Program-made: the position numbers and the translations under genes | Virus record (IMG/VR): IMGVR_UViG_3300045110_000289 | Span: 1-46,229 of that record | DNA from: a virus | DNA: 46,229 nt | Reading direction: 5' to 3' (one strand) | Shown here: positions 1 through 46,229 of the stretch, in pieces | Position numbering within the stretch: the first letter of the stretch is position 1 | Layout: the number at the start of each line of letters is the position of its first letter | The notes under the pieces: model-generated | The model's input: the letters and a program-made list of their open reading frames with translations, nothing else | Told to the model about the DNA's origin: nothing | Database searches by the model: none

Positions 1-127
1 AAGTTCATCACCGAGCCGGAGTGATCGAACACCGTCTGGTAGAGGCCGGCGCGCTCGAGCAGCTCGCTGAAGACGTAACGCGCTTCCGGATACGCCAGGC
101 AGGCGCGCACGGCCTCGAGATAGATCC
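1..127. repeat. Terminal direct repeat, left copy (circular overlap)
   Basis: These 127 bases are identical to the last 127 bases of the window (46103-46229). An exact repeat of this length at both contig ends is what a short-read assembler leaves when it closes a circular or circularly permuted molecule. A gene reads through the join without a frameshift, which supports a real circle. The repeat is more likely an assembly overlap than a biological terminal repeat. Confidence 0.95.
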
Positions 128-212
128 GCTCGGCGTCGTGCGTCTTGCGGCCGGCGCGTTTCACCTGGTCCGGATCGGCGGCGTTGCGGACCAGCGCGCG
201 GGGTTCGCCCAT
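1..212 (-). CDS. Bbp19-like phage protein, N-terminal part (continues across the circular join)
   Basis: This is the 5' part of a gene that continues at 46102 and ends at 45934, for a joined length of 126 aa. The ATG at 212 overlaps the stop of the upstream 64-aa gene as ATGA. The joined protein has the Bbp19-type pattern: an aromatic residue and hydrophobic helix (YVFSELLERAG), a short F-D-x-S segment, then an EGRR-N-x-G motif at the end of a helix. In BPP-1-like podophages a gene of this family sits between portal and scaffold, as here. It is probably a head-associated or assembly protein, but its exact role is unknown. Confidence 0.85.
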   Translation of the reverse strand, partial: MGEPRALVRNAADPDQVKRAGRKTHDAERIYLEAVRACLAYPEARYVFSELLERAGLYQTVFDHSGSVMN

Positions 213-406
213 CACTCGACCACCGCGGGCGTCAAGTTGAGACCGTTGACGCGCGTCGTCAGTATTTGCAGGTCGCACTCGAGCGCCTGCATCCGCAGCA
301 GCAGATCGTCCACCTTGACGGTGACCGCCCCCACTTTCGTGTTGATCGCGCGCACGTTGCGCAGCGTCGCGTCCGCCGGGTTCCGCTTCTTCGCGTTCGC
401 CATCAC
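212..406 (-). CDS. Small coiled-coil-like protein downstream of portal
   Basis: The 64-residue product has a basic N-terminus (ANAKKRN) followed by a heptad-like hydrophobic pattern, so a short coiled coil is likely. The gene overlaps the portal stop, and both a GTG at 406 and an ATG at 403 are possible starts. Its stop overlaps the start of the Bbp19-like gene as ATGA, so all three are probably translationally coupled. I recognise no family. Position suggests a head assembly accessory protein, which is inference only. Confidence 0.65.
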   Translation of the reverse strand: MMANAKKRNPADATLRNVRAINTKVGAVTVKVDDLLLRMQALECDLQILTTRVNGLNLTPAVVE

Positions 407-2181
407 ATCACCGATCCCGCCGGCAGCGCCCCGGACGGCGCCACACTCTGTTGCGAGGCGGTCTGCGCCACCCGGCTCAGGAGACTGTCGCCCCCGAGCG
501 GCGTCTGACTCGCATCCTTCGCCGCGCCGGCGAGCGTCGCCGCCTGCTCGGCGTCCTGCGCCGCCTGCGCCACGTGCTGTTCCTGCGCGAGCGCCGCCTC
601 GGCCTCGTCAGTCGACCGGATCACCTTCGGATCGACGCCGAGCATCTCGCCGTAGTTGTCGAGCATCTGCGGCATGTTCAGCTTGTGCCGCACGATCGGG
701 CTGAACTCCGGCATCGCCGACACGATGCTGCCGGTCGTCGCGAGCAAGCGGTCCTGGCCGACCACGCCGACGAGCTTTTGCGCCTGGGCGAGAATCGAAA
801 TGTATTCGGTCTTCAACTTCACGCCGTGCAGGATGTCGGGCGGCGGCGGCACCAGCCCGTTCAGCTCCATCAGGTTGTAGACGCGGTCGATGATCGGATC
901 GAGGAGCTCGTCGTTCGTGCGCTCGAGCACCGGGCCGAGCGCGAGCAGTTTCTCTTCGTGCCGCTCCTCGACTTCGCGCGCGGTCGGCCGGTCGGCGCCG
1001 AGCCGGTCGTCGCTGCGCGCCAGCATGAGGAACAGGTCCTCGTAGAACGCGCGCTGGATGCGGTAGGCCACCTCGCCGATGTCGGCGGTGAGATGCTGAA
1101 ACCCCTCGAGCCGCACCTCGTGAATCGGCGCGAGCCCCTGCATGCCGTCGCGCACGTCGACGTAGGTGATGTCGCCCGGCAGCAGCGATGTCTTCTGCGT
1201 CTTGAGGTTGGTCGGCCCCTTGAGCGGCGGATTGACCGCCTTCTCGAGCAGTTGCCCTTTGCGCCGCTGCATGATCTGCAGCTGGTTGTTGTCGCCGAGC
1301 GCGGTCATGCCCGGGCAGTCGGTGCCGTAGGAATCCTCGCCGGTGATGTCCCACCGCGGCGCCATCACGGGGAAGGTCTCGAAGCCGCTCTCGCGCAGAA
1401 ACTTCGGTTCGCTCGATCCGGTTTCCCAGGAGCAGCTCGCCCACGGGAGGTGCTTGGCCTCCAGCCGGTGCGGGTCCGCCGACTCGTTCGGCTTCACCAT
1501 CCAGGTCACGTCGACCGGCTCTTCGTAGTCGCCGCGGTCCCACAGGTCGTGCACCGTCCCGCTGATCGGCGCCCAGTCGATGTCGCGCCCGTTGGCCTGC
1601 ACGCCGAACTCTTCGACAATCTGCCGCACCGTCAACCGATAGTCGCGGACGAAGGTCGTCGCCAAGCCGCGGGCATCCTGGCCGAGCGCGAAGGTGCCGA
1701 TCGGATAGCTGTAGCAGCGGAAGAGATCGCGGCTGTCCTGCACCATCGACATCGCGGCGGTGCCGAAAATCCCCATGTCGAGATAGACCAGCGGCAGCAC
1801 GTTGTAGAGATTGCTCGTGGCGAAGATCGTCAGCATGCGCATCGTGACGTCATGCAGCCAGAGCTTCACGGGCCCGTGTTTGGCGAGCGCGGGGTCGGGC
1901 GTCGTGAGCTTCATCCAGGGCCGCGCCGGCGAGGTCAGCCCGGCGTGCATCCCGGCGGAGAGCGTGCGTGCGGAGAACCGCCCGGTGCTGTCGATGATCT
2001 TCTGGTTGCGCTTGTCGCCCCGGTTGCGGTCGCTCGAGGTGAACCGGATCCGGCGCGGCATGAACATCTCGGCGAGCTCGCGCCAGTGGGCATCGAACCC
2101 GCTCTGTCGCTCGCTCCAGAGCGCGGCGCGCAGCTTGTCGTAGCGCTGGCGCTTGTCGAGCGGGTCCCGGTAGGCGGGCAT
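403..2181 (-). CDS. Portal protein (head-to-tail connecting protein)
   Basis: The 592-residue protein matches the length and pattern of podovirus head-tail connectors (T7 gp8 type, Head-tail_con). It would form the dodecameric ring at the unique vertex through which DNA is packaged and ejected. The N-terminus has the typical start of this family (YDKLRAALWSERQSG, then HWRELAEMFMPRR), followed by STGRFSARTLSAGMHAGLTSP, and later repeated TAREVEERHEEK helices. The C-terminus is Gln- and Ala-rich and probably a flexible tail inside the capsid. The ATG at 2181 overlaps the stop of the upstream gene, as in the rest of the operon. Confidence 0.93.
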   Translation of the reverse strand: MPAYRDPLDKRQRYDKLRAALWSERQSGFDAHWRELAEMFMPRRIRFTSSDRNRGDKRNQKIIDSTGRFSARTLSAGMHAGLTSPARPWMKLTTPDPALAKHGPVKLWLHDVTMRMLTIFATSNLYNVLPLVYLDMGIFGTAAMSMVQDSRDLFRCYSYPIGTFALGQDARGLATTFVRDYRLTVRQIVEEFGVQANGRDIDWAPISGTVHDLWDRGDYEEPVDVTWMVKPNESADPHRLEAKHLPWASCSWETGSSEPKFLRESGFETFPVMAPRWDITGEDSYGTDCPGMTALGDNNQLQIMQRRKGQLLEKAVNPPLKGPTNLKTQKTSLLPGDITYVDVRDGMQGLAPIHEVRLEGFQHLTADIGEVAYRIQRAFYEDLFLMLARSDDRLGADRPTAREVEERHEEKLLALGPVLERTNDELLDPIIDRVYNLMELNGLVPPPPDILHGVKLKTEYISILAQAQKLVGVVGQDRLLATTGSIVSAMPEFSPIVRHKLNMPQMLDNYGEMLGVDPKVIRSTDEAEAALAQEQHVAQAAQDAEQAATLAGAAKDASQTPLGGDSLLSRVAQTASQQSVAPSGALPAGSVM

Positions 2182-2480
2182 CAGTAGCCTACCAACTGCT
2201 TCGGCTGCAGGATCGCCTTCGGGCCGGCGGGTTTCGCGCTGACGAGCGGCGATCCGCCGGCGGCGCGCTTGCGCTGGCGCTCGGCGGCGAGCTTGGCAGA
2301 CGCGACGGCGTTGGAGGCATCGAGCGTCGTCGAGGGCGGCGGCGCCGGCGCGAGCGGCACGGGGGCAGCGGTGGCGACGGGCTCCGGCGCGGCTGGCTCC
2401 CCAAACTTCTGCCCGGTCCGAAATCCCGGCAACCCGATTTTCTTGGCGACGGTGCGGAACCCGGGGGGGAAGAGCGCCAT
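2181..2480 (-). CDS. Pro/Ala-rich hypothetical protein between GNAT and portal
   Basis: The 99-aa protein begins MALFPPGFRTVAKK and has a Pro- and Ala-rich middle (about residues 25-50) followed by a basic, Ala-rich tail. No catalytic motif is visible. The ATG at 2480 lies one base past the GNAT stop (TGAG-ATG), and the gene's own stop overlaps the portal start. The low-complexity linker suggests a disordered virion or assembly protein. I do not recognise the family. Confidence 0.6.
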   Translation of the reverse strand: MALFPPGFRTVAKKIGLPGFRTGQKFGEPAAPEPVATAAPVPLAPAPPPSTTLDASNAVASAKLAAERQRKRAAGGSPLVSAKPAGPKAILQPKQLVGY

Positions 2481-2481
2481 C

Positions 2482-2952
2482 TCAGGCTGACCTCGGACGG
2501 GCTGCGCGATAGAAGACGGTCTCGATGGCTGTGTAGCCCCGGCGACGGTAGACCGCCCCGATGCGGTCCCACGGTGCTTGACAGGGTGCGACCATCTTAC
2601 ACCCCAATCCTCGGGCATCAACCCAACACTCGAAGGCGTCGAGCAACAGACGAGCCGCCTCACCGCCGCGCGCGACCGGTTCCAGCCAGTAGCAGAGTTC
2701 GTCCGCATAGTCGCGCTGCGTGATCGGCTGGGGCAAGACGGCCGCGACGAGGCCGCCGACCACCTGGCCGCCGCGATCCTCTGCGACGACGATCAAGCCC
2801 TTCTCGCCGAGTTGAAAGACGGCGAGCAGTAGGCCGATCAGGGTTTCCTCGGTCGCGTCGGCGAGCAGCGGGAAGATGCCGGTGTGGCAGAAGTGGAGCC
2901 CGAGCTCGGCGAGCAGCTCCACTTCCTCGACCGCGGCGGGGCGGATGATCAC
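2482..2952 (-). CDS. GNAT-family N-acetyltransferase
   Basis: The 156-residue protein has the GNAT layout: an N-terminal strand and helix (IIRPAAVEEVELLAELG), a central strand pair with a GG bend (GQVVGGLVAAV), and a C-terminal RIGAVYRRRGY segment typical of the acetyl-CoA-dependent fold. A GNAT gene between terminase and portal recurs in BPP-1-like phages, so it probably acts on a host or virion protein. The substrate is unknown. It starts with GTG at 2952, overlapping the upstream membrane-protein stop. Confidence 0.75.
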   Translation of the reverse strand: MIIRPAAVEEVELLAELGLHFCHTGIFPLLADATEETLIGLLLAVFQLGEKGLIVVAEDRGGQVVGGLVAAVLPQPITQRDYADELCYWLEPVARGGEAARLLLDAFECWVDARGLGCKMVAPCQAPWDRIGAVYRRRGYTAIETVFYRAARPRSA

Positions 2953-3113
2953 CGCAGCACGCCCGCCAGATAGAGCAGCAGCACGATCAGCAGCGCGAGC
3001 CCGAGCCCGCCGCCGAGATAGAGCCCGCCGCGGTCGTCGCCCCCATAGCGCCAGCCGCCGCCACCGAACAGCAGCACCAAAACGACCAGGACGATCAGCG
3101 TGCGTGAATTCAT
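2949..3113 (-). CDS. Small two-helix membrane protein
   Basis: The 54-aa protein consists of two hydrophobic segments (about residues 4-17 and 34-51) separated by a Gly-rich loop (FGGGGWRYGGDDRGG). It has the look of DUF3309-type mini membrane proteins and could also be holin-like. The ATG at 3113 overlaps the terminase stop as ATGA. A longer upstream start would run into the terminase gene and is not needed. Function is unknown. Confidence 0.65.
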   Translation of the reverse strand: MNSRTLIVLVVLVLLFGGGGWRYGGDDRGGLYLGGGLGLALLIVLLLYLAGVLR

Positions 3114-4573
3114 CGACTCACCTCCAAAGGATCCAACTCGGCGCCCGGCGCAGCATACGGATCCCATTCGTGCCGCGGCGTCTGCCGGTGCTGCAGCTGT
3201 GCCATCAGCTGCCCGGGCAGATCTTCAATCGCGTAGGTTTGCATGTAGGCGTCGCCCAGGTCCGGGGACCGGCCGAGCCGTTCCTTGATCTGGTCCTTCT
3301 CCTCGAGCACGAACACGCCGTTGACGAACGTGTAGGTCGGCTCGGTGAGCTCGCCGATCATGTCGGGCAGCGGCGGCAGCGCGGCGCCGTGCTTGATCGC
3401 CTCCGCGCCTTTCATCCACATTTCGGCGCGGCGGTTCTTGTAGCGCGGGTCGATGGCCTTGCCGGCGTAGTTGATGCCGATCACCGGGAAGTTCGCCGTG
3501 GCCAGGTTGTCGATCACGCCGTGCCCCCAGTGGCCGGTGTCGTCGACGAGCACGAGCTCGGCACCCCAGCGGGTCGAGCTGACCATGACGCGCGCGGCGA
3601 TCTCGGTCGTGCGCTGGTGCCGCTGAATCACCGGTCGGAAGCTGGCGAGCCCCTGGCGCGGGAAGATCACCGTGCGGTCGTCGCCGAACCGCGCGACGTC
3701 GACGCCGAGCCGCTTCTGCGCCCACTCGTAGGCGGTGATCGGGAGATGCCGCGACATCGCCGCCTCGACCTGTTCGACGCCGAGCAGCGCGTTGATCGAC
3801 GACGGCGGGAACTCGCCGAGCACGTTCACCATCACCCACGGGTTGTCGCGGCCATAGCTCGCGATCTGCTGGCGCGCCCAGTCCATGTTGATGCGCGGCG
3901 ACCGCTTCGGGTTGTCGGGGTCGCCGGTGATCGTGACGACCGTCCAGAGCGCCCGATCGATCGTGCACGCGCGGTAGAGCGGCCCGGTCGTGTGCGTCGG
4001 GTTGCCGCCCTGGATCACTTTCCCTTCGATGCAGCTCGAGAGAATCGCCTCGAGCGTGGTCATCACGGCTTGCGGATAGCCGCCGCTCTCGTCGCCGACC
4101 GCCATCACGTAGTCGGCGTGCACGCCGGCGAGGGAATCGGCCTGCTGATCCGGGTTGGCCTGCTTCGGCCACGAGCGTGCGACCGCGAACCAGTTGTTCG
4201 GATCGGCCCGGTAGCTCACGCGCGTCTTCGTCCACTCGAACGCGGCGTTGAAGAACGGGGAGCGCGTAATCCACTTCGAGAGCTCCGGCCAGAGATTCGT
4301 GTTGAGATTCCCTTCGGTGATGGACGTCGCGATGATTTTCGGGCTCGGCCGGGTCGCGAGGAAGTTCAGGATGCACCAGGCCTCGACGGCGGTCTTGCCC
4401 GGCCCCTTACAGGCTTTCATCGCGATGCGCTGCACCGACGGCGTCGCGAACGCCGTGAGCACGTCGGCCTGCCAGGCGTCGGGCTCGACGCCGAACGCTT
4501 CGCGGACCATGTCGATCGGCTGCGCGCGCCAGCGGTCGAGCGTGGCACGCGCAGCCTGCATCTTCCCCATCAC
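3110..4573 (-). CDS. terL: Terminase large subunit (packaging ATPase and nuclease)
   Basis: The 487-aa packaging motor has both expected halves. The ATPase half carries a Walker A loop around residues 54-61 (ACKGPGKT) and a hydrophobic strand ending in GDES at about 160-163 as Walker B. The RNase H-like nuclease half carries LGVDVARFGDD (Asp 292), VLVDDTG (Asp 344/345) and SPDLGDA (Asp 438/441), the metal-binding acidic set. Length is normal. The start is GTG at 4573 with an ATG next to it. It cuts concatemers and pumps DNA through the portal with the small subunit. Confidence 0.95.
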   Translation of the reverse strand: MMGKMQAARATLDRWRAQPIDMVREAFGVEPDAWQADVLTAFATPSVQRIAMKACKGPGKTAVEAWCILNFLATRPSPKIIATSITEGNLNTNLWPELSKWITRSPFFNAAFEWTKTRVSYRADPNNWFAVARSWPKQANPDQQADSLAGVHADYVMAVGDESGGYPQAVMTTLEAILSSCIEGKVIQGGNPTHTTGPLYRACTIDRALWTVVTITGDPDNPKRSPRINMDWARQQIASYGRDNPWVMVNVLGEFPPSSINALLGVEQVEAAMSRHLPITAYEWAQKRLGVDVARFGDDRTVIFPRQGLASFRPVIQRHQRTTEIAARVMVSSTRWGAELVLVDDTGHWGHGVIDNLATANFPVIGINYAGKAIDPRYKNRRAEMWMKGAEAIKHGAALPPLPDMIGELTEPTYTFVNGVFVLEEKDQIKERLGRSPDLGDAYMQTYAIEDLPGQLMAQLQHRQTPRHEWDPYAAPGAELDPLEVSR

Positions 4574-4582
4574 AATCGGTTG

Positions 4583-5134
4583 CTAGACGGTCGCCGGCGG
4601 GGCTTCCGGATCGGGATTGTCCGGATCGGTGGCGACCGCGGTGAGCCGCGACGCGACGCCGTCGAAGCCGGCCGTGACCTCGGCGACGTCTGCCTCGGTC
4701 ATCCCGGTGCTGATCCGGCCCTTCAGCCGCACGATGTCGGCGGCGATGTTGGTCGTGATGTCGTCGAGCGTCTTGGCCTGCGCCAGGAGCGCCGCTTTCT
4801 GTTCTGCTGCTGTGGCCATGCTGCCTGCTTTCTTTCGGATGGGGAGGCCCGCGCCCGGGTCCGGGTTATCCGGATCGTTCGCGACCCTCCGTAAACGATC
4901 GATCGATCGGCCGAAGGTGGCGATCACCTCGGCCGTGTCTTCCCGGCTCAGGCCGGGGTCGCCTTGCCGCCGCTGAATCTCGCGCGTGATGATCGACACC
5001 CGCGCGAGGAGTTTGCCCTGCTCGATGACGTGCATGTGGAGCTCCGCCAGCCTCCGCGCCACGTCGCGCATGCTCGGCCGGTGGTGCCCGAACTCCGAGA
5101 GCTTTTTCTTGATCGCCATCAGCCAGCCTTTCAA
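4583..5134 (-). CDS. Hypothetical protein with internally duplicated C-terminal motif
   Basis: The 183-residue protein lies just upstream of the large terminase. Two segments end in the same signature: one ends VANDPDNPDPGAG near residue 95, the other VATDPDNPDPEAP at the C-terminus. Each follows a helix with a similar F-x-x-x-x-x-R-L pattern, so the protein looks like a tandem duplication of a helical unit. The N-terminus is basic (MAIKKK), and an internal start at about 5119 is also possible. No known family is recognised. The position suggests a packaging or head accessory. Confidence 0.6.
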   Translation of the reverse strand: MKGWLMAIKKKLSEFGHHRPSMRDVARRLAELHMHVIEQGKLLARVSIITREIQRRQGDPGLSREDTAEVIATFGRSIDRLRRVANDPDNPDPGAGLPIRKKAGSMATAAEQKAALLAQAKTLDDITTNIAADIVRLKGRISTGMTEADVAEVTAGFDGVASRLTAVATDPDNPDPEAPPATV

Positions 5135-5373
5135 CGCTTCCCGGTCCAGACCACCGCGCCCGCGACGCTCACCTTGCCGCGCATCGACAGTTCGAACTCG
5201 CCCGCGAGCGCCCAGCCGTGCGAGAGTTTCTTCACGTAGACCATTTCGAGGCCGCCGGTCTCGCCGCTGCGTCCGGTCAAGATAAACGCCTCATCGTGAT
5301 CGGGCGGCGCGTCCGCCGCCTGCAGCACCTGGGCGATCGACGCCTGCAGGTTGGCCGGATCGAAGGGATGCAT
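5131..5373 (-). CDS. Hypothetical protein, 80 aa
   Basis: The small protein begins MHPFDPANLQASIAQVL and ends with a beta-rich half (EAFILTGRSGETGG then SVAGAVVWTGKR). A strong Shine-Dalgarno (GGGAGGAGG) lies about six bases before the ATG at 5373, which fixes this start. The gene overlaps the end of the preceding ORF by 83 bp in another frame. The function is not recognised. Confidence 0.65.
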   Translation of the reverse strand: MHPFDPANLQASIAQVLQAADAPPDHDEAFILTGRSGETGGLEMVYVKKLSHGWALAGEFELSMRGKVSVAGAVVWTGKR

Positions 5374-5674
5374 GCGTGCCTCCTCCCAAGGGGTCTAACC
5401 GCTGCTGCTTTTCGGTGCAGGTCCGACACAGGATCCGGATCCCAATGGCCGGCGGCCTGACGTAGGGCGCCATCGCCATATGGCCGCACGCGAGTCGGAT
5501 GCGGAACCCGTGCCCCTTCGCAATGTGCGCGATCACCGGCTCCTCGATCTCGTCCTCGTGCCCGAGCGCCGGCGCCGGCCGCGGCCGGGTGAGCGCCACC
5601 AAGCGGTCCCGTTCCGCGCGCAGATCTTCGACGCGGTCCGCGGTGGTGAACGTGTGCGGCGCGGTGATCATCAC
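5291..5674 (-). CDS. Hypothetical protein with CxxC site, overlapping the next gene
   Basis: The ORF gives 127 aa. About the first 100 residues look like real protein: an acidic/basic helix, LACGHMAM, then ILCRTCTEK, so a C-x2-H plus C-x2-C metal site is possible. The last ~28 residues are Arg/Gly/Ala-rich and lie inside the 80-aa gene at 5131-5373 in another frame, so they are probably a by-product of the overlap. No family recognised. Confidence 0.5.
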   Translation of the reverse strand: MMITAPHTFTTADRVEDLRAERDRLVALTRPRPAPALGHEDEIEEPVIAHIAKGHGFRIRLACGHMAMAPYVRPPAIGIRILCRTCTEKQQRLDPLGGGTHASLRSGQPAGVDRPGAAGGGRAARSR

Positions 5675-5677
5675 GGC

Positions 5678-6268
5678 TCAGATGTCCTTCAGGATGTCCG
5701 CGTGCGACCAGCCTTCGCGCAACCGGCGCCACGCGTTGTGATACATGTCGGGGATCGCCGGCGGATGGCCGCGGCGTTCCAGATAGCGCCGCCACACCTC
5801 GTCCGCTTCCACCTTGACGAACTGGTCGTAGGTGATCGACTCGCCGGCAGCGGGTGGCGGCGCGGGCGGCGGGGGGGCAATGGGCGGCCCCGGCGGCTGG
5901 TTCCGCAACCGCATCGGCCCAGCGAGGTCGGCCAGGTGCGCCGTCGGCTCGACCCACAGCGCGAGCCAGGCACGATCCGTGGACCGTTCGCCATGATGCA
6001 CCCAGACCGCGCGCACGACGTCGCCGCTGGACGACGCGATGTCGGCCCATGTGCCGTCGCTGCGGTCCATGATCACGTCGACGCTGAGTTCCTCGACCGC
6101 GTTGCCGCCGGTCTTGCGCAGCAAGCCGATGTTGGGGTTGATCCGATTCAGCGCGTAGGCGGCGCGTCGCGTCAGTTGCGCCTTGCCTTCCTCGAGGCGG
6201 TCCGTCGGCACGGTGACGGTTTCAAACTCCGCGAGGGTCTGCTGCACGATCGCCGCGTAGTTCTCCAT
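5678..6268 (-). CDS. Hypothetical protein with proline-rich linker
   Basis: The 196-residue protein has two parts joined by a Pro/Ala linker at about residues 126-142 (PPGPPIAPPPPAPPP). The N-terminal part is helix then strand (QQTLAEFETVTVPTDRL, ending in LALWVEP). The C-terminal part is helical and Trp-rich (EVWRRYLERRGH, NAWRRLREGW). It follows the small terminase in the operon, two bases from its end. The function is unknown. Confidence 0.6.
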   Translation of the reverse strand: MENYAAIVQQTLAEFETVTVPTDRLEEGKAQLTRRAAYALNRINPNIGLLRKTGGNAVEELSVDVIMDRSDGTWADIASSSGDVVRAVWVHHGERSTDRAWLALWVEPTAHLADLAGPMRLRNQPPGPPIAPPPPAPPPAAGESITYDQFVKVEADEVWRRYLERRGHPPAIPDMYHNAWRRLREGWSHADILKDI

Positions 6269-6874
6269 CTACTCGTCCTCCTCGAAATTCCCGGCGAGCA
6301 ACCGCGCCAGGTCGCCGACGCCGGCCAACGGGTTCTTCAACTTCCCGGTCTGCTCCGCGATCAACCGGCGCGCGGCGAGCGAATCGTTGAGCACGACCGT
6401 GATGCCGTCCTTCCCTGCCCGAATCGATTTCACGGACTGCGCGACGCTGTCCGGCCAGTGGCGGATCGGCAGCAGGTTGTTCTTGTCGTCGTAGAGCTCG
6501 CGGGGATCGGCGCGGGCGTCGAGCGCAATCCGCGCGAGCGCTTCGTCGCCGGTCATGTGCAGCTGCTTCCAGCGCTCTTCCTGGACGCCGGCGAGCGCCG
6601 CCTGCACCGCCGGCACTTTCAGGAGCCGATAGGCGTTCGAGGCGGCCGCGACGATCGATCGACACTTGGGATACGCGGCGAGGTAGGCGCGGGTGCCGTT
6701 CCCGCCGTTGGCGACGTAGTGATTGACGAACGTGAGGCGATCGTGCGGGAGCGGTGGCGGACGATGGGGGGCGCGGCGGCCCGGGCGGTTCCGGGGCGTG
6801 CCCTTGCCCACTGCGTCTGATCGTACTCGCTTTTGTTTCGCCTGAGGCGGCGGTGTGCGCTTTTGCACCATCAC
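6269..6874 (-). CDS. terS: Terminase small subunit
   Basis: The 201-aa protein has a basic, disordered N-terminus (about residues 1-45), then the Terminase_2-type DNA-binding helices: a TFVNHYVANGGNGTRAYLAAYP segment in which a helix-turn-helix pairs with SNAYRLLKVPAVQAAL. The C-terminal half is an oligomerisation-type region ending in acidic residues. It should recognise the packaging site and recruit the large subunit, whose gene follows three genes later. The ATG at 6874 overlaps the upstream stop, and a second ATG lies one codon in. Confidence 0.85.
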   Translation of the reverse strand: MMVQKRTPPPQAKQKRVRSDAVGKGTPRNRPGRRAPHRPPPLPHDRLTFVNHYVANGGNGTRAYLAAYPKCRSIVAAASNAYRLLKVPAVQAALAGVQEERWKQLHMTGDEALARIALDARADPRELYDDKNNLLPIRHWPDSVAQSVKSIRAGKDGITVVLNDSLAARRLIAEQTGKLKNPLAGVGDLARLLAGNFEEDE

Positions 6875-7107
6875 CGCGACTCCTTGCTGCCGGTGAATCG
6901 CACGACAAACTCGTAGTTGAACTGCCGGTCGCCGGGCTGTTGCTCCACGCGCGGGTTGCCGACGAGGAGCGCGCGCCAGCCGACCGCCGCGAGATACACG
7001 CCGACGGCGTCGGCCAGATGCTTGAAGGCCTCCCGTGCGACGACCTCCGCGACGGCATCGCTCGGCTTGAGCGGTTCGATCGGTGGGCGTTTGCGGCGCG
7101 GGCTCAC
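6871..7107 (-). CDS. Hypothetical protein, 78 aa
   Basis: The 78-residue protein starts with GTG at 7107 ([15 protein letters not shown]), in a GTGA overlap with the previous stop. It has a basic N-terminus, an Ala-rich helix (AVAEVVAREAFKHL) and a beta-like C-terminus (NYEFVVRFTGS). No motif is recognised. Tight coupling on both sides supports it as a real gene. Confidence 0.6.
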   Translation of the reverse strand: MSPRRKRPPIEPLKPSDAVAEVVAREAFKHLADAVGVYLAAVGWRALLVGNPRVEQQPGDRQFNYEFVVRFTGSKESR

Positions 7108-7535
7108 TTCGCCTCGTCCGTTCCCGCCGTCAACGCCCGCGGCATCTTCCCGGTCTTGTAGCTCTCGGCGATCTGCGCCGTCACGATGTCGCCGACGGTC
7201 CGATCGTTCGGCATCACGATCTGACTGAGGAACGCGTGCTCGAACGTTTCGATCTGCGACTCGACCGATTCGAGCTTCGCTTTCAGCACGAGGAGCAGCG
7301 CGCGCCAGCGTTGCCGCTCGGCCCGGGCGAACCGCGTCTCGCCGAGCTTCGCCCGATCGGGCAGGGTGACCGTGAATCGGATGACGCGGTCCTGCAGCTT
7401 GAACTGCACGCGCGCGGATCGCAGGTCGTAGTCGATCGCGGTGCCGTATTGCTTCGCCTTCGCGCGTTCGAGCAAGCCTTCGATCTCGGCGCGGGTTTTC
7501 GACACGGGCACGTCGGTGCGTTGGGCGTAGGGCAT
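7104..7535 (-). CDS. Hypothetical early phage protein, 143 aa
   Basis: The protein has a beta-like N-terminal half (TAIDYDLRSARVQFKL, VIRFTVTLPD) followed by a long basic helix (ARAERQRWRALLLVLKAKLESVE) and a FEHAFLSQIVMPNDRTV segment. This order resembles a small family that is common in phage early regions and has no assigned function. ATG at 7535 overlaps the previous gene's stop. Confidence 0.65.
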   Translation of the reverse strand: MPYAQRTDVPVSKTRAEIEGLLERAKAKQYGTAIDYDLRSARVQFKLQDRVIRFTVTLPDRAKLGETRFARAERQRWRALLLVLKAKLESVESQIETFEHAFLSQIVMPNDRTVGDIVTAQIAESYKTGKMPRALTAGTDEAK

Positions 7536-7903
7536 CAGGTGGTCTCCTCAGCGGTGGCGGCGAGCACGGCGCGCACCTGGCCGGCGAAGTGCCGGATGTC
7601 TGCGGCGATGTTGTGCGCCACGCCTTGCACCGTGACGTCGTGACGCGCGGCGGCAGTGTCGATGAGCACGTCTGCCTCGGAGTCCCAGCGCGCAGCGAGC
7701 GCGGTGAACGCCTGCCGGAGCGCGGCGACGCGTTGCTCGACCGCCTCGAGCTCGTGCCTCTCGACCAGGCGCCCGGCGAAGAGATCGGCGCGCCACCGCT
7801 CGGCATCCTTGAGCGTGTGCTTCAACGCGTCGCTGTCGGTGATGCCGGCGGCCGCGAGCAGTTCCAGAATCCGTTTGATGTAGCGCAGCGCTTCTTCCGT
7901 CAC
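7535..7903 (-). CDS. Hypothetical coiled-coil protein, 122 aa
   Basis: This Ala/Leu-rich helical protein starts with GTG at 7903. Long stretches (about residues 4-30 and 48-75) show heptad spacing, so it is probably a coiled coil and oligomeric. No catalytic residues are apparent. It sits in the ATGA-coupled early operon between two unknown genes. Confidence 0.6.
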   Translation of the reverse strand: MTEEALRYIKRILELLAAAGITDSDALKHTLKDAERWRADLFAGRLVERHELEAVEQRVAALRQAFTALAARWDSEADVLIDTAAARHDVTVQGVAHNIAADIRHFAGQVRAVLAATAEETT

Positions 7904-7906
7904 GGG

Positions 7907-8224
7907 TCAGTGCCTCTCCGGGATCGGCGGCATGTGATAGCTCGCCCGGGCGCGCATGCGCTTCTCGCCCTCGGGCTCGATCGGGACATGCAGCTCGGTC
8001 TCGTCGATCGAGACGCTGGGCGTGTCGAAGCGCAGGCCCGCCGGCAACCCGCCGATGAAGCGAAACGGTTGCTCACACTGCACGCAATGAATCGTGATGT
8101 CCGCGATGAAGAGGCCCGAGTCCGTCAGTCGGTTGACGGCCACGATCGCGCTGAACCCTTCGTGTGGGCAGTCGGCTGGCGCGTAGCGTCCCACCGCGGG
8201 CGGATCGGGTGTGCGCTCAGCCAT
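7907..8224 (-). CDS. Hypothetical phage protein with CxxC and GGLPAGL motif
   Basis: The 105-residue protein contains a paired metal-binding-like site (ITIHCVQCEQPF) followed by FIGGLPAGLRFDTPSVS and a C-terminal PIEPEGE segment. This combination recurs in small phage early proteins of unknown function. The true start is the ATG at 8224, which overlaps the upstream stop as ATGA. A longer ORF in the same frame runs through the upstream gene and was not used. Confidence 0.65.
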   Translation of the reverse strand: MAERTPDPPAVGRYAPADCPHEGFSAIVAVNRLTDSGLFIADITIHCVQCEQPFRFIGGLPAGLRFDTPSVSIDETELHVPIEPEGEKRMRARASYHMPPIPERH

Positions 8225-8958
8225 CACCGCGCCTCCCGGTTCCGATAGAAGTTCAACGTCGCCGAATTGTTCCCGTGCGCGATGATGGCCACCGACCGCG
8301 CCGGGTTCGCGGCGCCGCGGCACAGCTCGCACGCCTGACACGTCAACCGGTGCCCCGCCTCGACACTCGCCGGACACACGACCTCGACCGCGGCGACGAG
8401 CGGGTCCGCCTGGCTGCGCACCCGGAACGTGCGCCAGCCCTGCTCCCGCGCGAGATCGAACTCCTCGAGGTCGTCGACGCTCGCCATCAGGATCGCTTTG
8501 AGCCGCGGGTCGCACCCGCGCCAGGCATGCGTGTAGCCGGTCCAGCCCGCGACCGACGTCAACACCACGCGCCAGACCTCGAACGGCAGGGCGGCGGGAT
8601 CGCCGTAGGCGCCGAGGCGGACGTGCTGGCCGGCGAGGGACGCGACGAGCTCGGGCCAGGAGACGCGGCGATACGTGTCGAGCGCTTTGAACACGTTGTA
8701 GGGCGCGAGCCACGGCACGACGTAGCAGGACGAGCCGCGTCCGTCGCGTCCGCGGTGCCGGCAGTCGCCGCAGATTGCGTCGTCGCGGTTCTGGCGCTTC
8801 GCGTCCATCGGGGCGACGTCGCGGCGGAGGATCCAGACCTGCACCATCGGCCCGGTTTTCTCGTTCTTGGAGCGCGCCTCGAGCCCGGTCGCGACGGCGA
8901 CGATCGGGTCGCCGGTCAGCAGCGACGGGCCGCGATAGAACTCCAGGCCGTTGCTCAT
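8224..8958 (-). CDS. Cysteine-rich phage protein, DUF7227-like
   Basis: The 244-aa protein resembles a family widespread in phages: an N-terminal region with WILRRDVAP, then a C-x2-C site (ICGDCRHRG), SSCYVVPW, and a conserved RRVSWPE segment, and a second Cys cluster near residues 211-217 (TCQACELC). The family may bind metal or an iron-sulfur centre, but no activity is known. ATG at 8958 overlaps the upstream gene's end. Confidence 0.65.
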   Translation of the reverse strand: MSNGLEFYRGPSLLTGDPIVAVATGLEARSKNEKTGPMVQVWILRRDVAPMDAKRQNRDDAICGDCRHRGRDGRGSSCYVVPWLAPYNVFKALDTYRRVSWPELVASLAGQHVRLGAYGDPAALPFEVWRVVLTSVAGWTGYTHAWRGCDPRLKAILMASVDDLEEFDLAREQGWRTFRVRSQADPLVAAVEVVCPASVEAGHRLTCQACELCRGAANPARSVAIIAHGNNSATLNFYRNREAR

Positions 8959-9206
8959 CGCTTCAGTTCCGCCTTTAACTGGCCCAACATTTCGAGGGCG
9001 CCTTCGATGCGCTCGATCGCTTTCTCAACCCGCCGGGTGTTGGCCGGGTTCTGCCGCGATTCGAACGTGCTGACGGTCGCTCCGCACGACCTGCATTGCC
9101 GCTGACGGTGCACGACGTCACGTCCGGCCCGACCGCGGGTATTCACGATGGCCGTGTCGCCCCCACACGCGCAGCAAATGACGGCCGGGAACGCCCATTC
9201 GCTCAT
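8955..9206 (-). CDS. NrdR-like zinc-ribbon protein, 83 aa
   Basis: The protein has two CxxC pairs, CCACGG near residue 11 and CRSCG near residue 40, followed by TVSTFESR. That layout matches the zinc ribbon of NrdR-type regulators. It lacks the ATP-cone domain of true NrdR and ends in a basic helix (RRVEKAIERIEG). It could be a small DNA- or RNA-binding regulator. ATG at 9206 overlaps the 41-aa gene upstream as ATGA. Confidence 0.7.
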   Translation of the reverse strand: MSEWAFPAVICCACGGDTAIVNTRGRAGRDVVHRQRQCRSCGATVSTFESRQNPANTRRVEKAIERIEGALEMLGQLKAELKR

Positions 9207-9328
9207 CGGACGGCCCACCACTTGAACCACAGCCAGAGATACCAATCGCGATCTTCGACGCCGGCGCGGCCCGCATAAATGCGCGTCGGCCACCAGTAGA
9301 ACGGCTGACCGGCGGTCTTCAGTTGCAT
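9203..9328 (-). CDS. Trp-rich small protein, 41 aa
   Basis: The reverse strand encodes MQLKTAGQPFYWWPTRIYAG and then an aromatic tail (DWYLWLWFKWWAVR). ATGA overlaps with both neighbours (start at 9328, stop at 9203) make it very likely a coupled gene despite its size. The tail has seven aromatic residues in 14, which suggests a membrane-surface or protein-docking peptide. No function is known. Confidence 0.6.
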   Translation of the reverse strand: MQLKTAGQPFYWWPTRIYAGRAGVEDRDWYLWLWFKWWAVR

Positions 9329-9465
9329 CAGAGCACTCCGATCTCCCGCAGTCGCCGCACCAGGCCCAACGTGAGCCGGTAGCCGGCGTCGGCATCGCCC
9401 ATCTCGATCGCGCAGCGCAGCGAGCGCAGCCAGGAATCGAGAATCCGGTGGTGTTCGCGCGTCAT
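9328..9465 (-). CDS. Small helical protein, 45 aa
   Basis: The product begins MTREHHRILDSWLRSL and ends LVRRLREIGVL, so it is one or two amphipathic basic helices. Its stop overlaps the start of the 41-aa gene (ATGA at 9325-9328). Its ATG at 9465 lies two bases after the previous stop. Coupling on both sides is the main evidence. The function is unknown. Confidence 0.55.
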   Translation of the reverse strand: MTREHHRILDSWLRSLRCAIEMGDADAGYRLTLGLVRRLREIGVL

Positions 9466-9467
9466 GC

Positions 9468-10046
9468 TCAGAACTCCGCCTCGGGCCCCGGCCGCAGCTC
9501 CGCGCCGGCGCCGTCGACGACCTCGCTCACCTCGACGCGCTCGTCGGCCTCGTCCTCCTCGACCTCCGCGGTCGCTTTCTCCTTCGAGGTCCTGACGCGC
9601 AGCTTCTCCTCGCCCGCGACGCGCACGAGCTCGACGCCAGCGGCGCGCCAGGTGGTGCGGTCGTGTTTGCGCATCAACTTCAGCGCGTTCTTCAGGTAGT
9701 CGCCTTCCTGGGTCCGGAGCTCGTTCATCGACTCGCGGATTTCAGCGATCGAGGCGGCGCACTCATCGAGTGCGCGGATGCGGACGTCCTCCATGCCGCC
9801 GAGCGGGACCTGGCGCGGCTGGCGTTTCAGCGCCGCGGCCTTCGTGTGCTTCGTGTGCTTGGTGTCCTTAGTGGCAGTGCGGCGTCGGGTTTCGGTCACG
9901 CGCTTCTTGTTCCTCGCCATCGGGTCAGCCTCCTGTTGTGATCGGGCGCGCGCTTTCGCGATGCGCTCGCGCTCGCCCGGTTTGTAGCCTTCCTGGTCGT
10001 AGGTGCCGTTGAGCACGAGCGGGTGATCGGCGGCGAAGATGATCAC
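9468..10046 (-). CDS. Charged coiled-coil protein, 192 aa
   Basis: The protein has a short structured N-terminus (MIIFAADHPLVLNGTYDQ), a very basic stretch with TKHTKHTK, a helical middle (about residues 90-130) and an acidic tail (EVEEDEADE). It starts with GTG at 10046, in a GTGA overlap with the methyltransferase stop. An internal ATG (MARNKKR, near residue 43) could also start a shorter product. The function is unknown. The basic-then-acidic charge split suggests nucleic-acid binding, which is inference. Confidence 0.55.
   Translation of the reverse strand: MIIFAADHPLVLNGTYDQEGYKPGERERIAKARARSQQEADPMARNKKRVTETRRRTATKDTKHTKHTKAAALKRQPRQVPLGGMEDVRIRALDECAASIAEIRESMNELRTQEGDYLKNALKLMRKHDRTTWRAAGVELVRVAGEEKLRVRTSKEKATAEVEEDEADERVEVSEVVDGAGAELRPGPEAEF
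9841..9876. repeat. 9-bp imperfect tandem repeat inside the 192-aa gene
   Basis: The plus strand reads TTCGTGTGC twice, then TTGGTGTCC and a degenerate fourth copy. On the coding strand this gives the repeated T-K-H residues of the 192-aa protein. In some environmental bacterial genomes, short ACACCAAG/ACACGAAG repeats are common between genes, so this may be a captured host-type repeat rather than a domain. Confidence 0.6.
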
Positions 10047-10612
10047 AGCCGGCCCTCCATCTCGGGAAATCGCTGCTCACCGGCGAGCCAGCGTCGATAC
10101 TTCAGCGCCGGCCCCCGCGTGAACTTCAGATCCGGGACCGGCTTGTCGCGATCCGAGACGCGCCACTCGATCAGGCAGCGGACCGCGCAGCTATCGCCGA
10201 CGCGCACGAGCCAAGACCGCTCTCGGCTCAGCCAGGAGTCGGGCGCGATCCATTGCGTGTGGAACCAATAGACGTGCTCGCGCGCGACGAACGCGGCACC
10301 GCGGAGCAGCGTGTTCTTCATCTGCTGGTTGATGCCCACGTAGGGCGGGTCCAGGATCACGACGTCGAAACTATTACGGCCGAACGGTGGCAGCCACGCA
10401 TCGCCTAGCACCCGAGGCCTCACTGTCGCGTCGATGTCGAGCGTCACGCCCCACCGAGCCATTCCGCCGAACAGGTGTAGGACCGTGCGCCCCTCCGTCG
10501 ACCGGCGGAGCAGCTTCTCGACCGCCGGCGGGAACGACCATCGGTTGCTCGAGCGTTGCCGTTGGTTGGGACACCACAGCGTTTCGGGACGACCCGCCGG
10601 GACGCCTGTCAT
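10043..10612 (-). CDS. DNA methyltransferase-like protein (DPPY motif)
   Basis: The 189-aa protein has a SAM-binding motif I-like segment (TVLHLFGGMARWG) and a catalytic DPPY motif near residues 88-91 (VVILDPPYVG), the mark of amino-methylating DNA or RNA methyltransferases (N6-adenine or N4-cytosine). It lacks a clear target-recognition domain and is short, so it is a stand-alone orphan enzyme that may protect phage DNA. ATG at 10612 overlaps the nuclease stop as ATGA. A longer upstream frame overlaps the nuclease and was rejected. Confidence 0.75.
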   Translation of the reverse strand: MTGVPAGRPETLWCPNQRQRSSNRWSFPPAVEKLLRRSTEGRTVLHLFGGMARWGVTLDIDATVRPRVLGDAWLPPFGRNSFDVVILDPPYVGINQQMKNTLLRGAAFVAREHVYWFHTQWIAPDSWLSRERSWLVRVGDSCAVRCLIEWRVSDRDKPVPDLKFTRGPALKYRRWLAGEQRFPEMEGRL

Positions 10613-11043
10613 CGCGCCCCCGCGAACAGCGGCAGATCGGCCTTCGTCAACTTCCGCCGCTTCGCCGGCCGCAACGACGCCGCGAGCTCGCCGCACGGCC
10701 CCGCGCTGCAGACGATCACCTCGGGCAAGCGCGCCCGCGGCGCCCAGCACACAATCCATTGCTGCGTCCCGGCGGGAAACGCGAACTTCGCAAATTCGAG
10801 GCGCGCCGCCGCGAGCTGGGTGCGTCGCGAGACGCCGCCCTTCACCTGCACGAAGATCACTTCGTCGAGGTTGACGGCGAGGAGATCACTCGCGAACTGA
10901 TCGCGCTTGATGGGGATGCGGCCGCGGGCCGTCTGCAACCAGAGCACGCGCTCGAGGAACGCCACCTGGTAGCCCTGGGCTTCGAGCCATTTCTTCGTGC
11001 GGCCCTTCCAGTATTGGCCTTTGGCGACGGCGCTGATCGTCAC
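10609..11043 (-). CDS. PD-(D/E)XK nuclease-like protein (VRR-NUC/resolvase type)
   Basis: The 144-residue protein begins with KGRTKKWLEAQGYQV, a typical first helix of Holliday-junction-resolvase-like nucleases. It then has FASDLLAV with an Asp, and EVIFVQVKGG, where the Q-x-K pair would be the (D/E)-x-K catalytic site. Phages use such enzymes to resolve recombination or packaging junctions. The gene sits next to the methyltransferase. It starts with GTG at 11043 in a GTGA overlap. Confidence 0.7.
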   Translation of the reverse strand: MTISAVAKGQYWKGRTKKWLEAQGYQVAFLERVLWLQTARGRIPIKRDQFASDLLAVNLDEVIFVQVKGGVSRRTQLAAARLEFAKFAFPAGTQQWIVCWAPRARLPEVIVCSAGPCGELAASLRPAKRRKLTKADLPLFAGAR

Positions 11044-11273
11044 ACCGTAATCCGATCGCGCTCACGCACGCGCACGTTGTAGGCCGCGACCTCGGCGGCC
11101 GTCGGCGACCAGACATTCCCGCACCAGCCACAGAGCCACACCAGGCGGCCGCTGACCGTGTTCGAGATCACGTCGTGATGCGGGCAGTTGGGACACTTCA
11201 CGCCGGAGAGCGCGTCGAGGCGCTTCCGGTGGCCGGCGGCGCCGAGCCCGAGCTTGTCGTTGATGCGCGACAT
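11040..11273 (-). CDS. Zinc-ribbon protein, 77 aa
   Basis: The protein has CPNCPHHD and, after a beta hairpin (RLVWL), CGWCGNVW, so four Cys in two C-x2-C pairs make a zinc ribbon. The N-terminus is basic (GHRKRLDAL). It is one of several mini zinc-ribbon genes in this early operon, probably nucleic-acid or protein adaptors. The ATG at 11273 follows a 36-bp gap without a gene. Confidence 0.65.
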   Translation of the reverse strand: MSRINDKLGLGAAGHRKRLDALSGVKCPNCPHHDVISNTVSGRLVWLCGWCGNVWSPTAAEVAAYNVRVRERDRITV

Positions 11274-11309
11274 CAGGCCTCCGAACTGAGCGTTTCTGAG
11301 CGCACGACT

Positions 11310-11903
11310 TCAGCCCTCCTCGCCGGGTTCCCGGTTGGCCCCGACCAGCGCGAGCGCCCGCGGCATCGCCCGCCCGAAGGCACTGCGGCCCTCCAACGCG
11401 AAATACCGATCGCGGGCGGCATACCACCGCACGAGCTCGTCGCCGTGGGCCCAATGCCCCACCGTCACGACCTGGTTTTTGGGCGGGCAAAACGCCCGCT
11501 CCGGCTGACTGTTTTCCGGCGTGAAATCTGGGACAAATCGCAACGGTTTTTCCGTCACATTTGCGGCCTGGCAGAGCAGACAACTACACGGCACGTCTTC
11601 GTAGCGCAGGGCTTCAGCCCGCAGATACTCGCGCGCTTCCTCGGCGCCCATCCACCGCACATCCACCGCGATCGAGGTCTTCGCGGGCAGCGCGGCGAGC
11701 CAGTCGGCCGGCTTCGGAAAGGACCGGGACGAGGTGATGCAGACCTTCGCGGCGGCGAGCACTTCGTCGAGCGTCCAGCCCTGGAGCAGCTTGAAGTAGG
11801 TCGCCGCTAACTCCTCCCGTTCTGCGGGTTTGAGGCGCAATCGGAAGGTCTGCACGAGCCGGTAAAACGCCGTGTCGAATTGCGGACGCTCGTCGAGGGT
11901 CAT
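11310..11903 (-). CDS. Probable replication accessory protein (helicase-loader-like)
   Basis: The 197-aa protein has an N-terminal helical half (FRLRLKPAEREELAATYF, KLLQGWTLDEVLAAAK, SSRSFPKPADWL). This spacing resembles phage helicase-loader or G39P-type proteins, in which a helical bundle ends in F-P-x-P-A-x-x. The C-terminal half has CSCLLC, possibly a metal site. It follows the replication-initiator-like gene at 11903-12460, with which its ATG overlaps (ATGA). The loader role is inferred and is the weakest part of this call. Confidence 0.5.
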   Translation of the reverse strand: MTLDERPQFDTAFYRLVQTFRLRLKPAEREELAATYFKLLQGWTLDEVLAAAKVCITSSRSFPKPADWLAALPAKTSIAVDVRWMGAEEAREYLRAEALRYEDVPCSCLLCQAANVTEKPLRFVPDFTPENSQPERAFCPPKNQVVTVGHWAHGDELVRWYAARDRYFALEGRSAFGRAMPRALALVGANREPGEEG

Positions 11904-12460
11904 CAGTCCAGCCCGTATTTCGCCAGTTGTTGTTGCTGGGCGTCGGTGAGCGACGCGGAGGCCGGGCGCTTGCGCCGGCCCGGAGCGGCGCGCGATCCAA
12001 GATCTCGCGAATGACCCGGATCCCTCCGATCCGGGTGGCGCGCGCGCCCCCGGATCTCCGGATCCGGATCCGGAGGTCGATGGTTGTTATCAGCCGCGTT
12101 ACCGACGTCGTTATCTGGGGTGTGACCCTGCAGGTTAGTGAGGCGGTTACGATATTCCCGCTGCTTTTCCGCGCGGAGCGCCGACTCTTTGATCACCTCA
12201 TCGAGCGTCGCGTTGCGCCAGCCGTCCGGCCCGAGCTCGAAATGTGCCAGCACCACGTTGCGCACCTTGCGCCACCGGGTGGCGTCGCCGCAGGCCTTCG
12301 CGAGGATGCGCTCGTCGTTCGGGAGCGGACCGCCGCGTAAGCGCCCCTCGTCGAGGAGGTTGCGATACGCGCCCTGCTCTTCGAGCGTCATGTCGGCAAA
12401 GGCGGAACTCTTCCGCCAGCGATCGATCCACCACCAAAGGCCCGTGAGCCGTGGAGCCAT
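11903..12460 (-). CDS. DUF1376-like replication-associated protein
   Basis: The 185-residue protein has the DUF1376-type opening: WWWIDRWRKSSAFADMTLEEQGAYRNLLDE, then GGPLPNDERILAKACGD and a following helix (RWRKVRNVVLAHFE). In phages this family usually sits with replication genes and is thought to act as an initiator-type DNA-binding protein. The C-terminal third is Pro/Arg-rich and disordered (DPDPEIRG repeat-like). The start at 12460 (MAPRLTG) was preferred because the frame upstream of it overlaps another small gene. Confidence 0.65.
   Translation of the reverse strand: MAPRLTGLWWWIDRWRKSSAFADMTLEEQGAYRNLLDEGRLRGGPLPNDERILAKACGDATRWRKVRNVVLAHFELGPDGWRNATLDEVIKESALRAEKQREYRNRLTNLQGHTPDNDVGNAADNNHRPPDPDPEIRGRARHPDRRDPGHSRDLGSRAAPGRRKRPASASLTDAQQQQLAKYGLD
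12014..12036. other. Perfect 9-bp inverted repeat with 5-nt loop
   Basis: ACCCGGATC, loop CCTCC, GATCCGGGT form a perfect short hairpin inside the C-terminal coding part of the DUF1376-like gene. A run of CCGGAT repeats (about 12050-12072) follows. It could be an origin-type or protein-binding element within a replication gene. There is no T-tract, so it is not a terminator. Confidence 0.6.
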
Positions 12461-12498
12461 GAACAGGAATTCCCAGTCTGTTGCGCGCGAGAAACCGA

Positions 12499-12579
12499 TC
12501 AGCTCCGTAAGAACACGATCACGACGACCGTGAGACAGAGCGCCACGACCGACCAATAAAACGCCTCCGCCCAAGTCAC
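12499..12579 (-). CDS. Tiny single-pass membrane protein, 26 aa
   Basis: The reverse strand reads MTWAEAFYWSVVALCLTVV and then a short VIVFLRS end, a single hydrophobic helix with a positive end. It starts with a GTG that overlaps the cold-shock gene's stop (GTGA) and ends 38 bp before the DUF1376 gene. Coupling supports it, but the size makes it tentative. It would be a small membrane peptide. Confidence 0.45.
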   Translation of the reverse strand: MTWAEAFYWSVVALCLTVVVIVFLRS

Positions 12580-12791
12580 GCGATCTCGACCGCTTCCGCC
12601 CGCGGCCCCTTCGGGCCCGAGCCGACCAGAAACGTCACGGCCGTGCCTTCCCGCAGCGTGTGAAAATCCGGCGACGCCGACGAGTGGAAGAAATACTCGA
12701 CGCCGTTGTCGGCCCGAATGAACCCGAACCCTTTGTCATCGACCAGGCGCTTGACGACGCCCGGCACGCGGTCCCCTGTGTTGCGTCCCAT
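12576..12791 (-). CDS. Cold-shock-domain protein
   Basis: The 71-aa protein is a single CSP domain. It has an RNP1 motif KGFGFI (about residues 20-25) and an RNP2-like YFFH (about 33-36, usually VFVH), and the tail is as expected (GPKGPRAEAVEIA). CSPs bind single-stranded RNA and DNA and melt structure. In a phage early operon it may help translation of a structured, GC-rich mRNA. Length matches the family. ATG at 12791. Confidence 0.9.
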   Translation of the reverse strand: MGRNTGDRVPGVVKRLVDDKGFGFIRADNGVEYFFHSSASPDFHTLREGTAVTFLVGSGPKGPRAEAVEIA

Positions 12792-12809
12792 CTCGAATCC
12801 TCCTGTCGC

Positions 12810-13037
12810 CTACGTCTGTCGCCGTCCCGCCCACCGCGCCGATCGATCCGTGTCGAGACGCGCCCACTCGCGGTGCGCATCGAGGTCGGTCCAATACCCG
12901 CCCAGGGCCGCGCGCCGCCGTTCGGCTTCCGCGCGCCCGTCGTCCTCACGCTCACGCTCGACCGTGATGCGCCAGCGTCGCCAGATCGCCCAGGCGACAC
13001 CGAGCACTACACACGCCGCCTGCAGCCAGGACGTCAT
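12810..13037 (-). CDS. Small membrane protein, 75 aa
   Basis: The N-terminus is a single hydrophobic helix (SWLQAACVVLGVAWAIW, residues 3-19), then a basic/acidic helical tail (EREREDDGRAEAERRR) and a Trp/Arg-rich end. It probably inserts with the tail in the cytoplasm. The ATG at 13037 overlaps the previous stop as ATGA, and the longer frame upstream was rejected. The role is unknown. Confidence 0.6.
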   Translation of the reverse strand: MTSWLQAACVVLGVAWAIWRRWRITVEREREDDGRAEAERRRAALGGYWTDLDAHREWARLDTDRSARWAGRRQT

Positions 13038-13264
13038 GACCGCGCTCCCTTCGCTCCGTTCCACACGACCTCGAGTTCGTCGTCCTTCGTGTCGCGCCAC
13101 TGCTGCACGCGGCCTTCGAAGCTCGAGACCGGCGGCGCCGCGGCCGCGATCCGCGCCAACCGCTCGGCTTCATCGGTCTGGCGCCGGTGCTCGAGCGTGC
13201 AGTCCGGACACAGCGCAGCGGCCCCGAGCAGGCGTGGCTTGCCGCAGCCCGGACAGCGGTGCAC
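13034..13264 (-). CDS. Zinc-ribbon protein, 76 aa
   Basis: The protein opens MHRCPGCGKPRL and has CPDC about 15 residues later, a four-Cys zinc ribbon, followed by a basic helix (EHRRQTDEAERLARI). It starts with GTG at 13264. It belongs to the row of mini zinc-binding genes of the early operon. The function is unknown. Confidence 0.6.
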   Translation of the reverse strand: MHRCPGCGKPRLLGAAALCPDCTLEHRRQTDEAERLARIAAAAPPVSSFEGRVQQWRDTKDDELEVVWNGAKGARS

Positions 13265-13268
13265 GTTG

Positions 13269-13484
13269 TCAGGGCGCCTCCTTCGCCGCGCGCGTTCGCG
13301 GCGGCAGACTGAACTGCCGATTGAGCGTGGCGCCCGTGGCGATCACCGCACCGCTTTTGATCAGCGGTTTCACCTGGCGCGTGAGCTCGGGCCGGGCGAG
13401 CTTCAGGCGTTTAGCGAGATCCCCTGGACTCAGCGGGCCCTTCGCCTGCAACGCCGCGACGATGGCCGCACCGGATGTCGTCAC
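13269..13484 (-). CDS. Winged-helix DNA-binding protein, 71 aa
   Basis: The protein has the shape of a MarR/IclR-like winged helix: AIVAALQAKGPLSPGDLAKRLKLARPELTRQVKPLIKSGAV is helix-turn-helix followed by the wing (IATGATLNRQFSL). It is small and probably a phage transcription regulator. It starts with GTG at 13484, one base after the upstream stop. An alternative upstream frame would overlap this start as GTGA (see findings). Confidence 0.7.
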   Translation of the reverse strand: MTTSGAAIVAALQAKGPLSPGDLAKRLKLARPELTRQVKPLIKSGAVIATGATLNRQFSLPPRTRAAKEAP

Positions 13485-13485
13485 G

Positions 13486-13707
13486 TCAGGGAGGCTCCGT
13501 TGCGCCGGCAGACCTGGCGCGCGCTTTGCTCGTTCGTTCGTTCGTTCGTTCGTTCGTTTTCTTCTTGGCCGCTGTCTCGTCGCCGACGAGCCGACGCAGC
13601 ACCGCGATCCCCTCGAGGAGTTCCCCGCGGCGCTGTTCGATCGGCTCGAGTTCCTGCTCGAGCAGCGTGATGGCTTGCCGGATGGGATTCGGAGCGGCCG
13701 GCATCAA
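13486..13707 (-). CDS. Coiled-coil protein containing a tetranucleotide tract, 73 aa
   Basis: The protein has a heptad-rich helix (TLLEQELEPIEQRRGELLEGIAVLRRL), then KKKTNERTNERTSKARARS, where the NERT repeat comes from seven CGTT units on the plus strand (13531-13558). Loss or gain of a unit would change the last 14 or so residues and move the stop. ATG at 13707 overlaps the upstream gene's stop. The function is unknown. Confidence 0.6.
   Translation of the reverse strand: MMPAAPNPIRQAITLLEQELEPIEQRRGELLEGIAVLRRLVGDETAAKKKTNERTNERTSKARARSAGATEPP
13531..13558. repeat. (CGTT)7 tetranucleotide tract
   Basis: Seven perfect copies of CGTT (28 bp) lie within the 73-aa gene and read as AACG on the coding strand. 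Repeats of four in coding sequence are prone to slipped-strand mispairing, and each slip changes frame because four is not a multiple of three. Such tracts are well known as phase-variation switches in bacteria. See findings. Confidence 0.95.
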
Positions 13708-13967
13708 CGTCCCTCCGCTTTCGCCAGCGCGGCGACCGCGTCATGCCATTGCGCGGGGATCTCCGTGGGGTTGTGCTCGACGACGATCAGGACCAACGCT
13801 TTCAACGCCGCGTAGAGTTCCGGCACCGCGGCAATCACCTGCTGGTCCTCGGGATCGCACGTCATCGGCGCGTCCGGGCAGTGAATGACGGCACGGGTTG
13901 TGGCCGACAGCAATTTGCGGCCGTCCGGATAATCGAACCAGCGCCACGGGCCGGGGGTATGGCTCAT
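13704..13967 (-). CDS. Phage protein starting HTPGPW, 87 aa
   Basis: It starts MSHTPGPWRWFDYPDGRKL and has NPTEIPAQWHDAVAALAKAEGR at the end, with VIAAVPELYAALKALV between. This pattern is widespread in small phage proteins that have no known role. ATG at 13967 overlaps the previous stop. Confidence 0.65.
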   Translation of the reverse strand: MSHTPGPWRWFDYPDGRKLLSATTRAVIHCPDAPMTCDPEDQQVIAAVPELYAALKALVLIVVEHNPTEIPAQWHDAVAALAKAEGR

Positions 13968-14182
13968 CCCTGCCCCTCCACTCTCGCGATCACCGTGCGC
14001 GCCGTCTTCTCCCAGTCGCGGAGATCGATCACATACCCCGGCGCCGGGTAGATGGCGGAGACGCGCAGCTCCTCGAACGCCTGGAGGGCTTCGCGCACGA
14101 GCTGCAGGAGAGCTGGGGCTTCGACCACCAGCCGGTTGAACCGCACGCCGCTGTTCTGTTCGAGAGTCGGCACGACGCTCAC
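13964..14182 (-). CDS. Hypothetical protein, 72 aa
   Basis: The product has a helical middle (LVREALQAFEELR) and a short strand-like part (AIYPAPGYVIDLRDWEKTAR). It starts with GTG at 14182 in a GTGA overlap with the upstream gene. No family recognised. Confidence 0.55.
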   Translation of the reverse strand: MSVVPTLEQNSGVRFNRLVVEAPALLQLVREALQAFEELRVSAIYPAPGYVIDLRDWEKTARTVIARVEGQG

Positions 14183-14940
14183 CGCCTCGGGTCGTCGGTG
14201 TAGAACACGTCGATGCCGGGAATCTTCGCGCTGCCCTTCATCGCCTCGACGTAGGCGTTGACCTTCACGACGTCGACGCAGAGGAACTCCCGGGGGATCA
14301 GGGCCATCGACCGCGCGACGATCAGCGGCGGCGATTTCTTCAGGAGGTCTTTTGTGTCGAGCCGCGGGCCGCCGGAGAACTTCCAGCGCCAGTTCCGGAC
14401 GAACGTCGCGACGCCCTTAGTCACGTCCTGCAGCGCCACGACGGGCGCCGGCGCCGCGATCGCTTCCTCGAGCACCGCGGCCGCCATCTCGTGATCGCCG
14501 CTCGTCTCGAACGCGGCGGCCTCGTGCGCGGCGCGGGCCTGCTCCTGCTGGCGCTGCTCGTCGGCCTGGCGCCGCTCCTCCGCTTCGCGGATGCGGTCCT
14601 GCGCGATTTTGAACTGCCGCATCTGCTCGGCCTTGACGGTGTCGAGGGTCTTCAAGGGCGAGAGGATCCCCGTCTCCCGGGCGCAGAGCGCCTTGTGGAG
14701 GTCCCAGGCCATCGATTTGAACGGCTTGAAAAACTCCTCGACGCGCTTCATGGCGGCGCCGATCTGCTTCCGGTCCTCGGTGACCTGCTCGAGCGCGACC
14801 ACGTCGGTGATCGGTTTGGCGTCGACGAGCCGCGAGACGAGCGCGAGCGTGGTGCCCTCGAGCTCGGTTCCGACGCGGGTCGCACTCTCGGGTTGGTTGA
14901 AATCCAAAACTTTCGTGGCAGTCGCGGTGGCCGGGGCCAT
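14179..14940 (-). CDS. Coiled-coil protein of the recombination cluster
   Basis: The 253-aa protein has an N-terminal structured part, then a long Gln/Glu/Arg/Ala-rich coiled coil (about residues 100-150, RIREAEERRQADEQRQQEQAR) and a C-terminal alpha/beta part with KIPGIDVFYTDD. It follows the nuclease gene by 20 bp and belongs to the RecT/nuclease block. Phage proteins in this place are often recombination partners, for example Gam-type nuclease inhibitors, but I cannot confirm that. The start has an AGGAG box seven bases upstream. Confidence 0.5.
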   Translation of the reverse strand: MAPATATATKVLDFNQPESATRVGTELEGTTLALVSRLVDAKPITDVVALEQVTEDRKQIGAAMKRVEEFFKPFKSMAWDLHKALCARETGILSPLKTLDTVKAEQMRQFKIAQDRIREAEERRQADEQRQQEQARAAHEAAAFETSGDHEMAAAVLEEAIAAPAPVVALQDVTKGVATFVRNWRWKFSGGPRLDTKDLLKKSPPLIVARSMALIPREFLCVDVVKVNAYVEAMKGSAKIPGIDVFYTDDPRR

Positions 14941-14960
14941 AGAGGTGCTCCTGAAACGGG

Positions 14961-15671
14961 TTACGCCACGTCGGCGAGGTCGGCCTGCCAGTCCCAGGGC
15001 TGAGACTTCGGCTTCGCTTCGTCGACGACGGCAATGGCTTGCGCGATCAGTCGGAACGCCGTGTAGTCGTGCGGGTCGCGGTAGGGGTGCGGGGTCGGCA
15101 GCGTGCCGGCCTTGGTGAGCCGGACGCTGTAGCGTTCGATGAACGGGTGCGCCGCGATGAACGCGAGGAGCCGGTCCTCGCCGAGCTCCTCCGCCCACTC
15201 GCGCGCCGCCATCACATAGGCGGCGGTCTGCAGATGCTTCGCCGCATCGCGCGGATCGCCCGTCGCGAAATCGAGGATCGCCGCGTGGCCGTCGACGGTG
15301 CCGAGCCAGTCGAACGTGCCGGCGAACCGCGGCCGCCGACTCGCGACGCGGTGTTCACAGAAGTGGGTCACGAAGCGCCCGCTGTCCATGAGCCGGATCC
15401 ACGACTGCAGGTAACCCGCGTAGGCCGGGAAATCCGCGCAGAACCCGGCGACGTCCAGGTCGTGCTCGTTGAAGTAGTGGATCGCCTGGTGGACCTTGGT
15501 GCCCCGCTGTTGCGCCGCCTCGAGGATCGACGGCGGGATCCCGTCGAAGTTGATCAGCCCGACCTTCCGCAAGATGGTCGTGACCGAGCGCACCGGCGTG
15601 CCGTCGAGCGTATAGACGTGCGGCAGCGCGTCGAAGGTGAGCGCGCCGCCGGCCACGGCCTCGAGCGCCAT
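14961..15671 (-). CDS. PD-(D/E)XK exonuclease-like protein (RecB/Cas4 type), catalytic lysine missing
   Basis: The 236-residue protein matches RecB-like phage exonucleases: GTKVHQAIHYFNEHD near the N-terminus, then FAGTFDWLGTVDG, an ILDFATG box (D134) and KHLQTAAYVMA (the QxxxY motif). In this family the box is normally D-x-K, and here Ala replaces the Lys (position 136). The enzyme may be inactive, or a neighbouring Lys may substitute. It follows RecT by 5 bp, so the pair would do single-strand annealing recombination. The start at 15671 was chosen because longer frames run through RecT. Confidence 0.7.
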   Translation of the reverse strand: MALEAVAGGALTFDALPHVYTLDGTPVRSVTTILRKVGLINFDGIPPSILEAAQQRGTKVHQAIHYFNEHDLDVAGFCADFPAYAGYLQSWIRLMDSGRFVTHFCEHRVASRRPRFAGTFDWLGTVDGHAAILDFATGDPRDAAKHLQTAAYVMAAREWAEELGEDRLLAFIAAHPFIERYSVRLTKAGTLPTPHPYRDPHDYTAFRLIAQAIAVVDEAKPKSQPWDWQADLADVA

Positions 15672-15676
15672 CGGGG

Positions 15677-16711
15677 TCAATCCGCGATCCGGAAGCTGAC
15701 GAGTTGCAGGTTGCCGTCCGCGGCGCGCGACACCACCAGGGTGACCTTGTTGGGTGTGTCGATGAACTTCTCGAGCTCGGCGGCATCCAACTGTTCGACC
15801 GTGTCGACCTTCGTGCCGTCGCCGAGCGTGATGGTGAAGCCGCCGAGGAACGCTTCGACCGCTTTGACGGCGGTCGGGCCATGGTTCAGGAGCTCCGCCG
15901 CCGGCGCCGGCGCACTCGGGGGAATCACCGCCGGACCCACCGACGCCGGCGTCTCGGACAGCCGACGCACCTCGCGCGCCGGTTCGAACTCCTGCGGAGG
16001 GAGGTCGATCACTTCCTCCGCCGTGCGGATACCGCGCAGCACATCGGGAAAGGCATCGTGGCCGGCGAAGCCGCGCGCCCGTAACTTGAGCATGCGGTCC
16101 GGGTATTCCTGCCACGGCCCCGCCTTCGTCCAGAGTCCGGCCCGTTTGGCTTTCGCGATCGAGAACGTGGCCGTGCGCGGCCGCTGGCTGTCCTTGCGCC
16201 AGAACGTGACGACGGCGGTCGTGTCGTCCTTCTGCAGGTCGGGCCCGAGGAGGAACTCCTTCCGCACGCCGTCGACCATGAAATATTCGTCGTGGTCGGC
16301 GTAGACGCCCGACGCCATGATCACGGCGAGGAACCCGTCGCCCCAGAGCGACGGACGGCCGTTGGTGACGAAGATCGAATGCAGCGCGGCCATCGGCGGC
16401 AAGCCGACTTCCATCCCGTATTGAATCGCCACGAGCACGTCGGACGGGCGGTTGCGGTAGTTCTTCGGCACGAGCTCGCTCGACGCGATGAACTGCGCCA
16501 GGCGCCAGCCCTCCTCGATGTTCGTCGGCGCGACGCCCATGCGCACCGAGGCCTTCTGCGGCGGCGCGCCGTTGGTGGCCGGTTTCGGCGCGAGCCCGAG
16601 CGCCTGCTCGGTGGCCGCGATCTCTTCCTTCGTCTGCGCCGGCGGCGTGGCGGGCTCCGCCTCGGCGACCGCGGTCGGCGTCGGTTGATCGGACGTGGTC
16701 GTTTTCGCCAT
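15677..16711 (-). CDS. recT: RecT-family single-strand annealing protein
   Basis: The 344-aa protein has the RecT/Bet-type core (about residues 75-250): IASSELVPKNYRNRPSDVLVAIQYG then GLPPMAALHSIFVTNGRPSLWGDG, and KAKRAGLWTKAGPWQEYPDRMLKLRARGF, which are typical of this annealing family. The Ala/Pro-rich N-terminus (about 60 aa) and C-terminus look disordered. It anneals complementary strands at recombination and works with the adjacent nuclease. The start is ATG at 16711, overlapping the zinc-site gene's stop. Confidence 0.85.
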   Translation of the reverse strand: MAKTTTSDQPTPTAVAEAEPATPPAQTKEEIAATEQALGLAPKPATNGAPPQKASVRMGVAPTNIEEGWRLAQFIASSELVPKNYRNRPSDVLVAIQYGMEVGLPPMAALHSIFVTNGRPSLWGDGFLAVIMASGVYADHDEYFMVDGVRKEFLLGPDLQKDDTTAVVTFWRKDSQRPRTATFSIAKAKRAGLWTKAGPWQEYPDRMLKLRARGFAGHDAFPDVLRGIRTAEEVIDLPPQEFEPAREVRRLSETPASVGPAVIPPSAPAPAAELLNHGPTAVKAVEAFLGGFTITLGDGTKVDTVEQLDAAELEKFIDTPNKVTLVVSRAADGNLQLVSFRIAD

Positions 16712-16971
16712 CAGAACGGTCCGCCTTTCCCAGTGGGGCCCGGCACCATCACGCCGCGCCCGTTCATCTCGTAGCCCATGCTCGCGAACAACGACGCCTC
16801 GTCCCGGGCTTCCTGCTGCAGCCACGCGGCACACCGCGGACAGCTCGGCTCTGTCGCGTGCTCCCGCTCGTGGATGAAGGCGCCGCAGGCCGCCATCTGG
16901 ACGGTGCCGCGGGCCGTGGTGAACGCCGGCAGATAGTGCGACGGCGGTGGTTTGCTAGACTGATCGAGCAT
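16711..16971 (-). CDS. Cys-pair protein upstream of RecT, 86 aa
   Basis: The protein has ACGAFIHEREH and CPRCAAWL, a possible C/H metal site, and ends in ASMGYEMNGRGVMVPG. Small zinc-site proteins of this kind are common in phage early regions. ATG at 16971 begins it. The 75 bp between this gene and the next (16972-17046) hold no gene I can support. Confidence 0.55.
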   Translation of the reverse strand: MLDQSSKPPPSHYLPAFTTARGTVQMAACGAFIHEREHATEPSCPRCAAWLQQEARDEASLFASMGYEMNGRGVMVPGPTGKGGPF

Positions 16972-17046
16972 GATGTGCGGCGTCCTTCGCGCCGCGGGTC
17001 GTGTCGAGGCCGTCGCCTGACCGCGGCGGCCTCCTCGTGTCGTGGA

Positions 17047-17310
17047 TCACGCGACGTCCGTCTGCGGCACGATGCGCAGCGGCTTCGGCCGGCGCAGATT
17101 CGCCAAGCTATTGGGATGGCCCGCCGCGCCGCCGCCCCGCCGGGGCGTGTCCTTCCGGACCTTCAACGCGCGATCGAGATCGGCCTTGTTGACCGTGCCG
17201 TTGGTCCGCTTCACGATCCCGTGGGCCTTGCGCCACGCATACCAGGCCTTGACCGTTTTGCAGCCGACGTAGGCGCGGGCCGCTTCAGAGTTGAACCAGG
17301 TTTCCTGCAT
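17047..17310 (-). CDS. Helix-turn-helix protein (MerR/excisionase-like)
   Basis: The 87-residue protein has a winged-helix-type opening, NSEAARAYVGCKTVKAWYAW (residues 7-26), then a short turn with KADLDRALK. It could be a Xis-type or regulator protein. A ribosome-binding sequence GAGG lies about five bases before the ATG at 17310. As the second gene of the lytic stream behind the Cro-like gene it may be an early regulator; this is inference. Confidence 0.6.
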   Translation of the reverse strand: MQETWFNSEAARAYVGCKTVKAWYAWRKAHGIVKRTNGTVNKADLDRALKVRKDTPRRGGGAAGHPNSLANLRRPKPLRIVPQTDVA

Positions 17311-17379
17311 GGCGCCTCGTCGCGGGTTATGTAAGGTTCGTGACAGACTGCATGGTTTTTTCGCGGTAGCGTTTCGCGC

Positions 17380-17601
17380 CTATGCGGCCGCGGTGGCGTT
17401 CGACGCCGGAAACAGGTCGGCCTCGGGCTTCCCTAGGACAACCGACAACCGCTCCCGCTCTTTCGGCGTCGCGTCGCGGCGCCCACGGACGATATGACTC
17501 AGCTGCGTTTCAGGGATCCCGGCGAGCTTCGCGATGCGCTTCTGTTTTTTGCGCGACTCGAAAATCGCGCTCTTCAACGCGACGTTGAACACTGGAGGCA
17601 T
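17380..17601 (-). CDS. Cro-like XRE-type repressor, first gene of the lytic operon
   Basis: The 73-aa protein (MPPVFNVALKSAIFESRK...) has an XRE helix-turn-helix at about residues 15-50 (KRIAKLAGIPETQLSHIVRGRRDATPKERERLSVVL) and no oligomerisation domain. It is the first gene of the long leftward stream, so a Cro-like role is likely. An ATG at 17613 is also in frame, but the -10 box of the promoter lies there, so the ATG at 17601 at the predicted transcription start is preferred. That makes the message leaderless. Confidence 0.75.
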   Translation of the reverse strand: MPPVFNVALKSAIFESRKKQKRIAKLAGIPETQLSHIVRGRRDATPKERERLSVVLGKPEADLFPASNATAAA

Positions 17602-17608
17602 GCCGACG

Positions 17609-17637
17609 AGCATAGGACCATCGTGCTAGCCTGTCAA
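17609..17637 (-). promoter_or_regulatory. Leftward lytic promoter with operator in its spacer
   Basis: On the minus strand, TTGACA (17637-17632) is followed by a 17-bp spacer and TATGCT (17614-17609). The -35 matches consensus fully and the spacing is optimal. The operator-like site at 17613-17628 fills the spacer, so a bound repressor would block polymerase. A start about 8 nt after the -10 falls on the ATG at 17601, giving a leaderless transcript. Confidence 0.8.
17613..17628 (-). promoter_or_regulatory. Operator-like site OA
   Basis: Read on the minus strand this is TAGCACGATGGTCCTA. It matches the site at 18399-18414 (TAGCACGACCGTCCTA) in 14 of 16 positions. Both are imperfect palindromes with half-sites TAGCAC and GTCCTA around a 4-bp centre. 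It lies inside the leftward promoter. Confidence 0.75.
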
Positions 17638-17645
17638 GCAATTTA

Positions 17646-17661
17646 TAGCACGATAGTTTTA
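17646..17661 (+). promoter_or_regulatory. Operator-like site OB
   Basis: TAGCACGATAGTTTTA shares TAGCACGAT and the GT and final TA of the shared pattern. Its first nine bases are also the perfect reverse complement of 17620-17628 in OA, a 9-bp inverted repeat. It lies between the two divergent starts. Confidence 0.65.
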
Positions 17662-17690
17662 CTCTCGAATCCTGACGTGCTAACCACGCG

Positions 17691-17706
17691 TAGCACAATC
17701 GTTTAC
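17691..17706 (+). promoter_or_regulatory. Operator-like site OC
   Basis: TAGCACAATCGTTTAC keeps TAGCAC and the GT at the second half-site. The preceding GTGCTA (17677-17682) is a further half-site in inverted orientation. The site covers the -35 position of the weak rightward promoter before the CI-like gene, as in a lambda-type OR region. Confidence 0.6.
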
Positions 17707-17718
17707 GACGATCTTTCG

Positions 17719-17724
17719 TATGAT
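17719..17724 (+). promoter_or_regulatory. Weak rightward (PRM-like) promoter, -10 box
   Basis: TATGAT is a good -10 box, with no recognisable -35 at the proper distance, where OC lies instead. The GTG start of the CI-like gene begins seven bases after it, so transcription from here would again give a leaderless message, as for lambda cI from PRM. A promoter with a weak -35 beside an operator is the usual setting for repressor activation. Confidence 0.55.
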
Positions 17725-17730
17725 GCCAAG

Positions 17731-18297
17731 GTGGAGAGCGTCGCGGCGGATTTCGGCGTGCGGTTGAAAGCCCTGCGGTTCAAGCTCGGGTTTTCGGAGC
17801 CGGCGGCCGTCGCCGTCAACGTCTACGGCCCAGCGAAGACCGCCCAGAAGGACCGCACGAAACTCGTCAACTACCTGCTGAGGATCGAGCGCGAAAACAT
17901 CAGCGTGGGGTTCAACTACTTGCCCCGGCTCGCGAAGGGGTTGAACTTCCCCACGGTCTCGGCGTTCGTCCAGGCGATCGAGCAAACGCCCCCGGTCGAT
18001 CCCGAGAAGAATGCCTTGCCAACGACCCCTTCGGAGAAGCACAATCCGCCTTTACACTTCGAGAAGGCGGCCGCTCATGATCGTGCCGATGCGCCCTCCC
18101 CCGTCGACTTTGCCAGCCTCGAACGCGTCAACTACGGCCTCGCCGAGCAAATGCACGTCTCGACCACGCAGATCATCGAAGCCATCAACGGCCTTGGCGA
18201 AAAACTGGCGGATCGCCTCTCGCCTCTTGCACCAGCTCGAAAAAAGCCGGCCAGTCGTCGCCGCGCTCCTGGTGAGCGGACTACAAAAACAGCTTGA
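17731..18297 (+). CDS. CI-like lysogeny repressor (divergent HTH)
   Basis: The 188-aa protein begins at GTG 17731 (VESVAADFGVRLKALRFKLGF) and has a divergent XRE-like helix-turn-helix in the N-terminal 80 residues, ending with LPRLAKGLNFPTVSAFV. The rest is Pro/Ala-rich with a helix (SLERVNYGLAEQMHV) and a basic tail. It lies opposite the Cro-like gene with operators between and faces the integrase, so a CI role fits. No peptidase (S24) domain is visible, so SOS cleavage is not obvious. An in-frame start at 17494 would overlap the Cro-like gene and was rejected. Confidence 0.65.
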   Translation: MESVAADFGVRLKALRFKLGFSEPAAVAVNVYGPAKTAQKDRTKLVNYLLRIERENISVGFNYLPRLAKGLNFPTVSAFVQAIEQTPPVDPEKNALPTTPSEKHNPPLHFEKAAAHDRADAPSPVDFASLERVNYGLAEQMHVSTTQIIEAINGLGEKLADRLSPLAPARKKPASRRRAPGERTTKTA

Positions 18298-18361
18298 GCG
18301 GGCGGTGGCCATGCCGCGCCCGGTCCTTCGCGTCGTGCCGCGCTCGTCACGTCGCCTCGCC

Positions 18362-18377
18362 TAGCACAGACGTCCGC
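18362..18377 (+). promoter_or_regulatory. Operator-like site OD
   Basis: TAGCACAGACGTCCGC keeps TAGCAC and GTCC of the 16-bp pattern. It lies 22 bp upstream of site OE, before the integrase-operon promoter. It is the weakest match in the second half-site. Confidence 0.5.
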
Positions 18378-18389
18378 GCAAGAAATAAC

Positions 18390-18418
18390 TTGACGATGTA
18401 GCACGACCGTCCTATCGT
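18390..18418 (+). promoter_or_regulatory. Rightward integrase-operon promoter with operator in its spacer
   Basis: TTGACG (18390-18395), a 17-bp spacer and TATCGT (18413-18418) form a promoter. The operator OE lies within the spacer, as in the leftward promoter. The GTG at 18426 is eight bases past the -10, at the expected transcription start, so this message would also be leaderless. Confidence 0.7.
18399..18414 (+). promoter_or_regulatory. Operator-like site OE
   Basis: TAGCACGACCGTCCTA is the best match to OA (14 of 16). Its position in the promoter spacer implies that the same repressor controls the integrase operon and the lytic operon. Confidence 0.75.
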
Positions 18419-18425
18419 GACGATC

Positions 18426-18704
18426 GTGCGTGGTTCCCCACCGACCGACTATCCCCGCGACGAGATCTGCCGGATGGCGGATGCCGCGATCGAACGGCAT
18501 GGCGGGCCGACGGTCGCGCGCGTCTACTTCAAATTCACCTGCGCGTCGTGCGGCGAGCGGTGCACATTCCTCGAGCCCAACGCGCTCTACGCGACCGGTG
18601 AATGCGACACCTGCGGGCACATCACGACGATCGAGAAGGCGGGGTTCTCTCTCCTGCTCTCGACCACCGGCGAGCCGTTGACGTCGCAGTTAGGCGAGAG
18701 CTGA
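18426..18704 (+). CDS. Zinc-ribbon protein, first gene of the integrase operon
   Basis: The 92-aa protein (from GTG 18426) has CASCGERC and CDTCGH, a C-x2-C zinc ribbon around residues 38-61, and LSTTGEPLTSQ at the end. GTG 18417 in the same frame would start inside the -10 box, so 18426 is preferred. It may be a regulator or an adaptor; no function is assigned. One base separates its stop from the next ATG. Confidence 0.6.
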   Translation: MRGSPPTDYPRDEICRMADAAIERHGGPTVARVYFKFTCASCGERCTFLEPNALYATGECDTCGHITTIEKAGFSLLLSTTGEPLTSQLGES

Positions 18705-18705
18705 G

Positions 18706-19137
18706 ATGGCCGACCTGCTCCCCACCCATCACTGTTTCGACGATGCGCTCGAATTCATCGCCGAGCGCGTCAAAGAATCGCCGTCGCTGGCGCACGACAC
18801 GGCGCTGATCCTCGTCCATGGCATCGCGCGGGCGACGAGCGGTCCGCACGTCGGCGAGCTCTACGCGCACGCCTGGTGCGAAGAGGAGGGCCATTGTTGG
18901 GACGCGGCGTTGCTCGATGGCCAGCGGATCTACTACAGCGTGGCGCGTGAGGAGCTCTACGCCGCCCGGCAGGTCGAGGACGTCACGCGCTACACCATCC
19001 AGCAGGCCTGCCTGCTCAATCTCGGCACGCGGCACTACGGGCCGTGGGTGCCGCGCTACCGATCGCTGTGCGGTGGTGTTCGCGTCATGGGCGCCATTCA
19101 GGCGGACGCCTCACACGCCACGATCATCCAGCGCTGA
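18706..19137 (+). CDS. Hypothetical protein between zinc-ribbon gene and integrase
   Basis: The 143-aa protein has LILVHGIARATSG near residue 35, HAWCEEEGHCWDAALLDGQRIYYSVAREELYAARQ in the middle, and LLNLGTRHYGPWVPRYR near the end. Many conserved-looking aromatics and Cys/His pairs suggest a compact domain, but I recognise no family. It is in an operon with integrase, whose ATG overlaps its stop (TGATG). Confidence 0.55.
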   Translation: MADLLPTHHCFDDALEFIAERVKESPSLAHDTALILVHGIARATSGPHVGELYAHAWCEEEGHCWDAALLDGQRIYYSVAREELYAARQVEDVTRYTIQQACLLNLGTRHYGPWVPRYRSLCGGVRVMGAIQADASHATIIQR

Positions 19138-20333
19138 TGGGCGTCTACCAACGCGCCGACTCACCCTACTGGTGGATGCACGTCGAAACCGCGCCGCCCG
19201 GGCACCGTAAGGTCTCGACAAAGGTCCGCATCGGATTCACGCCCACCGAGAAAAAAGCCAGCCTGGAGGAAGCCAAGGGCGTCTATCACGAGGCCGAGCT
19301 CGACGCCGGCAAGGTGCGCAACGGCCGTCCGGTCGAAACCGATCCGATCCCGTTCACGAGGTGGGCGGCCACCTACGAGGAGCAACTGCTGCCGAAGCGC
19401 CGCGGCGCGTATCGGGAACGCCAGATGCTCCCGCGCCTCGTCGCCGGCTTCGGCGACCTCGCGATCGACGCGCCCGCGCAGGAGTGGGTCGCCCGCGCGA
19501 CGACCTGGCGGGAGACACGCCTCCGCACCCCGACGACGGTGCAGCACTACGGCGGCAAGCACGGCAAGCCGCATACGTTCCCGCGTCCCAGTCCGCGCAC
19601 CGTCAATCGGGAAGTCGGCTTCCTCCAACAGATGCTCTCGGCCGCCGTCGACGCGAAGCAGATCGCGCAGTCGCCGCTCTGGGGCTTCGCGGACCTCGAG
19701 GCGACGCCGGTCAAACGCCGACTCACGCCGCACGACGAGGAGACGCGCCTCCTCGCGATGCTCGCGCCCGACGATCGCGCGATCTATCTGATTGCCCGCG
19801 ACGGCCTGGTGCGCCTCGGCGATTGTCTGGACGCGCGCCGGCCCGACGATGCCGGCACGACGCTCTACATTCCGCACACGAAGAACGGCGACCCCGTCAC
19901 GATCCCGATCACGTCGCGCCTGCGCGTGGCCCTCGATGCCGTGCCGGTCGATCCCGATCACCCCGAGTGGTTCTTTCCCCGGCGGCGCCGCGCCAAGACG
20001 GACCAGGCGCGCACGCGCGGCTACATCAAAGCGATCGCCCGGGCCTGCCGAGACGCCACGCCGCCGATCCCCTACGGCCGGAAAGCCGCCGGGGTAACGT
20101 TCCACTGGGGCACACGGTTGACCGGCGCGACGCGCATGATCCGCACCGGCGGCGACGGCGTGATCGCGGATGTGCAGAAGATCGGCGGGTGGAAGGACGT
20201 CAGCGTGCTGCTCGAGATTTACCAGCAGACCGTGACGGAGGACATGCAGCGGATCGCTGAACTCGCGAGCGGTCCGCCGGCGCCGAAGCCTGCGCCCGCA
20301 CCCGCTCCGCGCCGCCTCCGGCGGGTCAAATAG
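19137..20333 (+). CDS. int: Tyrosine recombinase (phage integrase)
   Basis: The 398-aa protein has an N-terminal SAM-like arm/core-binding region and a C-terminal catalytic domain. Catalytic residues seen are R226 (GLVRLGD), K249 (HTKNGD), H323, and Y362 (LLEIYQQT), with GGWKD before the Tyr. The usual H-x-x-R-H box reads HWGTR (H323, R327), so the second Arg is one place later than normal. It integrates DNA at the attP lying just after its stop. The ATG at 19137 overlaps the upstream gene's stop; a longer frame upstream was not used. Confidence 0.9.
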   Translation: MGVYQRADSPYWWMHVETAPPGHRKVSTKVRIGFTPTEKKASLEEAKGVYHEAELDAGKVRNGRPVETDPIPFTRWAATYEEQLLPKRRGAYRERQMLPRLVAGFGDLAIDAPAQEWVARATTWRETRLRTPTTVQHYGGKHGKPHTFPRPSPRTVNREVGFLQQMLSAAVDAKQIAQSPLWGFADLEATPVKRRLTPHDEETRLLAMLAPDDRAIYLIARDGLVRLGDCLDARRPDDAGTTLYIPHTKNGDPVTIPITSRLRVALDAVPVDPDHPEWFFPRRRRAKTDQARTRGYIKAIARACRDATPPIPYGRKAAGVTFHWGTRLTGATRMIRTGGDGVIADVQKIGGWKDVSVLLEIYQQTVTEDMQRIAELASGPPAPKPAPAPAPRRLRRVK

Positions 20334-20345
20334 GCCCGATCCGGA

Positions 20346-20362
20346 TTACGTGACGGTTACGC
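20346..20362 (+). repeat. 17-bp direct repeat, left copy (arm-type site)
   Basis: TTACGTGACGGTTACGC; the second copy at 20577-20593 differs at two positions. The spacing of the two about 230 bp apart around the core suggests P and P' arm sites for the integrase. Confidence 0.6.
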
Positions 20363-20413
20363 AGTTTCCAAAACCTCGAAAAACATTGAACAAAATCGCT
20401 GGCGTTCCGCGCC

Positions 20414-20458
20414 CTTTTAATGCGCGGGCCGCGGGTTCGATCCCCGCCCCGGTCACCA
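20414..20458 (+). other. attP core: 3' part of a tRNA-Lys(TTT) gene
   Basis: The bases read as the 3' part of a tRNA: anticodon loop CTTTTAA (20414-20420) with TTT anticodon, 3' anticodon stem TGCGC, variable loop, T-arm GCGGG-TTCGATC-CCCGC (20431-20447), acceptor CCCGGTC, discriminator A and CCA (20456-20458). No 5' half precedes it (the 5' neighbour GCGCC leaves a mismatch against TGCGC), so it is an attachment core and not a whole tRNA gene. Integration would restore the host gene. Confidence 0.85.
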
Positions 20459-20576
20459 CCAAAACACCCCGATAACCCAATGGTTGCGCCTACTTCGGGC
20501 ACATCGTGCATCTCAGCGGCTCTGTTCGATACCGAACGCTATTCCAGCTTTTTCGAGGCGTTTTAAGGGGGCCCGG

Positions 20577-20593
20577 TTACGTAATGGTTACGC
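20577..20593 (+). repeat. 17-bp direct repeat, right copy (arm-type site)
   Basis: TTACGTAATGGTTACGC; the second copy of the arm-type repeat seen at 20346-20362, placed on the far side of the attP core. Confidence 0.6.
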
Positions 20594-20700
20594 TGGATCG
20601 GCCGCCGATCCACGCCTCAGCTAACGCTCGCTCGCGCTCCCGCCGATTACTCGATCGTCCGCTGCCCTCGTCCACCCATCGGCTCGCTGAAAGCCCGGCC

Positions 20701-21171
20701 ATGAAGCTGCTCGCCGCCCTCCTCCTCGCCGTCTGCGTGTCTGCCTGCGGATCGCCCTCCCCGGTCGCGCCGGCGCCAGTCCTGCCGGTCGTGCCGACCG
20801 CGCCGGCGATCACCGCGCTGACCTACGCGATCAATCTGCCGTCGCCCGGGCTCGTGACCGCGTTGCAGCGCGCCTATCCCGATGGCCTCCGGCTCGACCC
20901 CTACACCGCGCAGCAGGATTACGACTACACCTGGGCGTATGGGTCACCGAACATCTACGTGGGGGAAACGGCGCCCACCTGTCCGATTGTCGGGGACGCG
21001 GTCGTCGTGGCGCCGTTGCGGGTCGCGATCATGGAACAGTTCACGGCTGGGGATTGGCCGAGCGTCGGGCTCGCGAAAAACACGACGTATGTCTGGGTCG
21101 GGCGGTTCACCTACGCGATCGCGCCGGAGATCACGCCGCGGCGCTGCCAGGAACCGGCGACCCACTTTTGA
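20701..21171 (+). CDS. Lipoprotein next to attP (possible lysogenic conversion or lysis gene)
   Basis: The 156-aa protein starts MKLLAALLLAVCVSACGSP, a signal peptide with a lipobox (VSAC) at Cys 16, so it should be lipidated and anchored in a membrane. A Pro-rich stretch follows, then a compact beta-type region (YTWAYGSPNIYVGETAPTC...). In an integrated prophage, it would sit beside the attachment site with the late genes, a usual place for conversion genes. A spanin-type role is also possible. Longer upstream starts were rejected because of the clear signal peptide. Confidence 0.7.
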   Translation: MKLLAALLLAVCVSACGSPSPVAPAPVLPVVPTAPAITALTYAINLPSPGLVTALQRAYPDGLRLDPYTAQQDYDYTWAYGSPNIYVGETAPTCPIVGDAVVVAPLRVAIMEQFTAGDWPSVGLAKNTTYVWVGRFTYAIAPEITPRRCQEPATHF

Positions 21172-21180
21172 GTCTGATCG

Positions 21181-21441
21181 CTATGTCGCCGGCGGACCAG
21201 GCGGCGCGGACGTTGCGCCTGGCGAAGCAGGAGAGCTTCTGGCTCGGCGTCGCGTTCGGGATGCTGATGACGACGATCGCGCTGTTTCGATCGCTGACGT
21301 GCTGGTGACCGGCGCGCCCTTCTCGAGATACGCGAGCACCTGAGCGTCGGTGACGTCCTCGAGCTCGCGCGCGAGCAGCGTCGCGAGCCGCCGGCGGGCG
21401 AGCTCGAACCGCACCGATCCGATCGGCGTCGGGGTGATCAT
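21181..21441 (-). CDS. Small protein at the end of the late stream, 86 aa
   Basis: The first ~45 residues look like a protein (RFELARRRLATLLARELEDVTDAQVLAYLEKG, a helical unit). The last ~40 residues are Ser/Arg/Pro-rich and lie antisense to the small plus-strand membrane gene. The ATG at 21441 overlaps the upstream gene's stop as ATGA. It is the last gene of the leftward stream. Confidence 0.5.
   Translation of the reverse strand: MITPTPIGSVRFELARRRLATLLARELEDVTDAQVLAYLEKGAPVTSTSAIETARSSSSASRTRRRARSSPASPGATSAPPGPPAT
21183..21308 (+). CDS. Tiny membrane protein, 41 aa
   Basis: The product (MSPADQAARTLRLAKQESFW...) has a hydrophobic helix (WLGVAFGMLMTTIALF) at residues 20-35 and a basic N-terminus. 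It follows the lipoprotein by 11 bp, but no strong ribosome site is seen. It overlaps the 3' end of the minus-strand gene 21181-21441, so one of the two may be artefactual. It could be a small holin-like peptide, with low certainty. Confidence 0.4.
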   Translation: MSPADQAARTLRLAKQESFWLGVAFGMLMTTIALFRSLTCW

Positions 21442-22007
21442 GGTTTCAGGACCGCATAGAGCACGCCGGCAATGCCGAGCAAGCTGCTGATGAACGCGAA
21501 CCCCCCGAGCAGGATCGCGGCGCCTTGGCTGAGCCCTTCACTCTTGCCCGAGGTCGAGGCCGTCGCCCGCTCCAACAGCGACAGCCGCTCGATGATCGGA
21601 TTGATGACGCGCTCGGTTTGGCTCGCCACGGCCGACGCCGTCGCCGCCACCTGATTGCGGAGGGTTTCCGCCGTCGCCTGCTGCGTCGTCGCGAGCGTCG
21701 TCACCGCCGAGAGGAGTTGCGCGGCCGTCGCCGCGGCATTTGCCACATCGACCGATCGGATCTTGTCGAGCCGATCGGATTCCAGATGCCGGATGTCCTT
21801 GCTGTACTCCGCGCGGAGCTTCGCCAGGTCCTCCATTCGCTGAATCTGAGCGTCTGCGAGGCGCGCCCGCAAGTCGCCCATGTCGTCGATGCGCTTGATC
21901 GCCGCTTCGACGAGGTCGAGGACGTTCTTCGACGGATCGATCACTGGCACGCCCGCCGCATCGACGGCCGGACCCCGTCCGCCACTACCGAGGTTTCTCT
22001 CCGTCAC
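21438..22007 (-). CDS. Coiled-coil protein with C-terminal membrane anchor
   Basis: The 189-aa protein has a long coiled coil (about residues 28-135; e.g. AIKRIDDMGDLRARLADAQIQRMEDLAKLRAEY) and a C-terminal hydrophobic helix (AAILLGGFAFISSLLGIAGVLYAVL). It is placed next to the two-helix membrane protein, so it may be part of a lysis or membrane complex. Its shape is that of a tail-anchored protein. No family assigned. Confidence 0.6.
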   Translation of the reverse strand: MTERNLGSGGRGPAVDAAGVPVIDPSKNVLDLVEAAIKRIDDMGDLRARLADAQIQRMEDLAKLRAEYSKDIRHLESDRLDKIRSVDVANAAATAAQLLSAVTTLATTQQATAETLRNQVAATASAVASQTERVINPIIERLSLLERATASTSGKSEGLSQGAAILLGGFAFISSLLGIAGVLYAVLKP

Positions 22008-22009
22008 GT

Positions 22010-22309
22010 TCAGTCTCCCACCAGCGGCGGCGGCGGCGGCCCGACTTTGGGCACCGTGATCGGTTTGGTGTCCCCCGGCAGGATCAGGGCGACCGGGCGC
22101 ACGGTGACGGAGCGCAGCGCGATGATGGCGAACCCGATCACCGAGAGGATCGCGGGCAGGTAGCGCAGCGGGACCAACGCGGCGACTTCCGGCAGCGAAA
22201 AGATGCCGAGGAGCGTGGTCGCCACGCCGAACCAGGTCGTCCGGCTCGAGAGCAGCGAGATCGCGTAGTAGGTGACGGTGGGCGGCGGCCGGGCGGTGTC
22301 ATCGGTCAT
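22010..22309 (-). CDS. Two-helix membrane protein, holin candidate
   Basis: The 99-aa protein has two hydrophobic stretches (about residues 15-45 and 50-67), a short polar N-terminus and a Pro-rich tail (PKVGPPPPPLVGD). Size and shape fit a class II-like holin, and it sits near the end of the late stream. The ATG at 22309 overlaps the upstream gene as ATGA. The holin call rests on topology only. Confidence 0.55.
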   Translation of the reverse strand: MTDDTARPPPTVTYYAISLLSSRTTWFGVATTLLGIFSLPEVAALVPLRYLPAILSVIGFAIIALRSVTVRPVALILPGDTKPITVPKVGPPPPPLVGD

Positions 22310-22722
22310 AGGGTGCCTGCTTTCGTGCGCCACGCCGCGCGCGCTTGCGCCGGGGTGCGCTGAGGTAGCGCCGGCGTCAGCGGTGGGCTGACCGCCGCGC
22401 GCAGCGTGTTGATCTCCGTCCGGAGGACGTTCACTTCGTCGAGCAGCATCAGCGCCAACGCCAACAGGGCGATCCCGACCGCATCGATCTCGGCTTGCGC
22501 GGAGAGTTCCGGGGTCGCGGTCGGGGCTGTCTCGAGGACATTCTGGGCGGCGTTGATCTGCGGGCCGGTCCACGCCGTTGCTTTCTTCAACGTGTAGGCA
22601 TTCGTCCCCGGCAGATGTTGCACGCCGGCCGTCGCATCGAGCGCGCGGAGCTGCGCCAGGAGACTCGACGGATCGGGTTGCGTTCCGCGCAGCACGGTGA
22701 AGGCTTGATAGAACGCGGCCAT
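22306..22722 (-). CDS. Hypothetical protein after the fibre gene, 138 aa
   Basis: The protein is Ala/Leu-rich with a helical segment (IALLALALMLLDEVNVLRTEINTLRAA, residues about 83-110) preceded by TGPQINAAQNVLETAP. The ATG at 22722 overlaps the fibre stop (TAATG). It may be a fibre chaperone or a minor tail protein, but no motif proves it. Confidence 0.55.
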   Translation of the reverse strand: MAAFYQAFTVLRGTQPDPSSLLAQLRALDATAGVQHLPGTNAYTLKKATAWTGPQINAAQNVLETAPTATPELSAQAEIDAVGIALLALALMLLDEVNVLRTEINTLRAAVSPPLTPALPQRTPAQARAAWRTKAGTL

Positions 22723-24713
22723 TAGTTCACCTCGTACGTGATCGCCCCGTCGACTTCGATCGTGTTCGTTTGGTTGGAAAAGGCCCCGCCCACGACCCGC
22801 GTGACGTAGATCCCGATCCCGGCCGCCGTCAGGATATAGCCCACCTCTGGCACGCCGGGCGTGACGACCAGATACGCCCCCGTCGTCAGATTGGCCTTGG
22901 TCGCCACGAATCCAGGGGGTTGCGCGATGATCAGACTGCCGGGCGTCCCGGTCGTCGTGCTCGAGTTGAGATAGAACCACACGGTGAGATTGCGCCCCTT
23001 CAACGTGTAGCTGTAGTTGACTTGGTCGCCGGCATCCACGCCCCAGCCACCCACGGACGCGGTGAAGTTCCCGGCCGCATACGGGATATTGATCGGCGCG
23101 CCCTGCTCATGCGCCACGAGCCGCCAGACCGTCAGGGTCGCATCGTATTGAAACACCGCGACGCCGAGGCCGGCCGCGAGTGACGTGAGGCCGCTCGTCG
23201 CGAACAGCTTCAGCTTGCCCAGCGCCGTCCCGCTCGCGTGGTTATGCGCGAAATCAACCTGTCCCGCCCCTTTGGAGACGATTGTGAGGAACTGCCCCGC
23301 CAGCCCGGCCGCGATGCCTTGCACCGTCAGGAGGCTGGCGTTGTTCGCGTAGATCACCAGATCGCCAGTGCCCGCCGGAATCGCCAAGGCGGTCTGCGTT
23401 CCGGTCGTCGGCGGCGCGCTCGTGCCGGTGACGCCGCTCCGCGCGGCGAGGTCCGCGACCAAGTTGGTGATCTGCGCTTCGGTCAGCGTGACAGGATCGC
23501 TCCCGGCGGCCGCATGACTCGCCGCGTGCGCGGTCGGCGTGCGCGCATCACTCAGGCGACTGTCGTTGCCTTGCGCCGCGGTGTTCGCCGCGGTGCCGTA
23601 GACCTGCTGACTCCCGGTGAGCTTGCTCGAGGCGTCGAGGCCCGCGTAGCCGCTCGCGGCGTTCTTGTTGGCGGTCGCTTCCTTCGCGGCGAGCGCGGCC
23701 GCCAGGTCGGTCTGTGCCGAGAGCGTGCCGGTGATGCTGCCCCAGGTATCCGCCCCAGGCGGCCCCGTCGCGCCGGTCGGTCCGATGGCGCCGGTGGGAC
23801 CCGTTGCGCCGGTGGCACCCGTGGCGCCTGGGGCGCCGTCGACGCCGTCGATCCCGTCGGCGCCTGGGGGGCCGGTCGGGCCCGTGGGTCCGGCCGCGCC
23901 GGTGGCGCCAGTCGGGCCGGTGGCGCCCGTGGCCCCGGTGGCGCCCGTCGCGCCCGCAGGTCCGAGCGCCCCGGTGGCCCCGGTCGCGCCCGTCGCCCCT
24001 GCGCCGCCGGTGGCGCCGGTCGGGCCCGTGGGCCCGGTCGGTCCTGCGGGGCCGGTCGGCCCGATCGGCCCGTCCGCGATGATGCGGAACAGCAGCACCT
24101 CGCTCTGGTCCCCGTGCACCGTCGCCGAGCCGAAGATCGCGCCGCCGGGTTCGTTCACGACATAGAGGTCGACGAAATCGCCCGCCACGAGGTAAATCTC
24201 GGCCCCGAGGAACGCCGACCGCAATTCCGCCGCGGCCCCGGTTTTCCACCAGCTCGAAAAGATCGAGCCGTTGCGGCGGAGCGCGAGCTCTACCGTGCCG
24301 GCGGAGTTCCAGATCACCAGCGTCTCGGCGCTCACCCAATAGGCGCCTTCCTTGACGACGGTGATGCGGTGGGTGTTGACGGTGAGGCTGTGCAGGTTGT
24401 CCGGATCGCCGACCGCCCCGTCGTCGCTGTCGAGCGGGATCGCGTTGCCGGTCGTGATCGCCTGCGCGCCGCTGTTGTAGGCGCGGCAGAACGTCTGCGC
24501 GCCGAGCGGGCCGGTGGTGCCCGCGGGGCCGGTGGCCCCGGTAGCGCCGGTGGGTCCTGCCGCGCCGGTGGCGCCGGTCGGTCCCGCGGGACCGGTTGGA
24601 CCGACGATGCCCCCGGTGCCCCCGCTGCCGGCGGTCGTGGCCGGCATGTTGTCCTGCCGGCGGATCGGCGTCCGCACCTGACCCGCCTCGACCTTCCGTT
24701 GGCGACTGCCCAT
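22722..24713 (-). CDS. Collagen-like tail fibre with C1q-like domain
   Basis: The 663-aa protein has Gly-X-Y collagen-like repeats in two blocks (about residues 35-70 and 215-335, [13 protein letters not shown] type), split by a C1q/TNF-like beta domain (about 72-214, with [11 protein letters not shown] and [11 protein letters not shown]). The C-terminal 300 aa are beta-rich with a phage-fibre SHAAAGSDP segment. Such trimeric collagen-C1q architecture is used by fibres and spore-surface proteins. It should be the distal receptor-binding or shaft protein. ATG at 24713 abuts the ejection protein stop. Confidence 0.8.
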
Positions 24714-27700
24714 TTACTTCGCCGCCTTCGGGGGGCCGAAGAGGAGCGCGAGCGGGTTATGGGTCGTGCCGTGCTCGAGCGCGACGAAGCCGTCGACGGT
24801 GCGTTGCACCTGCGCTGAGGGATAGCGGAAGAGGATCCCAGCCGCCGCATTCGTCGCTTTCCAGAACGCCGCGTCCGCCTCGCCCTGGTGGATCTGCTGC
24901 GCGAGTTGCGTCACGAGCGTGATCGGCCGGAGCGCCGCGGGCCCTTCATAGCCGCGCGTGCCGGCCTCGCCGCCGGTCGCGATCTTGGCCGCGCCGGCGA
25001 GCTCGCGCAGCCCGACCATCATGTTCATCGTGTCGCCGAGGATCTGGCCGCCGACGTTCTGCAAATACGCGGGCCAGTCCTGACAGGTCGTCCGCGTCGC
25101 ACAGCGGAGGCCTTCGGTCGCGAGCGCCGGCAGGATTGTGAGCAGCGAGAGATGCCCGAGGAACGTCAGGACCTCCGACGGCTTCGCGAAATCCGTCGCA
25201 CTCGCCCGCTCCGCCGTCGCGTTGTAGACGGTGTTGCCGTAGCTGTAGAACGTCATGAAGAGCTTCGCGACGGCGCTGCCGCGTTGCACCTGGGCGAGAT
25301 CTTTGATCTGCCCGCCGCCCTGCGAATCGAGCACGCCCTGGTCGGCGAGCGCGATCGCACGCGCTTCGTCGTTCCCGGCCGCCATCGCTTTCTCGTAGCC
25401 GCCGAGCCACGTCGGAATGTCGGCGACGCGCTGCGCGATCCCGATGTGCCACAGGTAGCCGTCGAGAATCGTCTGCTGTGTCACGTGATCGCCGCTGACC
25501 GTGCGGACGGCCTGGTCGAACCAGCCGCCCGGTTGCCGAAGCTGCTGCCGCAGGTCGTGCAGATCTTGCGTCGCGGTCGACACCCGCGAGCGCATCATCG
25601 GCGAGACCTCAGCGATCCAGGTCGCGGTGTGCTGCATCGTCGCCGCGTCGCGCAGCCAGCGCTTCATGCCGCGCGCCACCCACACCGGCCCGACGCGGCT
25701 CATGCCGTTGAAGAGGCCGAGCGGCTGCTGCAGCGCCGTCCAGAGATTCCAGCCCATGCCGGCGATCTGCGTGCGCGTGCGGAGGAAGGTCGCCGCGGTG
25801 TCGAGCACGCCCGGCTGGCCCGCGCCGGCCGACGAACCGAGCGCGAGGTCCTGCAGCATGCTCGTGAACTGGTCGTAGAGGAGATCGCCCTTCGTCGCGA
25901 GCACCTTCGTCTGATAGAGCGCCTCCGAAACTTTGCTGTCGCGCAGCAGCCGCGTCGTATCGATCAGCATCTCGTGATGCGTGAGGTCGTGAATCACCTG
26001 GTCGAGGTGCGCGAACGCGACGCCGAGATCGAGCTTGAGCGGCAGCGTCACGTTCTGCACGCGCGCCTCGACGTGGCCGCGCTTCGTGGTTGTGCGGACG
26101 TAGGCGGCCGACGTCGCGAGCTTCGCGTCGGTCGCGGCCACGTGTTGCCCGGCGCGCGCCGCTTTCCGTCCGTCGTAGGCCAGCGGATAGTAGCCGCCGG
26201 CGAGCTCGCCGAACTTGGTGGTGACCGGCAGCGCCTCGACCTTCTCCGGCGTGAGCCCGGTCAGCCGCTCTTGCTTGGCGGCGATCTCCGGCCAATATGT
26301 ATTGAGGTAGTCCCAGGTGGATTGGACAAACGTCCAGTCACGCTCGTCGAGCGTGTCGAGGATCGCGCCGACCTGCTGGGCGTTCACCTTCAGCCGTGGG
26401 TCGGCGAGGATGCGATCGCGCGACGTCTGGTTGCCCCAGTTGAGCGCGATGGCGAGGCGTCCTTCCTTTGACAGGCTCGCCTGAATCGCCGGGATGAACC
26501 GCTTCTCGTTCAGCGTGCCGAGCTCGCGCCCCGGATACGCCGTCTCGAGGATCGCCGTGTAGGCGGCGCCGGCGTCCTGCTTGCGCACCTCTTCCGCGTC
26601 CGCGGCCGCGTTGATCGGGCGGATGAACGCTTCCCACATCGGCCCCCCGTCGACGTGGCCATCGAGCGCGCGCGCGAGGATCGCGAGCTTGGTATGCGAC
26701 GCGAACCAGCGCGACACCTTGCGCCATTTCTCGTCGCCCGGCCGGAACTCGAGCGGCACCGTCTGGAGATCGTGGTGCTCGCGGATCGAGGCGACGAGCC
26801 CATCGCGCACGACGGCGAAGTCGCGCTCGTCGACCGCTTTGAGCAGCGTGTTCTTCAACTGCGCCAGGTGCACGAGCGCCTTCAGGCCGTCCGTCACGCC
26901 GACGAACTGCTCGACCGTGAGCTCCTGATAGTTGACGTGCCGCGTGTCGTCGAGGAGTGCCTCGGGGAGATCCACCGGGAGGCCTTGTGACTCGAGGCCC
27001 TCCACCCACTTGCGCATCGAGACCAGGCGATCGAGCACTTTGGGCGAGGCCTTCGCGAAGCTGTAGCGGTCGAGCACGCCGTCCCACTGATCGAGGTAGC
27101 TGCCGCCGGCGAGGCCGAGGCGGGCGCGGGCGGCGGTCCTGTTGTGACTCTCGACCCAGGCGGCGCGGTCGGTCACGTCGTCTTTCGCGCGGGTCGCTTC
27201 GCGCGCCAGGGCCTCGTTGAACAACTGCTGCTGCTTCGAGACGATCGCCTGATCGAACTCCTGCCGAGCCGCTTGCTCAATCGCCCGGACGCCCGCGTGC
27301 CGGGCGGCGCTCGCGAAGACCTGCGGGGTGAGGGTGCGGACTGTGGCGCCGGCGATCCGTTGCTGGGCGGCGTCGCGGAAGACCGACGCCGGCGGAATGC
27401 CGCCGCGAATCGTGGCCGCGCCGCCGCGCGCCTGTGCCTTCAGCGCACTGACTTCGCGGTCGCCAAACGCCGCCGTCGCGCGCACGGCGCCCTGGCCTTC
27501 CCGCTCAGCGAGGCGCACATGCGGGGTTACGGTGCGTTGGAGTTTCCGCAGCGCCTTCATCTCCGCGCGCACGATCGCGTCCCGATCCTCGTCCGCGACG
27601 GCCGCGTGCGCTGACTCGCCGAGCGTCCCGTCGAGCAGTAGGGAGCCGTGCTCCGCGAGCATCCGGCGCGTCGTCTCCTGCTCGATCGCGGCCTTCATCG

Positions 27701-30700
27701 GCGGCGCCTGCGCGACCGCGGCGAGCAGCTCGTCGCCGCTCGAGAAGCCAAACATCTCCGCAACGAGATTCGGATCGACGCCCTCCTCGGACGTGGTGTA
27801 GACGTAGGGCCGCGGCAGTGACTTGAGGCGCTCCTTCCCGTAGCGGTCGACGATCAGATCCTTCGCGAGCTTCAAGGGGCCACGCACCGCGTCGAGCGCC
27901 TGATACACCGGCTGCGCTTGCGTCTCGCTCGTGACGATGGCCTGGATCGCGTCGCGCTGGGTTTTCCAGATGGCCGTCTGCTCGCGGCGGACCTCGGCGA
28001 GGAGTTGCTGATCGAGGCGCTCGCGGGCGGTCCGGTTCGCGTCGGTGATCGTCTTGGTGTAGAGGCTGAACTCGGCGTCGCTCATGCCGGCGGACGCGGC
28101 CGTCGTGAAAAGCGCCGGGATACCGCGCGAGGCCTCGGCCTCCGCGATCGCCTGGTCGCTGGCGAGCAACCGGTCGAGGATCGCGCGGACCTCGGGCGTC
28201 AACTTTACGTTCAGCTTCGTCAGCGAGCCGTAGACGCCGACCAGCCAGGCGCGGAAGCGACTGAACGCGGCGCGCAGGCCGACGCTCGGCGCTTTCCCCT
28301 CGAACAGGTAGCCTTCGAACTCGCGCGCCCACTGCTCGTGATGCTCGCGCGTGATGGCGTCGCGGCTCTCGACGCCGAAGCGCTGGAGCGTCGCGCCGTA
28401 GTCGGCCAGGACCTTGCGCTGCGCGTCGGTGAGCGTCGACGGGTCGCGTTGCGTCAGGACGTCGGCGGCATCGCCGAACACCTCGAGGAAGAAGTGTCCC
28501 ATCTCGTGCAGGAACGTCGACGGGTCGGCTTTCTCGAGCAGGCTGATCGTGAACTGGTGATCGGCGCCGAAACGGATCGAGCCGCGGCGGTCCGGCGCGC
28601 CGGTCGGCGGAGCGGCGACGGCGGTTTGCAGGAATTCTTTCCGCTCGGTCGCTGTGACGGCGGTGCCGTCCTTGTGAGTGACCGTGACGATCGAGTCGTC
28701 GAAGACGACGACGTTGTGGGATCCGTCGCCGGCCTGCCGTGAACCTTGATCGAGATAGCGGATGCCAGGAATGCCCAACGCCTGCAACGCCGCCGACGCC
28801 GCCGCCCGCTCCTGCTCGACCGGCACGTTCGAACCCGTCTGCCAGCCGACCGCTTGATCGCGGAGCGCGGCGTAGGCGCTCTTGCCGGTGGCCTGCGAAA
28901 CGTCTTTCAGTGTGGTGAACTCCTCGTCGATCGACCGCTGGACGAGCGGAATCAACGCGCGCTGGATCGTCTCGCTCTGCTCCGACAACGGTGCGTCCCA
29001 ATCGAGCATTGTCGCGATGTGCTCGTCGGGAATGTCGACCTGGTAGAGAAACCCCTTCGACTCAGCCTGCTCGAGCCGGCCGGCGAGCGCGTTCCAGTCC
29101 TTCGTCCACGTCTGCCATTGCTTGTCGGTGGCGTGGCTCTCGCGGTAGGCGTCGCCGAGCGATTGCTGAATGTCGCGGTCGTTGAGGCGAAGATTATTGG
29201 CCTCGACGGCGGTCAACATCTCACGCTGCGTCTTCGTCAGCCGGGCTTGCTGCCAGGGCTTGCCGTTGATCGTGAGCGCGCCCGCACGGGCTAGATCGCG
29301 CTGATATCCGCCCGCGACGTCCTGGTTTTCCGCGAAGTAGAGCCCATGGCCGAACGCCTGCGCGCCCTCGCCCGTTCCGATCTTCTCGCTACTGAACCGA
29401 TCAAAGTCATGCGGCGATCCGTGGTAGAGCGCCTGAAACAATTCGTCGAACAGCGCGCCGACCTTCGACGCGTGCTTCGTCGGCGTCCCCTTCTCGCTCG
29501 TCAACGCGAACGGCAACGCAAATTCCGGCGTCGCGATCTCCTGCTCGCGCACGCCTTCGGTCCCGGGCAACACGGGCTGCGCCTCGCCCGGCGCGGTCTC
29601 GTCCTTCGGCCCCTGATGGAATTCCGTGACGTCGAAATCGACCGGCCGCCACGAGTCACGCCACCACGCGACGCGCTCGTCCATCCGCACGTCGGCTCGC
29701 AGTTCGTCGGTGCCCGGCAGGCCTCGGAGGTTCGGCGGGTTCCGGATGATCTCGTCGAGTTGGTCGAACAGGATGTTGACGTTCTCGATCCAGGCGAAGC
29801 GCGGATCCTGCTGCAACCGTTGCTGCATGACGTCGAACGGCAAGCCCGTGATCGGCCGGCCCGCGCCGTCCTTCGCCGTGGCCGCGCGAAACACCTTCCC
29901 CACGCCGGCGACGGCGCCGAACTTCAGCCCGCTCTTGAGATCGGCGAGCTCGCCGCGCCAGCCCGACGACGACTCTTCGTTGAGACCGCCGTTGTCGGCG
30001 ATCGCGCGCAGCAGATCGAGCGGATCGTGCCCGCTGTCCTGGTAGCTCTCGTTGAGGTCCTGCCAGGCGGCGAACCGGAAATCGAATTCCGCGCGGAGGT
30101 CGACCGGGTCGACGGTCGGGTCTAGGGTTTGGGCGGCGTCGTGGAAGTGGGTAAAGAGGCCTTCGACATGCTCGGCTTCCCGACGGGCCCTCTGGGCCGG
30201 ACGCTCGCGCTCTCGCGGGAAGCTTGGCGCAATGCGGTTCCGGGCAGGGCGCCCTTCGCCACCAGCTCCGCTGCGCGTTTCAGATTCGGCGCCATCAGGA
30301 CCCTCACTCTCTGCGGTTGCGGCCGCGGTGTCAAGTCGGGCGGCGGCGCGGGTCTCCATCGCCTGCGCCCGCAACTGCTCGCCGTTCAGCTGGGCGGCTT
30401 CGTCCGGCGTCTCCGGAATCGCGATCCCCTGCGCCGCGAGTTCGCCGGCCGACACGGTCGAGCGATCGGAAGGCCCGCCGACGATGTTGTAGAGCGGGCC
30501 GGACGGGCCGTGCCCCAGGAACGTCGCGGAGACAGGATTGGCCTGCACGTCACCGCTGGCGGTGATCGCCTCACCGGCGGGCTGCGTGTCAGCCGGCAGG
30601 GGGGTCTCGGCCAGCGCAGGACTTGAGGCTTCCGGCGCAGCACTTGGAGCCTCTGAGGGCGTTTGTGTAGCGTCCGGAGGACGTTCCTGCAGCACCGCCA

Positions 30701-32672
30701 GGTCCGGTCGCACCACGTCGAGGCCGTAGTTGTGCCGGGCCTGCAGATCGATCCCGGTGCGTTCCGACAGGTTCGAGACCACGTCCGCGAGCTCGGCGTA
30801 GGCCGACGCCTGCGAGGCGGGCACCCCGGCCGCGACGAGGCGGGACTCGACCGCGGTCCGGAGTGCGGAGACCGCCGGGGCGTCGGCGGTGGCGAGCGGT
30901 TCAGCCGCGAGCTGCTTGGTGAGCGCCTCGAGCTCGCGGCCGTTCATCGCCTCCGGGTCGAGACGCAGCTCGTTGACGAACGCGGCGTTGTGCTCGGTGG
31001 GGGCGATCTGCGTCACGTAGCGCGCGGTCGGGATCGGGAGGTCCCCGCCCGACTGGGTCGCGAACGCGTAGGCCTCAGGGCTGCCGGTCAGCTCGGCGGC
31101 CTTCGTCGCCGGGTCGACGCCCTTCGATTGCCAATACTCGTTCCAGTGCTCGAGCGGGGCGTAGAGGGTCTCGGCGCCGCCCTTCGTGGCGGAGGCGATC
31201 AGGGCTTCGATGGCCTCGGGGCTGCGCGGGATCGTTTTGGATTCGGCCGCGTCGGTGCCGAGTTTTTCGACAAAGCGCACAGCAGCGTGCGTGCTGATCG
31301 TCTGCGCCCCGATCGCTACGAGGGTGCTGATGGCCGTCGCCGCCGCTGCTGATGGGCGCGCATCGAGATAGTCCTGGAAGGTCTTCTCTTTATTGGACGG
31401 GAGCGCGAACCACTCACCGAGGTCCTGCAGGACCGTCGCGACTTCCTCGCCGGGGATCTCGCTCGCGATCTGATGCGCGAGCAGTTTCACGAACGGCGCT
31501 TTCGCGGCCAGGTCGCCGAGCAATTTGTGCGCCGGGATGAACTCGGTGGCGACTTCGACCGCGCCCTGGAAGGCGGCGAACGCAGCGGCCTTGTTGACCG
31601 GCACGCCTTCGGCCCGCGCTTGCGCATAGGCTTGCCCGCCCGTCGTGAGGCCGGCCAAGCCGAGCAGCACGGTCGAGCCGCCGCCTGTTGCCAGGCTTAA
31701 CGCGACCCCGGGCGCTTGCTGCACGAACGATTCGAGCCCGCTGTAGATCGACTGCTCGACAAAGCCCGCGCCCGGGCGCGGGCCGCGGCTGCGCTCCGCC
31801 AGGTGCTCGGCGACGGCAGCGCTCGCGGTCGCAAACGCGGCCACCCGGGCGAACGCGCCCGGCACCGGCGCGACGAACGTTTCGCCCTCCCACCGTCCGC
31901 CGTCGAGCGCGCCCTTGGAGTATTGCGACTCGACGGAAAACGTCGGATGCCCGTGCTGCTTGAACGTGTCCGGAAAGTGATCGACGCCGAACTGCATCGG
32001 CGTGCCGCCTGTCGCCTTGAAGTAGCCGCGATAGTCGTAGTGGCTGTCGGGGTGATCGACGTCGGTGATCTGGTTCGTGGCGGCCCACTGCTGAAATGCG
32101 GTTTCCTCCGGCGCGGTGAGGGTCGTAATTTCCGGGGCGCGGCGATCGAAGGCGGCGTAGTCCTGCTGCGCCTGCAGGCTGAGTTCCGCGCCCGCTTGGA
32201 TCGCGCCCCAGAGACTCTGACCGAGGCTCGCGATCCCCGCCGGCGCGATCCCCGCGAGATTCCGGCCGATGCGTAGCGTGTGATCCATCGCGGTCAACGG
32301 CCCGAGGTCGTCCTTCGCGATCGCGACGTTCGCCGGATCGTCGGCCAGCCAGGCGCCGAGGGTCGGATGATCTCGGCCCGCTGCCGCGACGTCGTCGGCC
32401 TGCGCCTGTGCCTGGTAATGCGGCAACTTGCGCGCGATGAGGGCGGAGGGAATCCCGTAACGCAACGCGAGTCGGCGGGCCTCGGCCGCGGCGTCTGGCG
32501 TCAGATCGCTGGAGGCTCTCGCCGTCTGCCGGAGCGTCGTGTCCTGCGCGGCCTGCCGATCGACGAGGAGATCGTGCGCGTCGTCGTAGAGCGTGCGGGG
32601 CTTCGCGGCCGGCGCGGCCTCCGGCACCGGCGCGAGTTGCTCGAGCGCCTCGTCGTAGAGGTTGCTCGCCAC
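24714..32672 (-). CDS. Giant ejection (gp16-like) polyvalent protein with ART-like and zincin modules
   Basis: The 2,652-aa protein begins at GTG 32672, overlapping the preceding stop (TAGTG). Domains in order: N-terminal helical part; a segment with HYDYRGYFKATGG and HFPDTFKQHGHPTFSVES near residues 205-250; an Ala/Gly-rich, membrane-like region (~290-420); an ADP-ribosyltransferase-like domain from about residue 1083 (YHGSPHDFDRF, GHGLYFAEN); a zinc-metalloprotease-like box HEMGH near 1390; then long coiled coils and a hydrophobic C-terminal region (GWNLWTALQQPLG). Position after internal proteins marks it as the largest ejected core protein. Longer start at 33065 overlaps the preceding gene and was rejected. 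Confidence 0.8.
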   Translation of the reverse strand: MASNLYDEALEQLAPVPEAAPAAKPRTLYDDAHDLLVDRQAAQDTTLRQTARASSDLTPDAAAEARRLALRYGIPSALIARKLPHYQAQAQADDVAAAGRDHPTLGAWLADDPANVAIAKDDLGPLTAMDHTLRIGRNLAGIAPAGIASLGQSLWGAIQAGAELSLQAQQDYAAFDRRAPEITTLTAPEETAFQQWAATNQITDVDHPDSHYDYRGYFKATGGTPMQFGVDHFPDTFKQHGHPTFSVESQYSKGALDGGRWEGETFVAPVPGAFARVAAFATASAAVAEHLAERSRGPRPGAGFVEQSIYSGLESFVQQAPGVALSLATGGGSTVLLGLAGLTTGGQAYAQARAEGVPVNKAAAFAAFQGAVEVATEFIPAHKLLGDLAAKAPFVKLLAHQIASEIPGEEVATVLQDLGEWFALPSNKEKTFQDYLDARPSAAAATAISTLVAIGAQTISTHAAVRFVEKLGTDAAESKTIPRSPEAIEALIASATKGGAETLYAPLEHWNEYWQSKGVDPATKAAELTGSPEAYAFATQSGGDLPIPTARYVTQIAPTEHNAAFVNELRLDPEAMNGRELEALTKQLAAEPLATADAPAVSALRTAVESRLVAAGVPASQASAYAELADVVSNLSERTGIDLQARHNYGLDVVRPDLAVLQERPPDATQTPSEAPSAAPEASSPALAETPLPADTQPAGEAITASGDVQANPVSATFLGHGPSGPLYNIVGGPSDRSTVSAGELAAQGIAIPETPDEAAQLNGEQLRAQAMETRAAARLDTAAATAESEGPDGAESETRSGAGGEGRPARNRIAPSFPRERERPAQRARREAEHVEGLFTHFHDAAQTLDPTVDPVDLRAEFDFRFAAWQDLNESYQDSGHDPLDLLRAIADNGGLNEESSSGWRGELADLKSGLKFGAVAGVGKVFRAATAKDGAGRPITGLPFDVMQQRLQQDPRFAWIENVNILFDQLDEIIRNPPNLRGLPGTDELRADVRMDERVAWWRDSWRPVDFDVTEFHQGPKDETAPGEAQPVLPGTEGVREQEIATPEFALPFALTSEKGTPTKHASKVGALFDELFQALYHGSPHDFDRFSSEKIGTGEGAQAFGHGLYFAENQDVAGGYQRDLARAGALTINGKPWQQARLTKTQREMLTAVEANNLRLNDRDIQQSLGDAYRESHATDKQWQTWTKDWNALAGRLEQAESKGFLYQVDIPDEHIATMLDWDAPLSEQSETIQRALIPLVQRSIDEEFTTLKDVSQATGKSAYAALRDQAVGWQTGSNVPVEQERAAASAALQALGIPGIRYLDQGSRQAGDGSHNVVVFDDSIVTVTHKDGTAVTATERKEFLQTAVAAPPTGAPDRRGSIRFGADHQFTISLLEKADPSTFLHEMGHFFLEVFGDAADVLTQRDPSTLTDAQRKVLADYGATLQRFGVESRDAITREHHEQWAREFEGYLFEGKAPSVGLRAAFSRFRAWLVGVYGSLTKLNVKLTPEVRAILDRLLASDQAIAEAEASRGIPALFTTAASAGMSDAEFSLYTKTITDANRTARERLDQQLLAEVRREQTAIWKTQRDAIQAIVTSETQAQPVYQALDAVRGPLKLAKDLIVDRYGKERLKSLPRPYVYTTSEEGVDPNLVAEMFGFSSGDELLAAVAQAPPMKAAIEQETTRRMLAEHGSLLLDGTLGESAHAAVADEDRDAIVRAEMKALRKLQRTVTPHVRLAEREGQGAVRATAAFGDREVSALKAQARGGAATIRGGIPPASVFRDAAQQRIAGATVRTLTPQVFASAARHAGVRAIEQAARQEFDQAIVSKQQQLFNEALAREATRAKDDVTDRAAWVESHNRTAARARLGLAGGSYLDQWDGVLDRYSFAKASPKVLDRLVSMRKWVEGLESQGLPVDLPEALLDDTRHVNYQELTVEQFVGVTDGLKALVHLAQLKNTLLKAVDERDFAVVRDGLVASIREHHDLQTVPLEFRPGDEKWRKVSRWFASHTKLAILARALDGHVDGGPMWEAFIRPINAAADAEEVRKQDAGAAYTAILETAYPGRELGTLNEKRFIPAIQASLSKEGRLAIALNWGNQTSRDRILADPRLKVNAQQVGAILDTLDERDWTFVQSTWDYLNTYWPEIAAKQERLTGLTPEKVEALPVTTKFGELAGGYYPLAYDGRKAARAGQHVAATDAKLATSAAYVRTTTKRGHVEARVQNVTLPLKLDLGVAFAHLDQVIHDLTHHEMLIDTTRLLRDSKVSEALYQTKVLATKGDLLYDQFTSMLQDLALGSSAGAGQPGVLDTAATFLRTRTQIAGMGWNLWTALQQPLGLFNGMSRVGPVWVARGMKRWLRDAATMQHTATWIAEVSPMMRSRVSTATQDLHDLRQQLRQPGGWFDQAVRTVSGDHVTQQTILDGYLWHIGIAQRVADIPTWLGGYEKAMAAGNDEARAIALADQGVLDSQGGGQIKDLAQVQRGSAVAKLFMTFYSYGNTVYNATAERASATDFAKPSEVLTFLGHLSLLTILPALATEGLRCATRTTCQDWPAYLQNVGGQILGDTMNMMVGLRELAGAAKIATGGEAGTRGYEGPAALRPITLVTQLAQQIHQGEADAAFWKATNAAAGILFRYPSAQVQRTVDGFVALEHGTTHNPLALLFGPPKAAK

Positions 32673-34432
32673 TACCGAGCCTTCTTGCGCGTCTGGATAT
32701 TGAGATAGAGATCGAGCACCGTCGAATCGCTGACCGGCTGCCGGTGCTCGCGCAGCGCGCGCTCGAGATCGGCGCGGTCCGTGGGGCTGATGTCGGCGAT
32801 CGTCGTGTCGAGCAGTGCTTTCCCAGGCGTCGCGCTGTGCCAGCCTTGCGATTGGAAGAACATCCCGAACCACGACGACCCCGGCGTGCCCGGAGTTCCC
32901 TGGCTGAGCAGATCGTCCACGACGCCTTGGATGTCGGCGTTGGTGACCTTTTTCCCCTGGTCCTGCGCCGCGGCGACGCGGAGATCGACCATCCGGAGCA
33001 GCGAGGCGCGGGCGTTCTTCTGAGCCGGTGAGTATTTCTCCTTGTCGGTCTGCGTCGTTTGCCACAGCGTGTCGTCGACGATCTGCTGATGGGTTCGGAA
33101 CCCGGCCAGGTCTTTGTCCGCCGCGGTCTTGTTGCCGGTGCGGATGTCGAGTTGCATCTTCGCGAGCTGTTTGAACTCAACCTGATCGAGCTTTCCGCGA
33201 TATTTCAGCAGGTTGTCGGTGGCGAACGCGGTCGGATCGTCGGCCGCTGTCTGCATCAGCCCGTAGTAGGTCGGGAGATCGGTCTCGACGCCGTTCCCCT
33301 TCGTCAGGACCTCAGCATACGAGCGCAACGCTTTGCGATCGTTGACATCGAATTTGGCCCAGATCTCGGCCGGAATTTTCGTGACGTCGTGGGTGCGCTC
33401 GACCAGATTGAGCGCGCCGGCCAGCGTCGACTCTTGAGCATCGCGCGTCGCCTTCGCCGTGATGTTGGCCTCGTGCTCGATGCGTTCGAGGACGGCGTCC
33501 TGCACGTCGGGGTCGTCGATCGCTTTCGCCTTCGTGCGTTGCTCTGCCAATGAGCCGCCGGCCGCAAGAATCTTCGCCGTCTCAACTTGCGCCTTCCCAC
33601 GGGTCGTGCCAACCGCGAGCGCTTTCTCGATGTCGTCCTGCTGCGTGCCGGCGATCTGATCCTTGTTGGCGGTGAAGTAGGTGTTGGCCTGCGCCGCTCG
33701 GTCCTGCGCGATCAGGCTCTTGATCACCCCGAGGTGCGTGTCGGTCGTGAACTTTTCGGTGAGCGCCTGGGTCGCCTCCGTACCGAGCCCTTGCCGCGTC
33801 GCGAACTGCCCGATCGCGTCGACGCCGTCCTGGAGCTCGATGTGCACCTGCCGCAGGTCGGTCGCATGGGCCGCCGCCGCGTTGGTGGAGTTGCTAAGAA
33901 ACGCGTTGAATTCGCTGACGTCGTGCGCCTGCTGCTCGGCGAAGACGTGCCGCAGGATCGGGCCCTGCAGGTTTTGCCAGTGGGCGGCTTTGTCTTTGTC
34001 GCCGAAGGCGGCGCGCTGGCGATCGTTCAGCGTGCCGTCGAGCTCGCCCGTGAATTGGTCGAACGCGGCGCTCGTCTCTTCCGGGAGGGATTGCGCGGCC
34101 TTCCCTTTCCGCGCGAGCGCGCCGGTCTGCGGATCGAAGAGCGCGGCGGAGGTGAAGGCGTCGAGCTTGTTGTTGTATTCGAGCTGCGCGACTTCGTCGG
34201 CCTGGCGCTGCGCGTCGAGGTGGACCGCGCGTTGCTCTTTGCCGAGCATCTGCCCGACCTGCCCGAGGGTCTGCCCGAGCTGCCCGAGGGCGGCCGCCTG
34301 GCGCTCACCAGAGGCGCCCTTCGCGCGGTCGAGCCCGACCCCGGTCGAGAGATCCGTCTCCGCGGCCGTCTTGCGGACGCCGGGAAGCGCGGCCGTGCCG
34401 ATACGCCGGGGGCCGTAAGTCACCGTTGGCAT
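32672..34432 (-). CDS. Internal virion (ejection) protein, gp15-like
   Basis: The 586-aa protein is highly helical and charged, with TVTYGPRRIGTAALPGVRKTAAE at the N-terminus and a GASGERQAAALGQLGQTLGQ repeat-like helix, as in podovirus core proteins. It lies between the gp14-like gene and the giant ejection protein, the same order as T7 gp14-15-16. It would line or extend the ejection channel. The ATG at 34432 overlaps the upstream gene. Confidence 0.75.
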   Translation of the reverse strand: MPTVTYGPRRIGTAALPGVRKTAAETDLSTGVGLDRAKGASGERQAAALGQLGQTLGQVGQMLGKEQRAVHLDAQRQADEVAQLEYNNKLDAFTSAALFDPQTGALARKGKAAQSLPEETSAAFDQFTGELDGTLNDRQRAAFGDKDKAAHWQNLQGPILRHVFAEQQAHDVSEFNAFLSNSTNAAAAHATDLRQVHIELQDGVDAIGQFATRQGLGTEATQALTEKFTTDTHLGVIKSLIAQDRAAQANTYFTANKDQIAGTQQDDIEKALAVGTTRGKAQVETAKILAAGGSLAEQRTKAKAIDDPDVQDAVLERIEHEANITAKATRDAQESTLAGALNLVERTHDVTKIPAEIWAKFDVNDRKALRSYAEVLTKGNGVETDLPTYYGLMQTAADDPTAFATDNLLKYRGKLDQVEFKQLAKMQLDIRTGNKTAADKDLAGFRTHQQIVDDTLWQTTQTDKEKYSPAQKNARASLLRMVDLRVAAAQDQGKKVTNADIQGVVDDLLSQGTPGTPGSSWFGMFFQSQGWHSATPGKALLDTTIADISPTDRADLERALREHRQPVSDSTVLDLYLNIQTRKKAR

Positions 34433-35011
34433 CTAGCGGGCCCCGCTCGCACGGCCGAAGCCATACCGCATGGAGAGCAACGACGCACCCCCGCCGATCA
34501 GCCCGCTCGCGATCGCGAGGCCCTTGCCACTCTCGTAGGCGTTCCCCGCCGCCGCCTGGTAGGTGCCTTCCTTGCGCGCAATCGTCGCGCGCTTCCGGAG
34601 ATCGTCGGCTTGCACCTCGAAGCCCCACGCCTCGCGCTTGGCGTTCGTGCGCAGTTGGAGCGCGTCGAGTTCGCCGAGGTAGGCCGCGTCCGCCTGCACG
34701 TCGACGGCCGACCCGTAACTGACGTCGATGTTGCCGGCGGCGATGCCCGCGCGTTCGGCGCCGATGGAGCCGCGGATCTGTGTGCGGAAGCGGCTCTCGT
34801 CTTCAGCGCCGCGCGCGACCGCATCCTGCGCCTGCAGGTCGGCAATCGCGGCGTTGGAATCGGCGAGATCCGCCTGGCTGTTCGACGCCTCCTGCGCGTG
34901 GGTGCCCTCGGCCTTCGCGGCCTCCTCGGCTTTCTTCCCCGCTTTGTAGGTCGAGTAGGCAGAGACGGCCATGCCCGCGAGCATGATCACCGCCATCGTG
35001 GTGCCGACCAT
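34433..35011 (-). CDS. Internal virion protein, gp14-like
   Basis: The 192-residue protein starts with a hydrophobic helix (VGTTMAVIMLAGMAVSAYSTYKAGKKAEE), continues with Ala/Asp-rich helices (SNSQADLADSNAAIADLQAQD) and ends with another hydrophobic part (LAIASGLIGGGASLLS). This pattern is typical of gp14-type podovirus proteins that form the first part of the ejected trans-envelope channel. It is followed by the gp15- and gp16-like genes. Confidence 0.75.
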   Translation of the reverse strand: MVGTTMAVIMLAGMAVSAYSTYKAGKKAEEAAKAEGTHAQEASNSQADLADSNAAIADLQAQDAVARGAEDESRFRTQIRGSIGAERAGIAAGNIDVSYGSAVDVQADAAYLGELDALQLRTNAKREAWGFEVQADDLRKRATIARKEGTYQAAAGNAYESGKGLAIASGLIGGGASLLSMRYGFGRASGAR

Positions 35012-35014
35012 CGG

Positions 35015-35353
35015 CTACGCCTTGTCCTTGTAGAGCGCGTCGGCGACGTCGGTGCCGGGCGACTCGAGGCACATCTCGGTGATCTGCAGGCCGACACTGC
35101 CGCGCGCATCCTGCCCGACGTTTTCATAGCTCGAGACGCTAGTGACCGTGACGCGCGCGATCAGCGTGAACTCTTTGCCCACCTTCGGCAGCGCCACCTT
35201 GAGTTTCTTGAGCGCCTCCTGCTCGAGGCTCAGTTGCAGGCCGTAGGGATACTGCGGACCGCTGTCCTCGGTCGACGACGGCGCGAGCATTCCCTCCTGA
35301 TTTTTCTTCCGCTCCGCCGCGGTGATCTTCATGCTCACCAATTTGTCAGCCAT
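35015..35353 (-). CDS. Small virion protein, capsid staple-like
   Basis: The 112-aa protein begins MADKLVSMKITAAERKKNQEG and has PQYPYGLQLSLEQEALKKL, then a beta-type half (FTLIARVTVTSVSSYENVG, RGSVGLQITEMCLE). This matches a small structural family of BPP-1-like phages annotated as capsid staple. It could stabilise the capsid or portal interface. The exact role here is inferred from the family. Confidence 0.6.
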   Translation of the reverse strand: MADKLVSMKITAAERKKNQEGMLAPSSTEDSGPQYPYGLQLSLEQEALKKLKVALPKVGKEFTLIARVTVTSVSSYENVGQDARGSVGLQITEMCLESPGTDVADALYKDKA

Positions 35354-35365
35354 CGTTTTCCACCT

Positions 35366-37588
35366 TCACCCACCCAATTCCACCGACGGCAGCACGCCGA
35401 GAATCGTCAACGGCAACGGATCGGTGTGCCGCAGAAACACGCGCCCATAGTCGCCGTAGGCGGACGACAACGTGATCTCCTCGATCCCGGTGAACGGCAC
35501 CCGCGCGAGCCCGGCCTCGAAGCCCTTGAGCTTCACCGCCGTGAGCCGCGTCGCATCGGGCCCGGCCTGAAACGTCCGCACCGACGCATCGAGAATCACC
35601 GACACCGCGCCGACGCGCTTCTTTTTGTCGCGGACGTCGACGCCCTGGACGTCCAGGTCGAGCAGGTCGATCTCCGCGAACCGAATCGCCAAGCCGGCGT
35701 GAATGACGCTCGCGGCGGGAATCGGGCCCGCGATCGTGCCCGCCGTGACGGTGAACGCCGCCGCGAGCGGCGAGGTCGGATCGCCGTTGAAGATCACCGC
35801 GCCATCCGCGACCACCGCGATCACCTGGCCCTCGAGGTGGTCGAGGCCAGTGATCGTCGTCACCGGCGCGCCGTTGTAGGTCAGGCCCGCATCGACGAAG
35901 AAGCTGTCGACGTTGAAGGTCTGGATCTCGCGCGATTCGAGGCGTTCGATGTAGCGCTTGAACACGCCGCCGATCGTCCGCCGCACGAGCAGGTAGACCG
36001 CGTCCTGGTCCGCCTCCGGGACGACGACGACATCTTCAAACCGCGCCGCGGCGCCGCTGTCGTGGCGATGCCAGCCCCAGACGTCCTGCTCGCGGATGTA
36101 GGTCAGGCCGAGCAGCGTGCCGTCCGAGCGACACGCCCAGACGATCGGGTGCGGCGTCTGCTGGTAGTCCATTCGGTCGATCGTGAACCCATCGAAGAGA
36201 TGCGCCGCGAAGAGCGAGAGGTCCCGGCCCGCGAGCCCTTCGACCTGCTGTTCGAATTGCAGATCGCGCACGATGCTGCCGCGCGCCTGCACGTAGAGGA
36301 TCGCGTTCCCGATCACGACCGGCCGCGTGCCGTTGCAGCCGATGTAGGTCTCCTGGTCGGCCGGGAGGTTCGCGGGCGTCAGCGGCACCTTGGGCTGCCC
36401 GACCGTCCACTCGCCGGCGTCGGTCATCACGATCAGCGCTTTCAGGCCGAGGAGATGGCGCACCGGGTTGTATTCGTTGCCGCTGATCTTGAACGTGATC
36501 GCGTCGTCGTCCTGCAGCGGCGACGAGATGGTGAAGTTCGAATGAAATCCGATGCGCGAGCCCCACACCGCGTCGGGCTCGAGCACGGTGTGCGCGAAGA
36601 TCCGCCGCTGCTGGTAGTAGGCCGCGGTCAGTGGATAGTTATCCGTCGTCGCGAACAGCACGCGCGGCAGCGGCGGCGTGACGGCGAAGTCGGGAATGAA
36701 CCCCGTGTCGCGAAACGACGGCGCGCCGACCGCCGTGCCGATGAACCCGAACGTGCCGTTCTGGTAGGGATCCTTGTAGACGTAATACTCAGGCGGCACC
36801 GGGCCGGCTGGCGGCGTCCAGTTCAGAATGTGCGGACTGGCCGGCGTGCCTTCGGTGATCGTGTTGACCTGCGTGATCACCGAGCCGGTGGACTCTTCGT
36901 AGGTGTCGGGCGCGGCCGACGTGACGATGTAGCTGAAGCTCTCGGTGCCGGCCGGGCCCGGCGTGATGATGATGGCGGTCGGCGGCTCGACGCCGGGCGT
37001 GGTCACGACCGGCCGGATGATCCACGAGGTCAGGGCCTGGTAGATCAGCTCGTGCGGCTGCACGACGAGCGAGGTCATCGTGATCGTGCGGCCGTTCTGC
37101 ACCCACTGAAAGCCGGCTGTGCCGAAAGGGGTCGGGATCTCGAGGATGTCGTCCGGCATCGCATACCAAAAGGCCGCGTTCGGCGGCGCGTGGTTGATGC
37201 CGGGGGCCACGGCATAGTAGTTGGTGCCGCCGCTCTCGACGATCGCGCCGATCGCGTAGTTCGTGCCGGCGTCCCACGCGTCGACGTCCTCGAGGCGCAC
37301 GAGCGCGCCGTTCTTGTAGACCCGCAGATAGAAGACGCCCGCCTCGAGGAGCACGCTCTCGCCGGCGATCTCGGAGACGTAGCGCAGCAGGAACGTCGCG
37401 GTCGAGTTGTCGCGCGATTCGTTGACGTAGCGGGTGCCGGGGCGGTTGGCGACGCCGCCGTGGCGGAGCACGAGGAAGTTGCGGCAGCGCCGCAGGCCGG
37501 TGACGTATTTCACGAGGTCCGCCCTGGCCGCGAGGGCGGGGGCGAGCTCGCCGCCGGCGAAACTCCGCGTGAAGACCGACTCGGCCAT
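35366..37588 (-). CDS. Tail tubular protein B-like (nozzle)
   Basis: The 740-aa beta-rich protein starts MAESVFTRSFAGGELAPALAARADL and continues with YVTGLRRCRNFLVLRHGGVANRPGTRYVNE, the opening motif of T7 gp12-type nozzle proteins. The gene follows the adaptor in standard order. It should make the six-fold nozzle below the adaptor ring. ATG at 37588 overlaps the upstream gene as ATGA. Confidence 0.9.
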   Translation of the reverse strand: MAESVFTRSFAGGELAPALAARADLVKYVTGLRRCRNFLVLRHGGVANRPGTRYVNESRDNSTATFLLRYVSEIAGESVLLEAGVFYLRVYKNGALVRLEDVDAWDAGTNYAIGAIVESGGTNYYAVAPGINHAPPNAAFWYAMPDDILEIPTPFGTAGFQWVQNGRTITMTSLVVQPHELIYQALTSWIIRPVVTTPGVEPPTAIIITPGPAGTESFSYIVTSAAPDTYEESTGSVITQVNTITEGTPASPHILNWTPPAGPVPPEYYVYKDPYQNGTFGFIGTAVGAPSFRDTGFIPDFAVTPPLPRVLFATTDNYPLTAAYYQQRRIFAHTVLEPDAVWGSRIGFHSNFTISSPLQDDDAITFKISGNEYNPVRHLLGLKALIVMTDAGEWTVGQPKVPLTPANLPADQETYIGCNGTRPVVIGNAILYVQARGSIVRDLQFEQQVEGLAGRDLSLFAAHLFDGFTIDRMDYQQTPHPIVWACRSDGTLLGLTYIREQDVWGWHRHDSGAAARFEDVVVVPEADQDAVYLLVRRTIGGVFKRYIERLESREIQTFNVDSFFVDAGLTYNGAPVTTITGLDHLEGQVIAVVADGAVIFNGDPTSPLAAAFTVTAGTIAGPIPAASVIHAGLAIRFAEIDLLDLDVQGVDVRDKKKRVGAVSVILDASVRTFQAGPDATRLTAVKLKGFEAGLARVPFTGIEEITLSSAYGDYGRVFLRHTDPLPLTILGVLPSVELGG

Positions 37589-37812
37589 CAGTTGATTCCG
37601 TGCTCCTCGACGAGCTCGCGGCCGTCCGCGGCATGATGGACGACGACGGCGCTGGCCTCCGGCTCTTGCTCAACGCGCGGGCCGCACCAGCACGCGCGCG
37701 TCTCCTCGTGCTCGCGCAGATCGTCGATTGGCGTGACGTGCACGTCGGGCCGGATCGTTGTGCGATCCAGCACCGGCCCCAGCCGAAGATGCATCGACGG
37801 ACGGTCAGCCAT
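37588..37812 (-). CDS. Small conserved phage protein, 74 aa
   Basis: The protein has VHVTPIDDLREHEETRACWCGPRVE and a C-terminal VVVHHAADGRELVEE. The DLREHE, CWC-x-P and H-x-x-DGRE pieces recur in small phage proteins located near structural genes. It is of unknown function. It overlaps neighbours at both ends. Confidence 0.65.
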   Translation of the reverse strand: MADRPSMHLRLGPVLDRTTIRPDVHVTPIDDLREHEETRACWCGPRVEQEPEASAVVVHHAADGRELVEEHGIN

Positions 37813-40800
37813 CAGTCCCGCCCCGTCAGCCAGTCCGGCAAATGATCATCGAGCGGCTGATGCTGCTCGCGCGCGTCGGCGAGCTTCGCGCCGCGCAGCG
37901 TCTCGCCATACATGCCCCACGCGAACCGCGCCGTCTGCGCGCGCTGCGCGACGCCCACGCGCGGCGGATCTTTCTGGCCGGTGTAATCCGGCCCGCGGCC
38001 TTCTTGCTCAGGCCGTGCCGGATCGATCAACGCGAGACTCGGCGCGAGCGACGCGGCGAGCCGCCAGGCGAGCGCTTCGCGGAAGAGATCGTCGGCGCCG
38101 GCGACGGTGCCCTCGACGCGGACGGTCACCTCGATCTGCGGATCGATCTCGTCGGTCAGGAGCAGCCCGCCGGTCCCATCGCGCGCCAGTCGGAACGGCG
38201 GCGGGTTGAGTTGAAACGTCCGCTTGCCGGCCTCCTTCACGATCCGCCGCACGAAGACGACCTCGGGGCCAAGGCGATAGCTGTAGGTCCAGTCATCGTT
38301 GACCGGCACGGTCGCCGTCCCGCCAACCAGGACGGGATCGATATAGGCGGTCGCAAACGCCCACGGATGATCGCGGAGCGTGCTGCGGAGCTCGGCCTCG
38401 AAAACCGCGCGAGCGGCCTGCGCTTCCCGCGATTGCTCACTCACCAAATTGGCAATCGTCCGTGCACCGATCCGCACGAGCCCCCGGTTGACGACGTCGA
38501 CGTTCGCGCGCGCATGGACACCGGTCTGATCGAGCGTGCCGGCGAGCGGTTCCTCGCCCGGATTGCCCGGCCGGATGATCAACGTCGCTTTGACGAGCGC
38601 TTCCTGATACTGCTTTTCGCAGTGCTCGACGATCCCGACCATGCGCGAGAGCGCCGGGGCGAAGACGCCCGCCAGTTTCCAGATCAACGCCTCGCGAAAC
38701 AACGGATCGCCGGTCGCCGCGGAGCAGTTCGGCCGGAAGGTGTATTCGAGCACCGCCCCCGGCCGGTTGGTCAGCAGGAGCCCGCCCGCCGTATCGCTGG
38801 AGAGTTGAAACGGCGGCGGCGTGGGATCGACCGCGCCCGTGCGCGGCACCGCGAGCCGGCGCTCGAACACGCAATCGGCCGGCCGGCGGTAGCTGTAGCG
38901 CCAGTCCGGGTTGAGCGGCGTCACTGACGTCCCGCCGAGGAGTGCCAAGGTGGCGTATTTCGTGGCGAAGGGCCACGGCACATCGCGCAAGACCTGGGTC
39001 ACCACGTCGGCGTAATGCATCCGCGCCTGCTCGGCGGCGGGCGAGGCTTCCGTCACCACGTCGCCGATCGGCTGGCTGATGCCGATCTTCGAGAGCGCCT
39101 GATTGATCACCAGCGTCGACCACGGCTTGCACTCGGCGCCGAAATCGGTCCCGGTGATGCCTGGCGGCGGCGGCGGGTTGCCCGGATCGTCGGGGTCGTC
39201 GCCATCGTCCGGATCGTCGGGCTCGTCATCCCAGCCGCCTGGGTCGGTGGGGACGGTGGGCGGCACCGGATCGATGTCGCCGTTACAGGACCAGCCGTTG
39301 TTGCACGCCTCGATGGTGCCGGGAATCACGAACACGTCGTAGACGATGCCCACGGCGTTCAGCGCCAGGCCGACTTGAATGGTATCGATCGCGCCGGCGA
39401 CGATGCCGGTCGAGCCGTTCAGCGTGCCGGGGAATTGATGCGAGGTCGTGCCGGTGTGTGACGGATCGCGCGTGAACGACGCCGCGTTGTGCGGGGTGAC
39501 GATCGCGAACATTGGCCGCCGGCCGCACGGCGTGAGCCCGACCGTCCGCAATGCGCTGCCGTCACCGACGTAGGTCGCGAGTTGCAGCACGCGCGCCATG
39601 CCGGGGTCGCCGCTGCCATCGTTGCGCCGGCAGGCCAGATAGGCGGTCTGCGCCAGGCTCGAGATCGAGATCCCCGGTTTGTAGGTGAGTTGGCCGAGGC
39701 CCATTGCGAGCCCGTTGGCATTCTCCGCGCCGGTCAGCGCCGACAGCGCCGCCGCGGCATGCCCCATGCCTTTGTAGCAAAGCCCCACGGTGGCATCGTT
39801 CACGCCCTCGAACAGCAGGAACACCGCTTCGGGGGTGAAGGTCGGGGAATCGAGCGGCGTGACGAAATCGGTCGCGCTGTTGGTGCAGTGGAGCGCGCCG
39901 GCGGCAAAGAACCGCAGGCCCGGATCGCCGATGGCGATCACCTGGTAGACCTTGTCGAGGAGATTGTTCTGCGCGTCGGCGCCAGCGATCCGGGCGAGCG
40001 TCTGCTGCTCGCGGCCATCCTCGACGCCGTTGCTCACGTAGGACGGGTCGAGCAGGACCTCGGCGGGCCCGAGCCCGTTGTAGTCACGATTGATCCCGTC
40101 GTGCCCGCCGTTCGCGCTCGAGAACCAGACCCACGGGCCGGTCCCGTCCGTCACGTTGCGCACCCACAGGAAGTGGATCGGGTGCCGGAAGATCAGATCT
40201 TGGAACGTGCTGTTGCCGGTGTAGAGGCCGCCGTAGATCAGGACGGGCGCGATCGGCGGCGGGCCCTTGCGCGCCCACGGGGACCGGGGATACGGCGCGT
40301 TGTGGATGCCCATCGCCGGCCGCAGCGGGGCGAGCACCGCGGGTGTCGTGTCCTCCGGTTGCCGGACGAGGTCCTCCTCGTAGAACGCGCCGACCGCTTC
40401 GACGACCGCGAACAGACTGCGGACCGTCGACTGCGACGCGCTGCTGTTCTTGGTGAACTTGAGCTCGAGCCCGCTCAGCGGGGAGATCGGATTGACGATG
40501 CCGTCCGGCAGATACGACATGCCGACCCAGCCGAGGGCAACCGCTTGCGTCACGGGGGCGTTGACATCGGCGCCGCCCGGCAGCTTGTAGCCGAGCGCGC
40601 CCGCGACCAGCGCGCCGACCTGCGAGCCGTAGCAGGCCACGCGCATCGCGACGATCCCCAGGATGCCCGGCGTTCCGTCCACCTCGCGCGCGGCATCCGT
40701 GCGAATCGACAGGACGGCGCCCGGCGTGCTCGAGGTGAGCGGCGTCAACGTGCGGAGGTCGGCCGGGCGTTGCCGGGCCAGGCGCCAGTCGCCGACCCAC

Positions 40801-42638
40801 GCGCCATGGTCCGCCGCGAACCCGCTCGCGTTCTGGAACATCAGCAGGAACGACCCGTCGAGCAGGCTGTCGGCCGAGAGCGTGATCTGCGTCGGCCCGT
40901 CGATCGAGAGGATCGTCGCCGTCTCACTGGTGCCGCCGTCGCCCGGGTTGATCGCGAGCCGGTAGACGCCCGCGGGCATCGGCCCGTCGCCGACGTTCCA
41001 GACCGGATCGTTGTCGGTCTCCGAGTTGTGGAGAATGTCGACCCAGGTCCCATCCTCGTGCACGAGCACGTCGGTCCCGTAGCCGCCGCAGTTAGTCCCG
41101 GTCGGCTTGTCCTTGAGCCCCCAGCCCTCGTGCCGCAGGCCCCACGCCACGCGCTTGGTGATCTCGAAACAGCCGCAGGGCGTATCGATGGCGATCGCCA
41201 TCGCGACCACTTGCGCCTTGATGGCGGCGACGTAGGCCGCGGTCGGCTCCGGCGTCGGGCCCGGCAGGGACGGCAAGCCGGCGACCGTCATGCCGACGAC
41301 CAGGCCGGTGGTCATCGGGAGCTCGGTCACGATGGCGGAGCCGGCGGCCAGCGTGCCTTGCAGCGCGAGCTCGCCCTGACTGGCGCCGATCACGATCATC
41401 CGTGAGCCGTTGTTCCAGTCGTAGCCGGGAAACCGATCGGCCCGACTGAACGTGATCGGGACGCTGCCGCTCGCGGTCGCCGGACTACTGATCACGACCG
41501 ACGCCGCGCCGCTGATCGTCGAGACGGTCGCCCCGACCGGGATCCCGGTCCCGCTGACCGCGTCGCCGGCGCGGATCTGCTCGGTCGACGTCAGGGCGCT
41601 GATCGTCGTGCTGGCGTTGGTGGTCGTGCCGATACGAACCGTGCTGCCCGGCAGCGGGAGCGCGGCGCCCATCCAATCGTCCACGTCGAGGATGCACGTC
41701 GAGAGCGTCGTCGTCCCGATCGTCGACTGGCCGATGTTCGTGGTCGTGTTCAGAGGCCCGTTGGTGCCCGGGCCGATGTCGAGCACGCTCGCGCCGTTCA
41801 GGTAGACCCGCCAGAAGGGCTTGACCGGGTCCACCGCCAGCCCCATCCGGTAGATCGAGTCGATCTTTTTCCAGACGTTGATCGGGATCGGTTGCGACGT
41901 GCCGAGGAGATCGCTACCCGTCGAAAAGACGTTGAAGAAGCTGATCGCGCCGCTCGGATTGAGCCACATCTCGAGGCCGTTATTGGTGCCGGTGATCGCC
42001 GCGACTTTATGAAGCCGCACCGCGGCGGCCGGGTAGCGCCGGATCCGAATGTAGAAGCGTTCCCATTGCTCGCTGCTGACGACGCCGGCTTCGAGCGGCG
42101 CGTGCTGATGGGAAATGCCGCCGCTCGAGCTATCGATCTTCAGCCCATACCCACCGAGGTGGCGCGAGGCGCCGCGGGCCGCCAGCGCGCTCGCGGTGCC
42201 GCTCGCCCCTTCGCCGCTCGCCGGGAGCTCGAACCCGTCAATCCAGCGGCGCTTGGCGAACGCGACGGGTTCCTCGTCATGGACCGGCGAGCCGTCGTCC
42301 TCGATCGCCGGCGCGAGCGCGAACACGCCGCGCCAGAAGTAGTGCGTCCGGGTCCCGAACAGGAAGCAGACGCCGAACCAGCCGCCCTCGCAGCGATCGA
42401 ACGTGCGCTCGTCGACCGGGAAGTTCTCATCGGTCCGGCTAAACCATTCCGAGGTGATGCACGGCGCGCGAAACGGCGCGGTGCCAAGTTGGAGCGGCGC
42501 GCTGTAGTCGACCGCGGCGACCGAGGGCGCCTTGTTGACCGCGGCGAGCGGCGACGTGGGATCCGTGCCGGCGAGGGCCTCGAGTTGGTCCTTGTCGGTC
42601 AGCCAGATCGTGTATTTCAAGAATGCGGTTTTTGCCAT
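37812..42638 (-). CDS. Giant adaptor fusion: lectin-like N-terminus plus two tandem gp11-like adaptor domains
   Basis: The 1,608-aa protein (ATG 42638) has a lectin/LamG-like beta region (about residues 150-340; e.g. GLEMWLNPSGAISFFNVFST), long beta domains with Cys pairs, an acidic/Pro linker near 1140-1160 (PDDPDDGDDPDDPGNPPPPP), then two copies of a tail tubular protein A-like domain at about 1165-1350 and 1378-1560. Both copies share the same sequence order (LVINQALSKIG / VVNRGLVRIGA; WPFATKYATL / WAFATAYIDP; YSYRRP / YSYRLG; PPFQL / PPFRL). Normally the adaptor is a ~200-aa single protein. Here, adaptor and receptor-binding parts are fused. Confidence 0.75.
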   Translation of the reverse strand: MAKTAFLKYTIWLTDKDQLEALAGTDPTSPLAAVNKAPSVAAVDYSAPLQLGTAPFRAPCITSEWFSRTDENFPVDERTFDRCEGGWFGVCFLFGTRTHYFWRGVFALAPAIEDDGSPVHDEEPVAFAKRRWIDGFELPASGEGASGTASALAARGASRHLGGYGLKIDSSSGGISHQHAPLEAGVVSSEQWERFYIRIRRYPAAAVRLHKVAAITGTNNGLEMWLNPSGAISFFNVFSTGSDLLGTSQPIPINVWKKIDSIYRMGLAVDPVKPFWRVYLNGASVLDIGPGTNGPLNTTTNIGQSTIGTTTLSTCILDVDDWMGAALPLPGSTVRIGTTTNASTTISALTSTEQIRAGDAVSGTGIPVGATVSTISGAASVVISSPATASGSVPITFSRADRFPGYDWNNGSRMIVIGASQGELALQGTLAAGSAIVTELPMTTGLVVGMTVAGLPSLPGPTPEPTAAYVAAIKAQVVAMAIAIDTPCGCFEITKRVAWGLRHEGWGLKDKPTGTNCGGYGTDVLVHEDGTWVDILHNSETDNDPVWNVGDGPMPAGVYRLAINPGDGGTSETATILSIDGPTQITLSADSLLDGSFLLMFQNASGFAADHGAWVGDWRLARQRPADLRTLTPLTSSTPGAVLSIRTDAAREVDGTPGILGIVAMRVACYGSQVGALVAGALGYKLPGGADVNAPVTQAVALGWVGMSYLPDGIVNPISPLSGLELKFTKNSSASQSTVRSLFAVVEAVGAFYEEDLVRQPEDTTPAVLAPLRPAMGIHNAPYPRSPWARKGPPPIAPVLIYGGLYTGNSTFQDLIFRHPIHFLWVRNVTDGTGPWVWFSSANGGHDGINRDYNGLGPAEVLLDPSYVSNGVEDGREQQTLARIAGADAQNNLLDKVYQVIAIGDPGLRFFAAGALHCTNSATDFVTPLDSPTFTPEAVFLLFEGVNDATVGLCYKGMGHAAAALSALTGAENANGLAMGLGQLTYKPGISISSLAQTAYLACRRNDGSGDPGMARVLQLATYVGDGSALRTVGLTPCGRRPMFAIVTPHNAASFTRDPSHTGTTSHQFPGTLNGSTGIVAGAIDTIQVGLALNAVGIVYDVFVIPGTIEACNNGWSCNGDIDPVPPTVPTDPGGWDDEPDDPDDGDDPDDPGNPPPPPGITGTDFGAECKPWSTLVINQALSKIGISQPIGDVVTEASPAAEQARMHYADVVTQVLRDVPWPFATKYATLALLGGTSVTPLNPDWRYSYRRPADCVFERRLAVPRTGAVDPTPPPFQLSSDTAGGLLLTNRPGAVLEYTFRPNCSAATGDPLFREALIWKLAGVFAPALSRMVGIVEHCEKQYQEALVKATLIIRPGNPGEEPLAGTLDQTGVHARANVDVVNRGLVRIGARTIANLVSEQSREAQAARAVFEAELRSTLRDHPWAFATAYIDPVLVGGTATVPVNDDWTYSYRLGPEVVFVRRIVKEAGKRTFQLNPPPFRLARDGTGGLLLTDEIDPQIEVTVRVEGTVAGADDLFREALAWRLAASLAPSLALIDPARPEQEGRGPDYTGQKDPPRVGVAQRAQTARFAWGMYGETLRGAKLADAREQHQPLDDHLPDWLTGRD

Positions 42639-42664
42639 CGGCGCTCAGCTCTGCACCTGCACGC

Positions 42665-42743
42665 GGCGCGCGGAGGACGGCCGGCCCTTCCTGGTCCGGA
42701 GCCAGGCCAGGTTCCCAGCAGGACCGCCGTCCACGCGCGCGCC
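42665..42743 (-). other. Long imperfect hairpin in the gap before the adaptor fusion
   Basis: Arms GGCGCGCG-(2 nt)-GGACGGC (42665-42681) and GCCGTCC-(3 nt)-CGCGCGCC (42726-42743) pair, with a smaller hairpin CCTGG/CCAGG (42690-42706) in the loop. No T-tract follows, so a classical terminator is unlikely. In a genome with almost no intergenic DNA, this structured 118-bp gap could be an mRNA processing or attenuation element. Confidence 0.6.
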
Positions 42744-42755
42744 CCGCGATCGTCC

Positions 42756-43214
42756 TCAGTCGTCGCCGAGCGGATTCGCCGCGCCGGTCGCGGCCCCTGC
42801 CGGTGGTGGCGCACTCGGCGATCGTCGCGCCGCGATCTCCGCGTCGTGCTTCTGGCGGAGTTCCTCGGCGCCCGTCGTGATCGAGGTCGGCGTGTGCGGG
42901 TCGACCTTCTCCATCCACTTGGCCGAGAACTGTTCCTCGGCCGTCAGGATCCGGGTGACCTCTTTCGTGAGCGGGACCTGGGTGCGCGGGTCGAGCTTCG
43001 GCTCGCCGTCCTTGTCGAGCACGGGCGCGGTGAACGGGCCTTTTCGGGGCACTAAATCGAAGACGTCACCGATACGGCGGCGCGCGTCGCCGTAGTAGCC
43101 CTTGTCGGTGGCGCGGACGCGGAGCGTGGCGCCTTTCGCGGGACCCGCCGGCGGCGGCGCGGCGGCCTTGGCCGGCGCGGTCGATTTCGCCGGAGCGGGA
43201 GCAGTGGTGGTCAT
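42756..43214 (-). CDS. Hypothetical structural protein, 152 aa
   Basis: The N-terminus is Ala/Pro/Lys-rich (about 30 aa), followed by a small beta domain, TLRVRATDKGYYGDARRRIGDVFDLVPRKG, and a charged tail. The RATxxGYYG-RR-GDVF pattern is frequent in phage proteins between the major capsid and tail genes. It may be a head completion protein. ATG at 43214. Confidence 0.65.
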   Translation of the reverse strand: MTTTAPAPAKSTAPAKAAAPPPAGPAKGATLRVRATDKGYYGDARRRIGDVFDLVPRKGPFTAPVLDKDGEPKLDPRTQVPLTKEVTRILTAEEQFSAKWMEKVDPHTPTSITTGAEELRQKHDAEIAARRSPSAPPPAGAATGAANPLGDD

Positions 43215-43243
43215 GCGAACTCTCCTTCACTGAACAAGCACGA

Positions 43244-43275
43244 GGCCGGCGGCGCCGGGTGTCGGGCCGCCGGCC
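43244..43275 (-). terminator. Strong hairpin after the cement gene (weak terminator or attenuator)
   Basis: GGCCGGCGGC (43244-43253) and GCCGCCGGCC (43266-43275) form a perfect 10-bp GC stem with a 12-nt loop. No good U-run follows on the minus strand, so it may only partly stop or stabilise mRNA. It separates capsid/cement genes from the downstream tail genes. Confidence 0.5.
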
Positions 43276-43292
43276 GTGGATGAACGCCGCGC

Positions 43293-43721
43293 CTACACCA
43301 CGAAATTCTTCGGGTAGGCGCGCGGCAGAATCGAGAACAGCGAGTGCGTCGTCAGCCAGGCCGTGCACGTCACGGTGCCGCCGGCCGTGGTGATCCGGAT
43401 CCCGAGGAACCGCTGCGTCGGCGTGCCCGGGGGAATCGCGATGAAGAACAGCGCCCCCGCGACCATCTCCGCGAGCGGGATCGTGCGCGAGGCGTGGACG
43501 AGAATGCCGGCGGTCAGCGCGGCATCGGTGGCCGAGATGACTTCGATCAGCGACGGCGCGACGGTGCCGAGCACGTCGACGCCGACGCCGAAGCCCATCG
43601 GCTCGCCGGTGCCGATCTGCCGGCCCGGCGTGGTCAGTCCGAGATCGATCGAATTGGTCGAGACGGCCGCCGCGCCAAACGCCTGCGCGTCTGAGACGAG
43701 GCCGAGCGCATCCAAGAACAT
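43293..43721 (-). CDS. Bbp16-like capsid cement protein
   Basis: The 142-aa protein begins MFLDALGLVSDAQAFGAAAVSTNSIDLG, which is the typical opening of Bbp16-type cement proteins from BPP-1-like phages, then a beta-type body ending with RAYPKNFVV. It binds the outside of the capsid and stabilises it. The ATG at 43721 is preceded by a GAGGAG box, and the longer GTG start at 43736 would put this box inside the gene. It follows the major capsid gene. Confidence 0.85.
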   Translation of the reverse strand: MFLDALGLVSDAQAFGAAAVSTNSIDLGLTTPGRQIGTGEPMGFGVGVDVLGTVAPSLIEVISATDAALTAGILVHASRTIPLAEMVAGALFFIAIPPGTPTQRFLGIRITTAGGTVTCTAWLTTHSLFSILPRAYPKNFVV

Positions 43722-43753
43722 GATGGAACTCCTCACAAAGGGCTCGCGCCCGG

Positions 43754-43788
43754 TGAACTCTGAACCCTGAACCCTGAACTCTGAACCT
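43754..43788. repeat. Five tandem heptamers (TGAACYC)
   Basis: The plus strand has TGAACTC, TGAACCC, TGAACCC, TGAACTC, TGAACCT, five 7-bp copies in a row. They lie in the gap between the major capsid and cement genes. This looks like a slippage-prone microsatellite and could be an mRNA spacer or a scar. Confidence 0.85.
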
Positions 43789-43793
43789 GTGCT

Positions 43794-44918
43794 CTACGCG
43801 ACGAGCGCCTCGGTGTTGAGAATCGCGTCGACGGTCCGGATCGGGATGTCCCCGAAATACAGGATCCGTTTGCCCTCGAAGTTCTCGAACGTCAGCCCGC
43901 CGCCCAGCCCCACCTGGGTCCGCGCGAACTTGCGCAGATACCGCCGCGTCGTGCGGTTGGCGTAGAAGACCGGCTTGCCGAGCTTGTTCGGCAACGTCTC
44001 CACCGCTTGTTCCATGAGCGCGATCAGGTCGATGGTCACGCCCGCGTTCATCAGCGAGACGTCGAGGTTGCAGATCCGGACGACATAGCGCCAGTCCTTC
44101 AGCGCGATCCCGCCCTTCCACTGCCAGCGCTCCTGCAGGGCACGCATGCGCGATCCGGCCAGGCCCGCGGTCATCTCGACGGTGACTTCGCCGTAGTCCT
44201 CGTGAATCAACCCGGCCTTCGATCCTTTCGGGAAGATGCCGCTGACGGTGTCCTCGCCCCACGCGACGAGCCACATGGAGGTGTTGTCGGTGTCGACGCC
44301 GCCGGCCTTGATCACGTTGCTGCCGTTCGGCGCGGTCGAGAGCGAGTAGCGGACGCTCAGCCCGGTGAACTCTTCCGGCGCGAGGCCGCCGTTGCCGTAG
44401 ATGATCGTTTGCTGCATTTCCTCGTTCATCGCTTCGATGAAGGCGCGCGCTTCCGACAACCGAAACGCCTGCACGTTGCCGTTGAGCAGCGCGAGATCTT
44501 TGTCGACCTCGGACCAGGCCTCGAGCATGCCGGCCTGTTCGTCGATCTGCGCGGTGGTCGATTTGCTCGGCGTGATGCCCTGATTGAGCAAGCGCCACGC
44601 GACCGCCGGCAGGCCGGTGCGCACCGTCGTACGATGCCCGGTTGGCAGGTTGCCTTCGCGCCAGACCATGTCGTCGAGCATCTCGTTGGTCTGCATGAGC
44701 AGCTCGATGATGGTCGGGACTTTGCCGTCGGGATCGAGACGTTTGCCCCAATCGGCGAGCGTCAGATTGCCGGTGCCGAGCGCGACACCCACGACGCCGA
44801 GGCCGAGCCAGACGCCCCAGTGCAGATGCGGCGACGGGGGCGACGCGCCAACACTCGCGGCGCTGAGATCGATCGCGAGCAGCGCGACCGCGACGAAGAG
44901 ACACATCAGAAATCGCAT
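43794..44918 (-). CDS. Major capsid protein with hydrophobic N-terminal extension
   Basis: The 374-aa protein has a full HK97-fold-like podovirus capsid sequence from residue 49 on (TGNLTLADWGKRLDPDGKVP, then TGHRTTVRTGLPAVAWRLLNQG). Before it come ~48 residues with a signal-like hydrophobic start (MRFLMCLFVAVALLAIDLSA) and a second hydrophobic patch (HWGVWLGLGVVGVAL). A GGGAG box sits seven bases before ATG 44918, so translation should start there. A GTG at residue 43 could be a second start giving the normal capsid form. It self-assembles on the scaffold. Confidence 0.88.
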   Translation of the reverse strand: MRFLMCLFVAVALLAIDLSAASVGASPPSPHLHWGVWLGLGVVGVALGTGNLTLADWGKRLDPDGKVPTIIELLMQTNEMLDDMVWREGNLPTGHRTTVRTGLPAVAWRLLNQGITPSKSTTAQIDEQAGMLEAWSEVDKDLALLNGNVQAFRLSEARAFIEAMNEEMQQTIIYGNGGLAPEEFTGLSVRYSLSTAPNGSNVIKAGGVDTDNTSMWLVAWGEDTVSGIFPKGSKAGLIHEDYGEVTVEMTAGLAGSRMRALQERWQWKGGIALKDWRYVVRICNLDVSLMNAGVTIDLIALMEQAVETLPNKLGKPVFYANRTTRRYLRKFARTQVGLGGGLTFENFEGKRILYFGDIPIRTVDAILNTEALVA

Positions 44919-44943
44919 AAAGCCACTCCCTACGTGATGCGCG

Positions 44944-45618
44944 TCAGGACCCCTTCGACTCGCCGTAGAGCACGGTGGCCGCGTCGCGTGTGACGCCGCC
45001 TGGGCCGCCTCCCCCGCGCGCCGGGGTGTCTTCCGCCATCGTTTTGCCGAGGTCCGCCAGAAAGGCGACAACCTCGAGCTTGTTGCCGTAGCCGGTCTTG
45101 CTCAGGAGCGCGCGAAAGGCATCGCCTTGGGGCGTCCCGGCCGGCCGCACTTTGTCCAGCACCAGGCGGACATGCCGTTCGGTGTCGGGGAAGCGATCCC
45201 CGCCGTAGGTCTCGTCCGCCTGCACCTGCGCGCGGAAGGCTTGGCTCTGTTCGGCGAGCGCCGCGACGTGATCGGTCACGAATTGCTGCGCCGCCTCGTT
45301 GGTCAAGCCTTCTTTGCGCGCGATCGTTTCGAGCTGCTTCAGATCCGCCGCGTCCAGCCACAGCTCGCCGCCCTCAGGGATCGTCAGCTCGTATTTCTCC
45401 GGGGCCTTCGGCTCTTCCTTGGGAGCGCCGTCCTTGCCCGCGGGTGTGTCGGCTGGCTTCTCGTCAGGCTTCTTCTCGTCGGCCTTCGCCTCGGGCTTCT
45501 CGTCCGCCTTGGGTTCAGGCTTCGCGTCGGCCGCGGGCTTTGGATCGCCTGCGGGTTTCTCGTCGGTGCCGGCAGACTTCGCGGGTGCTGCGTCGCCGGA
45601 TTTCTGCTCATCCGCCAT
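44944..45618 (-). CDS. Scaffolding protein
   Basis: The 224-residue protein has a very charged, Pro/Lys/Glu/Asp/Ala-rich N-terminal half (repeat-like DEKPE, ADEKK), a helical middle (about residues 85-150) and a Gly-rich C-terminus. It lies directly before the major capsid gene, as usual for podovirus scaffolds that shape the procapsid and leave during maturation. ATG at 45618 has GGAG about eight bases upstream. Confidence 0.8.
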   Translation of the reverse strand: MADEQKSGDAAPAKSAGTDEKPAGDPKPAADAKPEPKADEKPEAKADEKKPDEKPADTPAGKDGAPKEEPKAPEKYELTIPEGGELWLDAADLKQLETIARKEGLTNEAAQQFVTDHVAALAEQSQAFRAQVQADETYGGDRFPDTERHVRLVLDKVRPAGTPQGDAFRALLSKTGYGNKLEVVAFLADLGKTMAEDTPARGGGGPGGVTRDAATVLYGESKGS

Positions 45619-45645
45619 CGGTCGTGCTCCGTTCGGTGAGCCAAC

Positions 45646-45690
45646 GAAAAAGGGCCGGCCCCCTGCTGTGCACAGAGAGCAGGCCCTTGT
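45646..45690 (-). terminator. Intrinsic terminator-like hairpin before the scaffold gene
   Basis: On the minus strand, AAGGGCCTGCT and AGCAGG..CCCTT pair (with a 7-nt one-sided bulge), and a T5 run follows (plus-strand A-run 45647-45651). It lies between the portal-side genes and the scaffold. A smaller palindrome CCGGG/CCCGG is at 45710-45724. It may reduce or time transcription into the capsid genes. Confidence 0.6.
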
Positions 45691-45758
45691 CGATCGTTGG
45701 TGTGGGGAGCCGGGAGCTACCCGGCCTCACAAAGTTAGTGATGGAACGAAATCAGTGT

Positions 45759-45941
45759 TTACGTCTTCTGGTTCTTCATCTCCGCATCAACCGCGTTGGC
45801 GTGCGTGCGGGGGCCATCGCCGCTCTCATCGAAGATCACCGTCGGGCAGATCAGCACCGGCGCATCTACGCCGCCCACGACGGCGTGCGTCGACTTCCGC
45901 CAGCCGCACCGCGCGCACCGCACGTTCGGATCGTCAGCCAT
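45759..45941 (-). CDS. Small CxxC protein, 60 aa
   Basis: It starts MADDPNVRCARCGWRKSTHAVVGG and later has APVLICPTVIFDE, so the single C-x2-C plus a third Cys may bind zinc. It overlaps the Bbp19-like stop by 8 bp (ATG at 45941). It is the last gene before the terminator-like hairpin. The role is unknown. Confidence 0.55.
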   Translation of the reverse strand: MADDPNVRCARCGWRKSTHAVVGGVDAPVLICPTVIFDESGDGPRTHANAVDAEMKNQKT

Positions 45942-46229
45942 TCGTCGACTCCTCCGCGCGCGGCGTGTGACTCGCCTCGGTCGCCCGATCGTCTCGCCGC
46001 AACCGCTCGCGCCGTTCCCGGTCCATCCGTTCGACCAGCGTGTCGTCCGCCCGCTCGAGGTCCGCCCGGATCTCGAGGCCGAAGTTGCGCCGGCCTTCCT
46101 TGAAGTTCATCACCGAGCCGGAGTGATCGAACACCGTCTGGTAGAGGCCGGCGCGCTCGAGCAGCTCGCTGAAGACGTAACGCGCTTCCGGATACGCCAG
46201 GCAGGCGCGCACGGCCTCGAGATAGATCC
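45934..46229 (-). CDS. Bbp19-like phage protein, C-terminal part (joins 1-212 across the circular end)
   Basis: This is the 3' part of the gene whose start is at 212 in the window. Its core reads YPEARYVFSELLERAG, MNFKEGRRNFGLEI, then a charged, Arg/Glu-rich tail ending EESTNG. Bases 46103-46229 repeat 1-127, so they should be counted once. Family, context and limits are as described for the first part. Confidence 0.85.
   Translation of the reverse strand, partial: IYLEAVRACLAYPEARYVFSELLERAGLYQTVFDHSGSVMNFKEGRRNFGLEIRADLERADDTLVERMDRERRERLRRDDRATEASHTPRAEESTNG
46103..46229. repeat. Terminal direct repeat, right copy (circular overlap)
   Basis: Identical to bases 1-127. See the left copy. 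Removing one copy leaves a 46,102-bp circle in which the join gene is in frame. Confidence 0.95.

Follow-up and report, generated by a model that had tools for sequence, protein, structure and literature searches.

A candidate immunity region of a temperate podovirus with predicted leaderless regulator messages and an integrase operon probably under a related operator

The best explanation for the region described here is that it controls immunity in a temperate podovirus whose portal protein is of the epsilon15/phiV10 type. We consider it likely that this region combines a four-site array for XRE proteins, a leftward promoter (PL), a PRM-like promoter and an integrase operon placed under a further operator, OE, and that all three messages start at, or very close to, their start codons.

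The DNA is IMG/VR record IMGVR_UViG_3300045110_000289, the whole virus record of a soil phage (46,229 bases, positions 1 to 46,229), referred to below as the window; a 127-base repeat at its ends fits a circular assembly. Among portal proteins, those of temperate podoviruses (phiV10 and Vibrio phages, for example) come nearest to that of the window, at 43-46% identity. Nearly all genes point leftward, RecT and an exonuclease among them, the rightward ones being the CI-like gene and the integrase operon (Pfam, PHROG). Rfam and tRNA scans gave no matches. Two very long ORFs between the tail and lysis genes, 24714-33065 (2783 aa) and 37812-42638 (1608 aa), probably encode large virion proteins.

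Table 1. Features of the candidate immunity region and the adjoining integrase operon (positions in the window)
Feature	Position	Strand	Description
cro-like XRE HTH gene	17380..17601	-	ATG 17601, 73 aa; opens leftward (lytic) operon
PL (leftward promoter)	17609..17637	-	TTGACA (17637-17632), 17 bp, TATGCT (17614-17609)
OA	17613..17628	-	perfect TAGNACNNNNGTNCTA palindrome in PL spacer; conserved in 4/4 phages
OB	17646..17661	+	upstream of PL -35; 33-bp spacing from OA in 4/4 phages
OF	17667..17682	-	TAGCACGTCAGGATTC; fourth intergenic site; same offset in 4/4 phages
OC	17691..17706	+	adjoins CI-like promoter, at the expected -35 place; ACAATNNGTTAC core in 3/4 phages, one variant
CI-like -10 (PRM-like)	17719..17724	+	TATGAT, without -35 consensus
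CI-like repressor gene	17731..18297	+	GTG 17731, 188 aa, N-terminal XRE HTH fold (predicted)
conserved overlapping gene	18077..18364	+	95 aa, +1 frame relative to CI-like gene
OD	18362..18377	+	doubtful; TAG is the stop codon of the 18077-18364 gene
integrase-operon promoter (predicted)	18390..18418	+	TTGACG (18390-18395), 17 bp, TATCGT (18413-18418)
OE	18399..18414	+	perfect palindrome in spacer of integrase-operon promoter
zinc-ribbon-like gene	18426..18704	+	GTG 18426, first in integrase operon; weak zinc-ribbon matches
143-aa gene	18706..19137	+	from ORF listing; no family match
tyrosine integrase	19137..20333	+	third in operon; PF00589 1.5e-8, phrog_1 integrase 2e-24

Divergent regulators and their operator array

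Two divergent HTH regulator genes with a common operator array between them, the hallmark of a lysis-lysogeny switch of the CI/Cro type, are present in the window. The cro-like protein matches Pfam HTH_3 (5.7e-6) and a PHROG transcriptional repressor family; ATG 17613 was considered as an alternative start for it and rejected, being absent from the relatives described below. The CI-like protein of the window has no Pfam match, and among its relatives an HTH was detected in one member only, at E 0.014. Its N-terminal domain was modelled with a pLDDT of ~93 as a five-helix XRE fold, and the C-terminal half as helical, at low confidence. Foldseek related the N-terminal model to C.Esp1396I, C.BclI and DdrO with a probability of 0.99 but with E-values of 0.1-0.3, and P22 c2 was also similar; the model thus points to an HTH of the XRE/Cro-CI type. 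No S24 peptidase domain was found in the CI-like proteins by Pfam or PHROG, and they appear to be built without the C-terminal S24 domain of an autocleavable repressor of the lambda CI or LexA type. As to the second gene of the leftward operon, its counterpart in the relative L006 (6271-6489) has an excisionase-type HTH_17 domain (1.6e-7), which window positions 17047-17310 resemble by eye, with no domain match.

The motif TAGCACNNNNGT has exactly five matches in the 46,229-base window, all of them inside 17613-18414, where the original prediction had placed its five TAGCAC-N4-GT sites; shuffled sequences gave a mean of 0.23 matches and a maximum of 2, and five were reached in 0/100 shuffles. 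OA and OE, which were said to agree at 14 of 16 bases, indeed differ at only 2/16, and in the window they are the only sites that match the TAGNACNNNNGTNCTA palindrome without mismatch. When leave-one-out matrices were used to scan the whole window for equal matches elsewhere, OA, OB, OC and OE each came directly behind the other three and above all sites outside the region. These four of the five proposed operators stand as candidates; the fifth, OD, was at rank 15 and has 2 mismatches to the palindrome. As OD begins on the TAG that terminates the overlapping gene, half of the OD match has another explanation, and its role as an operator seems doubtful. A further intergenic site, OF, had been overlooked. 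In the window this site is weak, but in L006 the corresponding sequence, TAGCACGGTAGGGCTA, is a strong one and reaches a score of 15.7, with controls from that genome peaking at 9.8.

A search of viral contigs with the cro-like protein led to three relatives, L006/G001 (48.7 kb), L007/G002 (12.8 kb) and L008/G003 (43.7 kb), whose cro-like proteins are 67-76% identical to that of the window and whose CI-like proteins are ~40% identical. The DNA between the divergent genes aligns with the window at 71% mean column identity. The sites cluster in the same geometry in all four phages: OA, OB, OF and OC occur at the same offsets, 33, 21 and 24 bp from centre to centre, and individual intergenic sites differ in strength from phage to phage. 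With a matrix made from OA, OB and OE, the switch sites of the relatives score 19-27, as compared to at most 11.6 in reversed-sequence controls.

Both regulator promoters are conserved in these four phages as well. Every one of them has an operator within the 17-bp spacer of a TTGACA/TATNNT promoter, with the cro-like ATG 7 nt after the -10 (the three relatives read TTGACA-17-TATAGT at the place of PL), and the CI-like -10, which reads TATGAT, TATGAT, TATAAT and TATGCT, is followed after 6 nt by GTG, GTG, ATG and GTG, respectively. The comparison thus supports a leaderless-type geometry that both regulator promoters share across the four members known. The three relatives, and no others, were recovered when viral contigs were searched with alignments of Cro, CI and the overlapping gene product and with the promoter-operator DNA pattern, and bacterial genomes with Cro and CI; the DNA pattern had 13 other matches in viral contigs, all in unrelated contexts. 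Since the three relatives keep the core of the switch, we conclude that the design is real, and the divergent HTH/HTH switch with a common operator set, as originally proposed, is supported.

An integrase operon probably under a similar operator

The second promoter of the original prediction, TTGACG-17-TATCGT rightward, is present like its leftward counterpart TTGACA-17-TATGCT, each with an operator in its spacer; OA and OE each fill the spacer and cover two bases of the -10. Thus, an immunity operator would overlap the promoter of the integrase operon, as judged from the window. The proposal that the integrase is under this operator needs to be qualified in that the integrase is the third gene, preceded by a zinc-ribbon-like gene and a 143-aa gene whose stop codon overlaps the integrase ATG (19137). 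Over 41 nt, this promoter repeats the PL region in inverted orientation, with 73% complementarity.

The promoter around OE looks well formed, as a feature of the window phage only and without support from comparison: the three relatives have neither OE nor its promoter and module, and the integrase that follows their CI-like gene is a different one. It is this restriction to one phage that speaks for another view, namely that the same switch operates without the integrase operon, which would be regulated mainly by the Cro-like protein or host factors, and that OE and its promoter resemble PL either by convergence or because the module brought PL-like DNA with it. However, the genome has just two perfect palindromes, OA and OE, which are placed in exactly the same way, and we find this alternative rather unlikely. 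We prefer to see the operon as part of the switch, and the window phage would then show how an unrelated integrase module, having acquired a copy of the lytic promoter and operator, may come under the control of an immunity repressor.

As for the first gene of the operon, homologues in L009-L011 match its residues 31-84 at 43%. The gene could start at ATG 18474 instead of GTG 18426; the L011 homologue is similar upstream of that ATG (by eye), which favours the GTG start.

Predicted leaderless starts and the proposed switch

A promoter scan of the region found 3 promoter-like sites against 0.4 expected. The start codons do lie close behind the -10 hexamers, as first noticed, with gaps of 7 nt (ATG 17601), 7 nt (GTG 18426) and 6 nt (GTG 17731). 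When both strands of the window were scanned for ORFs of at least 50 aa opened by ATG or GTG, a TAnnnT -10 at 5-8 nt before the start codon was found in four places, three of which are the genes of the switch region; the place that scores best for this arrangement in the relatives is the cro-like locus. Transcription from a sigma-70 promoter is expected to start ~6-7 nt beyond the -10; mRNA ends at, or adjoining, the start codon are thus the natural prediction, and for both regulators the prediction of leaderless mRNAs is a strong one. This part of the proposed leaderless placement is backed by the geometry of all four phages. It is not so for the integrase operon: its promoter is absent from the relatives, so that the leaderless start at GTG 18426, predicted in the window, rests on one sequence. 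A strong SD is found at the candidate start of 15-33% of the longer genes in these phages, as compared to 3-6% in controls, and the leaderless design is therefore not due to a genome-wide shortage of SD sequences.

It might be argued that the messages are not leaderless after all, either because transcripts begin further upstream or because the spacing between -10 and start codon reflects operator and coding constraints; the leaderless starts are indeed predictions only, made from promoter calls that are consensus matches. Yet the 6-nt (CI-like) and 7-nt (cro) spacings are kept in 4 phages in spite of a CI that has diverged to ~40% identity, and cro is preceded by no other promoter in the window scan. 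We regard this objection as having little chance of being correct.

In the leaderless switch that we propose, PL would drive the Cro-like protein and early recombination genes leftward, and the PRM-like promoter the CI-like repressor and the overlapping gene rightward. Dimers of one or both XRE proteins would bind the array of OA, OB, OF and OC, and a protein on OA would cover the PL spacer and so block this promoter directly. With a -10 only, the PRM-like promoter probably needs a protein bound upstream. In the window phage alone, the second module downstream, that of the integrase, would be transcribed from a separate PL-like promoter whose spacer holds OE. In a lysogen, one repressor would most likely shut off the lytic genes and the integrase together, and induction would release both; all three messages would begin at, or 1-2 nt from, the start codon. 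The binding, the repression, the 5' ends and the roles of both XRE proteins are what we infer from the sequence. Activators of the lambda CI type usually have their operator centred at -42. Counted from the predicted CI-like start, the centre of OC is instead at ~-33 in the window and at ~-36 in the relatives, and positive autoregulation of the CI-like gene is thus a guess. Tentatively, one may go further and imagine that every promoter under repressor control (lytic, lysogenic and integrase) makes a leaderless mRNA and that the entire choice among lysis, lysogeny and integration thereby depends on a separate form of translation initiation, in a phage that partly uses SD sequences, the integrase having joined via a copy of the lytic promoter-operator; such a generalization is possible, but we do not hold it to be probable.

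In the OR region of lambda, the repressor and Cro genes diverge, the sites are 21-24 bp apart, the repressor gene is leaderless and its promoter has no good -35; lambda int depends on CII acting at PI rather than on a CI-type operator. The window phage resembles OR (PRM/PR) in its divergent repressor and Cro-like genes, its operator array and a repressor promoter without a good -35; it differs in that the Cro-like gene is also predicted to be leaderless, the operators lie in 17-bp spacers and no S24 domain was found. Another similar system is PY54, an N15-type telomere phage with divergent cI and cro, a 16-bp palindromic operator and, by RACE, leaderless mRNAs of both genes (PMC4488713). A phage with two leaderless switch genes is therefore already known, and the novelty originally claimed for a leaderless lytic regulator was overstated; in the window phage, leaderlessness is predicted only. 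In PY54, however, Cro binds a single site and no integrase promoter is under the same operator, whereas in the window phage OE adds to four intergenic sites, and the CI is unrelated, with no peptidase domain recognised in it. Leaderless HTH repressor genes of mobile elements, as predicted here, are also those of PaaR2 of CP-933P (PMC8630535) and of SetR of the SXT/R391 ICEs, which has an S24 peptidase domain (PMC4542580), but in both systems leaderlessness is reported for the repressor only. Epsilon15/phiV10-type podoviruses (Uetakevirus) share with the window phage a portal that is 45.6% identical over 86% of its length, a RecT-type recombination gene and an integrase; phiV10 differs in its annotated repressor region and gene order.

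What seems new is that a copy of the lytic promoter-operator would govern an integrase operon which is likewise predicted to be leaderless: our literature searches, with most subscription papers outside their coverage, turned up no case of an immunity operator combined with a leaderless start at an integrase operon. If the 5' ends are as predicted, leaderless initiation is conserved in both arms of the switch in a small phage family rather than being a peculiarity of one repressor gene, and the role of leaderless translation in the balance between repressor and Cro becomes testable.

A conserved gene overlapping the CI-like 3' part

The last ~220 nt of the CI-like gene are shared, out of frame, with the gene at 18077-18364. 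Downstream of CTT 18193, the +1 frame is 57% identical among the phages, above all synonymous shuffles of frame 0 (0/5000), and the conservation of frame 0 there is accounted for by the +1 frame (645/5000). The start region of the +1 frame at 18077 is conserved too (MIVPM, MLLPF, MLVPF and VLLIP, MLVPF-like; 0/5000 shuffles), and GGAGG stands 6 nt upstream of the start in G002 and G003.

The sharp switch of frame conservation at a conserved rare CTT codon in 4/4 phages would also be expected if +1 ribosomal frameshifting at CTT 18193 extended the CI-like protein, with no separate overlapping gene. We think this improbable, as a conserved start belongs to the +1 frame itself, preceded by a good SD in two relatives, and CTT 18193 as a shift site lacks a slow codon or stop; literature searches gave no precedent bearing on frameshifting in a prophage repressor. 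With its own conserved start region, the +1 frame is better read as a separate overlapping gene.

In the relatives, this gene is found at 37776-38165 in G001, from 11785 in G002, and on the reverse strand of G003, near its end. The product has a helical core, LAxxWxxASRLxxxLExxRPVVAxLLVxGLxKQLE. Rare CTT codons (4-7% of Leu) at 18193-18195 and 18291-18293 are kept in all members available, and the latter preserves the TGA stop of the CI-like gene. Within the CI-like gene, where the overlapping gene starts, operator-like sites are also seen, at 37766-37781 in G001 and 11775-11790 in G002 (scores 13.5 and 14.2).

Follow-up and report, generated by a model that had tools for sequence, protein, structure and literature searches.

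A duplicated gp11-type adaptor fused to a predicted lectin-like arm in an uncultured short-tailed phage

Introduction

In short-tailed phages a ring of twelve identical adaptor units meets a nozzle of six units, and one adaptor sequence must therefore make two different contacts. In T7, a neighbouring pair of gp11 adaptors meets one gp12 through the α1-α2 loop, in two alternating conformations (PMC6702177), and in P-SCSP1u two adaptors are contacted by one nozzle subunit (PMC10575957). In epsilon15 the twelve-fold portal sits on a six-fold hub (PMC12391199). The docks of adjacent adaptors differ in SU10, whose adaptor ring also bears host-contact appendages in the form of fibres, separate trimeric proteins attached at six sites (PMC9509320).

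The adaptor of T7, gp11 (tail tubular protein A; 6r21, 7ey7), is a single unit of approximately 196 residues without any arm, built, like that of KP32 (5mu4), from a helix bundle and a beta fibre dock, and its gene lies between the capsid and nozzle genes. The Carin1 connector (8ck1) and the “tail tubular protein A” of epsilon15, BPP-1 and Tr60_Ab31 (phrog_394) belong by sequence to the same family as the protein described here; in the annotated records matched they are free-standing single units of approximately 200 residues.

The protein in question is a variant of this adaptor family containing two adaptor units, and it is encoded in a 46,229-nucleotide stretch of viral DNA (IMG/VR record IMGVR_UViG_3300045110_000289), the whole of which is referred to as the window. 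A first-pass annotation of the sequence had read the gene as a duplicated head-tail adaptor fused to a lectin-like region; the presence of both in one chain is confirmed by the analysis that follows.

Genomic context

Structurally, the phage of the window is of the epsilon15/BPP-1 type, with a short tail. The fusion gene (37812..42638, minus strand) lies, as gp11 does in T7, between capsid and nozzle genes: upstream are the major capsid protein of the epsilon15 GP7 type (43797..45071, minus strand, with its true start within the frame; PF20911, E 2e-122) and a Bbp16-like cement protein (43296..43736, minus strand; PF21190, E 5e-14), while the next gene downstream encodes a gp12-type nozzle (35366..37588, minus strand; phrog_376, E 8e-154). 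A protease gene (44944-45618) belongs to the same cluster, and the sole portal gene (Head-tail_con; 403..2181, minus strand) is recognised by PF12236 (E 3e-140). The order portal-protease-MCP-cement-adaptor-nozzle is shared with Carin1, epsilon15, BPP-1 and Tr60_Ab31. The portal and capsid genes stand at opposite ends of the contig, arranged as would be expected of a circularly permuted genome. Further genes of the window encode a gp14-like internal protein, an endolysin and a collagen-containing tail fibre.

Three other features of this region deserve mention. A 2,783-residue protein (24714-33065, minus strand) occupies the usual place of a large internal virion protein; its LPD22 domain and, at residues 1213-1257, a weak match to ART-PolyVal (ADP-ribosyltransferase) are both typical of polyvalent proteins. 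Between the cement protein and the fusion gene there is an ORF of 152 residues (42756-43214, minus strand) with coding-like GC, for which no significant family match was found. Residues 104-127 of the nozzle (35366-37588) form a CBM5/12-like stretch (CBM_5_12, E 0.015, below the cut-off), and similar stretches (W..G..V...G..Y...) occur in the adaptor unit of one relative (L013) and in the arm of another (L009), as if, judging by these motifs, a chitin-binding-like module had moved among neck proteins.

Architecture and reality of the fusion

The fusion gene consists of 1,608 codons in one open frame with no internal stops, and its GC content by codon position (0.65/0.52/0.89) follows the coding pattern common to the other genes of the genome. 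The product begins with an all-beta arm (residues 1-1125; 39264..42638), within which a concanavalin A (ConA)/LamG-like jelly roll (residues ~109-330, plus 405-417; 41649..42314) is interrupted by an insert (residues 334-604; 40827..41639). An acidic, proline-rich linker (residues ~1127-1165; 39144..39260), evident in the sequence and following an arm model whose end is of low confidence, leads to adaptor copy 1 (residues 1177-1354; 38577..39110), which is joined by an RPGNPG linker (residues 1355-1372; 38523..38576) to adaptor copy 2 (residues 1373-1592; 37863..38522). The chain closes with a short tail (residues 1593-1608; 37815..37862) ending in PDWLTGRD, a motif also found in 31 arm proteins with a single adaptor. 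All these features are on the minus strand, and the ORF coordinates and domain boundaries proposed earlier proved correct, as judged by the frame, the placement of phrog_394 and the all-beta N-terminus of the AlphaFold2 model.

A frameshift error had been named beforehand as something that could undo the fusion. In a few relatives the frame of the arm or of the fusion is indeed interrupted by stops or frame changes, through sequencing error or decay (L007, L024, L026, L030, L044, L062, L065), which is what an assembly or sequencing artefact might produce. Against this, the same layout is found in 23 IMG/VR contigs besides the window, the homologues that the first-pass annotation had proposed to search for; across the tandem region many independent contigs show 42-55% identity, the inter-copy linker is conserved and the copies have residues of their own. 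The fusion can be taken as real because the same design recurs in more than 20 other uncultured phage contigs, so that a frameshift or assembly accident is ruled out for the window and the probability that fusion or duplication is artefactual is negligible.

The question of whether the phage makes any other adaptor was also addressed. Eleven arm-tandem contigs besides the window, examined whole or as the record gives them, have one portal, one nozzle and no free adaptor; the same is true of the contigs examined over their full length, whether they have a tandem or a single adaptor, with the exception of L014, described at the end, and L094, in which a portal match is missing. A separate adaptor gene elsewhere was thus not found in the tandem contigs checked, and an arm-free adaptor made from an internal start was rejected as well, given that none of 71 ORFs has a start near the adaptor preceded by a Shine-Dalgarno sequence. 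With no free adaptor in the contigs checked, the fusion protein must fill the neck ring.

The two adaptor units

The C-terminal region is matched by phrog_394 (“tail protein”) in two stretches (E 3e-50). The two copies share 44% identity across 158 residues, with a Smith-Waterman score of 301 compared with 33 ± 6 (maximum 67) in 1,000 shuffles. A profile built from 21 tandem sequences recovers solved adaptor structures: for unit 1 it finds the Carin1 connector (8ck1, E 1.3e-14) and LME-1 orf17, and for unit 2 KP32 5mu4, Kp9 7y1c and, weakly, T7 gp11. Each unit is thus placed by its matches to adaptors of known structure in the phrog_394/T7 gp11 family, and the departure from that family is that two units share one frame instead of the usual one per chain.

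The predicted folds agree with the profiles. AlphaFold2 models both units as two helices, seven strands and two helices (pLDDT 83), that is, a four-helix up-down bundle with an inserted beta fibre dock as in 8ck1, 7ey7, 5mu4 and 7wmp; the mutual placement of the units in the tandem model is undefined (pTM 0.49). In VIA-align the best matches, chiefly over unit 1, are Carin1 8ck1 (Z 19.2), LME-1 (14.4), T7 (13.3) and KP32 (13.2), the last two corresponding to a fold Z of about 13. Unit 2, whose elements in the model span H214-H433, aligns with KHP30 (Z 9.3) and B2 (Z 8.4), and 7wmp aligns with model residues 218-445. The earlier proposal of two gp11-type copies with the same order of elements, and its condition that both repeats be predicted with this fold, are borne out by these results.

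The N-terminal arm

The arm (residues 1-1125) is modelled as an all-beta structure with pLDDT 75 and pTM 0.78 (AlphaFold2, 47-row alignment). Its best-defined part is, in the model, a concanavalin A/LamG-like jelly roll: residues 109-417 superimpose on 3zyp (VIA-align Z 16.7, rmsd 2.8 over 184 residues), and the CBM66 structure 4azz is matched by Foldseek (TMt 0.67). The lectin-like part announced by the first-pass annotation is thereby located, as a predicted fold, within a separate all-beta region. The fold matches listed centre on this domain, residues ~790-1130 being scarcely covered. LamG/ConA-like and CBM66/CBM40 lectin domains have the jelly-roll fold predicted here, with an identity of only about 10-15%. 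The Pfam family Laminin_G_3 matches 9 of the 47 arm members (best 2.9e-7; significant in some of those nine) and has no significant match in the protein of the window. Among the fold matches are also botulinum-toxin and sialidase entries, which are explained by the general ConA-like jelly roll and do not denote a toxin.

The insert within the lectin domain (residues 334-604) is modelled with low confidence (pLDDT <50) and is missing in one relative (L002). Part of it is a module of approximately 110 residues (FEITKRVAW...GTNCGGYGTDV...; residues 459-567, window 40938-41264, minus strand) that is also present in L006, L009, L017, L025, L028, L035, L045 and L046, its position varying along the arm: it lies near residues 768-776 in L006, L009, L025, L028 and L035, and near residues 848-876 in L017 and L045. 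No significant match to this module was found in Pfam, PHROG or annotated phages.

Relatives and origins of the tandem

Scans of IMG/VR detected the arm at approximately 44 loci and the adaptor at 79. After removal of duplicate contigs and most near-copies, the set used for trees comprises 33 arm proteins with a single adaptor, 24 arm proteins with a tandem (including the window; copy 2 is truncated in two of the 24), one arm protein with three units (L056), 35 free-standing single adaptors and three armless tandem adaptors (L072, L073, L094). Because many relatives have an arm and one adaptor, and three contigs have a tandem without an arm, duplication and arm fusion are two separate events; AU tests of single-first and tandem-first histories single out neither order.

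Copy-2 units form one group (SH-aLRT 90 for the whole domain, 99 for the bundle) and copy-1 units cluster with the single adaptors that carry an arm (SH-aLRT 88). The three armless tandems fall in a separate cluster together with free adaptors, also with moderate supports, which suggests that tandem adaptors arose independently at least twice. Outside this set, only single units are seen among the matches listed from 50,697 annotated phage records, with a matched stretch of approximately 550-650 bases in most of them. Scans of cellular genomes returned no relative of the whole protein and single-unit matches only for the tandem, and no tandem or arm-fused adaptor was found in the literature covered, which leaves subscription journals largely outside.

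The protein with three units (L056, 2-2491) has a middle unit with a copy-2-like front and a copy-1-like dock, which looks like the product of unequal crossing-over or of misassembly.

Divergence between the copies

The inter-unit linker is short in all arm-tandem proteins, and in nearly all of them it contains PGNPG or a variant differing in one residue. The motif W-I/L-x-G-R is never found between the units; it stands at the extreme C-terminus of almost all arm-tandem proteins, and of 31 single adaptors with an arm. Single adaptors resemble copy 1 at 12 of the 14 diagnostic columns of α1-α2. In copy 2 this region is near-invariant and has residues of its own, namely Q1402, E1416 and L1417 (each in 22 of 22 phages) and R1404 and E1414 (each in 21 of 22), a pattern that points to copy 2 having acquired its own α1-α2 surface. 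The notion that copy 1 keeps the bundle and copy 2 keeps the dock was hinted at by column divergence and is unsupported by identity to free adaptors; the dock-versus-bundle difference itself is weak after allowing for neighbouring columns (circular shift 0.078). What survives of it is the derived α1-α2 surface of copy 2.

Proposed assembly of the ring and probable role of the arm

In our preferred reading, to which we give about an even chance, six two-unit chains fill the twelve ring positions as pairs, with one arm for each nozzle subunit. The six chains would dock onto the twelve-fold portal, copies 1 and 2 of each chain would occupy adjacent positions, and the α1-α2 region of copy 2 would differ since the two neighbours would contact a shared nozzle subunit at distinct sites; in T7, too, two gp11 neighbours meet one gp12. 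A diverged tandem would in this way split the two contact roles into two sequences, each separately mutable. The preferred reading is favoured by the gp11-type profile and fold of both units and by the independent tandem lineage (L072, L073, L094); the linker of approximately 18 residues may join ends that, by comparison with T7-type bundles, would lie on the portal side. The fuller proposal, of a pseudo-twelve-fold ring made by six chains of specialised tandem units, with the change from twelve to six encoded in the sequence, a lectin-like arm per pair and at least two origins of the tandem, stands in our judgement slightly below an even chance. In the double jelly-roll capsid proteins of adenovirus/PRD1 type, a duplication in tandem likewise allows a ring of higher pseudo-symmetry to be completed with fewer chains; the comparison is an analogy only, as fold and role are unrelated to those of the adaptor.

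Each pair would be matched to a single nozzle subunit and would present a single arm, so that the collar would bear six arms, a number probably set by the two-unit design, whereas twelve arms would be expected in the relatives with a single adaptor. Arm copy number would accordingly vary with the adaptor units per chain, of which natural relatives have one, two and perhaps three. A lectin-like arm on the adaptor would put host-contact material at the collar, where it would probably bind surface polysaccharide, weakly and reversibly, and so aid adsorption; weighing against this role is the separate collagen-like tail fibre that the phage also has. The ring of SU10 offers a parallel, in that its adjacent adaptors are non-equivalent and host-contact appendages are attached to it (PMC9509320), with the difference that the appendage proposed here is part of the adaptor chain.

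The main rival is an arrangement of twelve chains in two stacked twelve-fold rings, with copy 2 facing the portal and copy 1 the nozzle, which would give a longer neck and twelve arms. The W-I/L-x-G-R tail is kept only by copy 2, and its T7 counterpart embraces the portal (PMC6702177); copy 1 retains the ordinary nozzle-side residues of α1-α2; and the three units of L056 would simply be three rings, whereas they fit six pairs badly, an unexplained exception unless L056 is misassembled. However, in T7-type bundles helix 4 appears to end, and helix 1 to begin, on the portal side (judging from PMC6702177), so that a linker of 18 residues would need to span the entire upper unit, and the literature covered yielded no neck with a doubled adaptor ring. 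We consider stacked rings unlikely.

It is also conceivable, if rather improbable, that the ring is single and built from twelve chains, each contributing one unit, and that the other unit stays outside to anchor fibres or the arm. Extra beta inserts of approximately 75-90 residues in the copy 1 docks of four relatives (L034, L039, L040, L047) are what would be expected of a peripheral element, and the adaptors of SU10 do dock long fibres (PMC9509320). Nevertheless, both units retain a full helix bundle and the core motifs, and conservation within each class is equal for the two (mean identity of 54% for copy 1 and 57% for copy 2), which a spare decoration would not need. Concerning the inserts themselves, that of L040 is E1_FCCH-like, below the Pfam cut-off, and L094 has inserts at the same dock site in both of its units.

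Finally, the chain, once assembled, could be cleaved by an enzyme of the host or by the protease of the phage, leaving arm and adaptors to act separately. The protease gene of the same cluster and the acidic, proline-rich linker, which would be exposed, speak in favour of cleavage; the fusion is nonetheless kept in one frame in approximately 50 contigs, and the arm of L014 is joined to another kind of structural domain, so that the covalent link appears to be of importance. Cleavage is, in our view, very unlikely.

The case of L014 differs from all those above. Its arm is joined to a structural domain of phrog_399 in place of a phrog_394 adaptor; a phrog_394-type C-terminus was considered and discarded, no relation being detectable. 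The phrog_394 adaptor, the phrog_376 nozzle and the PF12236 portal all lack a match in L014, and phrog_399 is absent from SU10, N4, P22 and Tr60_Ab31. A free phrog_399 gene lies directly upstream of the fusion gene, the two occupying 8355-8996 and 8929-12798, and if phrog_399 is the adaptor of L014, this phage would have arm-bearing and arm-free versions side by side, as separate chains.
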